The notes below the pieces were generated by a model. It saw only the letters and a list, made by a program, of their open reading frames with translations, was not told where the DNA came from and made no database searches. From Pedobacter planticolens (lineage in GTDB: Bacteria; Bacteroidota; Bacteroidia; Sphingobacteriales; Sphingobacteriaceae): a stretch of DNA of 64,000 nucleotides. Location of the stretch: positions 186,001 through 250,000 of the forward strand of contig NZ_WNXD01000002.1 of the NCBI RefSeq assembly GCF_014172375.1, given 5' to 3'. Positions 1 to 64,000 of the stretch are shown piece by piece (position 1 is the first letter of the stretch; each line of letters opens with the position of its first letter). Made by a program: the position numbers and the translations under genes.

Positions 1-148
1 TTCAAATCATGTATAACATAAAGCAATCAAATATTGGAATAAAAATAATAACACGCAAACGATTGCGTAAAATAATTTAAAAATAATGTAGAAACATTAA
101 AACATTACCTAGTTTATAGAATAAACGGCATTGAGGTGACTTAAGTCA

Positions 149-781
149 CTAAGTTAACGATAGTACACCTAAATAATAGCTATTGCTTTGTGCACTTTGA
201 TCGTAAGCTACAAAAGCTATATAAACCTGCACTTCATGGCCAGCAGAATTGGGTGGCATTGGAAGTATAGCTGTGCCCGTATGTCGTTTTGCTGCCGCAA
301 GATCATACACAGCCTCGCCAGTTTTTGGAACATAGGCCAATACCATAGCTTGGTCTATTCCCTGATAGTTTCCTTCTTTACTCCAGTTAAAAACAATTTC
401 ATTGCCATTCAGTTCCATGCTTATAGTTTGTGGTAAGGGCATAGAACCGAAACTCACCAATGCCAACGCCGGATCAATTAAATAAGTCTCGTCGGCATTT
501 TGTTTGAATGCGTGTTTACTGTTGTAAGATTTTGCTGCTACAAAGCCTTGATAAGTAGGCGCATAATTTTTAAAACCAACACGCAAAAAGTCCAAGAGTG
601 GTTTGAGCCATGTCTGCATCTGTGCAAACTTATCTCTATTCGCCTGTTCTAGTTTACTAGGTTTCTTTGTTCTTTTTTTTGACCATCCCCTAATAACATC
701 CTGACCATTTAACTGATAGCCTATAACAGAGCCTACCTTACCCGAGAAGCCACCCTTAGCTCCGTTTTTTAGTATTGCCAT
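149..781 (-). CDS. DUF6266 family protein
   Basis: A 210-residue protein of unknown function. The N-terminus (MAILKNGAKGGFSGKVGSV) with a conserved Gly/Lys-rich opening, followed by a WSKKRTKKPS stretch and a NRDKFAQMQTWLKPL helix, is what I recognise as DUF6266, a family frequent in multiple copies in Sphingobacteriaceae. There is no signal peptide or membrane segment. The start ATG at 781 gives the canonical family N-terminus. It stands alone, about 700 bp from the next gene. Family assignment is from memory of the N-terminal pattern; no biochemical role is known to me. Confidence 0.75.
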   Translation of the reverse strand: MAILKNGAKGGFSGKVGSVIGYQLNGQDVIRGWSKKRTKKPSKLEQANRDKFAQMQTWLKPLLDFLRVGFKNYAPTYQGFVAAKSYNSKHAFKQNADETYLIDPALALVSFGSMPLPQTISMELNGNEIVFNWSKEGNYQGIDQAMVLAYVPKTGEAVYDLAAAKRHTGTAILPMPPNSAGHEVQVYIAFVAYDQSAQSNSYYLGVLSLT

Positions 782-927
782 TTCTTAAGTTTTTAGTATT
801 GTGTAAATCTCAAGAGGGATGCCATTACTATGGTAATGAGATTTGTGACTAATTTATCTAGTCATCGTTAACAAGGTAGGAAAGATTATTGACAACTTAA
901 AGTATAACTAATGCTTTACTCAAAATA

Positions 928-991
928 AACAGGGATTTTACAGGGGCTATATAGGGATTTATCCGTGTTTTGTCCCTGTAAAGTCCCTGTT
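928..991. repeat. 18-bp imperfect inverted repeat in a CCCTGT-rich segment
   Basis: The arm AACAGGGATTTTACAGGG at 928-945 is matched by CCCTGTAAAGTCCCTGTT at 974-991 with one mismatch and a loop of about 28 bases. Further CCCTG units follow at about 995-1012. It lies in the 700-bp intergenic stretch 782-1487, upstream of the DUF6266 gene (minus strand). The rest of that stretch shows no gene or RNA that I can support. It may be a structured leader or protein-binding repeat; function unknown. Confidence 0.6.
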
Positions 992-1487
992 AACCCCCTG
1001 TTTAATCCCTGTTAAATTAATTTAAATAGTAAGCATTCTCAAGCCTGACCTCCATACTATCGGACGATAACTATAACAAAAAAAGTTGGCACTCAGCAGT
1101 ATCGCCTTAAAACAATTTTTGCTTCTCTTATTAATATTAAATACCTTATGAAAGATCGAATTTCCTCAAAAGCAAAAACCCTGCTCTACTTATCGTAAAG
1201 TGGCATTTGTAGCTGGGATGAGAGATTTATACAATGCCCTTGGATTTTAGAGTTAACAAATTCTGCTGAATACGTTTTGCTCATATCTTGCAATTTCTTA
1301 ACTCGTCCATAATTTCTTGCTTTAAACGTGTAACCTTTTGAGTATCTGCAAAATTCTAATAGAAAATGGCATATTGTTAACGTATACCCTAGCTTTATTC
1401 CCTATAGTTGTATAAAATTTAGATGAAGCAATGGGAAAACCCATATCAATTAAGTACTTTTAATTGAATTGACCCTCGCAAGTGCAG

Positions 1488-3200
1488 ATGATCGAAAATA
1501 CTTTTGGGAAGAACATCATTCCCGCCAACGACCCTCAAAGATTGGTAGCGCTAAAACGCTACCGCATCATGGATAGTCCATCGGAAGAATCATTTGATAA
1601 CATTGTTAGGTTATGCACCCAGATTTTTGAAGTTCCTATTTCCCTTGTATCGCTTGTTGATGCAGAACGTGTTTTTTTCAAGGCAAATGTTGGCATGGGC
1701 AATGCAAAGGAAGCAAATCGTGGCAAAAGCCTTTGTGCACTCGCAGTTCTTGACCCAGAAGTGACCGTTTTTGAAGATGCACTGAAGGAACCCTGCCTTA
1801 TAGCTAACCCCAATGTTGCAGGGGAATTTGGTCTTCGTTTTTATGCGGGAGCGCCGCTTACCACACATGATGGTTTTCTTATCGGTACCCTTTGCGTCAT
1901 AGACAAAACACCAAGGATATTTTCTAAAAAAGAAAGGCAAATATTGGCTGGAATGGCAGCTGCCATTATGGATCAGATTGAATTACGCCTCTCTGCACTT
2001 GAAGAAATTGAAAAGCATCAGACAAAAAATGCAATAATTATTGAACAGCAGGAGGAAATGAGAACCATCAATGAAGCACTGATGGCCACAAATGAAGAGC
2101 TTAAAATGTCGCATGAGGAGATGATTAATTCTCGTAATTCGGCGCTAGAAGTGAGAGAAAGATTAGAGATAGCATTAGATGCCAGCAAACTTGGGTCAAC
2201 TGAAGTAATGCTGTCTACTGGAGTAATGAACAGTACACCGCAGTTTAAGGCAAATTATGGTTATGGAAAAGATGAACCATTTACCTATCCTGATCTTTTC
2301 AATGCAATATTACCTGATCATCGTGATAGGATTAAGAACTTGGTAAAGATTGCCATCGATAGGAATGATATTTATAAGGCAGAATATCCAGTTAAGTGGC
2401 GTGATGGTTCTATCCATTGGATTAGTGCCCATGGAAGACCACGATATGACAAGAATGGAAAGGTTGATCGAATGGTTGGAATGACTTCGGATATTACCGA
2501 GAGTAAGCTGTTTGAACAACGTAAGGACGATTTTCTTAGTATTGCCAGTCATGAGCTAAAAACACCTGTTACAAGCCTAAAGGCATCACTACAGCTTCTA
2601 AATCGAATAAAAGACAATCCAACTTCGCTTACACATATAAAGCTTATAGAGCAGGCTAATCGGAGCATGGAGAAAATGGACGTGTTGGTTAGCGATCTTT
2701 TAAATATGAATCGAATGGCTGAGGGTCAGCTTAAGTTGGATTTGGAAACTTTTTCAATAGCAGAAATGCTCCAGCAATGTTGTAATCATATACGTGTTGG
2801 CGGAAAATATGAGCTTATTATTGAGGGTGATAGTGACCTTAAGATCCATGCAGATCAGCACAGGATTGATCAGGTGGTTGTTAATTTTGTGAACAATGCA
2901 GTTAAGTACGCACCCAAATCGCTAACAATTAACCTAAAAATAGAAAAACAAGGCAGCAACGCAAAAATATCGGTGACAGATAAAGGGCCAGGAATTTCAC
3001 CTGAAACTCTTCCTCATCTCTTCGATCGCTATTATAGGGCAAGTTACGAAAGCAAGAACTATTCGGGGCTCGGATTAGGGCTTTATATCTGTTCAGAGAT
3101 CATTAAACGTCATGATGGAGAAATCGGAGTAGAGAGCCAGCTTGGCAAGGGAAGTACCTTTTGGTTTACTATCCCTATCAATCTCCAAACAATTGAATAA
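1488..3200 (+). CDS. GAF-PAS sensor histidine kinase
   Basis: A cytoplasmic hybrid-free sensor kinase of 570 residues. Residues about 30-165 are a GAF domain (VSLVDAERVFFKANVG, RFYAGAPLTT). A coiled coil rich in E/M/N follows (about 170-215), then a PAS domain with a PAC end (WRDGSIHWISAHGRP, VGMTSDIT). HisKA carries the H-box SHELKTP with His355. HATPase_c has the N-box VVNFVNNAVKYAP, G1 DKGPGIS, F-box LFDRYYR and G2 GLGLGLYI, so all catalytic boxes are present. No transmembrane helix is seen, so it probably senses an intracellular signal. An upstream in-frame GTG exists at 1482, but ATG 1488 is the better start. No response regulator is adjacent. Confidence 0.92.
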   Translation: MIENTFGKNIIPANDPQRLVALKRYRIMDSPSEESFDNIVRLCTQIFEVPISLVSLVDAERVFFKANVGMGNAKEANRGKSLCALAVLDPEVTVFEDALKEPCLIANPNVAGEFGLRFYAGAPLTTHDGFLIGTLCVIDKTPRIFSKKERQILAGMAAAIMDQIELRLSALEEIEKHQTKNAIIIEQQEEMRTINEALMATNEELKMSHEEMINSRNSALEVRERLEIALDASKLGSTEVMLSTGVMNSTPQFKANYGYGKDEPFTYPDLFNAILPDHRDRIKNLVKIAIDRNDIYKAEYPVKWRDGSIHWISAHGRPRYDKNGKVDRMVGMTSDITESKLFEQRKDDFLSIASHELKTPVTSLKASLQLLNRIKDNPTSLTHIKLIEQANRSMEKMDVLVSDLLNMNRMAEGQLKLDLETFSIAEMLQQCCNHIRVGGKYELIIEGDSDLKIHADQHRIDQVVVNFVNNAVKYAPKSLTINLKIEKQGSNAKISVTDKGPGISPETLPHLFDRYYRASYESKNYSGLGLGLYICSEIIKRHDGEIGVESQLGKGSTFWFTIPINLQTIE

Positions 3201-3207
3201 ACGAAAA

Positions 3208-3237
3208 AGGCTTTTATGGTTTTAACCATAAAAGCCT
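3208..3237 (+). terminator. Strong hairpin after the histidine kinase
   Basis: AGGCTTTTATGGTT and its perfect complement AACCATAAAAGCCT are separated by TT, 8 bases after the kinase stop codon. There is no run of T afterwards, so termination efficiency is uncertain, but position and symmetry fit a transcription terminator. Confidence 0.65.
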
Positions 3238-3484
3238 AGTTTCAAAGTAGCGGTGACGGGAAATATTTAGAACAATTAATGGAGCTTTTGGAGGTGTTGG
3301 AGCCTATTTTGAAAAACGCAAGTGAAGAACACCAACACAATGAAATATAACTTATTGCTTTACAATTAATAACTTGATATACCAATGATTTGATGTTTTA
3401 AATTAATAAAGTATTGCTAATCCATGATAAGTCAGCATGTGATTTCCATCAAATCTTACAGCTTTTCCCTAGTTAAAAAAGATC

Positions 3485-4213
3485 ATGAAAAAAATTTTTA
3501 GTTTAGCATTGGCAACCCTTATCTCATTTGCTGGGTTTTCACAAGTACAAAAGCCCATAGAGGTTCAATTTAAAATGCTGGAAAACAAAACCAGCACTGG
3601 AAAAAAAGAAATAGCTATGTCAGTTTCCATTATTAATCATACCGATAAGGCTATTTATATACCCGGCTTTGATCTATTTGCATCCTTTTCGGGAGTACAT
3701 TTTTATCAAAAAGAAGGCAAGGTTTGGAAGGAGATCAATATTGATACTCATACTTATCAGCTTGATCCCGAAACCAACAAAATCAACCATACCACATTTT
3801 ATGACGATGCAAATAGCCTAAGTAAAAAGTTTAGTCCAAACATCCGTTACCTAAGAAACTATCAGGACAGTTTACTGAAGGCCTATACCAAAGTGGCGCC
3901 AAAGGAGCAAACTACGATCTTGAATGTTCTGAATATGCAGGAACCGCTATTCTTAAAGCCAGGGCAAAGACTGGATAACTATTTTGTTAAAAGCTTGGAT
4001 TATCTTCTGACCAAAAAGATGATATTTAAGATTTCGTTCAACTCGGAACCTCTTGACTCTTTAAAATATTACCGTGGGCCATATTTCTATTCCCGAGGCT
4101 CGAGAGTTAAACAAGAACTTCCTTTCCCAACCAAGATTTTTGGTTATCAGGTCTATTATCCAAAAAGTATAGGGTCCAATGTGTTAATTTTCAATAACAA
4201 CCCTGCACCGTGA
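3485..4213 (+). CDS. Secreted hypothetical protein
   Basis: A 242-residue protein with a clear Sec signal peptide (MKKIFSLALATLISFAGFSQ, cleavage probably after the Ser-Gln region). The mature part looks beta-rich near its N-terminus (ISVQF-like strands, 'MSVSIINHTDKAIYIPGF') and resembles the immunoglobulin-like fold of periplasmic proteins, but I do not recognise a family. Solitary gene with about 280 bp in front of it. Role unknown. Confidence 0.6.
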   Translation: MKKIFSLALATLISFAGFSQVQKPIEVQFKMLENKTSTGKKEIAMSVSIINHTDKAIYIPGFDLFASFSGVHFYQKEGKVWKEINIDTHTYQLDPETNKINHTTFYDDANSLSKKFSPNIRYLRNYQDSLLKAYTKVAPKEQTTILNVLNMQEPLFLKPGQRLDNYFVKSLDYLLTKKMIFKISFNSEPLDSLKYYRGPYFYSRGSRVKQELPFPTKIFGYQVYYPKSIGSNVLIFNNNPAP

Positions 4214-4537
4214 AAGATGTGGATACTTTTGGAATACCTCTCAATTAATCACAAACTTTTTTCAGTCGCTTAACAAAGCTAGCAATTGCAGCACATTCAA
4301 GTCAAGATGTTCCATGATGGAACCAGTTGTCATTCGGCATTTGATCTCGCAATAGTGACTCCAAAATCGCTCAAAATTGCACCTTACTGTAAAACTCACT
4401 GTTGGTATGTGAATTCTCGAATATTTTAACACGTATGTAAAACAAAAAATCCCGCTCTCAAATACGTTTATACAATTACAAATGGGTATTATAATGCATT
4501 AGTAGATAAATAGCAAATCCTACAACTGTGTTTTATT
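4214..4537. other. Intergenic stretch, nothing recognised
   Basis: 324 bp between convergent genes. No open reading frame, RNA gene or convincing hairpin was found on either strand. Confidence 0.5.
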
Positions 4538-5974
4538 TCAGCGATTATTGCTTTTCCTTTTACTCACAAACAGGTAGCAAACATAAAGTAGTAAAATCCA
4601 TCCTGGAATTAACTCAACTGACATTTTTAATCCTGTTAGCCACATAATTACTAAAATACCCACCAGAAATACTAGGCATATATAATTTGATAATGGATAG
4701 ATAAAAGATGGAAACTTGGTTTTTATCTGATCAGCGTCTTTACTCCTTCTAAATTTCAAATGAGTAATGCTAATCATTAGCCAATTGATAATTAGTGATG
4801 ACACAACCAATGACATCAAAATCTCTAATGCTTTATCGGGCATTAGCTTATTGATGATAATACATATTGCTGCAAACAAGCTTGATATTAGAATTGCATT
4901 TATAGGCGCTGAGTTCTTATTGAGCTTCGATAAAAATGAAGGTGCATTTCCTTGTTCTGCCAACCCAAATAACATCCTGCTGTTGCTGTAAACACAACTA
5001 TTATAAACAGACAGCGCTGCCGTTAACACAATAACATTAAGCACATTAGCTATTAAACTTGTAAAGTAAATGGTTTTGCCTAAAAGACTAAACTGAAAGC
5101 CTTTTAAACTTTCAAATACCATAACAAAGGGGCTACTATCTGTGGTAATGTTTTTCCATGGGGATAACGAAAATAGGATTACGAGCGCACCCACATAAAA
5201 AATCAGAATTCGGTAAATAACCTGATTAGTAGCCTTTGGAATTGTTTTTTCGGGCTGTTCAGCTTCCGCAGCTGTTATCCCAATTAATTCTAGTCCACCA
5301 AATGAAAACATGATTAATGCAATTGCAGCAAACAATCCTTGAAAACCCCCTTTCCCATCTACATTTAACAAACCTTTCGGGAAAAACCCGCCGTCATTCC
5401 ACAAATTTTGAATGCTTGCCTGTTCGCCTCCATTACCACTAAACAGCAAGTAAACACCAAAAATAATCATGGCAATAATGGCTACCACTTTTATAATAGA
5501 AAACCAGAATTCTACCTCGCCATACACCTTAACAGAAGTAAGATTTAAGGCATTAATAACTATAAAAAAGAAAAGGCTTGATGTCCACAGTGGGATTTCA
5601 GGCCACCAGAAATGTACGTAAATACCAATGGCCGTTAGCTCCGACATACTTACTAGGATATACAGCACCCAATAGTTCCAACCAGAAGCAAAGCCAGCAA
5701 AAGATCCCCAGTACTTATTGGCGAAGTGGCTAAAGCTACCCGAAACAGGTTCTTCAACTACCATCTCGCCTAACTGGCGCATAATAAAAAAGGCAATAAT
5801 ACCTGCTAGTGCGTAGCCTAAAATTACAGATGGGCCAGCCAATACAGCTGCAGGACCAATACCTAGAAATAATCCCGTCCCTATCGCTCCGCCGAGAGCA
5901 ATTAACTGAATATGCCTATTTTGTAACCCTCTTTTGAGTTTTGTACCCTCAGGTTTTTCGCTTGTTTGTTTCAA
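4538..5974 (-). CDS. APC-family amino acid permease
   Basis: A 478-residue integral inner-membrane transporter of the amino acid-polyamine-organocation superfamily. The N-terminus has the family signature GLQNRHIQLIALGGAIGTGLFLG, typical of AroP/PheP/CycA/GabP-type proton symporters, and about 12 hydrophobic helices follow. The length matches the family (450-500). The FGGLELIGITAAEAEQPEKTIPKA segment is the conserved loop after TM6. The exact substrate (aromatic, Ala/Ser/Gly, GABA) cannot be told from sequence alone. Single-gene unit transcribed towards 4538; a 13-bp palindrome lies just upstream of the start. Confidence 0.9.
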   Translation of the reverse strand: MKQTSEKPEGTKLKRGLQNRHIQLIALGGAIGTGLFLGIGPAAVLAGPSVILGYALAGIIAFFIMRQLGEMVVEEPVSGSFSHFANKYWGSFAGFASGWNYWVLYILVSMSELTAIGIYVHFWWPEIPLWTSSLFFFIVINALNLTSVKVYGEVEFWFSIIKVVAIIAMIIFGVYLLFSGNGGEQASIQNLWNDGGFFPKGLLNVDGKGGFQGLFAAIALIMFSFGGLELIGITAAEAEQPEKTIPKATNQVIYRILIFYVGALVILFSLSPWKNITTDSSPFVMVFESLKGFQFSLLGKTIYFTSLIANVLNVIVLTAALSVYNSCVYSNSRMLFGLAEQGNAPSFLSKLNKNSAPINAILISSLFAAICIIINKLMPDKALEILMSLVVSSLIINWLMISITHLKFRRSKDADQIKTKFPSFIYPLSNYICLVFLVGILVIMWLTGLKMSVELIPGWILLLYVCYLFVSKRKSNNR

Positions 5975-5992
5975 AATCTATGAAATTTACTT

Positions 5993-6005
5993 TACACTAG
6001 GTGTA
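5993..6005. promoter_or_regulatory. Palindrome upstream of the permease
   Basis: TACAC-TAG-GTGTA is a perfect dyad 19 bp before the permease start codon on the minus strand. Position suits an operator, but the site is short and could be chance. Confidence 0.3.
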
Positions 6006-6193
6006 TCCCTAAAAATTTCAACAAAAATGGGAACTTATATTGATTATTTTAAAATTTCCTTTATTTAACCTGTTTGGATTTCATTTTTTGGTTGCATGGA
6101 GTTATTTAAACTTGAAAGCTTTATTTAGATCAAGCGTAAAAATTAGGTGAGGAATTTTTGTAGGTGAAGAGATTGGGCGAAAGATAAGGACAT

Positions 6194-6231
6194 AAAAAAA
6201 CCACCAATCGGATGTGATTGATGGTTTTTTT
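6194..6231 (-). terminator. Rho-independent terminator next to the tRNA remnant
   Basis: AAAAAAACCACCAATC pairs with GATTGATGGTTTTTTT (one G-U pair) around a 6-base loop. The T-run on the minus strand follows directly after the 3' end of the tRNA-like sequence, as expected for a tRNA gene terminator; the hairpin is symmetric enough to work in both directions. Confidence 0.75.
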
Positions 6232-6258
6232 GTAGCCCGTAGGGGAATCGAACCTACT
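6232..6258 (-). other. tRNA 3'-end remnant, probable ICE attachment site (attL)
   Basis: Read on the minus strand this is AGTAGG-TTCGATTCC-CCTAC-GGGCTAC: a TTCGATT T-loop, then an acceptor-like 3' strand, then a terminator. The T-stem is not canonical and nothing upstream (towards 6300) resembles anticodon or D arms, so this is not an intact tRNA. A tRNA 3' end followed by its terminator, with foreign DNA replacing the 5' part, is the usual footprint of a tyrosine-recombinase ICE in a tRNA gene. The restored tRNA and attR should lie to the right of the window. Confidence 0.55.
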
Positions 6259-6436
6259 CGCTAAATGTCTTATTTTCAACGTTTTACAAACAGTTCATTT
6301 TGGACTCACCGAATAACTCACTGCTTTGAAAACTTGTATCTAGTTGCAATTGCTTTCTACTTCAAATTTACTGATAATCAGTTAATTCACAAAATAAAAA
6401 CACATTTTTTATTTATTAGCGCAGCATGGGCAAACC

Positions 6437-7144
6437 CTAGCTTTGTTCCCCGTTCGCTTTCTTAAAATCATAATAGACATCTTCTAATTTCCAGGTATGT
6501 TTTCTTATCCCATCGACGAGCTCCATCAACTGGGTACTATAACGGACATTTCCGAATGCAGCGGCCACTTCGGACTCGATCACCCATAATGAACGGGAAT
6601 GATAGTTGAGCTTTCTTTTGAGTTCCTTCAGGCGCTCCTCGCTCATTCCCTTGGAAGCCATTGAAGGCTTTCTTTTTTTGAGTTTGGCCAGGTCCAGTTC
6701 GTAAACAAATCCCCTGTCCCCGGAATCCCTAAAAACAAAGCCCAGGTTTAGGGCTACTGCTTGGCTCGCTTCCACTTCTTCTTCTGAAAGCTGCTGTGGA
6801 TCGATAGAAATCTGTTGGGTTTCCCTTCCTGTGGATAGATCAGGCAATATGACCTGTGCCATCGCATTGGTCAAAATCCCTTTCTTCCTGTGTTTTGGAC
6901 CCACGTACCAATGCAGGTCCGTACACATGTCCAGTACGACCGCTACATAAACACCATGCTCGTTCTTTATAAAATAAAAGGAATATGGTCCGTCACCAGA
7001 GCTGATCGACATTTTTGGTGTAGGGAGCTCATCCCAATATTTTCCGTAATCGACTGTTTTTGATAACGGGGAAAGGAAAATATCTTTGTGTTCGGTTCTT
7101 TTGTTCAGCCTGTTGAGCAGGGACTGGAATTGGCTTGTTTTCAT
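6437..7144 (-). CDS. GNAT-fold-like hypothetical protein
   Basis: 235 residues, no signal peptide. Residues about 60-125 read as an acetyltransferase-like fold: beta strands (YSFYFIKNEHGVYVAVVLDM), a pyrophosphate-loop-like motif YVGPKHRKKGILTNAM (compare the GNAT motif A, Q/RxxGxG/A), then a helix and a C-terminal strand with GFVFRDSGDRGFVYEL. The C-terminal third (Lys/Glu-rich helices) is unrecognised. It is the first gene of the element inside the attachment site. Enzymatic activity is inferred only. Confidence 0.5.
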   Translation of the reverse strand: MKTSQFQSLLNRLNKRTEHKDIFLSPLSKTVDYGKYWDELPTPKMSISSGDGPYSFYFIKNEHGVYVAVVLDMCTDLHWYVGPKHRKKGILTNAMAQVILPDLSTGRETQQISIDPQQLSEEEVEASQAVALNLGFVFRDSGDRGFVYELDLAKLKKRKPSMASKGMSEERLKELKRKLNYHSRSLWVIESEVAAAFGNVRYSTQLMELVDGIRKHTWKLEDVYYDFKKANGEQS

Positions 7145-7202
7145 CTAAGCTATCTGGTTTGTTGGACTACAAATTACTGAATTTTTTTTTGCAACACCTA
7201 TA

Positions 7203-7293
7203 GTTTTGGCGCGTTATAAAAAACTATACTGCGCCAAAACACAATTAAAAAACATGGTTTTGGCGTGGTATAAAATTTATATTGCGCCAAAAC
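7203..7293. repeat. Tandem pair of long palindromes (operator-like)
   Basis: GTTTTGGCGC (7203-7212) and GCGCCAAAAC (7231-7240) form the first dyad; GTTTTGGCG (7257-7265) and GCGCCAAAAC (7284-7293) form the second. The two units are 54 bp apart start to start and have AT-rich spacers containing TATAAAA. They sit between the divergent genes at 7144 and 7333, and the second overlaps the predicted -33 region of the ATPase gene. This arrangement suggests binding of a dimeric regulator, possibly autoregulation. Confidence 0.75.
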
Positions 7294-7312
7294 TAATTAT
7301 TTCATACCTTTA
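7282..7312 (+). promoter_or_regulatory. Bacteroidetes-type promoter for the ATPase gene
   Basis: TTG at 7282-7284, a 20-base spacer and TACCTTTA at 7305-7312 fit the -33 (TTTG) and -7 (TAnnTTTG) boxes of Bacteroidota sigma-ABfr promoters with one mismatch in the -7 box. It lies 20 bp before the ATG of the ATPase gene and its -33 element overlaps a palindrome arm. Confidence 0.45.
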
Positions 7313-7332
7313 TACCAATAAAATTTAGGTTT

Positions 7333-8772
7333 ATGGAAAAAGTAATAGGAAGAACAGAGGAAAAGGCAATACTCGGGATGATAGAAAAATCCGGGGAAGC
7401 CGAACTACTTGCCGTTTACGGTCGTAGACGTGTGGGAAAAACCTTTCTGATCAGGAACGGGTTTTCAAAACCACCGGTTTTTGAGTTTTCCGGAATACAC
7501 CATGCCTCGTTAGAACAGCAACTGGAAAGCTTCAGCCTTGCCCTGACAGCAGCTACTGGAACGACCATACCTTTGGCCACACCGACAAGTTGGCTACAGG
7601 CGTTCAGCATGCTCAAGCAATATCTTTCTCCGCTGCTGGAAAAAGGTAGAAGCGTAATATTCATAGATGAATTCCCATGGATCGATACTCCAAGATCCGG
7701 CTTTCTTCCCGCGTTTGAGAATTTCTGGAACAGCTGGGCTTCCAAGGAAGAAAACCTTATTGTAGTAATCTGTGGATCGGCTGCCTCATGGATGATCAAA
7801 AAGGTTATCAATAACCGTGGCGGGCTGCACAACCGGGTAACAAAAAGAATAAGGCTCCTGCCCTTTACAGTTGGTGAAACAGCTGCCTATCTCAAACATA
7901 GAAATATCAACCTCGATAAATACCAGCTTTTACAGCTGTATATGGCTATGGGAGGCATTCCCCAGTACCTGAAGGAAATCCAACCCGGTGACAGCGCAGC
8001 CCAGACGATAGACAGGTTGTGCTTTACCAAAGACGGACTACTTCATGATGAATTCAAGAACCTGTACCATTCCCTTTTCGATAGTGCACAGAACCATATA
8101 GATATCGTTAAGGCCTTGGCAAAAAAAGGCAAAGGAATGAGCCGCACAGAAATCATCAAAGCATGTAAACTGACAAGTGGCGGTTATGCAACCAAGTTAT
8201 TGGAAGAACTCAGCGAATCAGGATTCATAAGCCCTTACATTCCCTTCGGAAAAACCAGTAAGGATGCGCTTTATAAGCTTACCGATGAATATTCACTTTT
8301 TTACCTCAAGTTCATTGAAGGTAGCAAGGCAACCGGAAGTGGGACATGGCTTAGGTTCAGCACGGGGATTTCCTGGACAAGCTGGAGCGGAAGTGCATTC
8401 GAAAGCATCTGTATGAAGCATATCCCACAACTAAAAAAAGCGATCGGGATCGAGGCTGTATATGCAGAGGTGTCTGTATGGAGGTACCAGCCAAAAACAA
8501 AAACAGAAAAAGGAGCGCAGATAGACTTGTTGATCGATAGGAATGATTCATGCATCAACATCTGTGAAATGAAGTTCTCTTCAGGTACTTTTGAGATCAG
8601 TAAGGGATATGCAACCGAACTGGAGAACAAGCTTACTGTTTTCCGGAACCAGACCAAAACAAAAAAAACATTGTTTCTTACTATGATGACCACCTTTGGG
8701 GTAAAGAATGCGGCTAATTATCCAGGCCTTGTCCAGAAAGAAATTACCATGGACGCATTGTTTGATATATAA
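7333..8772 (+). CDS. Archaeal-type AAA ATPase with DUF234 nuclease-like C-terminus
   Basis: 479 residues. The N-terminus carries a Walker A GRRRVGKT (residues 30-37) and a Walker B SVIFIDEFPWID (about 110-121), as in the Arch_ATPase/STAND-like group. Residues about 255-320 look like a winged helix (TRTEIIKACKLTSGGYATKLL). The C-terminal part has QIDLLIDR (about 397) and CEMKF (about 411), a D...ExK pattern typical of the DUF234 PD-(D/E)xK-like domain. The length is right for this family. Such ATPases are widespread in Bacteroidota and archaeal mobile regions; their function is unresolved, and roles in toxin-antitoxin or defence functions have been suggested. Preceded by the paired palindromes. 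Confidence 0.85.
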   Translation: MEKVIGRTEEKAILGMIEKSGEAELLAVYGRRRVGKTFLIRNGFSKPPVFEFSGIHHASLEQQLESFSLALTAATGTTIPLATPTSWLQAFSMLKQYLSPLLEKGRSVIFIDEFPWIDTPRSGFLPAFENFWNSWASKEENLIVVICGSAASWMIKKVINNRGGLHNRVTKRIRLLPFTVGETAAYLKHRNINLDKYQLLQLYMAMGGIPQYLKEIQPGDSAAQTIDRLCFTKDGLLHDEFKNLYHSLFDSAQNHIDIVKALAKKGKGMSRTEIIKACKLTSGGYATKLLEELSESGFISPYIPFGKTSKDALYKLTDEYSLFYLKFIEGSKATGSGTWLRFSTGISWTSWSGSAFESICMKHIPQLKKAIGIEAVYAEVSVWRYQPKTKTEKGAQIDLLIDRNDSCINICEMKFSSGTFEISKGYATELENKLTVFRNQTKTKKTLFLTMMTTFGVKNAANYPGLVQKEITMDALFDI

Positions 8773-8821
8773 TCCAAAAAAAGCTAATGCGACGTATCAC
8801 TGCAACGGTACAGATTTTTGG

Positions 8822-10861
8822 CTATATCCTATAGGCTCCGAGTTCTCGAAGGTCTTTACGTACCTTGTGTATTCTTTCCAGGCTCTCAGGTCCTCTTTCT
8901 GCCGAGAAGCCTCCATCTGGTCCCTCATTGACAATGGGGTTTCGGAAAGCATTGACAATTGGCATAGCACCAATTTTCATTATATTCATTATGCATTCCT
9001 TTGCGCTGGCGGTAACATTCAAAACCTCAAAAACACTTTCCAGCTTCTCTTTTGAAAAGCAAAAACTGCCCAAGGGAAAAACCTGGAGATAAATTTTCTC
9101 TCCTGTTATTGACGGCTTACTTTGACGGTCCTCCATATCCATCTTTTCGATTTCATTCTGTAAAATGACACCTTGTTGTTCTTTCTCTTTTACCTTGGAA
9201 ATAGTTGATGTTACAAATGCAGTAAAGAGCTCATGCGAGGTTCCTCCGTTCCTAAGATAAGTGACTTTAGATTCAAGTCCATGCCACTCATTATCCTTTA
9301 TTCGATTTTCCATGTCCTTCAGCACAGATTCTGCCAGTTCCAAATCACCAACGAAATGCAACAGCTCATACTGTTGGGATAGCGCAGCAATCATATTATC
9401 GGAAACCCCAATCTGTTCATACATCAGTGCGATGTGTCCCGCGCATGCCGCTTGATCCCTGAGCAGTTCCTTTTCTTCTTCTGATAAGTGGGAAGTAATA
9501 GTCAAGGTAGCCCTATCCATCCCCATAACGATATCTGCGTAGAATGTCTTGATATATAAAATCTTAATCCCGTTCAGGCATATCGCATGATAGGTAAACT
9601 GGTTTCCTCCCTTTTGTGCTTTCGCTTTCAATTCCGTGAAATGTTGGTTGTATTGGCTGACCTCTTCGTCCCTTAGCCTAGACGCTTTTGGAGAGAGAGA
9701 GTAGGTCCCCATGGAATCCCTTAATTTTATAAGATAATCCAACAACTGATCATTCAGGCGATGACCTTCAACACTCAGGACATAGCTTTCCGCAATCATA
9801 CTTATGCTTGGACTACAGTGCGGTGAAGCCAAAACAGAATTGACTTCTTCATGAAACCGTAATAATTTTTCTGAATTCCTATCTGAACTTATATACCAAG
9901 TCTTGAACGCTTTTTGCAACCTAAGAAACAGACCCAAATATTCCGAATCCATCAATGCTTCCATATAACCTTCACTTTGCTCAGCATCGATCATTCCCAG
10001 GTTAAGCTTTGATTGCGCCCTGTGATATAACAGCATATTCCTCACTTCTGGATCAAGTGCCTCTACATACCTGTCCGCTAGCTTATAATGGCGAAGTGCA
10101 TCGTAATGTAATCCTTTGTAGTGGGCGGCGGTTCCGCATATAAAATGAAATGTAGGGGACGTGATTTCCTGAGGGTAGCAACGCTTTTCAATATCCAAAA
10201 TTTCAGAAAAGCGGCCATCATTCAGCAAACGGAATCCGAAGTTCTCCAGAAATTTTATGTTTTCGATTGGGCTATAGACATGCTGGTTTTTTTGGATAAC
10301 AACTGGTTCGGTGAGCTCTTTGCCATCCTCGGAAAGCTTCAGTGCTTTGTTGATCGCTCGCCTAAGATAGCCATGGCTGAGGATTTCGGTGCGAATGCCT
10401 CCTATGACATCCCCATTCAGCAGATTCTTGAATTTGATGGTAAAACTCTGGGGATAGTGAGCGTTCGGGTATTTTTCCCTTAGTCTGTCGTCAACCTCTT
10501 TGGCACGTTCGTAATAAAATATATCCTCATCGGCATGGTACAAAACATAAAAGGCAGGTAGACCGTCATTGAGGAGATAGTTTATATTTACTACAGGTAT
10601 CGATAAAGAAATGCTTCCATCTATATTCTTTGACAAAGAGTTCGTCGCTTTAAGCTGTACCGGAAACCTGAGGTTGGTATGATTGCCGTTCAGTTTAACT
10701 TCGATAAAAAAGTCAATTCCCCTGTCATATTGCAGTTCGTCACGGATCTCAAAATCTTCAACCTCGAACATCGCACGCAACTTGTTCCGGGAAACTGTTT
10801 CCAGGTTGGCATTGGCATCCGACTTTGGCAGTGGTTGATTATCGAATTCTTCTCTGGTCAT
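8822..10861 (-). CDS. DUF4365 nuclease-like protein with helical repeats
   Basis: 679 residues. Residues about 18-170 match DUF4365, a PD-(D/E)xK-like restriction endonuclease fold: D46, GID at 48-50, and VQLKAT with Q69/K71. The remainder is all-alpha, with repeated helix pairs resembling TPR/SEL1-type repeats (FICGTAAHYKGLHYDALRHY). This resembles single-protein defence candidates in which a nuclease is joined to a helical sensor platform. No partner gene is adjacent; it is convergent with the ATPase gene. Nuclease activity is inferred from motif; substrate unknown. Confidence 0.7.
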   Translation of the reverse strand: MTREEFDNQPLPKSDANANLETVSRNKLRAMFEVEDFEIRDELQYDRGIDFFIEVKLNGNHTNLRFPVQLKATNSLSKNIDGSISLSIPVVNINYLLNDGLPAFYVLYHADEDIFYYERAKEVDDRLREKYPNAHYPQSFTIKFKNLLNGDVIGGIRTEILSHGYLRRAINKALKLSEDGKELTEPVVIQKNQHVYSPIENIKFLENFGFRLLNDGRFSEILDIEKRCYPQEITSPTFHFICGTAAHYKGLHYDALRHYKLADRYVEALDPEVRNMLLYHRAQSKLNLGMIDAEQSEGYMEALMDSEYLGLFLRLQKAFKTWYISSDRNSEKLLRFHEEVNSVLASPHCSPSISMIAESYVLSVEGHRLNDQLLDYLIKLRDSMGTYSLSPKASRLRDEEVSQYNQHFTELKAKAQKGGNQFTYHAICLNGIKILYIKTFYADIVMGMDRATLTITSHLSEEEKELLRDQAACAGHIALMYEQIGVSDNMIAALSQQYELLHFVGDLELAESVLKDMENRIKDNEWHGLESKVTYLRNGGTSHELFTAFVTSTISKVKEKEQQGVILQNEIEKMDMEDRQSKPSITGEKIYLQVFPLGSFCFSKEKLESVFEVLNVTASAKECIMNIMKIGAMPIVNAFRNPIVNEGPDGGFSAERGPESLERIHKVRKDLRELGAYRI

Positions 10862-11025
10862 TAATTTATCTGGCTCTACGAAGATATCGAATAAATTTAA
10901 AAGATACGTTTGCTAGCAGTACAAAGCTTAAATGGTTGAATTTCTAACCAGCACTTATCAGGCACTTGGAAAAATTTTAAAAAATGGACTGAACCATCTT
11001 CCTGTAATTAAATTTCCAGCCTATT

Positions 11026-11820
11026 TCAGATTGGAATTGGCGTAGAGCGAAAATCCGAAAGGTTCAAAAAGAAACCTCTAGATTCTAGAACGCCTAATCT
11101 GAACATCGACCAAAGGAGCGATGCGCCCATGTTGGAAAGCACCGAATTGATGAACAAGTCCTGTCTGTTTAGTGCCTGTGCAAGTGAACAGCTAGGTTCC
11201 TCTATGTCAGATACACCCTCAAGGATATTAGGAAAGGTTTCAAAAATATCGGCTAGACTAGCTACCGTTTTGAACTTTTCCGATTCGGGCTGTTTGATTT
11301 CCCCGATGGTAGAAAGCAGTACCTGCCCCGAATCCCTGCCATTTCCCAAATCAAGCCAATACAGTGGTCTGTCCCTGTGGTTCTTCAAACGCTCCTGTGG
11401 AACTAGGATTTCTGCAATGCATTTTCTAGATTCTACGGTATCTACACAGGAAATAGTGATGTTAGCCAAATAGCTGTCGGTTTTCGATGCCACCTTTTCA
11501 AACCGTTCATCCACCGCTTTCCATTTTGAGCCGAAAAACCTGTTGGTGCGGTTGATCAGGGCGACCGCCTTGTTCAGACCAAGTTCACTTTCGGCAAACA
11601 GTTGCCTGCCCAAATTGGATGGTTCGATTACGTCATGGTCGAACAGGGTTACCTCAAAACCGCAATGGTTCATTTCCCGAAGTGCAAAGTTCATCCTTGC
11701 AAGTGCGGTAAGGAAAGTACTGCCCGTACCACCTGCACCAATGAGATTGATGGAAATGGGATTGGTCGGGTTCAGCAAATAGGATGGCACGATATGTACA
11801 CGCTCTTTCTGCTTTTTCAT
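11026..11820 (-). CDS. PRTRC system ThiF family protein
   Basis: 264 residues with a Rossmann E1-like fold: GAGGTGSTF nucleotide-binding loop at residues about 28-36, FDHDVIEPSNLGRQ (the ThiF/E1 adenylation motif with D and R), and a CVDTVESRK segment. This matches the ThiF-type member of the PRTRC (ParB-related, ThiF-related cassette) system. No obvious catalytic cysteine pair for zinc is present. The start overlaps the end of the protein B gene by 4 bp (ATGA), so the two are translationally coupled. Last gene of the operon. Confidence 0.88.
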   Translation of the reverse strand: MKKQKERVHIVPSYLLNPTNPISINLIGAGGTGSTFLTALARMNFALREMNHCGFEVTLFDHDVIEPSNLGRQLFAESELGLNKAVALINRTNRFFGSKWKAVDERFEKVASKTDSYLANITISCVDTVESRKCIAEILVPQERLKNHRDRPLYWLDLGNGRDSGQVLLSTIGEIKQPESEKFKTVASLADIFETFPNILEGVSDIEEPSCSLAQALNRQDLFINSVLSNMGASLLWSMFRLGVLESRGFFLNLSDFRSTPIPI

Positions 11821-12539
11821 TTCAGTAGTGTTTTAAGTGAAATCTTGGATTTAACAAGTTTGGCTAAGGGAAAAGCAGTCTGGTTTTCCATCTGCCTTTT
11901 CCATAGTGCGACGGTTTTTTCACCATCTACCGCACCGCTGTTCAGCGTGTGGCTAAAGGTGCTGTTGAAGTAGAATTTCTCCCAAAGGGACATGAACTCT
12001 ATTAGCGAACATCCATTGGGAATCTGTTTTTTCACGTTCCCCATACAGACCGCTCCACTTTCATATACATTGAAAAATGGGGCATGGAAAAGCTGTTCGG
12101 ATTCGATTGGACGGTCATCGGTTTTCATTGCAAAAACCTGCAAAGAGTGCTTGCCCGCTTTCCAAAGCATGGGCGGTATCTGTGCCATCCCATCAGCTAT
12201 CCCCAAATCTGCTTTGAAGAACAGGTTGACTTGTTTGGAAGGTGTATGCCATACTGCAAAGCCATCCTTTTCGCTGTTGAGGTAGAGCAGGTTTTGGGGA
12301 AACATTCCGTTTCCCCTTAGATAGGTAGCTTTGAGTTCCTCGCTATTGTCGAGCGCATCTGCCAATTGTTGGCTTTCGTCAACTGAAAGCGGATGGGCAT
12401 TGATTGCCCGTCCACTCAAACCGATATCATAGCTTTCGATATAGTATTCCTCTTTTTTGCCCCGATAAAAGAGCAACGCCTTAAATGGCTTATAGCCATC
12501 GGCAATGATTTCTGTTAGGTCATTCATGGGATAAATCAA
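11817..12539 (-). CDS. PRTRC system protein B
   Basis: 240 residues; its place between the ThiF member and proteins C/E, its size, and the text YYIESYDIGLSGRAINAHPLS plus the C-terminal WEKFYFNSTFSHTLN region identify it as PRTRC protein B. The function within the cassette is unknown. The 5' end overlaps the upstream gene by 20 bp; an internal ATG at 12527 would shorten the overlap to 8 bp. Confidence 0.8.
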   Translation of the reverse strand: MIYPMNDLTEIIADGYKPFKALLFYRGKKEEYYIESYDIGLSGRAINAHPLSVDESQQLADALDNSEELKATYLRGNGMFPQNLLYLNSEKDGFAVWHTPSKQVNLFFKADLGIADGMAQIPPMLWKAGKHSLQVFAMKTDDRPIESEQLFHAPFFNVYESGAVCMGNVKKQIPNGCSLIEFMSLWEKFYFNSTFSHTLNSGAVDGEKTVALWKRQMENQTAFPLAKLVKSKISLKTLLK

Positions 12540-13620
12540 TTATGTTATCGGAAAGTTCATGGAGCAGGGCGAATAGCCTTGTTTCAAAATCATGGTCATG
12601 GGTATCTTTGGATTGTGGGACATCAAAATATTGGAGCGTGGTCGGTTCGTCTATCAGACAGCATTCGTTCAGTTCGGCGTTGATGCAGTCCATGAACTGG
12701 TCATGTACCATTTCATTGAAGTCCCAAAAAAAGTGCATGTACTGCTCCACCCGAATGGTCGCCTCGTCCCCGTCATTCCCAAATGGGGGAAATATGTTTC
12801 CGCCTATGCCACGAGCAGGGTATTGCTGATAAAGGGCAAAGATTTCCCTTGCGGTCTCTTCAAACTCCCATTCTGCTGTTGTATTTGCGCTAAAACATTC
12901 CATCCGATGGGCGAACAGTTCAAAGTTTTCCCTTTGCGCCATCATCATCAGCGAAACCTTTCCCCTTTCCCATAGTTCAGAGAAGAAAACATCATGTGCT
13001 ACCTTGTCCTCTTGCTGATAATCCTCATCGTTGTCCCACCAATCTTCTAGCATGGCATAGGTGTAGCCGAGATAGGATTCTTCCCCTGCAAAATGTTCAA
13101 TCCCGACCACTTGGAAAAGGTAAGCGTAAACGGACAGCAATAATTCGCCCACGATTTGGCTTTCTTTTTTTTCAATCAGCCTAAGCATCGGTGCAACGGG
13201 AAGATAAAACAGCACACTCCCCGATGGACAGGTCTTTACCGTAGCGATCCTTGCAGGGAAATTTGAATCCTGCAAAAGTCGGATATCCAAATCCCCATCT
13301 GCTATCTTCAACCGTTCCCTTAAAATATCCATCCCCACAGCTAGGTTAAAGGGATAAGGCATTGGGCTTAATGGGAATTCCTCCCACCCGTACAGCTTGC
13401 ACAGGTTTTTTGCCGAGCAGTAAAACCCCTTTTCGATTTCTTTTTGATAGAATAGTTCATCATGGAAATCCGACAGCAGGGGTGCAAATTCCTGTTTCAG
13501 AAAAGCATGTCTATCAAATCTCTTGGTGCGCTTCTGCTTTTGTGGGATTGCAAATCTGCCTGTTCTAACGGTGTGCTGAGTCTTTCCGCCATACGCCCTA
13601 ACTGTTGGTGCAAGTGCCAT
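12520..13620 (-). CDS. PRTRC-cassette associated hypothetical protein
   Basis: The frame stays open to 13752, but ATG 13620 (MALAPTVRAYGGK) is preferred because the longer version would run into the protein C gene. The result is 366 residues, acidic towards the C-terminus, without membrane segments. I do not recognise a named domain. It is always expected between protein C and protein B in the Bacteroidota version of the PRTRC cassette, which is the only evidence for its role. Confidence 0.65.
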   Translation of the reverse strand: MALAPTVRAYGGKTQHTVRTGRFAIPQKQKRTKRFDRHAFLKQEFAPLLSDFHDELFYQKEIEKGFYCSAKNLCKLYGWEEFPLSPMPYPFNLAVGMDILRERLKIADGDLDIRLLQDSNFPARIATVKTCPSGSVLFYLPVAPMLRLIEKKESQIVGELLLSVYAYLFQVVGIEHFAGEESYLGYTYAMLEDWWDNDEDYQQEDKVAHDVFFSELWERGKVSLMMMAQRENFELFAHRMECFSANTTAEWEFEETAREIFALYQQYPARGIGGNIFPPFGNDGDEATIRVEQYMHFFWDFNEMVHDQFMDCINAELNECCLIDEPTTLQYFDVPQSKDTHDHDFETRLFALLHELSDNIIDLSHE

Positions 13621-13672
13621 ATCTTTGTATAGTTTTTGATTGCTACTATTTTTGCTTTCTTGGTTTTCATGT

Positions 13673-13891
13673 TCAGCCTTTCGTTCCAAGCGTAGTGATG
13701 AAACGGTACTGCACCTCGTCCCTTTTGATTTCGGGACCCTCGATGTTCGCATTGGTGAGTATCGGGTAGGACCCTGAATAGAAGTGCTTCACTTCTTCGG
13801 GCGAGAACTCTCTGCGGGGGTCGTCCAATCTGATTTCCCTGCGGTTCACCTCAAAGATGAACACCCGTTTTAAAATTTCTGTAATCAGCAT
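13673..13891 (-). CDS. PRTRC system protein C
   Basis: 72 residues (MLITEILKRVFIF, FSPEEVKHFYSGSYPILTNA), a good full-length match to the short PRTRC protein C. It starts 11 bp after the stop of protein E and lies in the same operon. The family pattern is that of a Mub-B2-like/E2-like companion of the ThiF protein, but the biochemical role is unproven. Confidence 0.88.
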   Translation of the reverse strand: MLITEILKRVFIFEVNRREIRLDDPRREFSPEEVKHFYSGSYPILTNANIEGPEIKRDEVQYRFITTLGTKG

Positions 13892-13902
13892 GAGACTTAA
13901 GT

Positions 13903-14442
13903 TTAGGTAGTGAACAATGACATTTTCTCTTTCTGCGCTTTGCGCTCCTCCAGCTTTGTACGCAGTCCATCGAGTTCTTCGCCCTTTTCGGGAAAATCTT
14001 CACTCGATGGCAATACCGCCAACGCTTCTTCGTATTTCATCTGCCCGTTGAGCGTTTTTGCCTTTTCGATTAGACCGTCATAACGCTTTTTGCGCTCTGC
14101 CTTATCTTCTATCTTTGCAGTTGGCGAACCATTTTCAGCAGGTTTCTTTTCCGTTTTTGGCTTGATTTCGTTCTTGGCTTTTTCGATGCTCAAGAGATGG
14201 GCATCAACACTAGCAAAAAGTTCTGCGGTACTTTGAACGGGCGCAGAAATCGCCCCAAAAAACCCCTCGTCAAGTTCCTTTGCCGTACCGTTAAAGACAA
14301 TCGGTGCGAGTGCCTTGCCATCTGCTTCCTTTTCCAGCAGTACCGAAACAAGCATGATTTCATCTTGCACAAAGGCAATGTTTATTTTCCAAGCACCCGC
14401 CTTTGGCAACTGCTTGATTTGGCTAAAAAAATTTGTTTCCAT
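13903..14442 (-). CDS. PRTRC system protein E
   Basis: 179 residues. N-terminus METNFFSQIKQLPKAGAWKINI and the LVSVLLEKEADGKALAPIVFNGTAKELDEGFF block are characteristic of PRTRC protein E; the C-terminal half is a charged, Lys/Glu-rich coil. In operon with protein C (11 bp gap). Confidence 0.85.
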   Translation of the reverse strand: METNFFSQIKQLPKAGAWKINIAFVQDEIMLVSVLLEKEADGKALAPIVFNGTAKELDEGFFGAISAPVQSTAELFASVDAHLLSIEKAKNEIKPKTEKKPAENGSPTAKIEDKAERKKRYDGLIEKAKTLNGQMKYEEALAVLPSSEDFPEKGEELDGLRTKLEERKAQKEKMSLFTT

Positions 14443-14460
14443 GTTTTGTTTTTTGAATGG

Positions 14461-14616
14461 TTAGTTGGGCAAATCGGTATTGAACTCTTTGACGAGTTCC
14501 CAATGCGGATAAAAACCGCTAGTAAACCCTGCACGTAAAAGGCGCAGGATTTCTTCCAAGAGGAACTCCATTTCCTCTTGGGTATCGGTCGAATCGTATA
14601 TACAGATAGTTACCAT
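14461..14616 (-). CDS. Small PRTRC-operon protein (51 aa)
   Basis: An ATG at 14616 opens a 51-codon frame (MVTICIYDSTDTQEEMEFLL... ending NTDLPN) that fills the gap between the 153-residue protein and PRTRC E, leaving 10 bp and 18 bp on either side. The tight fit and acidic amphipathic helix support a real gene. Function unknown. Confidence 0.6.
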   Translation of the reverse strand: MVTICIYDSTDTQEEMEFLLEEILRLLRAGFTSGFYPHWELVKEFNTDLPN

Positions 14617-14626
14617 AACCTATTTG

Positions 14627-15088
14627 TTAATCCTCCATGTTGATTAGTTCCTCGACATCAATTTCGATTTCCGAAAGGAAATACTTTGCAGAGTCCGACA
14701 AACTGCCAAGCGAAAGGGGATGCTCTGAAAGCACAGCCTTGAGTTTCTCTACATCTTCATCCTTGTACAGATAGGTAGAACCCATAAAGTTTCCGTACAC
14801 ATCAAAACCTGCATCGTTCTGCAAATCAAATCCCGAAATTTCCTCGATTTCATTTCTTGCAATCTGCAGGATGGAATCCATCACCACATAACAGGGGTCG
14901 ATGTTCGCTATCTTGGTTTCGCAGGATTCGCTAAACTGCTCTACCTGCTCAAATGCCCAGTCCCCATCATGCCCCGATGCAATCGCATCAGCTACCGCTT
15001 TTTGGATATCCAAGTAACCGTAAGGGCAGAACTGCGACTTAAAGTTTTCGATTTCGTTTTTGAGATAATCCTTATCTATGCTTTCCAT
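14627..15088 (-). CDS. Hypothetical protein in the PRTRC operon
   Basis: 153 residues, strongly acidic, no recognised domain. It lies 14 bp after ssb and 10 bp before the 51-residue gene, so it belongs to the same transcript. Acidic, soluble, probably helical; no function can be assigned. Confidence 0.65.
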   Translation of the reverse strand: MESIDKDYLKNEIENFKSQFCPYGYLDIQKAVADAIASGHDGDWAFEQVEQFSESCETKIANIDPCYVVMDSILQIARNEIEEISGFDLQNDAGFDVYGNFMGSTYLYKDEDVEKLKAVLSEHPLSLGSLSDSAKYFLSEIEIDVEELINMED

Positions 15089-15102
15089 GTCATCCCCCTA
15101 TT

Positions 15103-15486
15103 TTAAAATGGCAAATCGTCCTCTTTGTCTGCTGTTGCCACCTGTAAAACTGCGGTCGAGCCTTCCGCTTTTTCCGCTTTGGGCGTACCGCCAAACAATT
15201 TGATTTCCGAAACATGGCAGGTCAAAGCACCTTTTGCTTCCCCGTCCTTTGCGATGTAGGCACGAACGCCAACACGCCCGAACACTTGCACTATACCCCC
15301 TTTTTTAAGGTATTCGGCAATACACTCGTTTCTGAAATACGAGCATTCAAAATAGTTCGTAATCTCCCTGCGTTCCTCTCCCATTCGGTAGCTGTCATTG
15401 ACCGCAACGGTAAAGCGAACCACCTTTTTGTCTGTTTTGACCGTTGCAACCTCTGCATCAGCGGTCAATCTTCCTGTAATTTCCAT
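15103..15486 (-). CDS. ssb: Single-stranded DNA-binding protein
   Basis: 127 residues from ATG 15486 (MEITGRLTADAEV); the upstream in-frame extension to 15543 is basic, unlike SSB, and is rejected. OB-fold pattern: VVRFTVAVND, FECSYFRNE, GGIVQVFGRV. The C-terminus ends in the acidic tip EDDLPF used by SSBs to recruit replication proteins. It is shorter than chromosomal SSB, as usual for mobile elements. First gene of the PRTRC operon, so probably supports replication or transfer of the element. Confidence 0.9.
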   Translation of the reverse strand: MEITGRLTADAEVATVKTDKKVVRFTVAVNDSYRMGEERREITNYFECSYFRNECIAEYLKKGGIVQVFGRVGVRAYIAKDGEAKGALTCHVSEIKLFGGTPKAEKAEGSTAVLQVATADKEDDLPF

Positions 15487-15590
15487 AACTGGTTTTTTAA
15501 GTAAAAAATTTGAACTGTTGCTCCTTTTCGACCGTCCTCTCAAGAGATTTTTTCAAAAGAAAAAACGGAAAAAAAGAAAGCAAAGAAGAC

Positions 15591-15681
15591 CGTGACCTCG
15601 AGAGCGCAGCGGAGCACTATAAGTCCCGAAGGGTGGACAGCGAAGCTGGCCATTATGCGTGCGCAGCCAGCGGAGGTCACG
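15591..15681. ncRNA. GC-rich multi-stem structured element
   Basis: CGTGACCTC (15591-15599) pairs perfectly with GAGGTCACG (15673-15681), enclosing about 73 bases with further hairpins: CCC-GAA-GGG and CAGC-GAA-GCTG, both with GAA triloops. It lies in the 245-300-bp gap between ssb and the RadC-like gene and is far more GC-rich than its surroundings. No reading frame there is convincing. It could be a small structured RNA, an oriT/ssDNA origin or a leader of the ssb operon. Strand cannot be decided. Confidence 0.5.
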
Positions 15682-15788
15682 AAATTCGCCGCCTTTTTGT
15701 CCGTTTCGTTGAAAAAGACATTTGCCAAAACCATCAATTAAAACCACTTAAAAAATAGCTTGATCAACAATAAGGGCGATAAAATAAA

Positions 15789-16385
15789 TTAAGGATCGGA
15801 AGGTGGAGGAAGCAGTTTGAGCTTGGCGGTATCTGAAAAAAGTCGTACCGCAATCTCAATGGCAGAAAGTATCGCACTGCATTTAGCAAGGCCCATCCCC
15901 GTAAACCGACCAAGCCGTTTATAACTTGCCCCGGCCAGACCTTTAAGTCCGCCAAAAGCATGGAGCATCCTGGCGGCCAAGGCTACCGCCGTTTCCTTAG
16001 GCGTACCGGAACCGATGAGTATCGCAACCAGTTCCGCGTCAGAAAGTGCAGACGGCCCATGGGCCAGCATCCTTTTCCGTGGCCGCATATCAGGTTCCCA
16101 AGATGGGATGCCTTTTTCACGCTTGACCTCAAATGGTGCTTCCTTGGGCACAAAAAATTTCAGGTGTCCTGCATGATGGCAGAGCGAGGAAAGTGCCTGA
16201 ACAACCATGGGCAGGTCCCGCTCAAAGAACACGACACGGTTTCTGGCATATGTCCCATCCGGTTGCTTCTCGCTACAGGTGATCTGCATAAATCGGTGGC
16301 CGAGCGGCCCCTGCTTATAATCAAAAAAATAGTGGCGCATCGGCCCCGAGGGAAATTCCTCGCTGTACATGATATTGCTTTTCAT
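15789..16385 (-). CDS. PUR-alpha-like (DUF3276) and RadC N-terminal domain fusion
   Basis: 198 residues. Residues 1-75 (YFFDYKQGPLGHRFMQITCS, NRVVFFERDLPMVVQAL) look like DUF3276, a PUR-alpha-type ssDNA/RNA-binding module of Bacteroidota. Residues about 105-185 match the helix-hairpin-helix N-terminal part of RadC/UPF0758 (LSDAELVAILIGSGT, GLAKCSAILSAIEIA). The C-terminal JAB/MPN metalloprotease-like domain of RadC is absent and the protein stops normally, so it is a natural fusion or shortened form. Nucleic-acid binding is likely. Upstream of the PRTRC operon and divergent from the zinc-finger gene. Confidence 0.7.
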   Translation of the reverse strand: MKSNIMYSEEFPSGPMRHYFFDYKQGPLGHRFMQITCSEKQPDGTYARNRVVFFERDLPMVVQALSSLCHHAGHLKFFVPKEAPFEVKREKGIPSWEPDMRPRKRMLAHGPSALSDAELVAILIGSGTPKETAVALAARMLHAFGGLKGLAGASYKRLGRFTGMGLAKCSAILSAIEIAVRLFSDTAKLKLLPPPSDP

Positions 16386-16511
16386 AACTATCAGAATTGG
16401 TGAACCCCAAAGTTCAGCAGGTCCAGACCCGATAGCCGTATCACAAACAAAATAACCGATCTAACCGTTTATAAATCGGATAATCCATTGACAGCTAACA
16501 AAGTTAAGGAC

Positions 16512-16910
16512 ATGGCATCACTCTTGTCACCCCAGCACCGCGACTGTGCATTCTGCGGAAAAGAACTTTTCGGTAGGGCCGATAAAGCCTATTGCAATGA
16601 TACCTGCCGTAATAACGGCAATAGGGAACGTCGAAAAAAACTGGCATGGTACGAACCGATATTCATTAGACAAATTAATAACATATTGAAACGTAATTAC
16701 AAGATTTTGACCCAACAAGGAATCGATGAACATGGCCCAAAAACAGTCAGCCGATATAAGCTACTGGACGAAGGATTTAACTTCCATTACTTTACCAGCA
16801 ACCTATCTACCAGGGCGGGAGAATATCGGTTTATTTACGATTATGGTTGGCGTGAGCTTCCAGAGGAAAAAGTTATGATTGTAACCAACCCTAAACAGGT
16901 AGAAATTTAG
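16512..16910 (+). CDS. Zinc-ribbon hypothetical protein
   Basis: 132 residues from ATG 16512 (an upstream TTG at 16488 is in frame but less likely). A four-cysteine zinc ribbon lies near the N-terminus: CAFCGKELFG and CNDTC. The ribbon resembles those of DUF2116-type proteins, followed by a basic helix (RERRKK). The C-terminal part (RFIYDYGWRELP) is beta-rich and unrecognised. Possible nucleic-acid binding protein; convergent with the large nuclease-like gene. Confidence 0.65.
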   Translation: MASLLSPQHRDCAFCGKELFGRADKAYCNDTCRNNGNRERRKKLAWYEPIFIRQINNILKRNYKILTQQGIDEHGPKTVSRYKLLDEGFNFHYFTSNLSTRAGEYRFIYDYGWRELPEEKVMIVTNPKQVEI

Positions 16911-16937
16911 CTAAAATTAGGTTCAGGGACCACTTAG

Positions 16938-19900
16938 CTATAGGTAGCTGAGCTCTGGTATATCGTCAATAGCAAAATTAAAGCGGATATCTAGCAATTC
17001 CTTAATGGCGGAGAAATTCGGAAATCTGCTTTTATTTTCTAGCCCGAAATTTTTTAGAACATAGACGGTAGTCTGTTCAAGCTCCAACGTAAATCTAGCT
17101 GTCCGAAAATGAGAAAGGGAAAGAGGCCTGAAATCCAAAGATTCATTTTTATGTTTCAGCACATGAAAAACCCTCTGATACTCCTTTTCAAATGCTTCAT
17201 TAGAAGGAAAATCCTCTCTCCTAACGTACCCATTAGTTTTGTGATTGAGAACAGAATTATAGATAGCCATTAGTATTTGCCAATCCAACCACCCTTTTTC
17301 CCTTAGCTCCTTTACAAAGCCTACAAATTCAGGATCGTTTTTCAGTTCAGCTATCGTAAGGTGTATAACCTCATGAGTAAGTTCATATCTGTCTTTGATC
17401 ATGTCCAATGATTTGTCCTTATCGTACAGATCGCTTAAAGATGAATCCCAGCGCAATGCTTCTGTTTCGTTCAGGGAGATGTCGATTGGTAAATGCGCGA
17501 TGGTATGCTTTTTTGATTTTTCAAAATTTTTAGACGGGATCAGGTTTCTGAACAATCTTTGATAAAGATACCCTGGAAGCGTTTTTCCAGCAAGATTTTC
17601 TTCCTTGAAGAAATTATCGACCTCTATCTGAAATTCCCTATCAGGCAATAAACTTAGTTCCTCAAGGATGATTTTGATTGCCATTGTGATTCTCGAAGCC
17701 TGCATCTGAATAGTGAACTTTTCCATGTTCTTTGCCTCTGCAGTAAAGATTTTCCAAGCATATTCTTCATTAGATTCCATCTGTTGGGGCATGCGGTTGA
17801 CATCTGAAATCTCAATATGTACCGTGATATGCCCCCTTAGAAAGTGCATATCGTTTTTTGCCAAGCCAAATTGCAGAAGGATAATCTGCAATTCGGCTAC
17901 AACTTCCTCTGCTAGGCTTGTCTGTTTCCAAGTGTTTGGAAATTCGATATTCCAAGTGCTCCCCAATGCCCTAAACCTAATTCTTCGATTTGGTCCAAGA
18001 TCGTTCACGAAAGAATCATCACACCTTTGGCGGACAAATTCAGGAATATCAACAGTTGCAATGGTATCGTCCACATCATCTTTGATCGGCTTTATAAAAT
18101 TCGTGTATAATGTGCCCATTTCACGGATTGTATCTTGGCACAACTGAAGTGTTTCTGGGATATGCCTAGGTAAGATTGAGAGAATGATCGATATTTGATT
18201 TATGGCCTCCGCAAGCAAATAATCGGTAGAAGGATCCATAACGGGATCTGTAAAATCTACCCTGGTTCTGATATAGTTCCTAAATGTCTCTAAGCAGCTT
18301 ATCCACGCTCCTTGCCTAAAATCATTATTCAATATATGGGCAAAACCGTTCGACATGTATTTATGAAGCGCAGATGCGTCTTTAGCGCTCCATATCGCAC
18401 TCATGGCATAATATTTACCTGCATAGTTGTTCCCAGCATGGGTATATAGGACTGAAAGCAAATACATGGAACCGATATACATGTCCATGGTGGCATCTTG
18501 GCAATAGATAGTTTTAGCTTTATGGAGGTAGTCCAATGCTCTGAGAATACTTTTTGGTTCATCGGATTTGACATATTTTAGCGATCTCTGGCGATATATA
18601 TCCGCAGTAGCCAGTTCCCCTTTCTTGGCATTTGCAATTGGCATCAATTTATCAGATATTTCCTCAAGCCGTTCGATCAATCTGATATCGGCATGATGAT
18701 AGATCATAATTTCGACATACCTGTTTATCCGTCTTGATAAGCGGACCACATCATGTTTAGGCGCAGTCGGTGACAATATAATTATCGCTTCAAAATGGAC
18801 AAATATATTGTCGAGGGCTTTTGAATCTGCAACCACTGCCTTTTGCATAAGCAAGTTCGCAAGCATTTCGTGACAATCGCATTTTTGGTCATCATTTAGG
18901 TTTCCCTCTAGGGCCGTGTGTAAGATGCTACCAAGCTCTGAAGCCCACGAATCAATTGTTACAATATCAAGATCGACTTCGTTTAGTGCCTTGGCGCCGC
19001 GGATATTGCCAAACAGGTTTACGGCATCCTCCATTTGCTCTTTGTCGGTTACATCGAACTTTTGAGCATAAAGTTGTGCAATGTATTTTTCCATACCCTT
19101 CAGGCTTCCAGTAGGTTTAACATTGCGTCTGATAGGGAATTTTAGCCAACAAATTTCGCAAACGGCCCGAAACTTCCAAAACTCTGGTATTTGTTCCAGG
19201 CTGATATATTTTTCAAGTAGGCTGATCCAAAAAGGAGCATGGTCGGCAAGGTAGGTTTTTCGCCTGCAGTAGCTTGAGGCATGTAGGATCTGATGGAATT
19301 CTGAAGCCAAAAAATACTGCACATTTTCGACATCTTTCCAAATTGCATAATCCGCTTCATACCATTGGTCTCCGATATCCCCTGATTTCAATAGTACCGA
19401 TTCCAAAAGCGTGCGGTCGACTTTTCGGTCTTCCGGCCGTTTTCCCATTGACTTTTCTGAGACCAGATAGTAAAGTTTTGTAAATATTGTTTCTGGAACT
19501 TTTTCTGCCGCACTGAACTCAATTTCGCTGATCGATCGGTAGGAGTTGGCTATTGAATTTTCTATAGCCCTGTCCGCATCAATTTGGCCGAACTGCCATC
19601 TGATTGTATAGATAAAATCTTCCCATACCTTTTGTGGAAGTTTTTCTAACTGAAGTTTTGCCCGGTTGATTTTCTTTCGGAGCAAAACATCTTTTGTATC
19701 GCTGCCAAATGGCATAGCATATTCAAGGACGATCGTTCTGACCTTATTGGCGCACTCGCTTTTCAGTTCCGGGCTCAAAGACTCCTGGTTCTCCATCCAT
19801 TGGCGTAATAATGCAGCATCATTTCCCGCATAGTTCCCCGAAATCGAAACATTTGTTTCAAAAGTAAAATGGAGCTGGTTGTTATTATTGTTGTATTTCG

Positions 19901-20183
19901 CAAATAAGACAAAAAAGTGGCTGATTGCCTTGATGACCTCTTGGCTGGAGAAAGAGAAATTCTTGGAAGAATAAAGTTTCAGCTGCCTAAAATCGGCTAT
20001 TCTGTTTTTTTGGTCGAGCACAAAGATATCGTCTTCGTACTCGCAATAGATAGTTCCATCTGTTTTCGCAAGATAGTTTTCAAGCCATGTTTCAACAGTG
20101 CGCAGAAACTGATAGTTGTAACCCTTTATTACTTGTTCAGCATCAGTGTCCTTTGAAAAGATGACCAGAGTTGAGAGCGCCAT
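16938..20183 (-). CDS. DUF4297/Cap4-like nuclease with large C-terminal extension
   Basis: 1081 residues. The N-terminus has the pattern of the dsDNA nuclease domain DUF4297 (GYNYQFLRTVETWL, then E/D residues and ADFRQLKLY near residues 62-70, the QxK end of a PD-(D/E)xK site). The rest is long, mostly alpha-helical, with repeat-like segments around residues 400-650 (possible TPR/ARM sensor) and an undefined C-terminus with EVIHLTIAEL. In CBASS, DUF4297 is the effector module of Cap4, but no CD-NTase is nearby. Probably a single-gene anti-phage candidate. Preceded by direct repeats ACATGTTTAGA. Confidence 0.6.
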   Translation of the reverse strand: MALSTLVIFSKDTDAEQVIKGYNYQFLRTVETWLENYLAKTDGTIYCEYEDDIFVLDQKNRIADFRQLKLYSSKNFSFSSQEVIKAISHFFVLFAKYNNNNNQLHFTFETNVSISGNYAGNDAALLRQWMENQESLSPELKSECANKVRTIVLEYAMPFGSDTKDVLLRKKINRAKLQLEKLPQKVWEDFIYTIRWQFGQIDADRAIENSIANSYRSISEIEFSAAEKVPETIFTKLYYLVSEKSMGKRPEDRKVDRTLLESVLLKSGDIGDQWYEADYAIWKDVENVQYFLASEFHQILHASSYCRRKTYLADHAPFWISLLEKYISLEQIPEFWKFRAVCEICWLKFPIRRNVKPTGSLKGMEKYIAQLYAQKFDVTDKEQMEDAVNLFGNIRGAKALNEVDLDIVTIDSWASELGSILHTALEGNLNDDQKCDCHEMLANLLMQKAVVADSKALDNIFVHFEAIIILSPTAPKHDVVRLSRRINRYVEIMIYHHADIRLIERLEEISDKLMPIANAKKGELATADIYRQRSLKYVKSDEPKSILRALDYLHKAKTIYCQDATMDMYIGSMYLLSVLYTHAGNNYAGKYYAMSAIWSAKDASALHKYMSNGFAHILNNDFRQGAWISCLETFRNYIRTRVDFTDPVMDPSTDYLLAEAINQISIILSILPRHIPETLQLCQDTIREMGTLYTNFIKPIKDDVDDTIATVDIPEFVRQRCDDSFVNDLGPNRRIRFRALGSTWNIEFPNTWKQTSLAEEVVAELQIILLQFGLAKNDMHFLRGHITVHIEISDVNRMPQQMESNEEYAWKIFTAEAKNMEKFTIQMQASRITMAIKIILEELSLLPDREFQIEVDNFFKEENLAGKTLPGYLYQRLFRNLIPSKNFEKSKKHTIAHLPIDISLNETEALRWDSSLSDLYDKDKSLDMIKDRYELTHEVIHLTIAELKNDPEFVGFVKELREKGWLDWQILMAIYNSVLNHKTNGYVRREDFPSNEAFEKEYQRVFHVLKHKNESLDFRPLSLSHFRTARFTLELEQTTVYVLKNFGLENKSRFPNFSAIKELLDIRFNFAIDDIPELSYL

Positions 20184-20245
20184 ATATAGCTAAAGTACAT
20201 AAAAGAATAAGATGTATTGAAATTATCCAATTATCATGTTGTTTG

Positions 20246-20281
20246 ACATGTTTAGAAGCTTTCTTTCTCAACATGTTTAGA
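20246..20281. repeat. Direct repeats upstream of the DUF4297 gene
   Basis: ACATGTTTAGA occurs at 20246-20256 and 20271-20281, about 60-90 bp before the start of the minus-strand nuclease-like gene. Helical spacing of 25 bp suits a binding-site pair. The surrounding stretch 20184-21440 otherwise holds a GGGAAG/CTTCCC hairpin (about 20579-20599), a dyad AAACGACTTGTCGTTT (20630-20645), and the small frame and hairpin listed separately. Confidence 0.4.
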
Positions 20282-20751
20282 TCGTAAAGATATTTAGGTG
20301 ATTGGATCGTTAACCATGGAATAACTGGCGAGCCGTATTGACAACCTATGATTTTATGTCAATTTAATCGTCGCTATTTCGGCTATACCTCGGGTATATC
20401 TTAAATATCGTTTTCAATAATTTCGTTAGCACGCCATTTGAAAATAATTGACGTGATAGCGCACAAATTGGATTATGATAAAAACAACCAAATTTATCTA
20501 TAGGGTATGGTAAAGAATAAAAGTTACAGTACATAATATTAATACCAAAGTCAATTCGAGTGAGATAGCCTGTCCTTTGGGAAGCATTTCAATCTTCCCA
20601 CTTTTGAGATGTAATGCTACCGGTACTTAAAACGACTTGTCGTTTACCATTTGAAAGTAGCCTGGTATATTAGCGAATGGCATTTTAGCGGCAAAAAAAT
20701 AAAATAGAGCAAAGTAGTTATTATATAAATAAGGAATTAAAAATTGACAAT

Positions 20752-20910
20752 ATGTTGAGTAGCATTATCACATGGCTGGCAGTTAAGTTTTCGATCGCCA
20801 GGAACCTGACCGATTGGATTTTTAAATGGGCATTAAGGAACAAGCCCCAGTCGATCAAAGAAAAATTTAAGGATGGAAACCTTGTTGAGCGTGAGACGAT
20901 TTACCGATAA
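20752..20910 (+). CDS. Possible small basic protein (52 aa)
   Basis: ATG 20752 opens a 52-codon frame (MLSSIITWLAVKF... ETIYR) with an amphipathic or weakly hydrophobic N-terminal helix followed by a Lys/Arg-rich tail. An AAGGAAT stretch lies about 20 bp upstream. No family is recognised. The composition resembles small membrane-associated or toxin-like peptides, but a chance frame cannot be excluded. Confidence 0.35.
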   Translation: MLSSIITWLAVKFSIARNLTDWIFKWALRNKPQSIKEKFKDGNLVERETIYR

Positions 20911-21032
20911 CACAGTTCAAACGTCACAATCGTTAAGGATTGCTATGATCCATTTCCAGGATGTGGTGGAGGATATCATTATTTCATTACTACATAACGA
21001 TAAAAGGAATATTCAAAAATGTATTTGAGTTT

Positions 21033-21081
21033 CTTATACATAGACACGTTTGCTAAAGGGTCAGACGTATCTATGTATAAG
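21033..21081. repeat. 17-bp near-perfect inverted repeat
   Basis: CTTATACATAGACACGT (21033-21049) and ACGTATCTATGTATAAG (21065-21081) pair at 16 of 17 positions around a 15-base loop. It lies between the small frame and the MocR-like gene, with no T-run. It could terminate the small transcript, or be a recombination or regulator site. Confidence 0.6.
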
Positions 21082-21440
21082 CATCTGATTTTCAATTAAA
21101 TAAAAAGAATTAATGTACACCAAAAACCGGCCCCGCCCTGCCCAACCAAGGACCGATACGGCAATCACCAAATTTGGGTCCCATGACAAGCATAAATTTG
21201 GGGCAGTCTTCACCAAAATGAACAGGCCACTGCTAACCCATTGATAGACAACGAGAAAAATTTAAAATAAATTGACAAGTCAATTAAAACATAACATTTC
21301 ATCAAACGCTCCCCCCGAATATACGGCGTATTGATAGGGCGGTTTCGTAAATAAAAGCCAGGCCACTTCCCTGATCCTGCGATTTGCCATAAATGTACTA
21401 GATTCGTGGCCTGAACCAGATATAGATCCTCAAGTACCCT

Positions 21441-22883
21441 ATGCCCGAACACGACCTTTCGCTGTGGGAAATCCCGATAACGGGAAAAAAGCCCAGTTCC
21501 CTTCAGATCGAAGAGTTCATGATCGAAGTGATCAAAAGCCGGGCGGTGCTGCCTGGAGAGATTATTCCCTCGCACCGGGCAATTGCGCAATTGAATAAGG
21601 TCAATTGCAATACGGCACTTCGGGTCTATACCAAGCTGATCGCTATAGGATGGCTTGCTCACAAGAGGGGCAGCAAAGCAACTGTTGCGAAACATTTGCC
21701 GACCGACCAGATTTCCGACAAAGCTGGCCCCAATTTAACCCAGCTGCCTATTCCGTTGTTAAAATATATTCCTTTTAACAATTGTGCAACTGAAACAACA
21801 ACACAGTTCGTCGAAATCGGACTCCCCCTGATCGAAAAGACAGTATTGCCTAAAAAATTAGCCAGAAAATTTTCTTCAGATCTAAACACTGGTGTCGTCT
21901 TAGGAATATGGGGACCAGATAAGCTGACTAAATATGTATTCGCTTATATTCTAATCCGAGGATTTAAGATCGTGCCTGAAAATCTGCGGTTGGTCAGGGG
22001 CCGTGCTGAATGCCTAAACGCAATTTTCAGTTCGATTTCCTCTGAAAGTGGTGTTATTATAAATACCGCTCCTCTGGATACGATTGTTTGCCATTCGCTA
22101 CGGCACTGTAATAATGAGATTCTTAATATCGAGACAACCTATATCAATATTTTGAAAAGAATTGAACTCATTCTATCAAAGACTGTAATAAGAGCAATCT
22201 ATGTGAGACCAAACAGTTCATATCCATTTTGTGAAAAAATGGATGAGGCGACCCGACTGAGACTGATCGCTATGGCGATGGAGAATGGCTTCTACATTAT
22301 TGAAGAGGATGATGATCATGAATTTTGGTGGGGAAAGTCGCCCTTAAAACCCATGGCCCAAAACGAACATAACGGTCATGTCATACATTGTTGCGCAATC
22401 AGTAGAACAACGGCCTATATGCAGCATCTTAGGGCGGTTATTGCCCCCATCCCATTCATTAGCCATTTGAGCCTGTTAACTGAAATAGATAAAGGATACC
22501 GAGATCCTTATGAAGAAAAGAATATCCGAAATCTTTTGAACACTAATGAAATAATCCCGCTTTCTAGGCAAATCAGGCTTATTAAACTAAAGCATCTAAG
22601 GGCGCTGGATGAAATATTGCGTCATCAGCTTGGCAAACGCATAACCTACGAGTTGCCAGAATACGGTACGGCGCTTTGGATAAGTTTCCCTGAAAACGAA
22701 GATCTTGTTCAAATAATAGAAATACTTAAGAATGAAGGTCACATACTAAAGTCAACAAATTACCGGCGGCGTTCGACTGACCCAATAAATATGATGCGTC
22801 TCGATTTCAGTCAGCTTAGCGAAGTCGAATGTAGGAAAGTGGCTATAAAGCTCCGATTAATGCTTTCAAAGCAAAAACGTTAA
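21441..22883 (+). CDS. GntR/MocR-like regulator with degenerate aminotransferase domain
   Basis: 480 residues. The N-terminus (about 20-85) is a GntR winged helix (VLPGEIIPSHRAIAQLNKVN, TALRVYTKLIAIGWL). The C-terminal about 370 residues follow the fold-type I aminotransferase layout of MocR/PdxR proteins, including the acidic IIEEDDDHEFWW segment. The place of the PLP-binding lysine (SxSK in the family) reads AISRTT around residue 320, so the Schiff-base lysine seems lost. It may therefore bind a different ligand or none. Location suggests control of neighbouring cargo genes, but no target is shown. Confidence 0.75.
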   Translation: MPEHDLSLWEIPITGKKPSSLQIEEFMIEVIKSRAVLPGEIIPSHRAIAQLNKVNCNTALRVYTKLIAIGWLAHKRGSKATVAKHLPTDQISDKAGPNLTQLPIPLLKYIPFNNCATETTTQFVEIGLPLIEKTVLPKKLARKFSSDLNTGVVLGIWGPDKLTKYVFAYILIRGFKIVPENLRLVRGRAECLNAIFSSISSESGVIINTAPLDTIVCHSLRHCNNEILNIETTYINILKRIELILSKTVIRAIYVRPNSSYPFCEKMDEATRLRLIAMAMENGFYIIEEDDDHEFWWGKSPLKPMAQNEHNGHVIHCCAISRTTAYMQHLRAVIAPIPFISHLSLLTEIDKGYRDPYEEKNIRNLLNTNEIIPLSRQIRLIKLKHLRALDEILRHQLGKRITYELPEYGTALWISFPENEDLVQIIEILKNEGHILKSTNYRRRSTDPINMMRLDFSQLSEVECRKVAIKLRLMLSKQKR

Positions 22884-22902
22884 GGGGCTCGGTCAAAAGT
22901 TG

Positions 22903-22927
22903 TCACTTCCTGAACGTCCCGAAGTGA
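22903..22927. terminator. Hairpin between convergent genes
   Basis: TCACTTC and GAAGTGA pair around an 11-base loop in the 51-bp gap between the MocR-like gene and the convergent helicase gene. No T-run, so only a weak terminator candidate. Confidence 0.35.
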
Positions 22928-22934
22928 GCAGTTA

Positions 22935-25934
22935 TTATCCTTGGAAAAACTCGATATCATATTTTGAATGAAGTCTCTCCTGAATGGCCTTGGGAATATC
23001 GTCCTCAGTCACTTGGTCAGTCAAGCCTACAGTGCTGTCATAGTTGTTTGAATTTTCAATATTATTAAAATCTCTGACAAAGGTATTGATATGGCCAAGA
23101 AGCTTGACAACCTGGTTGACTTCTACCGATTTCGACAGATACGGATAATAAACCTGCACCTTATTGGAAAAAGTGCGAACTCCCGTGCTATTAAGCAATC
23201 GATAGCTTAAAGAATTAATCCTATCTACCCGGCCCGTACGTTGTTCTATTCCACTTGGGTTCCAAGCTATACCGTAATGGTATACCTGTTGGCAATAGGT
23301 ATGGAGATCTTCTCCTTCATGGAAAATATCCGTGGCGACCAGTACATATGGAAAACCGGGCATACGAAACCGCGTAGCAATCGTGCTTCTATTTTTATCC
23401 TGTCCGCTCGCGCCAACGACTGGAGACATATTGTTCAGCTGGGAAAGTATCTTCTGGGAATCCCGATGCTGGAAATTAACTGAGATGATCAAGTTATAAT
23501 CTTTTAAAATGGTTCTGACTTCTTGGAACACAAAATGAAACGGGGCATCTGTTGGCACTAATAGATTAATCAACTCTTTGTTGATTTTTTTTCCTGTTGA
23601 ATTGGCAACGAATGCAGGTAAAAGACCACTTCCATTCTGGAATATAGAAATAAGCAGCGCATTTAAAGCCATAAAATGGATTAGAAACTCTCTCATTGAA
23701 ACAGTCGAGTGTTTCGATACCCAGCTATATAACTCATCTTTACAATGGATCAGCAAAAGCTCAGTGATAAAGGTCTGTTTTTTTAATTCTTTGGCATGGT
23801 ACCTGCGGCCATCAATAGGTTTTGGATCCTCTTGCAAAAGGGAATTTCTGAACAGTTCCTGTGCTACCGTGAAACGCTTGCCTGTCAACCGTTCGGCACT
23901 TGCTAAACTAAAATCTGTTCTCCATGCAGTTTTTTGCGCTAAATCCTTGAGCTTGGGATCACTCAGCATTACTAAAAAAATGTTTAGATCAAAGAAATTC
24001 TCACGGTAAACCTTCTGCTTGAAAAGAAAGCCTTCTTTATGTCTCTTGGTAAAATACGACTTAAAAAAAGAATCGTATCGTAATTCCTCTTCTTCGTTTT
24101 CCGCAGCAGTAAAATCCTCTAGGTCAATCTGCTCAAAATACCGTTCACTTGCAAGTTCTAGGGCATGGAGAACCGTGCTCAAGTTAGCACGTGAAGGCTT
24201 CTTTGTAGAAATAATCATATTGATCACCTTGGAAACATCTGCCTCACCCCTTAGATAGCAATAATTGATCATGTCTTTTAGGTCAGACTTTGCCGGGCTC
24301 GACAACTTTCGCCACCATTTAACAACTTGTGGGAATGCAGCGAATGAAGAAACTGCATGGCTGATCCTCTCCTGATCATGGGAATTTGCGAATGCCTTTT
24401 TCATCAACCCCACATCTTCAGACTCATACTTGGTATATCTGCCCGTGAACTTTAACGCCCCATTTAGAATGATGTCTCTATCATACCGAAGTATAAGACG
24501 CTTAACCAGCTCATCTACTGTTGCAATCCTTCGCACGAAGATCAACGATTTCTGCTGATTTGTGATCTGGTTCGTAACCTCTGTTTCCAACCTTGAAAGC
24601 TTGGGATGTGGCGGTGGCTGATGACCAAAATTTTTCCTGTATGAATTTACTATCTCCCTAATGATGTTGGCATCCTCACTGTCTTTTTGGTTACGGTGCT
24701 GCACGATTTCGTATTCTTTTTGAACCACATCTCTTCCATCGTCGTCAGTCTGCGCCGCTACCTTTTTATCCATATCGACCTGATAGCTTTCAAAACCAGC
24801 TAGCATACCGATCTCAAAGGATGCATTTGGTTTTTGGGAAAGATGCCGGATAGACTGGAACTGAAGGAGCTGCCAGAAAACACTATCGAAACCATTCCCT
24901 AGTTCGATCTGCACTGCTTTTTCGGCAAGATCCACGTTCCCATTGCGATGCTCGTGCCTGCATTGGTTTCTGGAATAGATCTGTTCCTCTAGGAAATATT
25001 CCATATTACCCCTTATCAATATACCTGGCAGTGCATTTAACACCTCTTCACGCTCTGTGCATTTTCGAAGTGGGTGTTTCTTCAGTAGACAGTCCAACTG
25101 AGCCTTTACCTCCATAATGTCACGGTCCTTTGGAGTGGCCGAGAGACAGATAACCTTTTTGGCCAAGGAAGACTTCATCCTGTCTTTCAGCTCGGGGAAA
25201 TCGCTTAGGATCTTATCATCTCTTCCGGCCCCCAGTAACAACATGGTTGCTATATTTCGGTTCGAGGCATTCACGCCAAGGCCATGTTTGTAATTGTGTG
25301 CCTCATCGACAATCAGACAGTCAATTCTATTGGACATCGCGTTTAGCAAGCACGCTACTAATTTCAGCAGCTCTGTTTTAAAATCCTTATTAAAATACTT
25401 AAGATCACGCGCCCTTAAAAGCATTTCCCTACAAAAGCCGTTATTGCCAAAGACCTCATTTGTTAGGTACTCCCGATGTCCCTTTCGATAACTGGATAGG
25501 CTGCTAAAGGATGTCATTCTCAAGATGGAAAAAGGTTCACTATCCTCAATTGGCCTAAGTCTGTCTTTGATGATTTCATCATTTTCGAGCAAAGCCAAGT
25601 GCCCTGCGCTGCTAGTGAGATAGTTGTGCGAGCCAAAGTTCCGAAGTTCTTTCAGCCATTTATCCTGCAGGTTTTTCTTCGGCACCACCATGACATCGCA
25701 ATAAGGCCCTTTTTTTGTAGATGCATGTTTTAGCAAGGTTGCTATACCAAGCCCGATGTAGGTCTTTCCAAGTCCGACCTCATCTGCGATGTAAATTACA
25801 TTGTTCTCAGCGTTGGATAAATACTCAAACCCTTTTTTTATAACATCGAACTGCCTTTGGGCAATCTTCTCAGAAATACCATCATGTGACTTAAGGTCGA
25901 TGACGCTTGAAATGTCGATCTGTTTGTAGGCCAT
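22935..25934 (-). CDS. SNF2/DEAD-like helicase of a three-gene cassette
   Basis: 999 residues. N-terminal ATPase core: Walker A DEVGLGKT (51-58), DEAH box VDEAH (about 207-211), motif III CLSATPKDR. The C-terminal helicase domain ends with the SF2 motif VI QRTGRVDR (about 896-903) preceded by HEGEDLHTYC. This is a superfamily 2, SNF2/RapA-like motor with a long insert between the two RecA domains. It starts 1 bp after the stop of the PLD gene, so the two are co-transcribed. A SNF2 helicase with a PLD protein recalls DISARM (drmD, drmC), but drmA, drmB and the methylase are absent. Confidence 0.8.
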   Translation of the reverse strand: MAYKQIDISSVIDLKSHDGISEKIAQRQFDVIKKGFEYLSNAENNVIYIADEVGLGKTYIGLGIATLLKHASTKKGPYCDVMVVPKKNLQDKWLKELRNFGSHNYLTSSAGHLALLENDEIIKDRLRPIEDSEPFSILRMTSFSSLSSYRKGHREYLTNEVFGNNGFCREMLLRARDLKYFNKDFKTELLKLVACLLNAMSNRIDCLIVDEAHNYKHGLGVNASNRNIATMLLLGAGRDDKILSDFPELKDRMKSSLAKKVICLSATPKDRDIMEVKAQLDCLLKKHPLRKCTEREEVLNALPGILIRGNMEYFLEEQIYSRNQCRHEHRNGNVDLAEKAVQIELGNGFDSVFWQLLQFQSIRHLSQKPNASFEIGMLAGFESYQVDMDKKVAAQTDDDGRDVVQKEYEIVQHRNQKDSEDANIIREIVNSYRKNFGHQPPPHPKLSRLETEVTNQITNQQKSLIFVRRIATVDELVKRLILRYDRDIILNGALKFTGRYTKYESEDVGLMKKAFANSHDQERISHAVSSFAAFPQVVKWWRKLSSPAKSDLKDMINYCYLRGEADVSKVINMIISTKKPSRANLSTVLHALELASERYFEQIDLEDFTAAENEEEELRYDSFFKSYFTKRHKEGFLFKQKVYRENFFDLNIFLVMLSDPKLKDLAQKTAWRTDFSLASAERLTGKRFTVAQELFRNSLLQEDPKPIDGRRYHAKELKKQTFITELLLIHCKDELYSWVSKHSTVSMREFLIHFMALNALLISIFQNGSGLLPAFVANSTGKKINKELINLLVPTDAPFHFVFQEVRTILKDYNLIISVNFQHRDSQKILSQLNNMSPVVGASGQDKNRSTIATRFRMPGFPYVLVATDIFHEGEDLHTYCQQVYHYGIAWNPSGIEQRTGRVDRINSLSYRLLNSTGVRTFSNKVQVYYPYLSKSVEVNQVVKLLGHINTFVRDFNNIENSNNYDSTVGLTDQVTEDDIPKAIQERLHSKYDIEFFQG

Positions 25935-25935
25935 A

Positions 25936-27852
25936 CTATTTTTTAAGCTGTTCGATTACCCATTGTGATTTTTCCGGCAGCCCATCTACCTTTTTTTCGA
26001 GCGAAAGTGCATATACAGCCAGACCATTACGTTTCTGTCTAAGCGACCTGCGGACTTTAGACTGCTCCTTGCGAACAAAAACCGACAGCGATCTGTCATA
26101 GAACCTGACTATCAGCACCTGAAGGACCATCCAAACAAAACTATGGCTGACCAGGTGCCTCTCGAGTTGTCCACATAGGCCATTGATATAAAAAGGAACA
26201 GTTTCAAGGTTCTCTGAAAGCAGATAATAGCTGATATCATCATGTGCTGCCCTTCCGGCAAGATGTTGACCGAACAACCTACCTTCCAACTTGTTCAGCG
26301 CAGTAAAATGGTGGGCGAATTCATTGAGCAGCGATATCTGGTCTTCAATTTCATCACCGATCTCACCCGATTCTCCTGTGAGCTGGTTTGCGAGTTCTAA
26401 GGACAAGTTTTCCACCTGCTCAATATCCTCGAACATCCAGAACCTTAATATTGTCACTGCGGTTATATCGAAACCCAATGGCCGGCATTCCACACCCAGT
26501 TGCAAAGGATAGTAGCTATAAACATTTTCGCCCATTACAATTTCTATCAGTGCATTTTTGCTCAGGCAAGATATATCCCTATCGGAAAGTGTAAATTTGC
26601 CCTTCTTTTCGCTAATTTGTTTTCCAGCAAGGATGCTTTTAAATGGTATAGGTTCCTTCGATGCTTTCGGCAGTGCATAGGCAAGGGTACCATCCGTCCA
26701 GTTTAGGATAAAAGAAAGGTCGGGAGCATTTCTTAGACCAGGGTCAGTCGATTCCGTGGTCAGTATATCCGATTTCTCCAAAAATACCATTTCATCTTCA
26801 TTGATATCTCGTGGAACAAGCAACGGAGCTTGAGCTCCCTCTATATAGATGATGGCAGACTCTATATTGGCCTGGTTATCGGTATCGCTACTAAAATAGG
26901 ACCATGCAGGATAGGTAAAGTTTACCGAGCCCGTAATGGTTATCGTAACGTCTTCTGAATAGAGCCTGTAGACTTTTGCATGCAAATTCCGCGCCTCTCC
27001 CGAGATTTTTACATCCGTCCAGCCGCACCATTGGACACCTTTGTCGCGCATAGACAGAAACACTTGCTTTTCCAACAGGATCTCGTTGGTCTTGAGCGAT
27101 GGGATTAGGCACCTGATTTGACCAACACCATGTTTGTTCAAGTGGCCAAGCAGCAACGCCTCGCCATACATATACGGCGAAATGATTTCCAGTAAGTGCG
27201 GCCTATGCTGTTCAATAAGCTTATCCATTACATCCATAAATGATTTTTCGGTATTACAAAAATACTGGCCATCATCATCAATGTAGTTCAGCTCCCGTTC
27301 GATAAGTTCTTCGGCAATAGACAGCATTCCGTTCCCATGAAGTCCAGCGATTGCGTTGATGGTACCTTGGTAAAAGTTTTTTCGGGTAATTTTCGGCCGA
27401 CTATTTCGCAGCAGTTTGCGCAAACTGACCGTTTCAATATTCTCGCACCATCCAGATGCTGTCAAGTTAGCCGAACAGTTCAGGTGCAATATGGTACCAC
27501 CTTCCAATAACACATAGCTTTCCTTGGGATGGAAATTTACCAAAGCACCATTTTTCGCCGGCAGCCTGATGCAGCGCATTTGGTAGCCCAATGTTGGCGC
27601 CATGGTCGAATCCTTTGCGAAATGGTCACAGTAAACAGTAATATGGGGTATAAGACCTTCCTTCTGGCAACGCCTCCAAAGGATATTATTATAAATGTGC
27701 TCATCGCTAAATGTTCGTGAAGGCACAAGTAACGGCATGACATAATCTTCAAAAAAATGCGGATCGAATGTAAAGGAGTAAAATACGGCTGCTAATACCC
27801 GTTTTCCATTAATGGCATCTCGTAACTGCTCTTTCAGAATATGCCTATCCAT
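25936..27852 (-). CDS. Phospholipase D-like protein
   Basis: 638 residues with two PLD-like half-sites: FHPKESYVLL followed by NCSANLTASGW (about residues 105-135), and LHAKVYRL followed by ITGSVNFT (His about 291). Each keeps HxK and the GSxN-type segment, but the Asp of HKD is not at its usual place. The C-terminal 250 residues are unrecognised. The ATG overlaps the stop of the upstream gene (TAATG). PLD-like proteins in defence operons are usually nucleases; this is inferred here. Confidence 0.7.
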   Translation of the reverse strand: MDRHILKEQLRDAINGKRVLAAVFYSFTFDPHFFEDYVMPLLVPSRTFSDEHIYNNILWRRCQKEGLIPHITVYCDHFAKDSTMAPTLGYQMRCIRLPAKNGALVNFHPKESYVLLEGGTILHLNCSANLTASGWCENIETVSLRKLLRNSRPKITRKNFYQGTINAIAGLHGNGMLSIAEELIERELNYIDDDGQYFCNTEKSFMDVMDKLIEQHRPHLLEIISPYMYGEALLLGHLNKHGVGQIRCLIPSLKTNEILLEKQVFLSMRDKGVQWCGWTDVKISGEARNLHAKVYRLYSEDVTITITGSVNFTYPAWSYFSSDTDNQANIESAIIYIEGAQAPLLVPRDINEDEMVFLEKSDILTTESTDPGLRNAPDLSFILNWTDGTLAYALPKASKEPIPFKSILAGKQISEKKGKFTLSDRDISCLSKNALIEIVMGENVYSYYPLQLGVECRPLGFDITAVTILRFWMFEDIEQVENLSLELANQLTGESGEIGDEIEDQISLLNEFAHHFTALNKLEGRLFGQHLAGRAAHDDISYYLLSENLETVPFYINGLCGQLERHLVSHSFVWMVLQVLIVRFYDRSLSVFVRKEQSKVRRSLRQKRNGLAVYALSLEKKVDGLPEKSQWVIEQLKK

Positions 27853-28991
27853 TAGTTCAATTGTTTAAAAAGATTGAACCATGTGTTGATAAAATATGTA
27901 TAATCATGGTTCCGCATAGGATCATAATCACTTGAGAAAAACGCGCCCTCAAAATGGTTCACCTCTAGCCCAGCAGCATTGAAGCGCATCCAGGGCTCTG
28001 ATCTTCGTCGTGCACACACTGTTTCGTTGACTAGCACTAATCCCCTGACAGTTTCAAGATTATCCCTACCAAGTAGCCTGCCAATTTCTGGTGATAGATA
28101 GGAGTTTTCGTGTCCTTCAAATGTAGCAGCCCATGCACCGATAAACTCATCCGATGCAAGCTCCCCGTCGGTCCAAGAGGATTTGCACTGGAGATACCTG
28201 AATATCCTGTTGAGCGGAGATAATATGCGCTCTGTATTTTTGATTCTAAAAAGTACCTGAGCCAATTTCCGATCGATTGCTTTGTCAATAATAAAATCAA
28301 GGCGTTCATAGAACTCCATTTCCACAAGTTCAGGGAAACTTTTAACCATATCTAATAATTGGCCATGACAGGTATCAGTAAGCAAATGGTCGATATAACA
28401 ATCCCGTTCATCCGCTGAAGAGATTGATAAGGGAGTTGCGAGGGCACCGACATCAGACTTTTTGACCTTAATAGAAGTTCCTCGCTTTTTCGCGAGCTGC
28501 GACACCAGCTGTTCAAGAAGGGGATTATACTTTAGTTTTTGGAGCTGCACCTGTTGAAAGCGAGCATCATTTGCAAGGCCCATATCATTAAATGGTCTAC
28601 TGTACTTGCCCCAGATACCATAGCTCCTCTGATTGGACAGCAATTGGTTGGACACGGAGATTTCTACATGATCCCTGCTATCATCCATCATCTTTCTTGC
28701 ACGATCAATACCATTAAAACCTTCTTCCCCGGCAAATTTCTGGAGCCTGGCATAGGCCATCAACTGTTCCAAACAAAGAAAAAAAGCTGGATAATCCCTA
28801 TCTGTAATATCAAACTCGCCTTTGCAGGCATTGGCCAAACCAATGATATGGAAATCACGGAGACTGGATGAAACAGTAGAAAGTTCTGGTATAAGGTGTC
28901 TACCGGCACCTTGCCAGGCCACCTGAAATCCAAGGGGATCTCGGGAACCTTTGACCATATAGTTAGGGTCTTGGAGCGTTAAAAAATACAT
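27852..28991 (-). CDS. Unrecognised protein, first gene of the PLD-helicase cassette
   Basis: 379 residues, soluble. No family recognised. It has conserved-looking patches (SRDPLGFQ, GIWGKYSRPF) and mostly helical composition. Its role is comparable in position to DUF6361-type proteins that accompany PLD and SNF2 genes elsewhere, but I cannot show homology. Overlap with the PLD gene makes it part of the same operon. It starts 20 bp from the end of hsdR. Confidence 0.6.
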   Translation of the reverse strand: MYFLTLQDPNYMVKGSRDPLGFQVAWQGAGRHLIPELSTVSSSLRDFHIIGLANACKGEFDITDRDYPAFFLCLEQLMAYARLQKFAGEEGFNGIDRARKMMDDSRDHVEISVSNQLLSNQRSYGIWGKYSRPFNDMGLANDARFQQVQLQKLKYNPLLEQLVSQLAKKRGTSIKVKKSDVGALATPLSISSADERDCYIDHLLTDTCHGQLLDMVKSFPELVEMEFYERLDFIIDKAIDRKLAQVLFRIKNTERILSPLNRIFRYLQCKSSWTDGELASDEFIGAWAATFEGHENSYLSPEIGRLLGRDNLETVRGLVLVNETVCARRRSEPWMRFNAAGLEVNHFEGAFFSSDYDPMRNHDYTYFINTWFNLFKQLN

Positions 28992-29011
28992 AGCAGTTTA
29001 AAAATCAATTG

Positions 29012-31885
29012 TTAACCGGCTACACCGTTCATAAAGGTATCCACGAAATCCTTGATCCGAAGCAGAATCCTGTCTCCGAGCTTCCTGCGCTGCAGCAGAC
29101 TGGGCTTTTCCCCATCGATCAGCTCGATCACCTCATCTCTTAGCGGTTCATGCTCGGCAAAAAGATAGTTTTCGATCAATCTTTCAGTCTTTTCGGCAGA
29201 AAGGTTCTCCTCTTGCACTAATCGTGAAAACTCTTTTTTCTGCTCGATGCCCCAGAAATTTTCGAATTCGCTGGCGATATCGTCCGCATCGGTGATATTG
29301 GGCATGTTCTCGACTATGAACCGGTCGATCAGTTCGCGCTTGCTGCGCAGAGAAACTTCTGTACTCAACAAATTGGCGATCTCTTCCTCGATCGACTTGC
29401 GGTCGGCGCCATTATTCTTTGTCTTGAGCTTGATGAGCAGCTGCAGGATATAGGTCACGTTGATCGTATCACGCCTGATAAGTTCCAGCTCAAAATCGAT
29501 ATCGTTCAATATCGAGGTCTTTTCTCCAGGATCCCTGTCACCAATCTTTTCCTTGATGTCCAGGTACTTGCTGGTATAATCGGCAAACAACTGTTCATCG
29601 ATATCTAGGTCCTTCCAGTCAAACTCGTTATAGTGGCCCATTTTTTTCTGCAAACGGATCAGCGCCCTAAAGGCCAGCACAAAGCTCAGGTCCTCTTCTT
29701 CAGATTTCAGTCCATCGACATCCGATACCGTCGGCACGATCTCCAGCAACCTTTTTACCCCGGCATTGAACTTTTCGACATAGTCTACATAGGGCTCCAC
29801 GATGATCTCATCGATCGCATCCTTGTTGGAAAAAAGCGTGATCGCCTCATCGGTCCTATCCTTCAAATTCCTGAAGCAGACGATATTTCCCTGGGTCTTG
29901 TTCTTATCAAACGTTCGATTGGTCCGGCTAAAGGCCTGGATGAGTCCATGGTAGCGCAGGTTTTTGTCCACGTACAGCGTATTGACATACTTGCTATCAA
30001 AACCGGTCAGAAACATATTGGCCACCAATAGGATATCCACTTCATTGTATTTCGCCCTTTTGGCGACATCATTATAGTAGTTATAAAAACTTAACGAGTC
30101 CTTGGTACTATGCGAGGTACCGAACAGCTGGTTGAAGTCTTCGATGTACTCATCCAACAGTTCACGGCGGTGAGGCCGGATGGCTTCGCTACCGCTATCA
30201 CCACTTTCTCCAGGCACAAATCCCATCTCCTCTTCGTTGGCCACAAAACTAAAGATCGTCGCCACTTTCAGGTTGTGCTCATCCGCTTTGCCTTTCCTTC
30301 GGAACAGTTCATAGTACTGGATCGCAGAATCAATATCCTGTACGCACATCATTGCGCAAAAGGCGCCATTCTGGGTTTTCTGGGAATGGTACTGCAGGAT
30401 ATAATCCACGATCGCCTCCTTTCGCTCTGGTGCCTCGAATACTTCGGCCTCGTTGATATCGGCGATCTTCAGATCAATGATATGCTCTTTTTTCTTAAAG
30501 GTCTGCACGTACTCTACCGAAAAGCGCAGCACGTTCTCATCGCGTATCGCATCGGTGATCACGTACTTGTGCAGACACTTGCCAAAAAGGCTGGAGGTCG
30601 TTTTCTCCCCGTCCGCGTTTTCGGCAAGGATGGGCGTTCCGGTAAAGCCGAACAGCTGGATATTACTGAAATAGGAAACAATATTCTTATGGGTATCGCC
30701 GAACTGCGAACGGTGGCACTCATCAAAGATGAATACCATGCGCTGGTGCTGGATCTTGGCCATCCTTGCGATGCTGCGCCCGGTGATCGCATTGTTCAGT
30801 TTCTGGATCGTGGTCACGATAATCGATACCGAAGGATCATTGAGCTTTCGGATCAGGTCATCAGTGGTATCGGCCGCGCTTACACAGCCCTTGCTGAACT
30901 TGTCGTATTCCTGGTTGGTCTGGTAGTCAAGGTCTTTTCGGTCCACCACAAATACCACCTTTTTGATCGCTGGAATCCTAGAAAGTACCTGGCTGGCCTT
31001 AAAACTGGTTAGCGTCTTTCCGCTTCCGGTGGTGTGCCAGATGTAGCCGTTCTTTTCTACATCGTAACCATTGAGCACGGTGTTCTCGGTCACCTTTTTG
31101 ATGATGTTCTCCACCGCATAGTACTGGTAGGGCCGCAGCACCATCAGTTTTTTTTCGGTCTCATTGAGCACGATGTACTTGCAGATCATCTTGCTCACAT
31201 GGCAAGGCTCTAAAAAGGTATCGGTGAACTCGGTCAGCAGGTTATTGAGCTGCTTGTTAGATTCATCCGTCCAGTGAAAAGTCTGCAGGTATTCCTGGCG
31301 GTGGATCCCGAAATTGGAAAAATATTTCGTGTTCACCCCGTTACTGATCACAAAGAGCTGCACGTACTGGAACAGCCCCTGGCCTGCGCCAAAGCTGTGC
31401 TTCTGGTAACGGTTGATCTGGTTGAAGGCCTCCTTCATCTCTAGGCCCCGACGTTTAAGCTCGATCTGAACCAAAGGCAGCCCGTTGACAAGCAAGGTCA
31501 CATCGTAGCGGTTGCGGTATTTTCCTTCTTGGCTGAGCTGGTTGGTGAGCTGGTACTGGTTCTGGCACCAGTGTTCCACGTTCAAGAACTCGAAATAGAG
31601 GTTATCACCGTTATCGCGAACGATATGCTGGCGCTCGCGCAGCAGCTTGGCCTTTTCAAAGACCGAGCCCTTGTTGAGTATATTAAGTACCTTATCGAAT
31701 TCAACAGTGGACAGCAAAATGCCGTTGTGTTTTTCCAGCTGGGATTTCAGGTTGCCCAGCAGCGCCTTTTCATCGGCAATGGAAATATAGTGATAGCCCA
31801 GTTTTCCCAGCTGTAAAACCAGCTGTTCTTCTAGGATCTGTTCTGACTGTTTGGACATATAATTATTTGGTGATTGCGTTGCCAT
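29012..31885 (-). CDS. hsdR: Type I restriction endonuclease subunit R
   Basis: 957 residues. HsdR_N nuclease region with RYDVTLLVNGLPLVQIELK (D...ExK), translocase core with TTGSGKT (about 283-290) and the DECH box (about 385-388), then FTGTPI, FDSKYVN and the QAFSRTNR motif. It should cut DNA at a distance after ATP-driven translocation when sites recognised by HsdS are unmethylated. It lies downstream of the recombinase and hsdS/hsdM on the same strand. Base composition is more GC-rich than the hsdS variable parts. Confidence 0.95.
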   Translation of the reverse strand: MATQSPNNYMSKQSEQILEEQLVLQLGKLGYHYISIADEKALLGNLKSQLEKHNGILLSTVEFDKVLNILNKGSVFEKAKLLRERQHIVRDNGDNLYFEFLNVEHWCQNQYQLTNQLSQEGKYRNRYDVTLLVNGLPLVQIELKRRGLEMKEAFNQINRYQKHSFGAGQGLFQYVQLFVISNGVNTKYFSNFGIHRQEYLQTFHWTDESNKQLNNLLTEFTDTFLEPCHVSKMICKYIVLNETEKKLMVLRPYQYYAVENIIKKVTENTVLNGYDVEKNGYIWHTTGSGKTLTSFKASQVLSRIPAIKKVVFVVDRKDLDYQTNQEYDKFSKGCVSAADTTDDLIRKLNDPSVSIIVTTIQKLNNAITGRSIARMAKIQHQRMVFIFDECHRSQFGDTHKNIVSYFSNIQLFGFTGTPILAENADGEKTTSSLFGKCLHKYVITDAIRDENVLRFSVEYVQTFKKKEHIIDLKIADINEAEVFEAPERKEAIVDYILQYHSQKTQNGAFCAMMCVQDIDSAIQYYELFRRKGKADEHNLKVATIFSFVANEEEMGFVPGESGDSGSEAIRPHRRELLDEYIEDFNQLFGTSHSTKDSLSFYNYYNDVAKRAKYNEVDILLVANMFLTGFDSKYVNTLYVDKNLRYHGLIQAFSRTNRTFDKNKTQGNIVCFRNLKDRTDEAITLFSNKDAIDEIIVEPYVDYVEKFNAGVKRLLEIVPTVSDVDGLKSEEEDLSFVLAFRALIRLQKKMGHYNEFDWKDLDIDEQLFADYTSKYLDIKEKIGDRDPGEKTSILNDIDFELELIRRDTINVTYILQLLIKLKTKNNGADRKSIEEEIANLLSTEVSLRSKRELIDRFIVENMPNITDADDIASEFENFWGIEQKKEFSRLVQEENLSAEKTERLIENYLFAEHEPLRDEVIELIDGEKPSLLQRRKLGDRILLRIKDFVDTFMNGVAG

Positions 31886-31959
31886 GAAAGTAACAATAGT
31901 AATCGGTTAATAAAAACGGGTTGGTTAAATAAGCGGGAAATGTAAAAAATAGGAACATC

Positions 31960-32886
31960 CTATCTCAACGCCCGGAACATCTGGTCGATGCACTTTTTCT
32001 TCTGCTCGTGGTTAGGATGCACATATAGGTTCAGCGTGGTGGTAATATTCGAATGCCCCAGAAGCACGCTCACGGTCTTATAATCGCACCTGCTTTCGAT
32101 GCACCGCGTCGCAAAACTGTGGCGCAGCCCGTGGAACTTCAGCCTTGGCATCTTCAGCTCTTCCATCATTTTCATGTAGTAGCTCCGGTAGGTACGCGGC
32201 TCGGTCGGTCTGGCCTCGTTGGTCAGCACAAAAAACGAGCTGTTCACGATCTTTTTCATCGGCTTGAGCATCCGAAGCAGATCCTTTCCCATTGGGATAT
32301 CCCTGATGGAATTCTTGGTCTTTGGCGTATCGATCACCAGTTCGGTCCGCCGCTCCCCTTCGTCCACCACATAGATCCGCTGGATCGTCCGGCGCACCCT
32401 TATCACCCCCTGCTCGGTATCCACGTCCTCCCATTTCAGCGCACAGACCTCCCCGATCCGCATCCCAGCGCTCAGGCACATGAAGATCCCCAGATTGCGG
32501 AAGGTAAAATTGGCTTCGACATACCCCATTACTTTTTTCTGATCGGAACGGTTCAGCACCGCCACTTCGCTCTTTTCCCTATCGGTGGGATAAAGGATAT
32601 CAAAGGGCACATAGTCCAGCCACTTTCTCTTACCTGCAAACTTGAGCACCATGTTCAGCACGATCAGGATATCCTTGACCGACTTCTGGCCCAGTCCAGC
32701 GGCCAGTTTCTGGTGCACAAAGGCCTGCACATCGATCTCATTGAGCTCGGACCGATCGCCAAAGGCGGGGATGAGATGGTTTTCGATCAGCAGCGCATAG
32801 GCTGAAAAGCTAGAGGATTTGATGTACTGTTTTTTGTCGGTCTTCCACAATTGGATGATCTCGGAGATTGTTTTGTTCTTGTCCAT
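31960..32886 (-). CDS. Tyrosine recombinase associated with hsdS inversion
   Basis: 308 residues with the phage-integrase catalytic set: Arg in AGMRIGE (about 141), HGLRH (about 250-253), GHSN, and Tyr in LNLYVHP (about 285). An N-terminal SAM-like core-binding domain precedes it. It sits directly between hsdR and the two opposed hsdS sequences, which is the arrangement of dedicated hsdS-inverting recombinases in Bacteroidota. It is more likely the inversion enzyme than the ICE integrase. Confidence 0.88.
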   Translation of the reverse strand: MDKNKTISEIIQLWKTDKKQYIKSSSFSAYALLIENHLIPAFGDRSELNEIDVQAFVHQKLAAGLGQKSVKDILIVLNMVLKFAGKRKWLDYVPFDILYPTDREKSEVAVLNRSDQKKVMGYVEANFTFRNLGIFMCLSAGMRIGEVCALKWEDVDTEQGVIRVRRTIQRIYVVDEGERRTELVIDTPKTKNSIRDIPMGKDLLRMLKPMKKIVNSSFFVLTNEARPTEPRTYRSYYMKMMEELKMPRLKFHGLRHSFATRCIESRCDYKTVSVLLGHSNITTTLNLYVHPNHEQKKKCIDQMFRALR

Positions 32887-32940
32887 AATCTGTTAAGGGT
32901 TAAAACCCGAAAGTTAAGAACAATGCAATTCCCACATCCT

Positions 32941-32962
32941 CAATGTTCCGAATTTGAGATTT
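32941..32962 (+). repeat. hsdS inversion repeat IR1, left copy
   Basis: 22 bp beginning CAATGTTCCGAATTTG; an exact inverted copy is at 35349-35370. It encodes the NVPNLRF start of the HsdS conserved region, and recombination between the copies would exchange the whole hsdS body. Confidence 0.9.
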
Positions 32963-34138
32963 ACGGGCTTTAGTTCAGATTGGAGCAAACTAAGTTTAGA
33001 AGAAATCGGCGAGTTTAAAAATGGTATTAATAAGTCAAGTGATGACTTTGGCCATGGAGTGCCCTTTATAAACTTAATGGACGTGTTCGGAAAACCAACT
33101 ATTTATTTTGGGAAGCATTTTGGGTTAGTAAATGCAAACAAAAAGGAAATTGACGCATATGAATTGAGAAAAGGTGATGTATTATTCATTAGATCTTCGG
33201 TGAAAAAATCAGGTGTTGGAGAAACCTCTGTTATTATGGAAGATTTGCCAAAAACAGTCTATAGTGGCTTTTTAATAAGATTTAGAGATACAAAAATTAA
33301 AATTGACCTCAATTATAAGAAATATTGTTTTTGCAATCCAAAATTTCGGAATGACCTGATTTCATTAAGTTCTACAAGTGCGAATACTAATATAAATCAA
33401 GAATCTCTGAACTCTTTAAATATATACCTTCCTCAGGATGCGGAGCAGGCAAAAATTTCTCATTTTCTATCCCTTATCGATATAAGAATCGACACCCAAA
33501 GCAAAATAATTAAGAAGTTAGAATCCTCAATCATAAAGCTAGGTGAAATGCTCTTTGACCAAAAAATTAGATTTCCTAGAATAAATGGACACTGGAAAGA
33601 GACAACTTTAAACCAAGAATGTGTGATTAATCCGAAATCACCACCTTTAGAAGAAGAGTTTGGATATATAGACCTTGAATCAGTAGCAAAGGGTGTTCTT
33701 CAAAAAAAACAATTCCTTAAAAAGATTGAAGCTCCGAGTAGAGCAGCAAGAGTTCTACAAAATTTAGATATTATTTTTCAATGTGTTAGGCCCTATCAGA
33801 TGAATAACTTAATCTATATTTCTGAAGATAATCGACAGTGGGTTGCTTCAACAGGGTATGCTCAGATAAGAGCGAATGGTAGCACCACCTTTATGTATTA
33901 TTTATTAAACCAGCCAAAATTCAACAAACAAGTTATGATTCGCTGCACTGGAACAAGTTATCCAGCAATATCAGCAAATGATCTTGGTAAAATAAATATT
34001 AAAGTATGTTCAAAATTAGAGCAAGAAAAAATCGGTCAGACACTGTTCTTGATGGATCAAAAACTAAGAACTGAAAAATTAATTTTGGAAAAATATAACT
34101 CACAGAAAAAATATTTTCTAACCAATTTGTTTATATAA
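32954..34138 (+). pseudogene. hsdS: Silent inverted hsdS cassette
   Basis: The frame encodes an HsdS-type subunit (two target-recognition domains, TRD, and LxxIDxRIxTQSKIIKKLE conserved helices), 394 residues from the TTG at 32954; the frame stays open to 32918 with no ATG. It lacks the N-terminal leader of the expressed copy, so it is probably not translated in this orientation. Its 3' end overlaps the convergent expressed hsdS by 8 bp. Variable parts are strongly AT-rich and differ from those of the other copy, while the conserved helices are shared. Read as a donor cassette for inversion, not as decay. Confidence 0.75.
33494..33516 (+). repeat. hsdS inversion repeat IR2, left copy
   Basis: 23 bp beginning ACCCAAAGCAAAATAATT; an exact inverted copy is at 34783-34805. 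It lies in the conserved central helix between the two target-recognition domains, so recombination here would exchange only TRD2. Confidence 0.9.
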
Positions 34139-35408
34139 ATAAATTTCTAATTAAAAACTCTTTCTGGCTACTATACATTGCCAGAGTTTTTTTTTCAACC
34201 TCAATCTTATCGTTAATTAAAGTGAGAAATTTAGCAATCAATTCTTGCTCATTAATTTCGGGAAGAACGATGGGCATTTCAAAGAAATCATGACTTGAAA
34301 AGCCCATTCTATCTGATCTCGCGCCAAAATTAGCGATTTCAGCCATATGCCGATGCCATATTTCGGTTTTAAAAAACTGTTCAATAAAATCTACATTTTC
34401 GTTAAAAAATCTGAAGACCGTATATAATGGAGACATGATACCTGTACCGATTTTATTTCTTGATATTGGACCGACCGGTGCTTCTTTTGATATTCTGGGG
34501 TTATAAACAAAGTCATTGCGTTCAACAATGTAATATCCGCTTATGTTATTCTTATTTGCTATGTCACGCTCAAAAAAATCTCGTTGATTGACTATGCCCT
34601 GTACTGCAGAATTAGTAAATACAGATGTAATTTTTGAATCCTTATTTTTAAAAATGCATTTCTGTGAAAGATCTTTCAATTTTTCAGTTCTCCACTGCTG
34701 AACATCAATTCCTTTTATACTTTTAAATCGATATGTTCTTGAAAATATACTATCGCGGAGCAGTCGCATTTGAGATTCTAAATTCTTAATTATTTTGCTT
34801 TGGGTTTCTATGCGCTCATCAATTAAAGATATAAAAGATGCAATTTTATTCTGCTCATTGATTTGTGGAAAAGAGATCATAAATTTGGAAATTTCGCTCA
34901 CAGTCAATTGAGGTTGCGCACTTCCAAAAGATACCATCGATATTATGTTCTGTAATTGTTTTGAATTAAAATATTTATATAAATATTCTGATTGCACTTT
35001 ATTTTGACCACATCTTATCAAAACCATTCCAGAATTTATCCGCAAATTCTCAAATGGAATTGATGCGTCATAATAACAAACATGGCCAATCGATCCACGA
35101 GTGGTTAATACAAGGTCTGATCTCATTAACTTTCCTTTCCGCAATGATTCATCTTTTTGTTTTGTGATGAAACTTTTTTCAGAAAATGAAAAACCGAGTT
35201 TTGTTACGTTCTTTGCATTCAAAAACAAGCAATAACCTTCATCTGAAAAATCACCTCCATTAGGGTAATTTTTACCCCTATCTCCATCAATAATTTTAAT
35301 ATCCAGATTTTCTAATCTATCTAACTCCCATTCGCCGTCAAACCCGTGAAATCTCAAATTCGGAACATTGCTTTTATTTTTTCTCGTTTCTTCCATTGCA
35401 GTATTCAA
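34131..35408 (-). CDS. hsdS: Type I restriction specificity subunit S, expressed copy
   Basis: 425 residues with the start MNTAMEETRKNKSNVPNLRF, two target-recognition domains and two conserved helices (IDERIETQSKIIKNLE at the centre; a similar one near the C-terminus). It is downstream of hsdM with a 31-bp gap and thus expressed in the hsdMS order. It sets the target DNA sequence for both methylation and restriction. TRD DNA is AT-rich relative to hsdM. Contains the inverted copies of IR1 and IR2. Confidence 0.92.
   Translation of the reverse strand: MNTAMEETRKNKSNVPNLRFHGFDGEWELDRLENLDIKIIDGDRGKNYPNGGDFSDEGYCLFLNAKNVTKLGFSFSEKSFITKQKDESLRKGKLMRSDLVLTTRGSIGHVCYYDASIPFENLRINSGMVLIRCGQNKVQSEYLYKYFNSKQLQNIISMVSFGSAQPQLTVSEISKFMISFPQINEQNKIASFISLIDERIETQSKIIKNLESQMRLLRDSIFSRTYRFKSIKGIDVQQWRTEKLKDLSQKCIFKNKDSKITSVFTNSAVQGIVNQRDFFERDIANKNNISGYYIVERNDFVYNPRISKEAPVGPISRNKIGTGIMSPLYTVFRFFNENVDFIEQFFKTEIWHRHMAEIANFGARSDRMGFSSHDFFEMPIVLPEINEQELIAKFLTLINDKIEVEKKTLAMYSSQKEFLIRNLFI
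34783..34805 (-). repeat. hsdS inversion repeat IR2, right copy
   Basis: Exact reverse complement of 33494-33516, inside the central conserved helix of the expressed hsdS. Confidence 0.9.
35349..35370 (-). repeat. hsdS inversion repeat IR1, right copy
   Basis: Exact reverse complement of 32941-32962, at the 5' end of the expressed hsdS just after the leader codons. Confidence 0.9.
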
Positions 35409-35439
35409 TATCTCTTTAGATTACATTAAGGATTTCCAA

Positions 35440-37026
35440 TTAAAAAACTAGGCCTAATTCCTTGAAATAAACATCAATCTCCTTATCTAACTCCGCTCTT
35501 TTAATTTCAAGCTCTTTTATTTCCGCCATTACAGCATGTATATCGACTTCCTCTTCTGCCTCAAAGGTCTCTACGTACCTTGAGATGTTCAAATTATAAT
35601 CGTTTTCTTCTATTTCTTTTAATGATGCACTGTAACTATACTTTTCAATAACCGTTCTGTTACGATAAGTGTCGACAACTTTATCAATATGTTCATCACG
35701 GAGCATATTCTGCGTCTTCACCTTTTCAAATTCCTTGCTCGCATCTATAAAAAGTACATCATTAGGACTTTCCTTGCATTTCTTGAAAACAAGAATGCAA
35801 GTTGGAATACTCGTACCATAAAAAATATTTGCAGGCAATCCTATTACAGCATCTAAATAATTGTTCTTTTCTATCAGGTGTTTTCGAATATGCTGTTCTG
35901 CTGCTCCTCTAAAAAGCACACCATGTGGAAGGACAATCGCCATGATTCCATTATCGGACAAATGATGCACCATATGCTGTACAAATGCAAAATCTGCCTT
36001 ACTTCCAGGGGCAAGTTTACCATATTGACTGAAACGGTCATCGCTGAGATGCAGAGGATTAGCACTCCATTGCGCAGAAAATGGCGGATTAGCCACGATT
36101 GCTTCAAACTGGTGTCCCACATGCTGTGGATATTCCAAGGTATCTTCAGATTTGATATCAAACTGCCTGTAATGAACACCGTGCAAGATCATGTTCATCC
36201 TAGCTAAATTGTACGTTGTGCGGTTCATTTCCTGACCGTAGAACATGGCTACGTCCTTCACCTCTCTAGCAACGCGCAACAATAGCGATCCCGAACCACA
36301 TGTCGGATCGTAGACCGATTTTAGCTTGTGCTTACCTGTTGTTACGATTTTGGCCAATATTTTTGATACTTCTTGAGGTGTATAAAACTCACCCGCCTTT
36401 TTACCAGCACCACTTGCAAATTGGCCGATAAGGTATTCATAAGCATCGCCCAGTACGTCAAGCTCTGTATGTTCCAGTTTAAAATCGATCTTATCCAAAT
36501 GGTTTAGCACCTTAGAAATGATCGCATTCCTTGCTTCTGCAGATTTGCCAAGCTTTGTACTGTTGAGGTCCATATCCTCGAACAGGTTATCAAAATCTTC
36601 TTCGCTTTCTGTACCCATTGTACTCAACTGGATATTGGTCAGCACTTTCTGCAGGTCTCCAAGAATGAAATTGGTCTTAGCCTCCTCAAATGCAGTTTCA
36701 TCTTCGTTATTTCCCTTGCCACGTCTTGCAAGTTCACTGAACAATTCCTCTGGCTTTAGAAAATAGCCAAGTTTTTGTAATGCTTCTTCCCGGATCACTT
36801 CAATGGATTCCTCAAAATCAGCCATCTTTGGAGACATCTCTTTAAACTTGATCTTGTCCTGTTTCAGGATCTCATTGGCAAAAATCTCCATCTTCTCGCT
36901 CAAGTACTTGTAAAAGATGAACCCTAAAATGTAGTCGCGGAATTCGTCCGCATTCATTTTTCCCCTAAGCGTATTGGCTATATTCCAGAGCTGCTGCTCT
37001 AAAATCTTTTTTTGGTCTTCTGACAT
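35440..37026 (-). CDS. hsdM: Type I restriction methyltransferase subunit M
   Basis: 528 residues. N-terminal helical HsdM_N, SAM-binding motif DPTCGSGSLL, catalytic NPPF (N6-adenine methyltransferase), C-terminal coiled coil (EIKELEIKRAELDKEID). Full length. First gene of the hsd operon; with HsdS it methylates host DNA and forms the restriction complex with HsdR. A 184-bp gap lies upstream. Confidence 0.95.
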   Translation of the reverse strand: MSEDQKKILEQQLWNIANTLRGKMNADEFRDYILGFIFYKYLSEKMEIFANEILKQDKIKFKEMSPKMADFEESIEVIREEALQKLGYFLKPEELFSELARRGKGNNEDETAFEEAKTNFILGDLQKVLTNIQLSTMGTESEEDFDNLFEDMDLNSTKLGKSAEARNAIISKVLNHLDKIDFKLEHTELDVLGDAYEYLIGQFASGAGKKAGEFYTPQEVSKILAKIVTTGKHKLKSVYDPTCGSGSLLLRVAREVKDVAMFYGQEMNRTTYNLARMNMILHGVHYRQFDIKSEDTLEYPQHVGHQFEAIVANPPFSAQWSANPLHLSDDRFSQYGKLAPGSKADFAFVQHMVHHLSDNGIMAIVLPHGVLFRGAAEQHIRKHLIEKNNYLDAVIGLPANIFYGTSIPTCILVFKKCKESPNDVLFIDASKEFEKVKTQNMLRDEHIDKVVDTYRNRTVIEKYSYSASLKEIEENDYNLNISRYVETFEAEEEVDIHAVMAEIKELEIKRAELDKEIDVYFKELGLVF

Positions 37027-37210
37027 TATAACTGTTTAATAGGGGCATTTCCCCGCAAGTAAAACTATTAAATACTATTAACTTAAAAAAATCGAAATAG
37101 CACCTATAAGATTAGCACAAACCTCATTAAGGATTACACACTATTGAATTCAAAATGCCTGAAATGCAACCTAGATTTATATACTATGGCCACTTAGCCA
37201 TAAAATATAA

Positions 37211-38872
37211 TCAAGAATTGGATCTAAAGAGAGTTATCAGGCCAATTAGATCGTCAAAATCCTGCATGTTTGGATTTGCAGTACCCGTATGCGCGATATC
37301 ATTTCGCTTCTTGACCAGATCGGCAACTTTCCTCAGCTCCACATTCCCCTGGCCAAACTTAAATGCGATCACAAATGAAATATTTCCAAGGGCAGAATCT
37401 TTATATGGGTTTTTTAACCCCACAGCTTTCTCAAAATAATTTCCATTTATAGCATCCTGATGAAAAACTAACTGATAATCGAGCCCGATTTTAATGCATA
37501 CCGTAACCCCGTTAAGGTCAACAACCGATACCGGGGAACCTGAGATAACAGATTTGGCGTACAGTTCTATTATTTGAAAGAGGCTCAAAAATGCACTTTT
37601 TCTCAGGTCAAGTTTTAAAAGCGTGAAGAATTCATCCAGTGCGAGGGCCGAAAAAGCCATAAAATCCACAAGAGTATTTACAGTTTGGGCCTTGGCATTT
37701 TCCTTCGCAACATATAGCTGTCTTAAATGTACCTTGGCAAAACACTCCAGCACCTGTGCCTTAAAGCTGTTATAGTTTTCAAGACTCAAATGATCCGGCA
37801 TCAGATATTCTGGGGATTCTTTGATATAGTAACCATCCGCACCAAGCTTTTGCAGGTCACGCATATTCCATGCCTTATTGGAGGCAGTAAAGATAATTAC
37901 CTGCACCCCTTCATTGCCCATCTTTATCTCCTTCAGGATTTTTGTGCCACTATAACTTGCAATTGGAAGAATATGCCCGCCCAAATCCTCTTTAAGCGGC
38001 AAAAGGCGAAGGTCGAGCAGGATAAGGTCCCAATCCATGGCCAGTTTGCTGCTGATCTCGGCAAAGAAATCCGCTTCCGAAAGATGCTCCCCAGTAATGG
38101 CGGCAAGAGTACCTCCATGGAATGCCTTACCCAATGCAGCTGTCCAGCCCTTGTATCCTTCATCGTCAATATAAAGAATTTTCTTTCCGGTAGCAGGTAT
38201 CAGATTTGGCCCGGTCCCTATAGCAGCAGCGGGCGATCCAAGACTAATCAATTTCGATCTGTTTTTTGCTGACAGGTACTTAAAGAATAAAGAGCTTCGT
38301 TTTGCATAAGCAGGAGATGATGGGAGTAGGCTAGCAAGGTTGGCAACCTTATCGAACTGGATAACTCCCCATTCATTTGCCAGCGAATGTGGGCCCATCG
38401 TTTCCGAACCTTTAATAATTAGATTATTAAGTACTTTTGACCCAAAATCATTTTTGTCCGCTGGTCTGATATGAGTTAGGTGGGCTGCAATTTCTTCTAC
38501 ATCCTGTCCAACAAGCACACTGCCCTGGGTCGCCGCAATCAATGAATAACGGTTATCCTGATCTAGAAGTAGCGTTTCAAGAGACCGATCCGAGATAAAG
38601 ATAATTGGCACCAGGTATTTTTCACCAATATTCTGGCTAAGCCGTATGTGCAGCCCGATACGGATACCAATGTTATTATCAGAATTTTCCCCAAGAGATG
38701 TTGGGATCAGTAACCTCTCCACTTTTTTATCTTTTAGATTTTCCGTTACGAACCTATCGATCTCAATATCATCACGTAAATCATAGTAGTCGATCGGAGT
38801 GATCTTCAATTCAGAAATTACCTTTTTTGTAAAAGCGTTTTCGCTATCATTAATTATAAATGTTGACTCCAT
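37211..38872 (-). CDS. Receiver-HEPN-like effector of the retron operon
   Basis: 553 residues. Residues about 1-230 look like a pseudo-receiver (VPIIFISD, GSVLVGQD). Residues about 233-360 form a complete response-regulator receiver: KILYIDDE (235-238), LLDLR with the phosphoacceptor Asp about 287, FTAS, and YIKES with Lys about 351. After a helical region, the C-terminus has KRNDIAHTG, i.e. R523 and H528, the Rx4H motif of HEPN ribonucleases. Overlaps the preceding gene by 23 bp and ends the operon that starts with the RT. I infer an RNase effector gated by receiver domains; no kinase is nearby. Family as a whole not recognised. Confidence 0.6.
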   Translation of the reverse strand: MESTFIINDSENAFTKKVISELKITPIDYYDLRDDIEIDRFVTENLKDKKVERLLIPTSLGENSDNNIGIRIGLHIRLSQNIGEKYLVPIIFISDRSLETLLLDQDNRYSLIAATQGSVLVGQDVEEIAAHLTHIRPADKNDFGSKVLNNLIIKGSETMGPHSLANEWGVIQFDKVANLASLLPSSPAYAKRSSLFFKYLSAKNRSKLISLGSPAAAIGTGPNLIPATGKKILYIDDEGYKGWTAALGKAFHGGTLAAITGEHLSEADFFAEISSKLAMDWDLILLDLRLLPLKEDLGGHILPIASYSGTKILKEIKMGNEGVQVIIFTASNKAWNMRDLQKLGADGYYIKESPEYLMPDHLSLENYNSFKAQVLECFAKVHLRQLYVAKENAKAQTVNTLVDFMAFSALALDEFFTLLKLDLRKSAFLSLFQIIELYAKSVISGSPVSVVDLNGVTVCIKIGLDYQLVFHQDAINGNYFEKAVGLKNPYKDSALGNISFVIAFKFGQGNVELRKVADLVKKRNDIAHTGTANPNMQDFDDLIGLITLFRSNS

Positions 38873-39515
38873 ATTTGTTTACAGCATTAATGATTTTTTC
38901 TAAGTACTTCAAAAAAGCATGCATTTCCAGTTCCGCAAATGCTTTCGCCACCTTGTCCTTTGAGTTGCAGAGTTCAGCAAATCTGATCACAAGCAACTCT
39001 ACTTTCTTCCTTTGACCTTCTAATTCTCCGCTATTGATGACACTTGCAATCCTGCTGTACAAAAACAGCAATTCTTTATAAATAAAGTTCTTACCATATA
39101 TCAAAATGCGAAGTTCGATACGCTGTTCCTCTACAAAATTATCCAAAAAATCCTTTAGATTTCTGTACATGAGCCGCTTGTTCATTCCTGTAATAGAACT
39201 CGATTTGACAGCGGTATATTCGATTTCGATAAATCCGTTGCTGAAGATGACGATTGGGATATTTTTTTCACGAGCTAATCCCCTAACCTTCTCCGCCACT
39301 GCTGTATTCCCAAGTTGCACCTGTCCAGCAGCATTGAAATCGGGGAAAGATTCATGCAGAAGGATGCAGGATGCATTTTCAAAGCGTGAAATATCATCAA
39401 CAGCAGTTAATATATATACCGGTTCCAAGATATGGTTATACGTTTTTGCTTGCAAATAATCGCATCCATATTCTTTCTGCTGGGACCTTCGGTTGTCATC
39501 GATCAGATAAATCAT
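38850..39515 (-). CDS. Receiver-like partner protein of the retron operon
   Basis: 221 residues. The N-terminal half has receiver-like order: MIYLIDDN, then CILLHESFPDF where the phosphoacceptor Asp position appears changed to His/Glu, then IPIVIFSNG. The C-terminal half is helical (LRILIYGKNFIYKELL and a Lys-rich helix). It starts 1 bp after the RT stop, so it is translated from the same mRNA. Probably a pseudo-receiver that pairs with the larger protein; role unknown. Confidence 0.55.
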   Translation of the reverse strand: MIYLIDDNRRSQQKEYGCDYLQAKTYNHILEPVYILTAVDDISRFENASCILLHESFPDFNAAGQVQLGNTAVAEKVRGLAREKNIPIVIFSNGFIEIEYTAVKSSSITGMNKRLMYRNLKDFLDNFVEEQRIELRILIYGKNFIYKELLFLYSRIASVINSGELEGQRKKVELLVIRFAELCNSKDKVAKAFAELEMHAFLKYLEKIINAVNKYGVNIYN

Positions 39516-41546
39516 CTAATAGAAAGATAAGGTATGCGTGAAACCATAGACTGCGTCTTCATCAACGCTCATTTTGCTAGGTGAGCCCGGATTATCATCC
39601 AACACCTTCAAGGTATAATTGCCGTCAGAAAAACTGGAAGTAATTGACCAGTTACAGAGGCCCTTAAAAGCTCTTGCTACTTCTCGGAAATTGCCGTTCA
39701 TCAAATCGACGATATTAGCATCTCTGTGGCATTTGGAGCGAATGTGTGTAATTTCAAGGATTTTCATGTTATGATTACCGAAAATTTGCCGCTTAAATTC
39801 GATCCTAATTCTTTTCGAGACATCAACTCTTTCGAGGATACCATCCAAAATATGCCTTACCCCTCCCAGAAAAATATCTACATCAGTAAAAAACTCTGCA
39901 CTCTCTAAATTGATCAGTTCGATCTCGAAGTTTTGGAACTCTTCTCCAAACTTCTCCTCCAAGGTTTGCACAACAGCCTGGTGCAACATTGGCGCCCTGA
40001 ACTGTATGCTTTCCTTAAATGGACGTATAAACTGGTCCCGAAAGACCTTCATCCGGATAGGATGGACACCCGGATTATCAGCTATCCATTCTTTGAGTTC
40101 CGGAGAGCCCCAGCCAACATTGATATCTATTTTTTTGCCATTTTCCCATCGCCACCATTTTGGCCTTCTTTCAAAGCAAAAATGCTTTGCCCGGGCGTAT
40201 AGGGATCGCGTAATGGAATAGCTCCTGAACGCACCATTAAACTCCCTTCCGGCAAGGTCCATGATTTTATCGTATTGAAATTCTCTTCCCGGAAGATCAT
40301 AATCGTGTGTCAGGTACTTTAAGCCTTCACCATGCTGGAAAAGCCGTAGAAAGGTTGCTACATCAACTGGACGATGTTCTTCAAAGACCTCACTAGAGGT
40401 TGGATTAAGATTAGCGTGTTTTCTTGTCGATAAACTGCCACTTAGTTTTTTAAACCGCTGCGCCAATTTGACATAAGTGCTATCATCCTCACCCTTTACC
40501 ATTTTCAGGAAATTGAGCCTACCATCAAGAGTATCTAACAGCGACTTTGATTCCGGGTAATAGTAGTCTATTCCCTGATCTGCATAATATTTTCCCTGGG
40601 CATTTGGATAGCCATATTTTTCCCAATAATATAGGTACATTCTTACAGCCTTGATGAACTTTTGTTCTACATTAATCTTTTTGTTCACGACCAAGCCCGT
40701 GACTTCCTGTCTTTGGGACATGTGTTGTAACCTGGTCTTGGATTCATTGATCGAAAATTTCTGCTCAATGATTATTTTTTTGAGCTCCTGTAGAAAGGAT
40801 GAGCTTTGACCAAAAACCATTCTATTAGAGGAAAATGTAATGTCATCGGCATATCTGGAATAGGTGATGCCAAATCGTTTAGCTAATCCGGTGAGCTTTA
40901 TGTCCAAATTTAGGCAGACTACATTCGATAATAGCGGCGAAGTCGGGGCGCCTTGAGGTAGTACACGAACTTCTTTGCTGCTTTGGGTTCCCTGACCAGG
41001 CATTGCCAAATCCATTTTCATAGTGCACAATCTCACTATTTCTTGCCCTAGAAGGGATTTTTTGCCTTTAAACCCAAAAGGAGCATTTTCAAGGGCTGAA
41101 ATGAGCATAACATCGTCAATTGATGTGAAAAAATCCTTTAAATCAATGTTGAAAACGTAATGCTGGTTTACATGCAATGAAGCGTTCTGTACAATGGAAC
41201 CATTCTTTCTAAAGCCAAAGGCATTTGGATGCGCTTCGAATACACACGATAATACTACATTAACAAGTCGTTGAAAAAATTTAAGCGGTGCGACAGGCGC
41301 GTTAATTAACCTGTCCTTTCCAGACGATTTTCTGACCGTAAAGCTATGATAGTTTTCCCTGCTATCGGTGATGTGGAAATTCTTTAGTCTTTCCTTAAAC
41401 CGATGAGTTTCGCTGTTGCTTATCGGTAGACATTCTATAGCACGCATCAGTAGGTCAAAAAAATCCTTCTTTGTAGCGACTTCTTGGAACTTTGCCTTTA
41501 ATTCAGAGCGGTGCTCCTCGGCCATCTGCTTAAATGGACTATTCAC
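39516..41546 (-). CDS. Retron-type reverse transcriptase with C-terminal extension
   Basis: 676 residues. Residues about 30-320 form a retron RT: the X-region motif NAxxH (NASLH, 121-125), NIDLKDFFTSID (motif A), PQGAPTSP (motif B), catalytic YADD (232-235) and the retron VTG triplet (VTGLVVN, 282-288). Both the NAxxH and VTG signatures are typical of retrons, not of group II introns or DGRs. Residues about 350-676 are an extra domain that I do not recognise; most retron RTs are about 320 residues. It starts 17 bp after the candidate msr-msd RNA and is followed without gap by the two receiver-like genes. Confidence 0.88.
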   Translation of the reverse strand: MNSPFKQMAEEHRSELKAKFQEVATKKDFFDLLMRAIECLPISNSETHRFKERLKNFHITDSRENYHSFTVRKSSGKDRLINAPVAPLKFFQRLVNVVLSCVFEAHPNAFGFRKNGSIVQNASLHVNQHYVFNIDLKDFFTSIDDVMLISALENAPFGFKGKKSLLGQEIVRLCTMKMDLAMPGQGTQSSKEVRVLPQGAPTSPLLSNVVCLNLDIKLTGLAKRFGITYSRYADDITFSSNRMVFGQSSSFLQELKKIIIEQKFSINESKTRLQHMSQRQEVTGLVVNKKINVEQKFIKAVRMYLYYWEKYGYPNAQGKYYADQGIDYYYPESKSLLDTLDGRLNFLKMVKGEDDSTYVKLAQRFKKLSGSLSTRKHANLNPTSSEVFEEHRPVDVATFLRLFQHGEGLKYLTHDYDLPGREFQYDKIMDLAGREFNGAFRSYSITRSLYARAKHFCFERRPKWWRWENGKKIDINVGWGSPELKEWIADNPGVHPIRMKVFRDQFIRPFKESIQFRAPMLHQAVVQTLEEKFGEEFQNFEIELINLESAEFFTDVDIFLGGVRHILDGILERVDVSKRIRIEFKRQIFGNHNMKILEITHIRSKCHRDANIVDLMNGNFREVARAFKGLCNWSITSSFSDGNYTLKVLDDNPGSPSKMSVDEDAVYGFTHTLSFY

Positions 41547-41562
41547 ATGGATTTAGATAAAA

Positions 41563-41715
41563 AGGGCCTGCAAAATTCAATATATCAAACAAAATAGTAA
41601 CAAGATGTATCTCAATAGTATATATAACCGTTCTCCCCAAGAAAACTTGGCTGGTATGCCGATCATTGGTTTAATGAAAAACCCAGCATAAAGATTCAAT
41701 TTCTTAGCAGGCCCT
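41563..41715 (-). ncRNA. Candidate retron msr-msd RNA
   Basis: AGGGCCTGC occurs at the 5' end (41715-41707, minus strand) and its exact complement GCAGGCCCT at the 3' end (41571-41563), the layout of retron a1/a2 repeats. Between them are an msr-like pair of hairpins: TATGC...GCATA (+41655-41659 / 41686-41690) enclosing GGTTT-AATGAA-AAACC, and CCAAG-AAAA-CTTGG (+41637-41650). The remaining AT-rich part (41572-41630) would be the msd; its stem is weak by eye. The RNA lies just upstream of the RT gene on the same strand, as expected. The boundaries come from the repeats alone. Confidence 0.65.
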
Positions 41716-41723
41716 ATTAAATT

Positions 41724-41731
41724 CAAATATA
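41724..41731 (-). promoter_or_regulatory. -7 box of the retron promoter
   Basis: TATATTTG on the minus strand is an exact match to the Bacteroidota -7 consensus TAnnTTTG and lies 9 bases before the a1 repeat, placing the transcription start at the 5' end of the candidate msr. A TTTG lies only 13 bases upstream, so the -33 box is not well defined. Confidence 0.55.
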
Positions 41732-41922
41732 ATAAAACTAAACTCAAATTTAGTGTACATTATTTATCCAACTTGGTTTGGCAACGATATGGTATAATAT
41801 TTTGTTCTAAATCCTCCGCACATGATTTGTCGGATAGGGTATATCTCTTTGTATTCTGGATATTCCTTGTTTTAACCAGTGAATTTTTAGAAATTGCGTT
41901 GATGGACTAATTTAAATTTGTG

Positions 41923-42489
41923 ATGAAAAAAACTACAATGGAGGATTTCAGACTGATGGACAGGATCATGCTCGACCTTCATCAAAAAAGAAAATCAGTC
42001 ATGGATTTTGAAGCGGAATTGCCACTTCGTCACGATGATATTGACTACTGCCTGGACGAACTCGAAAATATGGGCCTGGCAGAAAAGATCTTCGAAGACG
42101 GCGGCGGAACCTACCAGCTCACTGTGGACGGGAAAAGGTTCATCAAAAATGGAACTTTTGAGCAAAAGGCGCAACGAGAGGAAGTGAAAGTGGTCGAATC
42201 AAGGAATTTAGCCCAGCAGGAAAGTGAAAGAAAAGAAATAGAGTTCAATTGGAAGGCAAAAGACGAAAAGCGAAAAAACACAACGCTATTGTTTTCCTTT
42301 GTTCTACTTTGTTTTGGCGCTTGGAACATCTATCTTCAGACAGCCAATTCCAACAGGTTTCAACAAACAAACGATGAGGTTGATAGTATCAAAACCTTAG
42401 CTGAACAATCAAAAAAACGAATTGATTTACTTACAGAACAGCTTGAAACTGCAAATCGGTCTCGGACCAGTCCCGAAAAACACCGTTAG
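41923..42489 (+). CDS. Winged-helix protein with one membrane helix and coiled coil
   Basis: 188 residues from ATG 41923 (an in-frame GTG at 41920 gives one more residue). Residues about 1-75 look like a winged helix (LPLRHDDIDYCLDELENMGLA, YQLTVDGKRFI). Then a charged linker, one transmembrane helix (TTLLFSFVLLCFGAWNIYL) and a C-terminal coiled coil (SIKTLAEQSKKRIDLLTEQL). No family recognised. Divergent from the retron and convergent with the P63C gene. Confidence 0.6.
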   Translation: MKKTTMEDFRLMDRIMLDLHQKRKSVMDFEAELPLRHDDIDYCLDELENMGLAEKIFEDGGGTYQLTVDGKRFIKNGTFEQKAQREEVKVVESRNLAQQESERKEIEFNWKAKDEKRKNTTLLFSFVLLCFGAWNIYLQTANSNRFQQTNDEVDSIKTLAEQSKKRIDLLTEQLETANRSRTSPEKHR

Positions 42490-42517
42490 TATGTATTGTG
42501 ACCAAATTGCATCTACA

Positions 42518-43153
42518 CTAAGCTTGATCGGGATAAAGCTTCACTACTTTTACAGGTTTAACCTCTACACATTTTAATTGCATGGGCAAATTGTATTCTT
42601 TGGTGTACTTCAATTCAAAGTCGTACCAATCTTTTGACTCTTGCATCATCGCAATCGCCTGTTGAATGTACGTTTCCAATAGCCGCAATCCATCAGCATT
42701 AAGGAACTGGAACAGCTTGTATTTCTTAATGTAGCCGCTGACCAAGGGATTCTCCTTTAATAACAGCGTCGGAAGCACTTCTTGGGCAAATCGCGCATAG
42801 ATATACTTCTTGATATAAATGGCAACCACTGGTGGTTTAATGAACGCGTTGGCATCCAGGTTGTCCCATCCGCACAATTTGAACATCAACTTGAAAAACG
42901 GAATGCTGTTTGGAAACATTGGGTAGTATGCTCCTGCCAGTTCGCTGATGACGTCCTTAACCTCCCTGATCGTGAACTCCAGACCGCTGCGCAACTGGTG
43001 TTTCTCCAGTTCGATATCAAACGACTTTTGGGGCAAAAGTGCATCCGCTCCAAAAAGTAGCCGTTGCTGTTCTTCTCTGTCCAGGGTCCTTTTAAGCTCC
43101 TTGTCAACCGCGTTTTCTCCGCTGGTTGTCTTTTTTTTATCCTTCATAATCAA
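42518..43153 (-). CDS. P63C-domain protein
   Basis: 211 residues. Residues about 65-185 match the P63C domain by FPNSIPFFKLMFKLCGW, KPPVVAIYIKKYIYARFA, a VLPTLL stretch and ESKDWYDFE. P63C domains occur in phage and mobile-element regulatory proteins. The start ATG overlaps the end of the ImmA-like gene by 4 bp (ATGA), so it is a coupled partner. An alternative start lies at 43147. Likely a DNA-linked regulator; no activity shown. Confidence 0.7.
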   Translation of the reverse strand: MIMKDKKKTTSGENAVDKELKRTLDREEQQRLLFGADALLPQKSFDIELEKHQLRSGLEFTIREVKDVISELAGAYYPMFPNSIPFFKLMFKLCGWDNLDANAFIKPPVVAIYIKKYIYARFAQEVLPTLLLKENPLVSGYIKKYKLFQFLNADGLRLLETYIQQAIAMMQESKDWYDFELKYTKEYNLPMQLKCVEVKPVKVVKLYPDQA

Positions 43154-44364
43154 ATTGTATAAATGTCCACGTTCCTTTTGTTAGATATTTTCGGAACAGG
43201 GCTAAATTTCGAAAATTCACTGGTATTAAACCTTTCCAGCACCAGGTCAAAATTTGGCATAAACTTATTGAACCTTGCATAATCAGAGTCCTTAGCAGTG
43301 TCCCAGCAGTAAAAAGTATAGATAATACTAGGATGAACATGATTTTGTTCGGCATAGGCCTTTACAAATTTCGCATCGGAAATATGGGATTTCACAACAT
43401 CCATCTTCTGATCGGCAAATAAATATTGCCTAGCGAAATTATCGGCCTCAGGCTCACTGATATGGATCGATTCCGTTTCTCCTGTAATATGATACTTTTC
43501 GTTCCTGATTTCTTCCCAGTCATACAAAACATGAAAGAGTTCGTGCAGCAATGCAAACCACATGCTGCCATAGAATGCAGTATATTTTGTAAGCACGATG
43601 CACGGCTTGTCCCTATATTTCATTGTTGCTCCGCGAAGATGGAGATCAGTGGTAAACTTTGGAACTACAATCAAGGTTACACCGAACTTGAACAGTGCCT
43701 GTGCTACCAGCAGCAAACCTCTTTCTACGTTCATTGAATGCCACCTGATCTGCGGAAAATACTCGATCAGTCCCTCCCGGTCATATTGATAGGGATTAGG
43801 TGTTTTGTCCAAGCTCTGACAGGCAGCTGCATACCAGAAACTCAAGTTTTCCTTATTCGTACTCCTTTTGCCGCTACTGAATGCCGCGGTAACCCGATGC
43901 TTGTTGTGGTCGAACACGGATTCGTACCCAAAGAAAGTCACAATTGCTTTTTCGATATGCTCAAAATCATTGATACTATTAATGAACCCAATCTTCTTTA
44001 AGCTGGTCAAATTGAAATTATTGACAATAAAGCTCCGCTTTTTAGCCGCTGTAATGCTTTCATGATGGATGTCATGGACCAGCTTGAAGTATTTATTAAT
44101 GATCTCCTCTACGGATATCTCCAGAAAATCTGACAGTTTTAGAATGGTAACAAAATCGACCTTTTTTGCATCGCCAGAAAGTATGGAGCTCAACGTCTTA
44201 TGATCAATATCCAGAATATTCTGCGCATGGTGCTTGGTGATGTTCAAGTACTCAAGCCTCTGTTCGAACAACTCCTGCAAAGGGTAATAGTTGACCTTGG
44301 AGTCCTCCGTAAAGATCCTATTCAAAAGTCTATCGATATCCGAGTGTCTGTTTTTATTGTCCAT
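43150..44364 (-). CDS. HTH-ImmA/IrrE metallopeptidase
   Basis: 404 residues. The N-terminus has a helix-turn-helix (ITKHHAQNILDIDHKTLSSI), followed by a long middle region and a COG2856/ImmA-type zinc protease: HELFH (residues about 273-277) and the third-ligand region EPEADNFA. Such proteins cleave repressors (ImmA/ImmR in ICEBs1; IrrE). Co-transcribed with the P63C protein. May control cargo or excision genes; the target is unknown. Confidence 0.85.
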   Translation of the reverse strand: MDNKNRHSDIDRLLNRIFTEDSKVNYYPLQELFEQRLEYLNITKHHAQNILDIDHKTLSSILSGDAKKVDFVTILKLSDFLEISVEEIINKYFKLVHDIHHESITAAKKRSFIVNNFNLTSLKKIGFINSINDFEHIEKAIVTFFGYESVFDHNKHRVTAAFSSGKRSTNKENLSFWYAAACQSLDKTPNPYQYDREGLIEYFPQIRWHSMNVERGLLLVAQALFKFGVTLIVVPKFTTDLHLRGATMKYRDKPCIVLTKYTAFYGSMWFALLHELFHVLYDWEEIRNEKYHITGETESIHISEPEADNFARQYLFADQKMDVVKSHISDAKFVKAYAEQNHVHPSIIYTFYCWDTAKDSDYARFNKFMPNFDLVLERFNTSEFSKFSPVPKISNKRNVDIYTI

Positions 44365-44429
44365 GTAGTATCAGGCGTTTTCCCCTAACAAATATATAAC
44401 AAAATATGCTGATAAAAGCAATAAAAAAC

Positions 44430-44457
44430 AAAGTCGGGCGAAAATGCCCGACTTTTT
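44430..44457. terminator. Strong terminator in a divergent intergenic region
   Basis: AAAGTCGGGC, a GAAAAT loop, GCCCGACTTTTT: a 10-bp stem with a T-run on the + strand and a T-rich end on the minus strand. It lies between two divergently oriented genes (44364 minus, 44681 plus), where no terminator is needed, so a short transcript may end here. The rest of 44365-44680 has only the small dyad listed next. Confidence 0.7.
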
Positions 44458-44621
44458 ATCCACATTTAAATCTAAGCAGCTGGAAAGAATGAACATGATG
44501 CCCAAACACAAGGCCCATCCATGGCAAGCAAAACATTGAGGGCTCAACGTGAAGTTTGAGTTCAGAATATTGTAAACCGTAAATTATTGATGGAATAAAT
44601 AACTATCTTAGCTTAAACACC

Positions 44622-44640
44622 TTGATGTCCAATACATCAA
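44622..44640. promoter_or_regulatory. Dyad upstream of the 44.7-kb operon
   Basis: TTGATGT and ACATCAA (44622-44628, 44634-44640) flank 5 bases, about 40 bp before the ATG of the first gene. Possible operator; short and unproven. Confidence 0.3.
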
Positions 44641-44680
44641 TACTGTTTGACCAAATAAATTAACCCTCAAACCAAATCAG

Positions 44681-45727
44681 ATGGATATTATTTTTAATGC
44701 GCTGTATAAAATAGACGTCGCGGCCAAAGCGACCCAAAAACTACCCCATACCGAGGAGCAAAAAGAACTAGAGAGCTACGTCCGAGAACTTTTGGACCTC
44801 ATTGTAGATGAGAAAAGCAGTAGGGGCTATGAATTTACCAGTGAACACACCGAAGTTCGATCGTTGATCTCAGAAATCATTGGCACCCAATATACAGATC
44901 TTTCAACTCAGGAAGGGTTCGCCGAATCAATCGCAAAACGTTTGCTGGCCAAGGAGATCGATGCTGAAGAAAATAACAATCTCAATATCAAATTGGTAAA
45001 AGGGATAGCCGTGATCACCCTGATTCAGTTGAGCAATGGTGAACGCAGGTTTGTCATTTCCAAGGCTGATTACAATGAATACCTAGATGCAGAAAGCTAC
45101 AAGAGAAGAAATGGGTTCCCGTTAAAGAAGAAAATCTACAAAGCATTCAGTGCAGCGCTGGATGAAGAAAACAACATATCCAAGATCCTTGTATATGACA
45201 CCAACTCTACCTTTTCTGTGTATTGGTGGAGGGAATTTCTAGAGCTATCTGAAATTTATACCGATGATTACAATACTGAAAAAGTATTTGCAGCAATCGA
45301 GGGCAATGTGCTCAATCCCATCAAACAGAAACACAAGGCAGATTTTATCAGTCTGTGGAATGCCGCTGTCCATTATTTCAGGGTAAAGCCAGAATTTACA
45401 GTAGAAGGTTTTTTGGACGACATCATTAACACCTATGAGCCCTTCGACAGCAGCTTGGATGTTGGAAGTTTAGCAAAGAAAGTCGAAAAGCAGTTCGAAA
45501 ATGGGAAATTTGATAAGCACTTCAAGATCGTCCCTAAGGTGATTACAAAAAAATTCAAACGTACCATACAGCTTACCAGCCAGATCGATCTTAACCTGAA
45601 AGATGGTATCCAGAATATCGAGCAGGTCATCAAGAGGTTTCAGGATAAGGACGGCTCCAAATGGGTAATGGTTCGTTCGGCGGAAGGGTATGAATATTTC
45701 AAGGACCAAACCGAGCTTTTATCGTAA
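44681..45727 (+). CDS. Nucleoid-associated (NdpA-like) hypothetical protein
   Basis: 348 residues, no signal peptide. Overall order (N-terminal EExKELESYVRELL helices, central GERRFVISKADYNEYLD beta region, a VYWWREFLEL segment, C-terminal FKRTIQLTSQIDLNL) resembles the 37-kDa nucleoid-associated NdpA/NA37 family that recurs in defence loci, but similarity is weak by eye. The stop TAA overlaps the next start (TAATG), making a tight operon. Confidence 0.45.
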   Translation: MDIIFNALYKIDVAAKATQKLPHTEEQKELESYVRELLDLIVDEKSSRGYEFTSEHTEVRSLISEIIGTQYTDLSTQEGFAESIAKRLLAKEIDAEENNNLNIKLVKGIAVITLIQLSNGERRFVISKADYNEYLDAESYKRRNGFPLKKKIYKAFSAALDEENNISKILVYDTNSTFSVYWWREFLELSEIYTDDYNTEKVFAAIEGNVLNPIKQKHKADFISLWNAAVHYFRVKPEFTVEGFLDDIINTYEPFDSSLDVGSLAKKVEKQFENGKFDKHFKIVPKVITKKFKRTIQLTSQIDLNLKDGIQNIEQVIKRFQDKDGSKWVMVRSAEGYEYFKDQTELLS

Positions 45728-47214
45728 TGAAAGGGTATACTGCGCAGGATTTTTTATTACTCTTCGAGGGAAACCTCACGATAACCGAATGGTTCAGGGA
45801 AGCGGAAATCAATATTCAGGCAACGACTTTCAGGTCACTGTCCGAACAAGTATTCTTAGAAAACCTGACCTTTCTCAGCTCTAGGGATAAACTGCAATTG
45901 ACAATCCAGGTTGATCACCACGACCCTATCGAATACTATTCCCAGTCGCATGATAACACCTTTTTTAGCACTTTAGCGGATCAGACCGATAGGTTTGAAA
46001 AGATCAGCTGCACGGTCAAAATTATAAAGACGCAGGTTCAGGGCAGGCTATCGTTGTACTTTTACCAGGATTTTGTCGATTATCTGGAACAATTGGAAGT
46101 TGAAGCCCAACTTCACCAATTCAACGCTGTGAGTAAAGATTACCTCATTTTTGAATTCCAGACCTACGCCAAAGAATTCAAGAGCCAGAGCATTTGGTTT
46201 GTCAATAGGCAGGACACCGGCACACCAGCAGCAATCGACCGCCAGGAAATCCTCGACAAGGGAATTAGCTGCTGCAGTTATAACCATTTCACCGATTTTA
46301 AACTTATCCCAGAGGATTTTCTTTTTTCAGCCCCTGCCGAAAACGCACTGGACAAGCTGTTTTCTAAGCTTAGGTGCGTATGTGCGATGTCATTTCTGAT
46401 CGACATCAGTGAACTGAAAAAAAACAAGTTTTCCTACAGATTAAACGGTTATAAATCTATCCAGTCGGAGATCGAGATAGACAAGCAGCTATCCGATCCG
46501 CTAGATCAATACTTTAAAGTCTATACATGGGTATACAATGCCGGAAACCTCAACGATAAGTTGGGACTGGCCAGAAATATCATTTCCCTGCACATGGATG
46601 ACCCAACTTCCATGACATTAAAGGGAGATGCCTTTCAGTCAATCCAATCCAGCTATAAGGTATACGAAAAGCAGAACATCAAGCAGTATATCGAGATCCG
46701 CAACAAGGTCACCGATCAGCTCCTCAGTTTTCATGACAGGGCGAACAAGATCATCGAAACCTTTGCTGCAGGCTTCCAGAAGAGCGCACTTGCACTCATC
46801 ACCTTTTACATGTCGGTCTTTCTTTTAAAATTCCTGAACAAGGACGATTATGTAGGCATTTTTACCTGGGAGGCCAGTATCTTATCCACCATTTTTATCT
46901 CCTGCTCGATACTTTATTTCTTTGTATCTCGATGGGAAGTCAACGCACAGCGCAAACGGTTCGTGGATAATTATGAAGACCTTAAGGCACGCTACGAAGA
47001 CCTGCTGGACAAACAGGATATTGCCCGTATACTGAACGGAGATCGTGAATTTAATACAGATCTTAGGTTTATGGACGAAAAAAAGGCAAAATATAGTTGG
47101 ATGTGGATCGGCTTTTTGGTCATATTTTTCTTGAGCACTTGGCTGCTCTATTTTTTTGCCAAGGCAAATGCTGTTTTAAGCGCATTTTTGATTTTGCAGT
47201 TCGTTTTCAGATAG
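45727..47214 (+). CDS. Membrane protein of unknown family
   Basis: 495 residues. The N-terminal 350 residues are soluble. Three hydrophobic helices follow near the C-terminus: SALALITFYMSVFLLKFL (about 358-375), ASILSTIFISCSILYFFV (about 387-405) and MWIGFLVIFFLSTWLLYFF (about 460-478). A charged, mostly helical segment lies between the second and third. It could be a membrane effector with a cytosolic sensor part. Second gene of a three-gene operon. Confidence 0.6.
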   Translation: MKGYTAQDFLLLFEGNLTITEWFREAEINIQATTFRSLSEQVFLENLTFLSSRDKLQLTIQVDHHDPIEYYSQSHDNTFFSTLADQTDRFEKISCTVKIIKTQVQGRLSLYFYQDFVDYLEQLEVEAQLHQFNAVSKDYLIFEFQTYAKEFKSQSIWFVNRQDTGTPAAIDRQEILDKGISCCSYNHFTDFKLIPEDFLFSAPAENALDKLFSKLRCVCAMSFLIDISELKKNKFSYRLNGYKSIQSEIEIDKQLSDPLDQYFKVYTWVYNAGNLNDKLGLARNIISLHMDDPTSMTLKGDAFQSIQSSYKVYEKQNIKQYIEIRNKVTDQLLSFHDRANKIIETFAAGFQKSALALITFYMSVFLLKFLNKDDYVGIFTWEASILSTIFISCSILYFFVSRWEVNAQRKRFVDNYEDLKARYEDLLDKQDIARILNGDREFNTDLRFMDEKKAKYSWMWIGFLVIFFLSTWLLYFFAKANAVLSAFLILQFVFR

Positions 47215-47223
47215 GAAATTCCC

Positions 47224-48345
47224 ATGACGCAAACACAAACATTCTCGATCCAGTCGATCTTTTCAGCGATCGGCCAATACGACCGGTATGCTATTTTTAA
47301 TTTCTTAAGGGGCTCAGCCGCATTTGAAACATACGGTGGAACGGTCTATGGCTACATCATATATTTACCATCTGAACGGGCTCGATTAAAGCAGGAGATG
47401 GAAGCTGGAAATACCAGTTCGGATGATGGAACGATATTTTTAGATGGCGCTCTGCAAGATAAGGAAAAGAACCAGCGCCTACTGACAAAGGGATTTCTCA
47501 GCACCGATATCGCATCCATAAATATCATGGATCTTGGGCCGATCAAAAACCAGTATGACGAAACAAACGTCAAGGAAATCCCCAATACCATTAATATCGA
47601 CTTCCATCCAGAATTTCTGTCGGGTGAAAAAATGCTGCTCCATGTATTCCGTCTGAAACTTAAAGAAGGGATTCCTCTTATACCCGATGAAGTGAGAAGA
47701 TATTATGGCCTGCAGCTGTTATTGGAACCGGAGCAGGTGACTGATGAGAATAAAGTTAACATCCTTACAGATCCAGCCACTGGAAAATACTACGATGATG
47801 TGCTCATCACAATACTCTCCTCTTTCGTGGAAGCAGATCGGGAAGGAAGTCCGTTCAGATATGCGCTGAATAACGCACTCTCAAACCGCAGGAAAACACG
47901 AGTGGCCTACATCTGCCGGCATCTTGGAATTGCGCTTAAACACATCGATAAGCTCCGGATTGAGAATATTGGCGCCTGGCAGGAACTGATGACGCTGGTC
48001 TACAGGTTTGAGCCTGAGACATTGACCTGTTGGGGCTGGACACATCATGTCTACTGGGACTTTGAGCGGTTCATCCATATTTATCTCAGGCACTACAAGA
48101 AATTCCTGATCAACGAGTCATCCAAAGGACAGGGAACGGGTTTTCTGTACACCATAAAAAATATACGCAGGATCATAAACATCGTCCTAGATGCAAATAA
48201 AGTCGCTATCGAAGAAAGGCTAAAGGCGGGGAAAGGATTTCACCTTCAAAATGACAAGGGGCATTATTTCAATGGGAACTATTATTCCATCAAGATAGAC
48301 CCAGACGGGCGGTTGATGCAGTTCCATCCACAGGACAATGCTTAA
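47224..48345 (+). CDS. Hypothetical protein, third gene of the operon
   Basis: 373 residues, soluble, no family recognised. Some aromatic- and charge-rich patches (WGWTHHVYWDFERFIHIYLR, YYSIKIDPDGR). It follows the membrane protein by 9 bp. Present function unknown. Confidence 0.6.
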   Translation: MTQTQTFSIQSIFSAIGQYDRYAIFNFLRGSAAFETYGGTVYGYIIYLPSERARLKQEMEAGNTSSDDGTIFLDGALQDKEKNQRLLTKGFLSTDIASINIMDLGPIKNQYDETNVKEIPNTINIDFHPEFLSGEKMLLHVFRLKLKEGIPLIPDEVRRYYGLQLLLEPEQVTDENKVNILTDPATGKYYDDVLITILSSFVEADREGSPFRYALNNALSNRRKTRVAYICRHLGIALKHIDKLRIENIGAWQELMTLVYRFEPETLTCWGWTHHVYWDFERFIHIYLRHYKKFLINESSKGQGTGFLYTIKNIRRIINIVLDANKVAIEERLKAGKGFHLQNDKGHYFNGNYYSIKIDPDGRLMQFHPQDNA

Positions 48346-48482
48346 ACCCATTCAAACAACTTGCTTGACAGAAAAGATATGAATGCAAGATGAATAAGTT
48401 ACCCGACAGCGAGCCGACACATTAGTGTAACATACTTGAAATTACTACTTTAGAGAAAAGTTATTTAATAACATAAATTGGC

Positions 48483-49142
48483 ATGACCACTAACATCTTT
48501 GAATTTAAGCTTGAGTTATTGAAAAAGGAATTGGATACAATCCATCAATCAATAGCGCGATTAGACGAAGCTTCAATGAAGATCAAAAATTGGGCAATAT
48601 TAATTTGGGCAGGAAGTATTTCCATTGTTCTAGGTAGCAATGAAACCGAACTAAGAAAGGTGCTGCTATTTGTGGCTGTGATACCGCTTCTTTTTTGGCT
48701 TGTAGAGGGGAAATGCAGAAGGCGTCAGCGTCATTTTATTTTTAGAAGTCAAGAGATTTCCACATTCATTAATAGTTCGCAATTTACAGAAGTATTCAAA
48801 AGTGAAGATTTTGGCAGCTTTAATTTGATGGGAATAATGGCATGGGACAAAGAATCCAGTGAAGTCATAGCATTCACATCCTTAAAGAGAATATTGTGGT
48901 TTGGCTCAATAAGAAACTTTTATTGCGGCTTAATTGCCATAACTATCATTCTGCAAGTTATTCTATATCCTAAGTCTGTGATAGTTAAAGAGCCAAAACC
49001 ATCAAATTATAGTGCAGATTCTATTTTAATGCATCAGCAAACGCAAATTCTGGAAGGTCTCATAAAATTAAATATGAGAATTGATTCCCTTAGACCCATT
49101 AGTAAACCATACGGAAATTTGCAAAAAAATGATTCACAATAG
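48483..49142 (+). CDS. Small membrane protein
   Basis: 219 residues with about three hydrophobic helices (IKNWAILIWAGSISIVLGS, VLLFVAVIPLLFWLV, FYCGLIAITIILQVILY) and cytosolic N- and C-termini. The layout recalls SLATT-type or other defence-linked membrane proteins, but no signature supports that. Solitary, 137 bp from the previous gene, AT-rich. Confidence 0.55.
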   Translation: MTTNIFEFKLELLKKELDTIHQSIARLDEASMKIKNWAILIWAGSISIVLGSNETELRKVLLFVAVIPLLFWLVEGKCRRRQRHFIFRSQEISTFINSSQFTEVFKSEDFGSFNLMGIMAWDKESSEVIAFTSLKRILWFGSIRNFYCGLIAITIILQVILYPKSVIVKEPKPSNYSADSILMHQQTQILEGLIKLNMRIDSLRPISKPYGNLQKNDSQ

Positions 49143-49363
49143 CAGAACGTATTTACGATGTTGATCCCTTATCGATGATAATACGGCTCTGCCAAATGTT
49201 AAGATAACTACAGACCACTAACAAATTAGGATTTTCAGGAATTGTTAACTAGCTTTAAATAAGTATTTCGTTAACCCCTCAAAACCAATCAATTGAATCC
49301 GGCTTTACATTTTTCTCTGATACAAACGTTTTCTAAAAAACCCTTGAACTTTAGCTCTTAGCG

Positions 49364-50065
49364 ATGGGAACCTATAAAGTTAAATATCTAGATCCTATAG
49401 CGGTTGCCATATCAAGTGTGCTCGCTGCACAATCGGTTGAACCACTAGAAAAAATAGTAAAGTCTCCTACCTGGGCGTTGGTAGTTGCAGCACTAATTTC
49501 CATACTTACATTTAATGTGATAATTCATCTGATCAGTACACTTCCAAAAAAGAGATATTTCACCAGAAAAATTCTTGATCCAAGGGCAGATTATGAAGGA
49601 TACTATTTAGAAGTCAAGTATTTAAACAGCACCCGAAGCTATGCAGTTGTGTCATTAATATATCACTTCCCAACCGATGAATATCAAGTTGCCGGAACTT
49701 CAATGGATAGCGATGGCACAATCGGAATTCACTGGTCGAGCAATTTCGTAAGAATTGATCCCAACACAAAAAAAATCGTATATTCTCTTACGGGCCACAC
49801 AACGGACGTAGCAGATGGAAAGACATTTGATGGGGTTACCAACATGAGCTTTCTTTATTTCGACAATAAAACACCTGTATCGGGAATCGGTTATTTTGTT
49901 GATACAATACCAGCTAAGTCAGATTTTTACTTTCAAAAAATTTCGGAGGAGGATTGCAAAAAGTATATTGGAAAAAATTCACTTAAAAGCACGATTGATT
50001 GTAGGTTGTTTGTTCAAAAATTTCACGCAGAAAACCCTGATAAAATATTCAGTTGGGAGAAATAA
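49364..50065 (+). CDS. Membrane-anchored beta-rich protein (Cap15-like layout)
   Basis: 233 residues. Hydrophobic helices near the N-terminus (PIAVAISSVLA weak, WALVVAALISILTFNVIIHL strong), then a mainly beta region: ADYEGYYLEVKYL, YAVVSLIYHFP, IGIHWSSNFVRI, MSFLYFDN. The 2TM plus beta-barrel order resembles the CBASS effector Cap15 (S-2TMbeta), but no cyclase is nearby and similarity is only structural impression. Its last codons overlap the start region of the radical SAM gene. Confidence 0.5.
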   Translation: MGTYKVKYLDPIAVAISSVLAAQSVEPLEKIVKSPTWALVVAALISILTFNVIIHLISTLPKKRYFTRKILDPRADYEGYYLEVKYLNSTRSYAVVSLIYHFPTDEYQVAGTSMDSDGTIGIHWSSNFVRIDPNTKKIVYSLTGHTTDVADGKTFDGVTNMSFLYFDNKTPVSGIGYFVDTIPAKSDFYFQKISEEDCKKYIGKNSLKSTIDCRLFVQKFHAENPDKIFSWEK

Positions 50066-50076
50066 CCAGGCGCAAC

Positions 50077-51087
50077 ATGAATTGTCATAATAATCTTTTA
50101 TATCTGCTGATTACGGCCAGATGCCCATTGAGCTGCTCATTCTGTATGACAAAGCACTTGCATCGAAATGAAGATTTAGAAATCAACAATAATACATTAA
50201 ACAGTCTACGCAATCTTTCAAGTCAGTCAGGAAAAGTATGCATAAGTGGGGAGGGTGATCCATTAGCTGCATGGGAAAATCTTCTAACCATTATTGAATC
50301 TGGTCCCGAAAATATTAATTATGAACTTATCACAAGTTCTTTTTGGAACATGCAAAGGACAAGGCGACTGTTAGAGACCCTATCTAGAATTTGCGAAGCA
50401 AAAAATTGCACTTTGGCATATAGAATTAGCATTGATCAGTTTCATGCAAAGGAAATAAATAGAGATGTGTTAGAAATACTAATATCTATTTTTGTAAAAC
50501 AAAAATTATCAAATGCATCCTTACAGATTAGATCTATTACCGGACAGGAGAAATACGTTTTCGACCGGCTCCAAGGAATACTACAATCCAAAAATATTCA
50601 ATATGATATCACAAAGCTGAGTGAAATAGACTATAAACTCAATACAAATTGTTTGCAGATAAAATTACAGTTCAAGCCGACTGTTCTACCTAGTAACTTC
50701 GATTATCTAGATGAATGGCCTATTGATAGATATATTGATTTTCTAGAAAAAAGCAGAAACACTGAGTTTCACATTGGCCTATTAAATAATTCGATGGAAA
50801 ATCCAGTTTTCGATACAACGATAAACCCGGATGGAACTGTCGTATTATATGGTGCGGAACCTTTTGTATTAGGAAACATCACTAAAGAAGTATTTACCTA
50901 TGAGCTTTTAAAGCAAAGAGTTCTAATGAATAAAAATCTAACCGATTTAATTTCAGCCAGATTTATTGACCTAGTTAATATGTGGAGGTCAGACAGTAAG
51001 CAGGCGGAATTGATTGAAAAAGTTAATAATCCTTTCTGGTTGATCAGAAATCTCCACGAACAAAATTTATTAACTCTTCATTCATGA
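50077..51087 (+). CDS. Radical SAM enzyme
   Basis: 336 residues from ATG 50077 (the frame is open from a TTG at 50053). A radical SAM cluster motif CPLSCSFC (C16, C20, C23, i.e. CxxxCxxC) ligates the [4Fe-4S] cluster that cleaves SAM. GEGDPLAAWENLL is the usual GGE-like segment. Around residue 250 DGTVVLYG and VLGNI resemble the SPASM-like end but lack its cysteines. Not a viperin by signature, yet paired with a nucleotide kinase. Start overlaps the previous gene region and the stop overlaps the kinase start (ATGA). Confidence 0.8.
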   Translation: MNCHNNLLYLLITARCPLSCSFCMTKHLHRNEDLEINNNTLNSLRNLSSQSGKVCISGEGDPLAAWENLLTIIESGPENINYELITSSFWNMQRTRRLLETLSRICEAKNCTLAYRISIDQFHAKEINRDVLEILISIFVKQKLSNASLQIRSITGQEKYVFDRLQGILQSKNIQYDITKLSEIDYKLNTNCLQIKLQFKPTVLPSNFDYLDEWPIDRYIDFLEKSRNTEFHIGLLNNSMENPVFDTTINPDGTVVLYGAEPFVLGNITKEVFTYELLKQRVLMNKNLTDLISARFIDLVNMWRSDSKQAELIEKVNNPFWLIRNLHEQNLLTLHS

Positions 51088-51653
51088 AATTAATCTCATT
51101 AAGCGGGCCTTGTGGATCCGGTAAGACTACCTTAATCGAAATTTTAAAACCAAATTATGATTTTGTAAATTCAATATACAAAAATAGCGATGGCGCCCAA
51201 TTGGATCCGACTTTATACATATCAAAAATGGACTATGTGAAAAAATGGTTTGATGAAGTTTGCGTACATCACAATAACGGAAAGTTCCTCATTGTTTCAG
51301 ATCGCAGCCCTTTTGATTCATTAGCATACTTGAAAGTTGGTCAATCAAAATTCAAACAGTTATTAAATAATAATTTCAGCAAGTTGAAACACTTGGGAAT
51401 TGATCATTATCCAATATTAATCACTGCTGAAAAGGAGATCTTAAGAAGAAGAATCCAAGAAAGGCATGTTTCGGGAACTAGCAGCGTAATTGAATACGAA
51501 CAAGAATTAAACTTGCTAGAAAAATCGCTCTTATTTTTTGAAGAGACCACGAGAATTAATACACTAATCATAGACACTTCAAATGAAACACCCTTGGAAT
51601 CATACTTAAAACTCAGGAACTACGTCAATCAAATATCGAAAAGTATTACGTAA
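51084..51653 (+). CDS. Nucleotide/deoxynucleoside kinase-like P-loop protein
   Basis: 189 residues. Walker A GPCGSGKTT (8-16), a DRSPFDSLAY segment (DRS motif of deoxynucleoside/thymidylate kinases) and a lid-like RRRIQERH. The size fits the NMP/dNK kinase family. Translated in overlap with the radical SAM gene (ATGA). In prokaryotic viperin loci a nucleotide kinase often makes the substrate of the radical SAM enzyme; a similar division of labour is plausible but unproven here. Substrate unknown. Confidence 0.75.
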   Translation: MKLISLSGPCGSGKTTLIEILKPNYDFVNSIYKNSDGAQLDPTLYISKMDYVKKWFDEVCVHHNNGKFLIVSDRSPFDSLAYLKVGQSKFKQLLNNNFSKLKHLGIDHYPILITAEKEILRRRIQERHVSGTSSVIEYEQELNLLEKSLLFFEETTRINTLIIDTSNETPLESYLKLRNYVNQISKSIT

Positions 51654-51813
51654 GGAAATACTGAATAACGATAAAAGTTGACCATAAGATGGAGGCATTA
51701 TTTTGCTTATCACACAGTATATAAACATATAGAATTTTCCATCTATATTACAATTATCCTATTTCGAAAGGTACTCTATTGTATACCTACGGTTACTTAT
51801 AATTTTTTTCAAA

Positions 51814-51846
51814 ATATTAAAGGCTGCCAAAAGCAGCCTTTAATAT
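51814..51846. terminator. Bidirectional terminator between cargo and tra operon
   Basis: ATATTAAAGGCTGC and GCAGCCTTTAATAT, a perfect 14-bp stem with a 5-base CAAAA loop, in the gap between the kinase gene and the convergent tra-region gene. AT-rich ends on both sides fit a bidirectional terminator. Confidence 0.85.
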
Positions 51847-51861
51847 ATCACTTTTATTAAC

Positions 51862-52872
51862 CTAAAGACCTATCCCTTGACCCTGCTGCCTATTTTTGTT
51901 CTGTGCCTTATTCCTGCTTTCCACATATTCCTGCTTCAGATCAGCACTCTTTAAAAACTGCTCGCGCTTTTCGGTCTTTCCATCCTTATTGTAAAGATTG
52001 ATCTGGCTATAGCGCGGTATCGCCTCCAATTGCAGTTTAACCGCCTTGCCATCTTTTTCTACGGTAACAGTTGCCCTGTTACCATTACGGATACTGCTTT
52101 CCAACAGTTCACGTTTTGCAGGATCAGCCAGTTCCTTAAACTCGAACTTATCCAAAACTCGAGACAGGTCAAAACCATAGGCAGGGTCGGTATACTGGTT
52201 GACCATAAAGTTGCCGTACTTGTCCTTTGCCACATCAAAATCCAATTTGATCCATGCTTTGTACTGGTGACCTGCCTGAGAAACCATGTCATCACGGTAC
52301 ACCGCTCGGCCCTGTATCAGATTCACCGCCTGCTCGGCAGAAAAACCTTTTCCCCTTTCCACATAGATGGTCTGGTTGATCGAAGGATTGCGGTAGGTCT
52401 GTGAAATCTCCTTATCTATAAAGTTCACTTTTCCATCTTCCATCGACACCATTTTCACCCCATGGTTTTCATCCTTCCCAATGACTAGGTGGCTGAAACC
52501 TTTCTGTTGGCTCAACGCTTCCTTCTGCGAATCAAAAAAGGCAATGGCCTCGGCAATATTGCCAAAACTTTCCATCTTGAACCCATCTGTTCCCTCGAGC
52601 TGGGTCAGTACCATCACCTTTTCTCCATCGGGAATTTTTGGACCCTTCTGGTGGTTCACCTCGAACTTGTTCAGGTAGTAATAGTCTGACTTGCCTGACT
52701 GTTTGAAAGAAAGGGTCATGTCTACCCGTCCAACGGTGGCCTCGGCGGAGTCATACAAATTGAATTCCGGCACATTCGCCTTCATCTTTTCTTCCATCTG
52801 CTCGATGAGCGCTGCCTTAAAGCCCAAATTCGACATTTCCTCTTTGAGGTTCTCTAAATTATTCAAATTCAT
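51862..52872 (-). CDS. DUF3945-like mobile-element protein
   Basis: 336 residues from ATG 52872 (a TTG at 52878 gives two more). Soluble. The C-terminal half (VYRDDMVSQAGHQYKAWIKL, YGFDLSRVLDKFEFKEL) matches the pattern of DUF3945 proteins found in Bacteroidota conjugative elements, next to relaxation or tra genes. Role unknown. Its start overlaps the upstream small gene by 4 bp. Confidence 0.65.
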   Translation of the reverse strand: MNLNNLENLKEEMSNLGFKAALIEQMEEKMKANVPEFNLYDSAEATVGRVDMTLSFKQSGKSDYYYLNKFEVNHQKGPKIPDGEKVMVLTQLEGTDGFKMESFGNIAEAIAFFDSQKEALSQQKGFSHLVIGKDENHGVKMVSMEDGKVNFIDKEISQTYRNPSINQTIYVERGKGFSAEQAVNLIQGRAVYRDDMVSQAGHQYKAWIKLDFDVAKDKYGNFMVNQYTDPAYGFDLSRVLDKFEFKELADPAKRELLESSIRNGNRATVTVEKDGKAVKLQLEAIPRYSQINLYNKDGKTEKREQFLKSADLKQEYVESRNKAQNKNRQQGQGIGL

Positions 52873-53054
52873 AACCAATGTTTTTTGATTGTTAAATAAA
52901 TACGCCTGACTGAAAAGTTCCTTTCCAGGTCGGGCTGATTAATTTTCGATGCAATGGCAGCAAGCTTGATTTTGAAAAGGCATTGTATCCTAAAAGACCC
53001 CAAAATAAAGTCGTCACTTTCCAGCACATCTGTTTTTCTAAGCTGCATAGCCAA
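52869..53054 (-). CDS. Small tra-region hypothetical protein
   Basis: 61 residues (MAMQLRKTDVLESDDFIL... ending KKHWL), basic at the C-terminus. It ends in TGA overlapping the ATG of the DUF3945-like gene (ATGA) and starts 5 bp after the end of traM, so it fits the operon. A second ATG at 53048 is possible. Unrecognised. Confidence 0.5.
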   Translation of the reverse strand: MAMQLRKTDVLESDDFILGSFRIQCLFKIKLAAIASKINQPDLERNFSVRRIYLTIKKHWL

Positions 53055-53059
53055 AAACG

Positions 53060-54112
53060 CTATTTTCTGCTATTGTCTCGTAACAGAATGGGTAGATCGT
53101 CTTTCAGTTTCACTTTCACCACACGAACCCTTTTAGACAACAGCGATTTTGCCGCATCGATCCCTGCGCCAGCAAGCTCACCGCCAACACCTTCCATACC
53201 ATACATTGAAACCCCACTAATGCCATCGGCGGCACCCATTGCTGCTGCATTACGAAATACTGCATCAGGCGCATCAATCCCAGGCATTCCATCCAGCGAA
53301 TACACCGAAAGATCAACTGGAATAATTTGGCTTCCCAAACGCACGTTCTTAATATCTAACAGCAAACGCTGATTGGTAATCTTGCACAAGCCAAAAAGCA
53401 GGTGCCCCTTCGGGATCATTACCCCAGAAAGCAGCACCGAATCGGTCAACCTCAATTTCACCGCAGCGCCCTGCACCACCTTTTGGTTACCATCGATCAC
53501 CGCAGTTATCGCAGAAAACTTTTCCAGATCCTGACCGGAATAAATCCTGCCCAAAACCTTCTGCTGCGCCCGAACAGGGTTCTGGATGTCCAGTATCTTT
53601 TCCAGTACCGAATTCATTTGTTCCATTTCGGGGTCTTTCTGTTTGCCCTCCTGCATGGATTTCATCATCTGTTCTAATCGGTCGACATCGGTTTTTATAC
53701 CTGCATCGTTTTGTTTTGGGGCTTGGGTATAAGCTGGGCTTTTGCCTCCGCCGACATTAACAGGAGGTGAATTAATTTCCTTGTTCAACGCTTCCAATTT
53801 GGCATTGATCTCGGAAGTCTTTTCATCCTCTGCACCAAATCCCAGCTTGCCCGCAATCCCCGAAACACTATTTTCAGCCGAAGTATCCTTTCCAGCCTTG
53901 GCATAAAACCCCATCTTATCTACTGGTTCTTCCGCCTTAAAATTCGCGTCCGGCAAAGCGGTATTGATTCCCTTGCTAGCAAGCAAAGGATCAACCACCT
54001 GTCCACGACCGCCACTCAACGCATAGAACGCCAGCGCCATAAAGGGCAAAAGCATCAGCGGCAGCACCAAAAGGATTTTCCTTTTGTCCCTTGTTTTTTT
54101 AATTGTTTCCAT
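53060..54112 (-). CDS. traM: Conjugative transposon protein TraM
   Basis: 350 residues. N-terminal single membrane helix (KILLVLPLMLLPFMALAFYAL), a long linker (KAEEPVDKMGFYAK; AEINAKLEALNKEINSPP), and a C-terminal beta domain (LTDSVLLSGVMIPKGHLLFGL, VPVDLSVYSLDG type). This is the Bacteroidota TraM of the type IV secretion-like channel, VirB10-like in layout. In the tra operon with traL and traK. Confidence 0.9.
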   Translation of the reverse strand: METIKKTRDKRKILLVLPLMLLPFMALAFYALSGGRGQVVDPLLASKGINTALPDANFKAEEPVDKMGFYAKAGKDTSAENSVSGIAGKLGFGAEDEKTSEINAKLEALNKEINSPPVNVGGGKSPAYTQAPKQNDAGIKTDVDRLEQMMKSMQEGKQKDPEMEQMNSVLEKILDIQNPVRAQQKVLGRIYSGQDLEKFSAITAVIDGNQKVVQGAAVKLRLTDSVLLSGVMIPKGHLLFGLCKITNQRLLLDIKNVRLGSQIIPVDLSVYSLDGMPGIDAPDAVFRNAAAMGAADGISGVSMYGMEGVGGELAGAGIDAAKSLLSKRVRVVKVKLKDDLPILLRDNSRK

Positions 54113-54138
54113 AAAAATTGATTTGTGTAAATAATCGA

Positions 54139-54366
54139 TTATCTAAATAGGCTACTCACCAGCCATAGGCAATAGCCTCCGAATAGCAATCCTAATCCAG
54201 CCATCACTAGCAAGATCGTCTTCGAATCATATTTTTTAGCCTTTGCATTCAGCTTTGCTGATAACGAAGTCTGCCATTTAAGAATCCATCCAGCGATCCG
54301 CTCAGCCACCGCATCAAAAGACCTATCTCCAGCCTCTTCTTTGCTTTTTCTCTTGAACCATCCCAT
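54139..54366 (-). CDS. traL: TraL-like small membrane protein
   Basis: 75 residues with one membrane helix near the C-terminus (TILLVMAGLGLLFGGYCLWLV) and a charged N-terminus. The position between traK and traM and the single-TM layout match TraL (DUF3989) of Bacteroidota conjugative transposons. Confidence 0.65.
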   Translation of the reverse strand: MGWFKRKSKEEAGDRSFDAVAERIAGWILKWQTSLSAKLNAKAKKYDSKTILLVMAGLGLLFGGYCLWLVSSLFR

Positions 54367-54369
54367 AGC

Positions 54370-54981
54370 TTACGGTTTTACCACATCTGAATTCTCCAAC
54401 GTCTCCCAGCGCTGGATCAAAAACCCGTGCGGATTGTTGTCCGAACGCGACACGTTGCGCAAATAACCTTGGGTCACCAAACGACGAACCACAGTCGAAG
54501 TAGAGCGGACCAACTGCTGCGTCGCAAAACACTTGAAGTAATAGGGATAGACATCCAGATTGAGCTCCACCGAATCAACCGCAATCTCCTGGGAGATATT
54601 CGCCGAAATCAAATTGGTGAAATAGCCCTGCTCTTTCAGGTTATCATAACTTTTCTTTGCACTCTGATCGGCCAGATTCAGCGCCAACAGCATATTTCTT
54701 TGGATCACCTTTTCATCGGGATCGAGCGTAAAAAACCAGTGGTGGAACATTTTCACATGGTCACGGATTTCTACCCCAATGTTATCCTTGCGCTCTGCCG
54801 AAAATGCCTCGATTGCCTTACCATTAGCCAAAATATATACCTTGGCATTATTGGTGCTCACCATATCAAAGCTCTTATAGATCGCAAAGCCCGATACCAG
54901 TACGCAGGCAATAATCAGAAAAAGCGAAAAAGTCTTGATATGCTTAAAGGCGGTATCTATATTTTTAAATTGTGTAAACAT
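54370..54981 (-). CDS. traK: Conjugative transposon protein TraK
   Basis: 203 residues. N-terminal membrane helix (TFSLFLIIACVLVSGFAIY), then the TraK pattern VREHVKMFHHWFF-type segment (here IRDHVKMFHHWFFTLDPDE) and a beta region. VirB8-like inner-membrane component of the transfer channel. 3-bp gap to traL. Confidence 0.9.
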   Translation of the reverse strand: MFTQFKNIDTAFKHIKTFSLFLIIACVLVSGFAIYKSFDMVSTNNAKVYILANGKAIEAFSAERKDNIGVEIRDHVKMFHHWFFTLDPDEKVIQRNMLLALNLADQSAKKSYDNLKEQGYFTNLISANISQEIAVDSVELNLDVYPYYFKCFATQQLVRSTSTVVRRLVTQGYLRNVSRSDNNPHGFLIQRWETLENSDVVKP

Positions 54982-55004
54982 CTTTTTGAATTTTAAGTAA
55001 AAGC

Positions 55005-56210
55005 CTAAGACTGTTTGCCCGAGAGCCTATCCCGCTGATGAGCACTTCCGCCATCAGGGAAATAATCGCCCGTGCTCTGCGCCGCATAACCTTGGCTTAC
55101 CTTTCTTGCCAGATCACCAAGGCCATCGGCCGCCATTCCCGCACCTGCCGAAGCGCCTCGCATCCCAGCAGAAGAGCTTCCAGAAATGATTGAATTCACT
55201 TTCTGCACCACCGTATTTCCCCCTCCAGCATGGACAACATAGTTTGCTACAGACGGTACACAAGCATAACCTACCACGCCAATCAAAAGGAATATCAGGT
55301 AAGCAATATCGGTCGATGAGAAAAAGGTATCTCCAGCGGAATCGATCTGGGAAATGTCCAAACGCAACATATTTTCTTGGATCTTGCCCAGTATGCTCCC
55401 AAAGATATTGGCAATGGGAAGCCAAAGAAATATGTTCACGTACCTTGCAATCCAAACCGTCAAGGTCTGCTGGAACCCATCGAACACCGCAAAACCGAAA
55501 ACCAAAGGCCCCAAGATTGCCATCACGATCAGCATAAACGTCCGAACCACATTGATGCACAAAGCAGCCGCGGCATACAGCACTTCCAGCACCTGGCTCA
55601 TCCACTTTTTGATCGAGTTCTCAAAGTTGTACTGCTGCTTTTCCATATAGAAACTAATGTCATTGGCCATCCCGTCCAAAAACCCTTCATCATCACCATT
55701 GGGGTCTTTAGGATGTCGGTATTTATACCACTTCTCCCTGTCACCATCACCTGATTCCCCCACATAAACCTGCCACTTTTTGGTCTTTTTCAAGGCCGCT
55801 TCCTTTTCAGCCAATAACCTTTCGATCGCCTTATTGGAATCCTTTACCATTGCTCCAGTTGCTGAAACCGTAGGCTGTAATACTCCGTTCATCAGCGAAA
55901 TCACCATCGGGAACATCAGGATCGCAAGGCCCAAGGCAAACGGACGAAGCAGGGGATAAAAATCAATCGCCGCGGCCTGGGCAAGCTGTTTCCAAACTCT
56001 AGAACCGATATACCAAAGCGCTCCAAATCCTGCTAGCCCTCGACCAACATCGATGAGCCGAGCACAGAGCGGCATCATCTCTGAATACACCCTGTCCAGA
56101 ACGGGCTGCATTCCTCGAAGCGACTCTGAAACCCCCTGCCCAAAGGAAACCAAAGGCAATACCATCCCGATCAGCACCAAAACGGTGCTTAAAAAATACT
56201 TTCTATTCAT
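55005..56210 (-). CDS. traJ: Conjugative transposon protein TraJ
   Basis: 401 residues. Signal-type N-terminus (FLSTVLVLIGMVLPLVSFGQ) and about six membrane helices (GLAILMFPMVISLM, TFMLIVMAILGPLVFGFAVF, IAYLIFLLIGVVGYACVP), VirB6-like polytopic inner-membrane channel protein. Mature sequence IDVGRGLAGFGALWYIG is typical. C-terminal tail Gly/Ser-rich. Operon gene before traK. Confidence 0.9.
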   Translation of the reverse strand: MNRKYFLSTVLVLIGMVLPLVSFGQGVSESLRGMQPVLDRVYSEMMPLCARLIDVGRGLAGFGALWYIGSRVWKQLAQAAAIDFYPLLRPFALGLAILMFPMVISLMNGVLQPTVSATGAMVKDSNKAIERLLAEKEAALKKTKKWQVYVGESGDGDREKWYKYRHPKDPNGDDEGFLDGMANDISFYMEKQQYNFENSIKKWMSQVLEVLYAAAALCINVVRTFMLIVMAILGPLVFGFAVFDGFQQTLTVWIARYVNIFLWLPIANIFGSILGKIQENMLRLDISQIDSAGDTFFSSTDIAYLIFLLIGVVGYACVPSVANYVVHAGGGNTVVQKVNSIISGSSSAGMRGASAGAGMAADGLGDLARKVSQGYAAQSTGDYFPDGGSAHQRDRLSGKQS

Positions 56211-56226
56211 AATTTTCTAGTTTAAA

Positions 56227-56856
56227 TCAGTAAAGGCCTTTGAACTGGGAAATTTCCTTTTTCTGCTTTTTCTTCTGCAATAAAAGCATATTCGCTTCTG
56301 AGTTGAAGTTCCGGAGGAACATCAGTTTATCCTGTGTGTCCAGAAATATCCGGTCAATCGCCCGAAGCCTTTCATCATCGCTCATGCGCAACTTAGAAGA
56401 AGTAATCACCATTGCCAGATCATCCAAATTCTGCAAGCTCTGATCAAAAAGGTTCTCATACACCAAACTCACATAGGACAGCTCATCCGCTGAAAACACA
56501 TCAGCTGCACGAAAACCCTTTAGTGCCCGCTTGTACTCTGAAACAATATTCTTCTGATAGGAAATGATGTCTGCTACCCTAGCATATTTTTTCACCTCCG
56601 GCGACACCAGCATCAGCCCATCCAAGAAAACCTCGTGCAAAGAAAAACTCCCCTCGGCGATATTCTTCACCGAACGGTAACCACTCGAAACAATGGTATA
56701 TCCCTTTTTCATATCGGACAGGATGTTCTTCAGTTGGGACAGCTTTTCTACGTTAAGCAGCAGTTGCGTTGCCTCTGAAGACTGGCCAAAGCAAACACCT
56801 CCACACAGCAGAAAAAGCAAAGCCCCTAAAAACCCGATCTTTCTAATTCTTTTCAT
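56227..56856 (-). CDS. Secreted tra-operon protein (paralogue 1)
   Basis: 209 residues with signal peptide (FLGALLFLLCGGVCFGQ). All-helical mature part with ILSDMKKGYTIVSSGYRSVKNIAEG, related to the next two proteins. Often annotated as TerB-like in such operons, but this label says nothing on function. VirB5/TraI-like periplasmic role is inferred from position. Start overlaps the previous gene's end by 14 bp. Confidence 0.65.
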   Translation of the reverse strand: MKRIRKIGFLGALLFLLCGGVCFGQSSEATQLLLNVEKLSQLKNILSDMKKGYTIVSSGYRSVKNIAEGSFSLHEVFLDGLMLVSPEVKKYARVADIISYQKNIVSEYKRALKGFRAADVFSADELSYVSLVYENLFDQSLQNLDDLAMVITSSKLRMSDDERLRAIDRIFLDTQDKLMFLRNFNSEANMLLLQKKKQKKEISQFKGLY

Positions 56857-57481
56857 ATAACCTCCTTAATTTTAAAACCTCGCTTTTGCTATCCCTGCCA
56901 GACTGCGCAATAGAAGACACTTCGACATAAAACCCCGAAACAAATTCCAGCTTTTCACTCATTGAACTGTGCACCTTTGCAAGCCTTGAAAGCCGCTCCT
57001 GGTCACTGATTTCCAAACCAGAAGCCGAAACCACCAGTAGCAGTTCATCCAAATCGGTGTTGCATTCTGCTATAACACCATCACGAACCGAACGAACATA
57101 AACCAGGTTCGAACTGCCCAGATCAAGGTGAAGCATTAAATCAAAAGCCCTTGAAATCTTTCCCTGCATGGAGGCAATCTCCAAAACCCTATAATCATTT
57201 TTGATCAAGGGATTAACCAAAGCAAGAGAGCTAATAAAAGTCTCATGCAATCCGAACTCCCCAGCGGTAAACCCCTTGATCGTACCTAGTCCGTCCGACA
57301 CCACATCGTAGCCCTTTTTAAGATAGCCCGCATACAGCTTTAGATAGGCCAGCTGTTTCAAAAGGTATTTTTCCTGCGTTCTTTTCTGCCTAAAAAACTC
57401 AGCATAGGTCTGCGCGTGGCTCTGGACAAAAAGTCCCATTAACAGCACTAGCACCGCCACTATTTTTGTAATCTTTTTCAT
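56843..57481 (-). CDS. Secreted tra-operon protein (paralogue 2)
   Basis: 212 residues from ATG 57481 (MKKITKIVAVLVLLMGLFVQ), chosen because a normal signal peptide follows; the frame extends to 57661 but would overlap the VOC gene. Mature part YAGYLKKGYDVVSDGLGTIKG and GEFGLHETF mirror paralogue 1 (SFSLHEVF). Helical, probably periplasmic. Together with its neighbours it may form a pilus-tip or periplasmic channel component. Confidence 0.65.
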   Translation of the reverse strand: MKKITKIVAVLVLLMGLFVQSHAQTYAEFFRQKRTQEKYLLKQLAYLKLYAGYLKKGYDVVSDGLGTIKGFTAGEFGLHETFISSLALVNPLIKNDYRVLEIASMQGKISRAFDLMLHLDLGSSNLVYVRSVRDGVIAECNTDLDELLLVVSASGLEISDQERLSRLAKVHSSMSEKLEFVSGFYVEVSSIAQSGRDSKSEVLKLRRLYEKN

Positions 57482-57517
57482 TTTGTTTTTATTAAATTCG
57501 TTCATCAATCCAATCCC

Positions 57518-57886
57518 ATGAAAGCAACTTCCTCGGCCACCGTATTCCATGTTTCCAATCTGGAGATATCGATCCTTTATTACACCACCGTACTTGGATT
57601 CCATCATGCCTTTACTTTTGGCGATTATGCTGGCATTTGTTCGGGAGAAGCAACCATACACCTCTGCGGGCAGGGAAACGATGGCATCAAGAAATCCCTA
57701 GGGCAAGGTCATATCTGCATCGACATCGACCAGATCGACAGCTACTATAATTCCCTGCTTGAAAAACAGGTCAAAATCGTTTACCCCATAGGAGACCGTG
57801 AATACGGCTTACGGGACTTTGCCATCAGCGACCCCGATGGTAACTACCTGGTCTTCGGCCAGCCAATTTCCAAAGCAGCGCATTAA
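57518..57886 (+). CDS. VOC/glyoxalase superfamily protein inside the tra operon
   Basis: 122 residues, one vicinal oxygen chelate repeat pair (VFHVSNLEISILYYTTVLGF, DYAGICSGEATIHLCG, HICIDI, ISDPDGNYLVFGQ), with His/Glu positions of a metal site. Transcribed opposite to the tra genes and overlapping the 3' end of the following one by 4 bp. May be a bleomycin/fosfomycin-type resistance or detoxification cargo, but substrate is unknown. Confidence 0.8.
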   Translation: MKATSSATVFHVSNLEISILYYTTVLGFHHAFTFGDYAGICSGEATIHLCGQGNDGIKKSLGQGHICIDIDQIDSYYNSLLEKQVKIVYPIGDREYGLRDFAISDPDGNYLVFGQPISKAAH

Positions 57887-58608
57887 TCCTCTAATCCATA
57901 AAGCTCCCTTAACTTAGCAGCCTCCTCCAAAGACCTGGCACGCTGTATACTTATTAGGCTATTTTCCCTATTGAACCTTTTCAGGTCCGACCAGTTGCGT
58001 TCCATTTCCTTTGCTGCCTCAGAGATCAGTTCCAGCCTTGCCGCATCACTCATCTGAGTCCTAAAAGAATTCACCACCACCAGGATCTGGTCTACATTTT
58101 TCACGCTTTCGGTGAGTATCCCCGAATACACCTTTTCCATCGAAGTAAGCTCGTCCACCGAAAAGTGACCACTTTTATTGAACAGGCTCCACGCCCAGCG
58201 GTATTCCTCCACAATATCCAGTTGCCTAGCCGAGAGCTCCTTCAGCCTCTTATAATAGACGATTGCCGATTTCACTTTCCAAAGCTCCTCGTAATACTTT
58301 GAGTAGAGTTCCTTCTGCTTCTGAGTCCAATCGGAAATCTCCGTCAGCTTCAGTTTAGAGAGTTGGTTTTCCAAAACCTTCTGCGCATTCTGTAGCCAGA
58401 TCGTTTCATTCTGCAGGCGCTGGACTTTCAGATCCATCGCCTTGATTACCTTTTTAACTCCCACCTTGATCACTTCCAGTACCACTACCTGGGCATTTGC
58501 CCCAACGGGCAGTGCAACAAACAGCGTCATGGTACTCAAGGGGAGTATGACCATAAATTTTTTCATACACTTCAAAAATTTCATTTCTATTTCTTTAATA
58601 TTTTTCAC
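57883..58608 (-). CDS. TraI-like secreted tra-operon protein
   Basis: 241 residues; in-frame ATGs at 58608, 58584 and 58566 are possible starts, all giving a signal peptide (FMVILPLSTMTLFVALPVGA). Long helical mature part (LQNETIWLQNAQKVLENQL). In Bacteroidota ICEs this position holds the TraI-like protein (not the relaxase of F plasmids). Distantly similar in its C-terminal half to the two secreted neighbours (SVDELTSMEKVYSGIL versus SADELSYVSLVYENLF). Confidence 0.65.
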   Translation of the reverse strand: MKNIKEIEMKFLKCMKKFMVILPLSTMTLFVALPVGANAQVVVLEVIKVGVKKVIKAMDLKVQRLQNETIWLQNAQKVLENQLSKLKLTEISDWTQKQKELYSKYYEELWKVKSAIVYYKRLKELSARQLDIVEEYRWAWSLFNKSGHFSVDELTSMEKVYSGILTESVKNVDQILVVVNSFRTQMSDAARLELISEAAKEMERNWSDLKRFNRENSLISIQRARSLEEAAKLRELYGLED

Positions 58609-58623
58609 GTTAATTTTTTATCC

Positions 58624-59001
58624 CTAATCAATCTTTTTGTACACCCGTCGGCCGACACTGAGCGAGCCGCTATCGGGAAAAAACGAGATCAGTTTTCCCT
58701 TTTTGGTCTCGGTCAGCACTTGGGTATCAAGACTATACACTGCGCTCCACTTTTCAACTTCGTATTCCCTTTTCCCGAGCTTTCCATCAGTAACCAGATT
58801 AAAGCCAGTCCTGCGGTTGATCACATAATTGTTTCCTTCGACCTGTTCAACTTCCAGCGTATCACTCGCCACCGAGAACTCCCCACCAGCTGAATTCACA
58901 TACACCCCAGGCATAAAATCCCGAACCTTGTCCGATGAACAGCCAAGCAAAAACGCACAGCCCAAAACCACTACACCAATTGTTATCCTTAAATTTTTCA
59001 T
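58624..59001 (-). CDS. Lipoprotein of the tra operon
   Basis: 125 residues with a lipobox (VVLGCAFLLGCSS, Cys about 21). Beta-rich mature part (GEFSVASDTLEVEQVEGNNYVINR). Small conjugation-operon lipoprotein between traG and the TraI-like gene; possibly stabilises the channel in the envelope. No family recognised. Confidence 0.7.
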   Translation of the reverse strand: MKNLRITIGVVVLGCAFLLGCSSDKVRDFMPGVYVNSAGGEFSVASDTLEVEQVEGNNYVINRRTGFNLVTDGKLGKREYEVEKWSAVYSLDTQVLTETKKGKLISFFPDSGSLSVGRRVYKKID

Positions 59002-59057
59002 AGCTTTTTTTATTTAGTCCGCAGTTATTCAGTTTCTTTTTATGTTTTCAACTGTCT

Positions 59058-61526
59058 TCATGATTGCTGGCGCAATTCATTCGCTAGAACGGCAACCCCT
59101 TTTTGGATCGAGCCATAACGCCTTGCATAATCGTTCACCTGCACCTTTTCTCGCTCTTCGGTGGTATATGCGAGGTACTCTTCCAATGAAACTTCGGTAC
59201 GATAGACCTTTGAAAGCTGACCGCCAATGGAAATAAATACCTCCTTGTATTTCCGCTTTGGATCATTCGCTTTGTTCATCGATAGCACCTGCGCCTTTTC
59301 CTTTTCGGTCAAACCCAACAGCTCTTGAATCTGGTCGAACTTGTTCTGGTATTTACTTTGATCCAGCAATATCTTACAGTCGGAATTATTGATAATTGCC
59401 TGCTTAACGATGGGAGAGGAAATGATATCTTCCACCTCTTGGGTCACCACAATTGCTTCACCAAAATGCTTACGCACGGTCTTGAACAGGTACTTGATGT
59501 ATTCGGCCATTCCCTCTTTAGCAATCGCCTTCCACGCTTCTTCCAGCAAAATCACCTTGCGAACACCTTTGAGCTTGCGCATCTTGGAAATAAATACTTC
59601 CATAATAATCAAAGTGATCACGGGAAACAAGATCGGATGGTCTTTCACCTGGTCCAGCTCGAACACAATAAAACGCTCGTTCAATAAATCCAAATTCTCT
59701 GTTGCATTCAAAAGGTAATCAAACTCCCCGCCTCGGTAATAAGGAGATAGCACATATAGAAACCCTGCCATATCAAAATCCTTTTCCTTTACCTTGGATG
59801 CAGATAGCACCTCTTGGTACTCGCTCTGCAAAAACTCATAAAAGGTGTTGAAACAGGGAAATATGTCCGAACGGGAATCAAGATGCTCAAAATATAAAGT
59901 CAATGCATTGGAAAGTGCCACATACTCCGAGCGCCTAAAATTCTCATCATCCTTTTTCCAGAGCGCCAGAAGCAAAGTTTTGATACTCTCCTTTTTTTCG
60001 GTATCCAGCACATCACCATCGGATAAAAAGAAAGGATTAAAGGCAATCGGATTTTCCTGCGAATAGGTAAAATAATAGCCGTCCACCAGATCACAAAGCC
60101 CCTTGTAGCTATGCCCAACATCTACCAGCACCACATGCGCCCCTTGTTCATAATAGCTCCTTACCATATGGTTGGTAAAAAACGATTTTCCCGAACCCGA
60201 AGGCCCCAAGATAAATTTGTTGCGATTGGTCGCAACACCCAAGGAAATCGGCTCATCTGAAATATCCACATGCACCGGGCGGCCAGACAATCGATCACCC
60301 AGACGAATACCAAAGGGAGAAACAGAAGAACGGTAATTCGACTCCAGGTTAAAAAAGCAGGTTGCTTGTTCCAGAAAAGTATCAAACGTATCGTTCATCG
60401 GAAAATCTGCCTCGTTGCCCGGCAATCCCGCAAACCAGATCTGCGCCTGCCCGTCGGTTTCCTGTTTTGTCACCGCATCCAGTTGCGCCATGGCAGAAGA
60501 CACCTTGTTGCGAAGATCAGCCTGACCACTCGCTTCATCGCTCCAAGCCAGCACATTAAAGTGCGCCTTGACCGGAAGCCTGCCCGAGGCAATCGCCTCG
60601 TTCAGAAAATCATTCACCGAATCCCTAGAGATCGCATTTTCACGGGAATAACCAGAAAGCGACTGCAAGCGCAATTTCTTTGCCTCTAACCTTTTTAAGG
60701 TTACCGAAGGATCGCCCAAAAACACATACTGGTTAAAGATATGGTTGCAGGGCAACAGTTGCCCAAGGGGGGAGGCAAATCCCACCGAAAACTTTGTCCT
60801 ATCAGTAGAATACCTGTCATAATTGATCCGAGACCCACACAATGCTGGCAAATCTTCCACATCAGAAAGCGTATACAGTTCCAATGCCTTATCGCCAACC
60901 CTGATCTCATCCTTCAAATGGATGTCACGGATCACCGAAGCCTGTCCTTCTTCCAACAAAAAACAATAACGCTCTAGTATCCCAGGCATATTTGCCGTAC
61001 CCGCCAGTTCATCATCGGCAAGCCTGATCAAAGAAACAAACCCAGAATCCTCCATGACCCGAACAAACTGGCCAACTGAATCCAGAAAATCCGAAGCCAA
61101 AGACCCTTGAATAGTCTGCGCTGGTGCAATACTCTTGCGCAAAACGTTGCTATACACCGAAGAAGACAATTTCCTGCCAAGCGGCTTTTTGGTCAAAAAG
61201 ATATAGCACGAATGGTCTAAGCATTCCCGCTCATTAAAAAAGCGCTCACTAGAACGAGACAAAAAACTATCACGAGCAGCACCAAAATCAGCCTTATAGC
61301 TACCTGCACAAAACCAATCCTGTTTATGGAAAACGCAGTGCTGAGGAAGCAGCTTTATCGCTTTTATCCACGCCTGGTGGTAGCTTTCATAATCCCGATC
61401 CGATAGGGTAAAGATTTCTGGCAATGCAACCTTAAAGCCAACAGTAATATCTCCCTGACGGGATAAAATACACTTATGCTCGATCTTATAGATTGGCAAT
61501 AAATCCCTAGCCTCTTTCATGAGCAC
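59058..61526 (-). CDS. traG: Conjugative transposon ATPase TraG
   Basis: 822 residues (alternative ATG at 61520). Walker A GPSGSGKSFF at about residues 439-448, Walker B ERFIVFELDQV followed by ILLEEAWKAIA, and the C-terminal QEVEDIISS block. VirB4-type ATPase that powers channel assembly and DNA transfer in Bacteroidota conjugative elements. Overlaps traF by 20 bp. N-terminal third matches the TraG family start (LPIYKIEHKCILSRQGDITVGF in part). Confidence 0.95.
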   Translation of the reverse strand: MLMKEARDLLPIYKIEHKCILSRQGDITVGFKVALPEIFTLSDRDYESYHQAWIKAIKLLPQHCVFHKQDWFCAGSYKADFGAARDSFLSRSSERFFNERECLDHSCYIFLTKKPLGRKLSSSVYSNVLRKSIAPAQTIQGSLASDFLDSVGQFVRVMEDSGFVSLIRLADDELAGTANMPGILERYCFLLEEGQASVIRDIHLKDEIRVGDKALELYTLSDVEDLPALCGSRINYDRYSTDRTKFSVGFASPLGQLLPCNHIFNQYVFLGDPSVTLKRLEAKKLRLQSLSGYSRENAISRDSVNDFLNEAIASGRLPVKAHFNVLAWSDEASGQADLRNKVSSAMAQLDAVTKQETDGQAQIWFAGLPGNEADFPMNDTFDTFLEQATCFFNLESNYRSSVSPFGIRLGDRLSGRPVHVDISDEPISLGVATNRNKFILGPSGSGKSFFTNHMVRSYYEQGAHVVLVDVGHSYKGLCDLVDGYYFTYSQENPIAFNPFFLSDGDVLDTEKKESIKTLLLALWKKDDENFRRSEYVALSNALTLYFEHLDSRSDIFPCFNTFYEFLQSEYQEVLSASKVKEKDFDMAGFLYVLSPYYRGGEFDYLLNATENLDLLNERFIVFELDQVKDHPILFPVITLIIMEVFISKMRKLKGVRKVILLEEAWKAIAKEGMAEYIKYLFKTVRKHFGEAIVVTQEVEDIISSPIVKQAIINNSDCKILLDQSKYQNKFDQIQELLGLTEKEKAQVLSMNKANDPKRKYKEVFISIGGQLSKVYRTEVSLEEYLAYTTEEREKVQVNDYARRYGSIQKGVAVLANELRQQS

Positions 61527-61842
61527 CTCCTTTCAGCGTAATAAATACCCTACGTGAACTAAACCTAATGAACCTAGGAATACCACGCTTTGCAAAGTAT
61601 TTCATTAACCCATGCTCGCCAAACTTATGCGATAACCTAAATACCGTAAAGAACAGCCCCGAACCTAAAGAAAGGATCAACGGCAGTACCACAAACAGCG
61701 AAAGCCCCGCAATATAAAGTGCCGCAAAAAGCACCAATAAAAACACCAATCCCACCGCCAGATAGGCAATATACTGCGCCTTTAATCCCTTAAAGACTAT
61801 GGGTTTGGAAACCCCTTTATTGATTTTGTATACACTAGCCAT
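61507..61842 (-). CDS. traF: Conjugative transposon protein TraF
   Basis: 111 residues from ATG 61842 (MASVYKINKGVSKP). Two hydrophobic helices (YIAYLAVGLVFLLVLFAALY, LFVVLPLILSLGSGLFFTVF). This matches TraF (DUF4133), VirB3-like, the usual partner of TraG. Confidence 0.88.
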   Translation of the reverse strand: MASVYKINKGVSKPIVFKGLKAQYIAYLAVGLVFLLVLFAALYIAGLSLFVVLPLILSLGSGLFFTVFRLSHKFGEHGLMKYFAKRGIPRFIRFSSRRVFITLKGGAHERG

Positions 61843-61853
61843 AACCAAAACCC

Positions 61854-62186
61854 TTAAATCCCAAAAAATGACTTCAGCACGGTAGCTACGACCACCAAAA
61901 AGATACAGGAACCGAACCAGGCCGCAGCCACCTTATTGGTATCAGGCTCTCCTGCATTCCACTTGGAAAAAACCTTCACCGCACCGATCACCCCCACAAC
62001 TGCACCAATGGCATACATCAAATCGCAGCCCGTATCAAAGTACCCCTTCACCTTATTTGTCGCTTCCTGAATCCCAGCATTGCCATCTTGCCCAAAACAT
62101 AGTCCACAGATCATTACTAAAACCAAGCATAGCGCAATCACCAATACCCGAAACCTAAACCCTTTTTTTTCTCTTAATCTTTTCAT
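61854..62186 (-). CDS. traE: Conjugative transposon protein TraE
   Basis: 110 residues from ATG 62186 (MKRLREKKGFRFRV); the frame opens at 62207. Cleavable signal-type helix, then GNAGIQEATNKVKGYFDTG and two hydrophobic helices (YAIGAVVGVIGAVKVF, WFGSCIFLVVVATVL). TraE (DUF4134), the probable VirB2-like pilin subunit. 11 bp before traF. Confidence 0.88.
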   Translation of the reverse strand: MKRLREKKGFRFRVLVIALCLVLVMICGLCFGQDGNAGIQEATNKVKGYFDTGCDLMYAIGAVVGVIGAVKVFSKWNAGEPDTNKVAAAWFGSCIFLVVVATVLKSFFGI

Positions 62187-62207
62187 ATAAAATCCCTTAA
62201 AAACCAA

Positions 62208-62747
62208 CTAGTACCATAAATTCTCCAGCTCCTCTGAACTTAGATGGAACGGCACATGGGCGGCAATAAACTCATTAATTGCACCCACATTGGGATGCGC
62301 CCCGATCTTCCCATAATCTTCCTTCACCTTTTCCAGCATTCGAAAGAAATCTAGCTTAGAGCCCGCCTCTTTTTCCAGCCGTGCAAAAATCAATTTAAGC
62401 TCCTGGATCACATCCGCTACCAGTCCGACCTGTTCATACCTGCCATCCGGGTTTCCGCCAAAAGAAAGTTGCCCCATTCCCAAAACCGCCATTCCCTCGG
62501 GCATCGCCGATCTTCCCATCAGCGAATCCGAACTTACCAACCTACCTTCACCCAACCCGCCACCAGCATTCTCTTCTAGACTTTCTAATCCCTTTTCCCA
62601 ACGGTGGGGCAACCGTTCGGAAAGCCCATCCCCGAAAAGGCCAAAAACTTCCCTGCGATAGAATACCAAAAGCACAAAGCAGTACCATAAAAAACTGAGC
62701 ACGAACGAGGCCAGCAGAAAAGCTCCCCAAGTAAACTGTTGTAACAT
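62208..62747 (-). CDS. Membrane-anchored tra-operon protein
   Basis: 179 residues with one N-terminal membrane helix (TWGAFLLASFVLSFLWYCFVLLVFY in part) and a soluble tail. No family recognised. It starts the tra transcript after the RteC-like gene and is followed directly by traE. Likely part of transfer apparatus. Confidence 0.6.
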   Translation of the reverse strand: MLQQFTWGAFLLASFVLSFLWYCFVLLVFYRREVFGLFGDGLSERLPHRWEKGLESLEENAGGGLGEGRLVSSDSLMGRSAMPEGMAVLGMGQLSFGGNPDGRYEQVGLVADVIQELKLIFARLEKEAGSKLDFFRMLEKVKEDYGKIGAHPNVGAINEFIAAHVPFHLSSEELENLWY

Positions 62748-62855
62748 ATCCTTCTATTTTTCTAAGTGCTGAATTGCTCTTATCGGAACCAAAATTCCAA
62801 AACCTCAAAATCGAAAGCGGTTTATAACCCAGTAGATAACCCAAGAAAAATTGGA

Positions 62856-63710
62856 TTACTTTGCCCAGGAGGGCACATAGGCGTCCGCATCATCAATCCG
62901 CTTAGCTACCGCTACCACCATCTCCTCCAGGAACTTTGTCTTTGACACCAGCTTGCGCTGCTTGATCTTGGCAAACCTTTGGAAATAATTGGAAAGATTG
63001 ATCTCGAATACCTTACCGAACACGTCCACCAGATCAGATATATCGATCTGTCCATCATTGAACTGCTTGGTCTCGAAAACTCCATATAGGATTTCGATCA
63101 AATTGCTCGCATCACCCGTCCAGCGGAGCTGACGCCCCTTCTTACTTACTAGACCAGCGTTGGCAGAACCTGCAGGAATCTGCATTTCAGCCAAAATAAA
63201 AGCCTGCAATTTTTCATAGGCCATGAACTTGGAAAACAGGTAATCCCCCGCCGTTGCAAAAGAAGGATCAAGTTCGGGTATGCCCAGACCTAGAACACCA
63301 CTTACATCTGCTCCCCTTAAAAAATAGACTGAATCCATTTCCCATGCCCCCAAGCGGTAATACTGGTACATCAGTTCATTCAGTCGAAAAAAACGTGAGA
63401 TAAACTTCAGTTGCTCCTTACAATACGCAAAATAATCGCTAATCAAAACTGGCTTGCCGTTTTCAAAACCATATCGTTCAGTGACATAGATCAACTCACT
63501 ATAGCACTTGGGCTTTATCACCTTAAAAAAATCAATCTCCTCCTGTACTGAAGAAAACCCCACCCGCATTATTGCCCGTAATTCATCCAGCACACCTTGT
63601 ACGAGCAATAGACAGGATCTCAAAGTTTCCAGATCAGTAATCCACCTACCCTCCATCCTTGTAAGTTCATCTTGCATTCTTGCAAGCAATACATCGCATT
63701 TTTTTTTCAT
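62856..63710 (-). CDS. RteC-like regulator
   Basis: 284 residues, soluble, helical. The pattern (RMQDELTRMEG, FSSVQEEIDFFKVIKPKCYSELIY, LSNYFQRF) matches RteC, the regulator that controls excision of CTnDOT-type elements. It stands in front of the tra operon. A TA-rich palindrome AACCGTTAACGGTT lies about 90 bp upstream. In CTnDOT, RteC acts under RteB; no RteA/RteB pair is visible here. Confidence 0.8.
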   Translation of the reverse strand: MKKKCDVLLARMQDELTRMEGRWITDLETLRSCLLLVQGVLDELRAIMRVGFSSVQEEIDFFKVIKPKCYSELIYVTERYGFENGKPVLISDYFAYCKEQLKFISRFFRLNELMYQYYRLGAWEMDSVYFLRGADVSGVLGLGIPELDPSFATAGDYLFSKFMAYEKLQAFILAEMQIPAGSANAGLVSKKGRQLRWTGDASNLIEILYGVFETKQFNDGQIDISDLVDVFGKVFEINLSNYFQRFAKIKQRKLVSKTKFLEEMVVAVAKRIDDADAYVPSWAK

Positions 63711-63799
63711 AGCCTATCAATTAAAGTTGAAAGAGCGATGAGAGCAAATAGACGGGTCATACCTAAAGTGGGTAATCGTAGCAAAGTGATTAGGGGTTC

Positions 63800-63813
63800 A
63801 ACCGTTAACGGTT
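63800..63813. promoter_or_regulatory. Perfect 14-bp palindrome upstream of the RteC-like gene
   Basis: AACCGTTAACGGTT is perfectly symmetric and lies 90 bp before the RteC-like start codon. Candidate operator. Nothing else recognised in 63711-64000. Confidence 0.4.
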
Positions 63814-64000
63814 ATTGCTCCCCAGCACAAGAACTTGATTTTGACCACTAAAACCAGTAGTAATACCTAATCCATCATTTGAAAAACTGAATACATCCTT
63901 TTTTTTTACGACGAAATAATGGGAATAATTTAAAAAACGGAACTAAGATGGCTATCTAGGTGGTCAATGGTAGGAAAGAAAAGACGAGTTGTCAAAAAAA

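Follow-up and report, generated by a model that had tools for sequence, protein, structure and literature searches.

Retrons are usually described as guard particles that hold a toxin. In the stretch of Pedobacter planticolens DNA analysed here (64,000 nucleotides, hereafter the window), a reverse transcriptase (RT) gene is preceded by a short segment bounded by an inverted repeat, and this raises two questions, i.e., whether the segment is the non-coding RNA (ncRNA) of a retron, and what the RT is joined to. A preliminary description, made from the letters of this DNA, had called the segment a retron ncRNA without giving its strand; we place it on the minus strand. By comparison with its relatives, and as far as sequence alone can establish this, 41563–41715 is a genuine retron RNA. 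The RT forms one protein with a histidine-kinase-like domain (RT-HK) and is followed by two further genes, partners which that description had missed and which are the unusual part, and the system is filed here as a retron, a variant whose partner set was not found among the literature matches listed. The features of the RNA and its surroundings are as follows.

41563–41715, minus strand (5′ end 41715, 3′ end 41563): retron ncRNA (msr-msd), from sequence, model search, covariation and arm reassignment
41707–41715, minus strand: a1 arm, from repeat search, shuffles and arm reassignment
41563–41571, minus strand: a2 arm, from repeat search, shuffles and arm reassignment
41724–41731, minus strand: TATATTTG, a Bacteroidota −7-like box (TAnnTTTG), 8 bases upstream of a1
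41697, minus strand: G of the conserved TTGA, predicted as the priming guanosine, where the extended a1/a2 stem has its inner end, placed by the rule given in the available part of PMC6868368
41655–41690, minus strand: msr hairpin SL1, with a lower stem of 7 bp, a 3′-side bulge and an upper stem, from fold and covariation
41637–41650, minus strand: msr hairpin SL2, placed by comparison
41626–41629, minus strand: GGTT element following SL2, with variants in some relatives, a possible msr/msd border (role inferred)
about 41572–41625, minus strand: predicted msd template, AT-rich and without a long hairpin, its borders inferred

The segment had been said to be bounded by exact repeats 153 bases apart in outer span and to end 17 bp ahead of the RT, and this is what we located: 41563–41571 reads AGGGCCTGC, 41707–41715 reads GCAGGCCCT, the outer span is 153 bases, and the end of a2 lies 17 positions from the GTG at 41546, with 16 bases between. 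Taken alone, the window repeat is weak evidence with a moderate chance level: when the 300 bases upstream in the window were shuffled with dinucleotides kept, 11 of 300 shuffles contained an exact inverted repeat that was 9 bp or longer, ended 4–25 positions ahead of the start and had a span of 80 or more. A repeat that is only moderately unlikely leaves room for a reading without any retron, in which the RT is of the Abi or DRT type and the repeat is a terminator or operator. Fold energy is undecided on the strand because the opposite strand scores better (z −3.64, none of 200 shuffles equally good) than 41556–41725 in the proposed orientation (z −2.0, 6 of 200), and the strand assignment rests on covariation and the RT. 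An Rfam search of 35000–45000 returned five matches (E 3.2–4.5), none of them at the ncRNA and none to a retron family.

The same genes were found in ten operons, the window included, the nine relatives being L021, L042, L040, L041, L043, L016, L017, L018 and L035. The operon is known from the window's own family, a Chitinophagales MAG (L016) and two Chryseobacterium plasmids (L018 and L035), and L017 lies on a faecal scaffold without annotation that is filed as phage. The DNA ahead of the RT could be read in nine of the ten loci (that of L041 is partly masked, and it was excluded from this count), and all nine RT-HK loci carry a locus-specific a1/a2 pair ahead of the RT. The pair is exact in eight, with a length of 9–13 bp and a distance of 7–21 positions from the RT start; in L040 it is bulged, and the start was set by comparison at a downstream TTG. 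For the eight exact cases, L040 being excluded, the repeat length observed was reached per 300 shuffles 11 times for the window, nine for L021, four for L017, three for L018, two for L043 and never for L016, L042 or L035. Across the nine loci the longest exact a1/a2 helix averaged 9.9 bp within loci vs 4.3 bp between them, and the observed pairing total was reached by 2 of 100,000 reassignments of the a2 arms; L018 and L035 are near-copies, and swapping their a2 arms also reaches that total. The preliminary description had stated that its reading would be refuted if the paired positions were not conserved in homologous loci. This test was run, and the pairing is conserved, with arms that vary yet match at each locus.

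The motif TAnnTTTG is the Bacteroidota −7 consensus, and the box that had been placed 9 bases before the segment is indeed present, at 41731–41724, with a spacing of 8 bases rather than nine. It occurs across the window at chance frequency (65 found vs 63 expected), and its placement carries weight only because the box recurs ahead of a1 in relatives. Judged by eye, it stands 4–9 bases ahead of a1 in L021, L042, L040 and L017, which with the window makes five of nine loci, and at 11 bases from a1 in L043; no TAnnTTTG was seen at the corresponding place in L016, L018 and L035. A separate box, GTTCTTTG, is by eye common to L016, L018, L035, L043 and L041, at a1 or directly upstream of it.

Inward of a1 the elements run in the order TTGA, SL1, SL2 and a GGTT-like element, and the msr-like hairpins that had been noticed inside the segment are supported, as SL1 and SL2, by covariation across loci. 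The minimum-energy fold of the window also contains SL1. It pairs the SL2 region differently, without SL2 as modelled, and SL2 therefore rests on comparison. In nine rows fitted to the model (the window, L021, L042, L040, L016, L035, L017 and the sister retrons L023 and L034, with L018 and L043 left out), 96.3% of cells are paired vs 68.9% in shuffled rows and at most 43.4% when slid, and 47 cells are double changes vs 14.5 shuffled; this alignment is biased towards the model by construction. MAFFT alignments of nine ncRNAs put SL1 wrongly in some rows, and no pair counts were taken from them. Four loci aligned by sequence only gave seven pairs with changes on both sides vs 2.5 shuffled, and 95.8% of cells paired vs at most 49.2% when slid.

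A covariance model (R1), trained on the four loci of this sequence-only alignment, was searched over 23 loci (324 kb). Outside the training sites its matches lie upstream of the RT or, in L041, where the RT frame begins (E 0.72), with three more elsewhere (E 1.8, 3.8 and 5). The RT-adjacent site was the only or best match in L016 (E 1.8e-6), L035 (E 0.0058) and L017 (E 0.062). Among the thirteen loci fetched via other RTs (L022–L034), only L034 (E 4.4e-7) and L023 (E 5.3e-7) fell below E 1, and L022 gave no match although it belongs to the same RT group. L018 and L043 escaped detection under default filters, but once these were switched off the best site in both was the one adjacent to the RT (single-locus E 4.3e-4 and 7.9e-3, respectively). 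When R1 was run under stricter filters on 300 genomes of the order, four places were matched at E ≤0.001, all of them training sites, and the RT-HK carriers G599 and G676 were not matched.

The operon's proteins bear on the first question as well as the second, and are encoded as follows.

39516–41546, minus strand: fusion of an RT with a HisKin-conflict domain, 676 aa, GTG start at 41546, from Pfam, PADLOC, PDB and motifs
38850–39515, minus strand: gene B, 221 aa, conserved partner, with D7 and H54 invariant in ten
37211–38872, minus strand: gene C, 553 aa, with iREC (PF22563), a receiver and a C-terminal HEPN-like domain, from Pfam and alignment

Pfam places RVT_1 at residues 71–285 of the fusion (E 3.4e-23) and HisKin-conflict (PF22561) at residues 390–676 (E 1.4e-72). 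The window RT is intact and carries NASLH, YADD and VTG, and the available part of PMC6868368 gives NAxxH (region X) and VTG (region Y) as retron RT motifs. YADD is present at all ten RT-HK loci, and NAxxH and VTG at nine; the RT of L017 has no NAxxH match and VCG in place of VTG. The best PADLOC models for the eight RT-HK RTs scanned were those of retron types XI, XII and I-C, and the best PDB relatives by sequence, for five RT-HK RTs, were Ec67 and then Ec86. In NCBIfam, Drt2, Drt3a and Drt4 reached at most 48 bits vs 193–254 bits for three retron models, all below cut-offs. These scores, the locus-specific a1/a2 pairs, the msr covariation and the retron motifs all count against an Abi- or DRT-type RT behind a terminator or operator, and we find that reading hardly credible. 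That the segment is a retron ncRNA, as had been claimed, is in turn supported by the a1/a2 pairing, the msr covariation and the motifs NAxxH, YADD and VTG.

Membership in types XI (RT-protease), XII (RT-TIR) or I-C (RT-Toprim, Ec67/Eco2) was ruled out, with only the RT part of these models matching in the window and no protease, TIR or Toprim domain found by Pfam in the window protein. The likeness consists in these being the best RT models and in the RT standing N-terminal to its partner; the window system differs in having a histidine-kinase-like domain together with B and an iREC-REC-HEPN-like protein, and also in its proposed priming context, TTGA.

The priming context and the msd fold are the weakest points of the retron assignment. 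In the part of PMC6868368 available to us, the priming guanosine lies in, or just after, the inner end of the msr stem part, usually in TAGC, with CAGA, CAGC, GAGC and ACGC as other contexts. TTGA is invariant in nine aligned RT-HK loci and stands at the expected priming place, yet it is not among the contexts given in that part of the source. The same portion describes the msd as one long stem of about 10–50 bp (PMC6868368), and a single long msd hairpin is not met with in the window's minimum-energy fold, where the predicted msd has two 4-bp stems (in L040 about 10 bp). We keep the retron assignment despite this fold because the msd borders are predicted only and the other features hold.

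As to the partners, the kinase-like domain keeps T24-H25 (domain numbering) in all ten copies. Neither an N-box Asn nor DxGxG was found by eye to be conserved across the ten aligned domains, which puts ATP use in doubt; judged from these residues, the domain may not use ATP. A sequence search of this domain against PDB gave nothing at E up to 1, and its AlphaFold model was unusably poor (pLDDT 43.0), and no fold comparison was drawn.

B and C lie directly downstream of RT-HK on the same strand. B resembles a receiver by eye only. Its profile comparison with C found nothing, its matches in PDB by sequence were weak only, and its AlphaFold model (pLDDT 47.6) was too poor for use; with a null comparison and a poor model, we do not claim B as a receiver. 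In C, the receiver residues D237, D287 and K351 and the HEPN-type R523 and H528 of an R(x4-5)H motif are invariant in ten of ten, and the last two fit the R(x4-6)H catalytic motif of HEPN RNases. In the window C, Pfam gives iREC at E 3.1e-20 and weak matches to Response_reg (E 0.0014) and HEPN (E 0.0019). Response_reg matches all ten C at E ≤0.0014, above cut-off only in L018 and L035, and iREC is matched in eight, not in these two. HEPN is matched in four (the window, L021, L040 and L042), always below cut-off (best E 6e-5; the best PF18735 match is 23.5 bits vs a curated cut-off of 28.4), with no Pfam HEPN match in the C of L041, L043, L017, L018 and L035 or in that of L016, which is partly masked. 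The C-terminal domain is called HEPN-like because its profile match stays below cut-off. A sequence search of C against PDB found nothing at E up to 0.01.

Whether these genes form one system with the retron depends on how they are distributed. PF22561 is rare: it was matched in 2 of the 395 genomes sampled from the phylum, 6 of 300 from the order and 3 of 145 from the genus (overlapping samples). It was matched in nine of the ten operons, and L035 was recognised only via the profile built here, in which L035 was itself included. Profiles of the kinase-like domain, B and C built from the ten loci match all ten source loci and, at E 0.01, none of the 22 further loci that had been fetched because of RT matches. 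A tblastn search with the RT-HK protein gave 55 phage and 642 plasmid records, and among the best matches listed at least one of each kind reached a coverage of at least 80% in one place; searches of viral contigs with the RT-HK protein, the C alignment, the RT-HK and C of L017 and the kinase-like protein of L016 found no relatives.

In a tree of 27 RTs, from which L041 was left out, the nine RT-HK RTs fall within a 13-row group together with L022, L023, L034 and the long-branched L057 (support 85/94, not starred), and a supported clade (100/99) unites the RTs of the window, L021, L042 and L040. The idea of a monophyletic new type was dropped, RT-HK not being one clade (4 changes; 0% of 200 bootstrap trees). 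The sister retrons L022, L023 and L034 share with the window the RT group and, by eye, a1/a2-like repeats upstream of the RT (for L022 and L034 a downstream ATG was assumed to be the true start, and the L034 contig stops within the RT), the msr model finding L023 and L034 only. L022 and L023 differ in that a gene of 261–263 aa after the RT takes the place of the kinase-like domain, B and C. The receiver-effector likewise occurs elsewhere: of 390 genomes sampled from the phylum, 5 contain iREC. Two of these are the window and G379, and in the other three no RT was seen by eye among the frames of the stretch read. L063 encodes a C-like protein (E 1.5e-33) with Response_reg at E 2.2e-9 and weak iREC and HEPN, next to a protein of 1181 aa in which kinase-like motifs were read by eye and Pfam matched nothing; L064 has a weak iREC match inside a 1360-aa protein, and in L065 a HATPase_c protein precedes a receiver protein with Rx4H (by eye). 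The RT-ncRNA unit and the receiver-effector unit are thus each found with other partners, and the C-like gene of L063 is consistent with a movable signalling effector. Profile comparisons of the kinase-like domain with the large L063 protein and of B with the small one found nothing, and for the former homology is not claimed.

The scatter of RT-HK copies through an RT group that has other partners, and the C-like gene without an RT in L063, could mean that the RT-ncRNA pair and the kinase-like/B/C genes are two systems lying side by side by chance. Against this, the RT and the kinase-like domain are one polypeptide in seven of ten operons (the window, L021, L042, L040, L041, L043 and L017) and adjacent genes in the other three (L016, L018 and L035), and all six order genomes with PF22561 have the domain in a frame of 673–812 aa that bears RT motifs. 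We regard a chance neighbourhood as very improbable.

The reading that we prefer, and consider rather probable without holding it to be settled, is that the RT-msDNA of a retron is joined to a kinase-like/B/receiver-HEPN-like module for phage defence. Comparison of sequences shows how the RNA is structured, that the RT has its motifs, that the operon has four parts and that receiver and HEPN-type residues are invariant. It is by inference only that msDNA is made, that a trigger acts, that the parts are coupled (with any phosphotransfer), that RNA is cut and that the operon serves defence. The RT would very probably prime on a guanosine near the a1/a2 stem and so make msDNA, and the resulting RT-msDNA particle would be joined to a divergent histidine-kinase domain rather than holding a simple toxin. 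This domain, together with gene B, would act on the receiver domain of C, which would be kept inactive in the uninfected cell. A phage product may then alter the particle and with it the interaction between the kinase-like domain and C, whether through transfer of phosphate or through docking and release, and the freed HEPN-like domain would cut RNA, such that growth stops before the phage spreads.

In its fuller form, which we put forward only tentatively, the RT-msDNA would be the sensory input of a two-component-like cascade that runs from the kinase-like domain to an HEPN RNase gated by a phospho-receiver. If this were true, reverse-transcribed DNA would control a protein phosphorylation switch. 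Phosphate transfer and docking seem to us about equally likely, and our best explanation can be sharpened in either direction. Under sequestration only, the kinase-like domain would serve as a pseudokinase scaffold; bound to the iREC/REC part of C, it would hold the HEPN-like domain of C inactive, and the trigger would break this complex with no phosphate moved. The lack, by eye, of a conserved N-box Asn or DxGxG in the ten copies fits this, as does retron-Kva2, which sequesters an HEPN RNase according to the available part of a preprint (PMC13405049), but the acidic residues, phospho-Asp and Lys of the C receiver, kept in ten of ten, would be needless for a mere docking surface. We see sequestration as a serious candidate, if one short of an even chance. 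Under a canonical phosphorelay, an active histidine kinase would phosphorylate D287 of C via its Thr-His (H25), with B as buffer or brake, as in Detocs. The invariant T24-H25, the retained receiver residues and the gene order of kinase-like domain, short protein and receiver-effector speak for it, but the usual ATP-binding motifs are unconserved (by eye), and B, if it were a receiver, which has not been shown, has His at the position of the receiver Asp. The relay can be entertained as a possibility and remains doubtful.

Returning to the preferred reading of a retron joined to a kinase-like/B/receiver-HEPN-like module, we infer, by analogy, that the operon may combine the principles of retron-HEPN and Detocs-like systems. 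The effector of DtcC in Detocs is an ATP nucleosidase. Detocs comprises the histidine-kinase protein DtcA, the phosphate-absorbing buffer DtcB and the response regulator DtcC, as described in the part of PMC11728103 available to us, and the likeness lies in one operon of a kinase-type protein, a second protein and a receiver-effector. Of this gene set, the kinase-like domain and the receiver-effector are present here and the second protein is not recognisable as a receiver; the window system also differs in that the sensor part is a retron RT, the effector is HEPN-like and B is without a shown phospho-acceptor. No Detocs-named family was among the PADLOC or NCBIfam matches listed for the window, and with no comparison to DtcA, DtcB or DtcC sequences we speak of a likeness to Detocs, not of membership. 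The likeness to type IX (retron-Kva2) is that a retron controls an HEPN RNase, which in Kva2 leads to tRNA cleavage and growth arrest (PMC13405049, preprint, available in part). As given there, the Kva2 HEPN and winged-helix proteins are separate. The Kva2 HEPN is without the canonical motif that C has here; the terms 'histidine kinase' and 'receiver' do not occur in the text of PMC13405049.

What is encoded here looks like an alarm against viruses in which two defence designs, as a rule treated separately, are united. A kinase-like and receiver module would make retron sensing amplifiable, bufferable or resettable, and the operons compared suggest that the sensors and effectors of two-component-like defence operons are swappable, a retron here standing where the sensor would. 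Besides, the operon is compact, and testable by single point mutants. The authors of Pfam knew both the kinase-like and the iREC domains and named the former for conflict contexts, and because of this part of the system may already be in print. A retron with this partner set was not found among the literature matches listed, which covered titles and abstracts and left outside subscription papers, supplements and the main classification and Detocs papers. Nor was such a retron found in the available passages of PMC7159879, PMC12548924, PMC8934634, PMC13092281, PMC11728103, PMC13405049, PMC12405507 and PMC6868368, and no such type was among the PADLOC 2023 matches listed. A figure legend on predicted defence systems in the available part of PMC13092281 abbreviates HATPase and REC, with no link to an RT seen in that part.

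Several other gene arrangements were observed among the loci compared. A divergent gene of 334–345 aa, WYL-regulator-like by eye, stands upstream of the RT in L016, L041, L043, L022 and L034. The post-RT proteins of L022 (4216–5007) and L023 (5073–5858) are without a convincing Pfam match, that of L022 also without a PADLOC match, and these proteins of 261–263 aa are candidate effectors of a further retron variant. The RT-less operon at 3279–11567 of L063 encodes the 1181-aa kinase-like protein (by eye), a protein of 243 aa, a 613-aa iREC-REC-HEPN-like protein and a 701-aa protein with a weak receiver match, and is possibly another two-component-like defence system. In L065 (4103–8555), a DNA methyltransferase-like gene (by eye), a HATPase_c protein and a receiver protein with Rx4H (by eye) stand in a row.

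Within the window, the retron operon has a type I RM system beside it, along with further genes that are candidates for a role in defence, and these neighbours speak for the preferred reading. Conjugative-transposon genes for TraM, TraJ and TraG are present at 53060–61526, and because of these it is probable that an integrative conjugative element carries the defence genes. Two hsdS genes (32954–34138, plus strand; 34131–35408, minus strand) are opposed beside a tyrosine recombinase gene (31960–32886, minus strand) in the region 31960–35408, with a 31-nt inverted repeat (87%) at 32941–32971 and 35340–35370, and the pair looks like a phase-variable, invertible one. The PADLOC candidate systems PDC-M27B/C and PDC-S27 were matched at 22935–27852 and 7333–8772, respectively, and at 42518–44364 a P63C-domain protein adjoins a PD-Lambda-2_B match (E 2.5e-23) with weak HTH and peptidase M78 matches.
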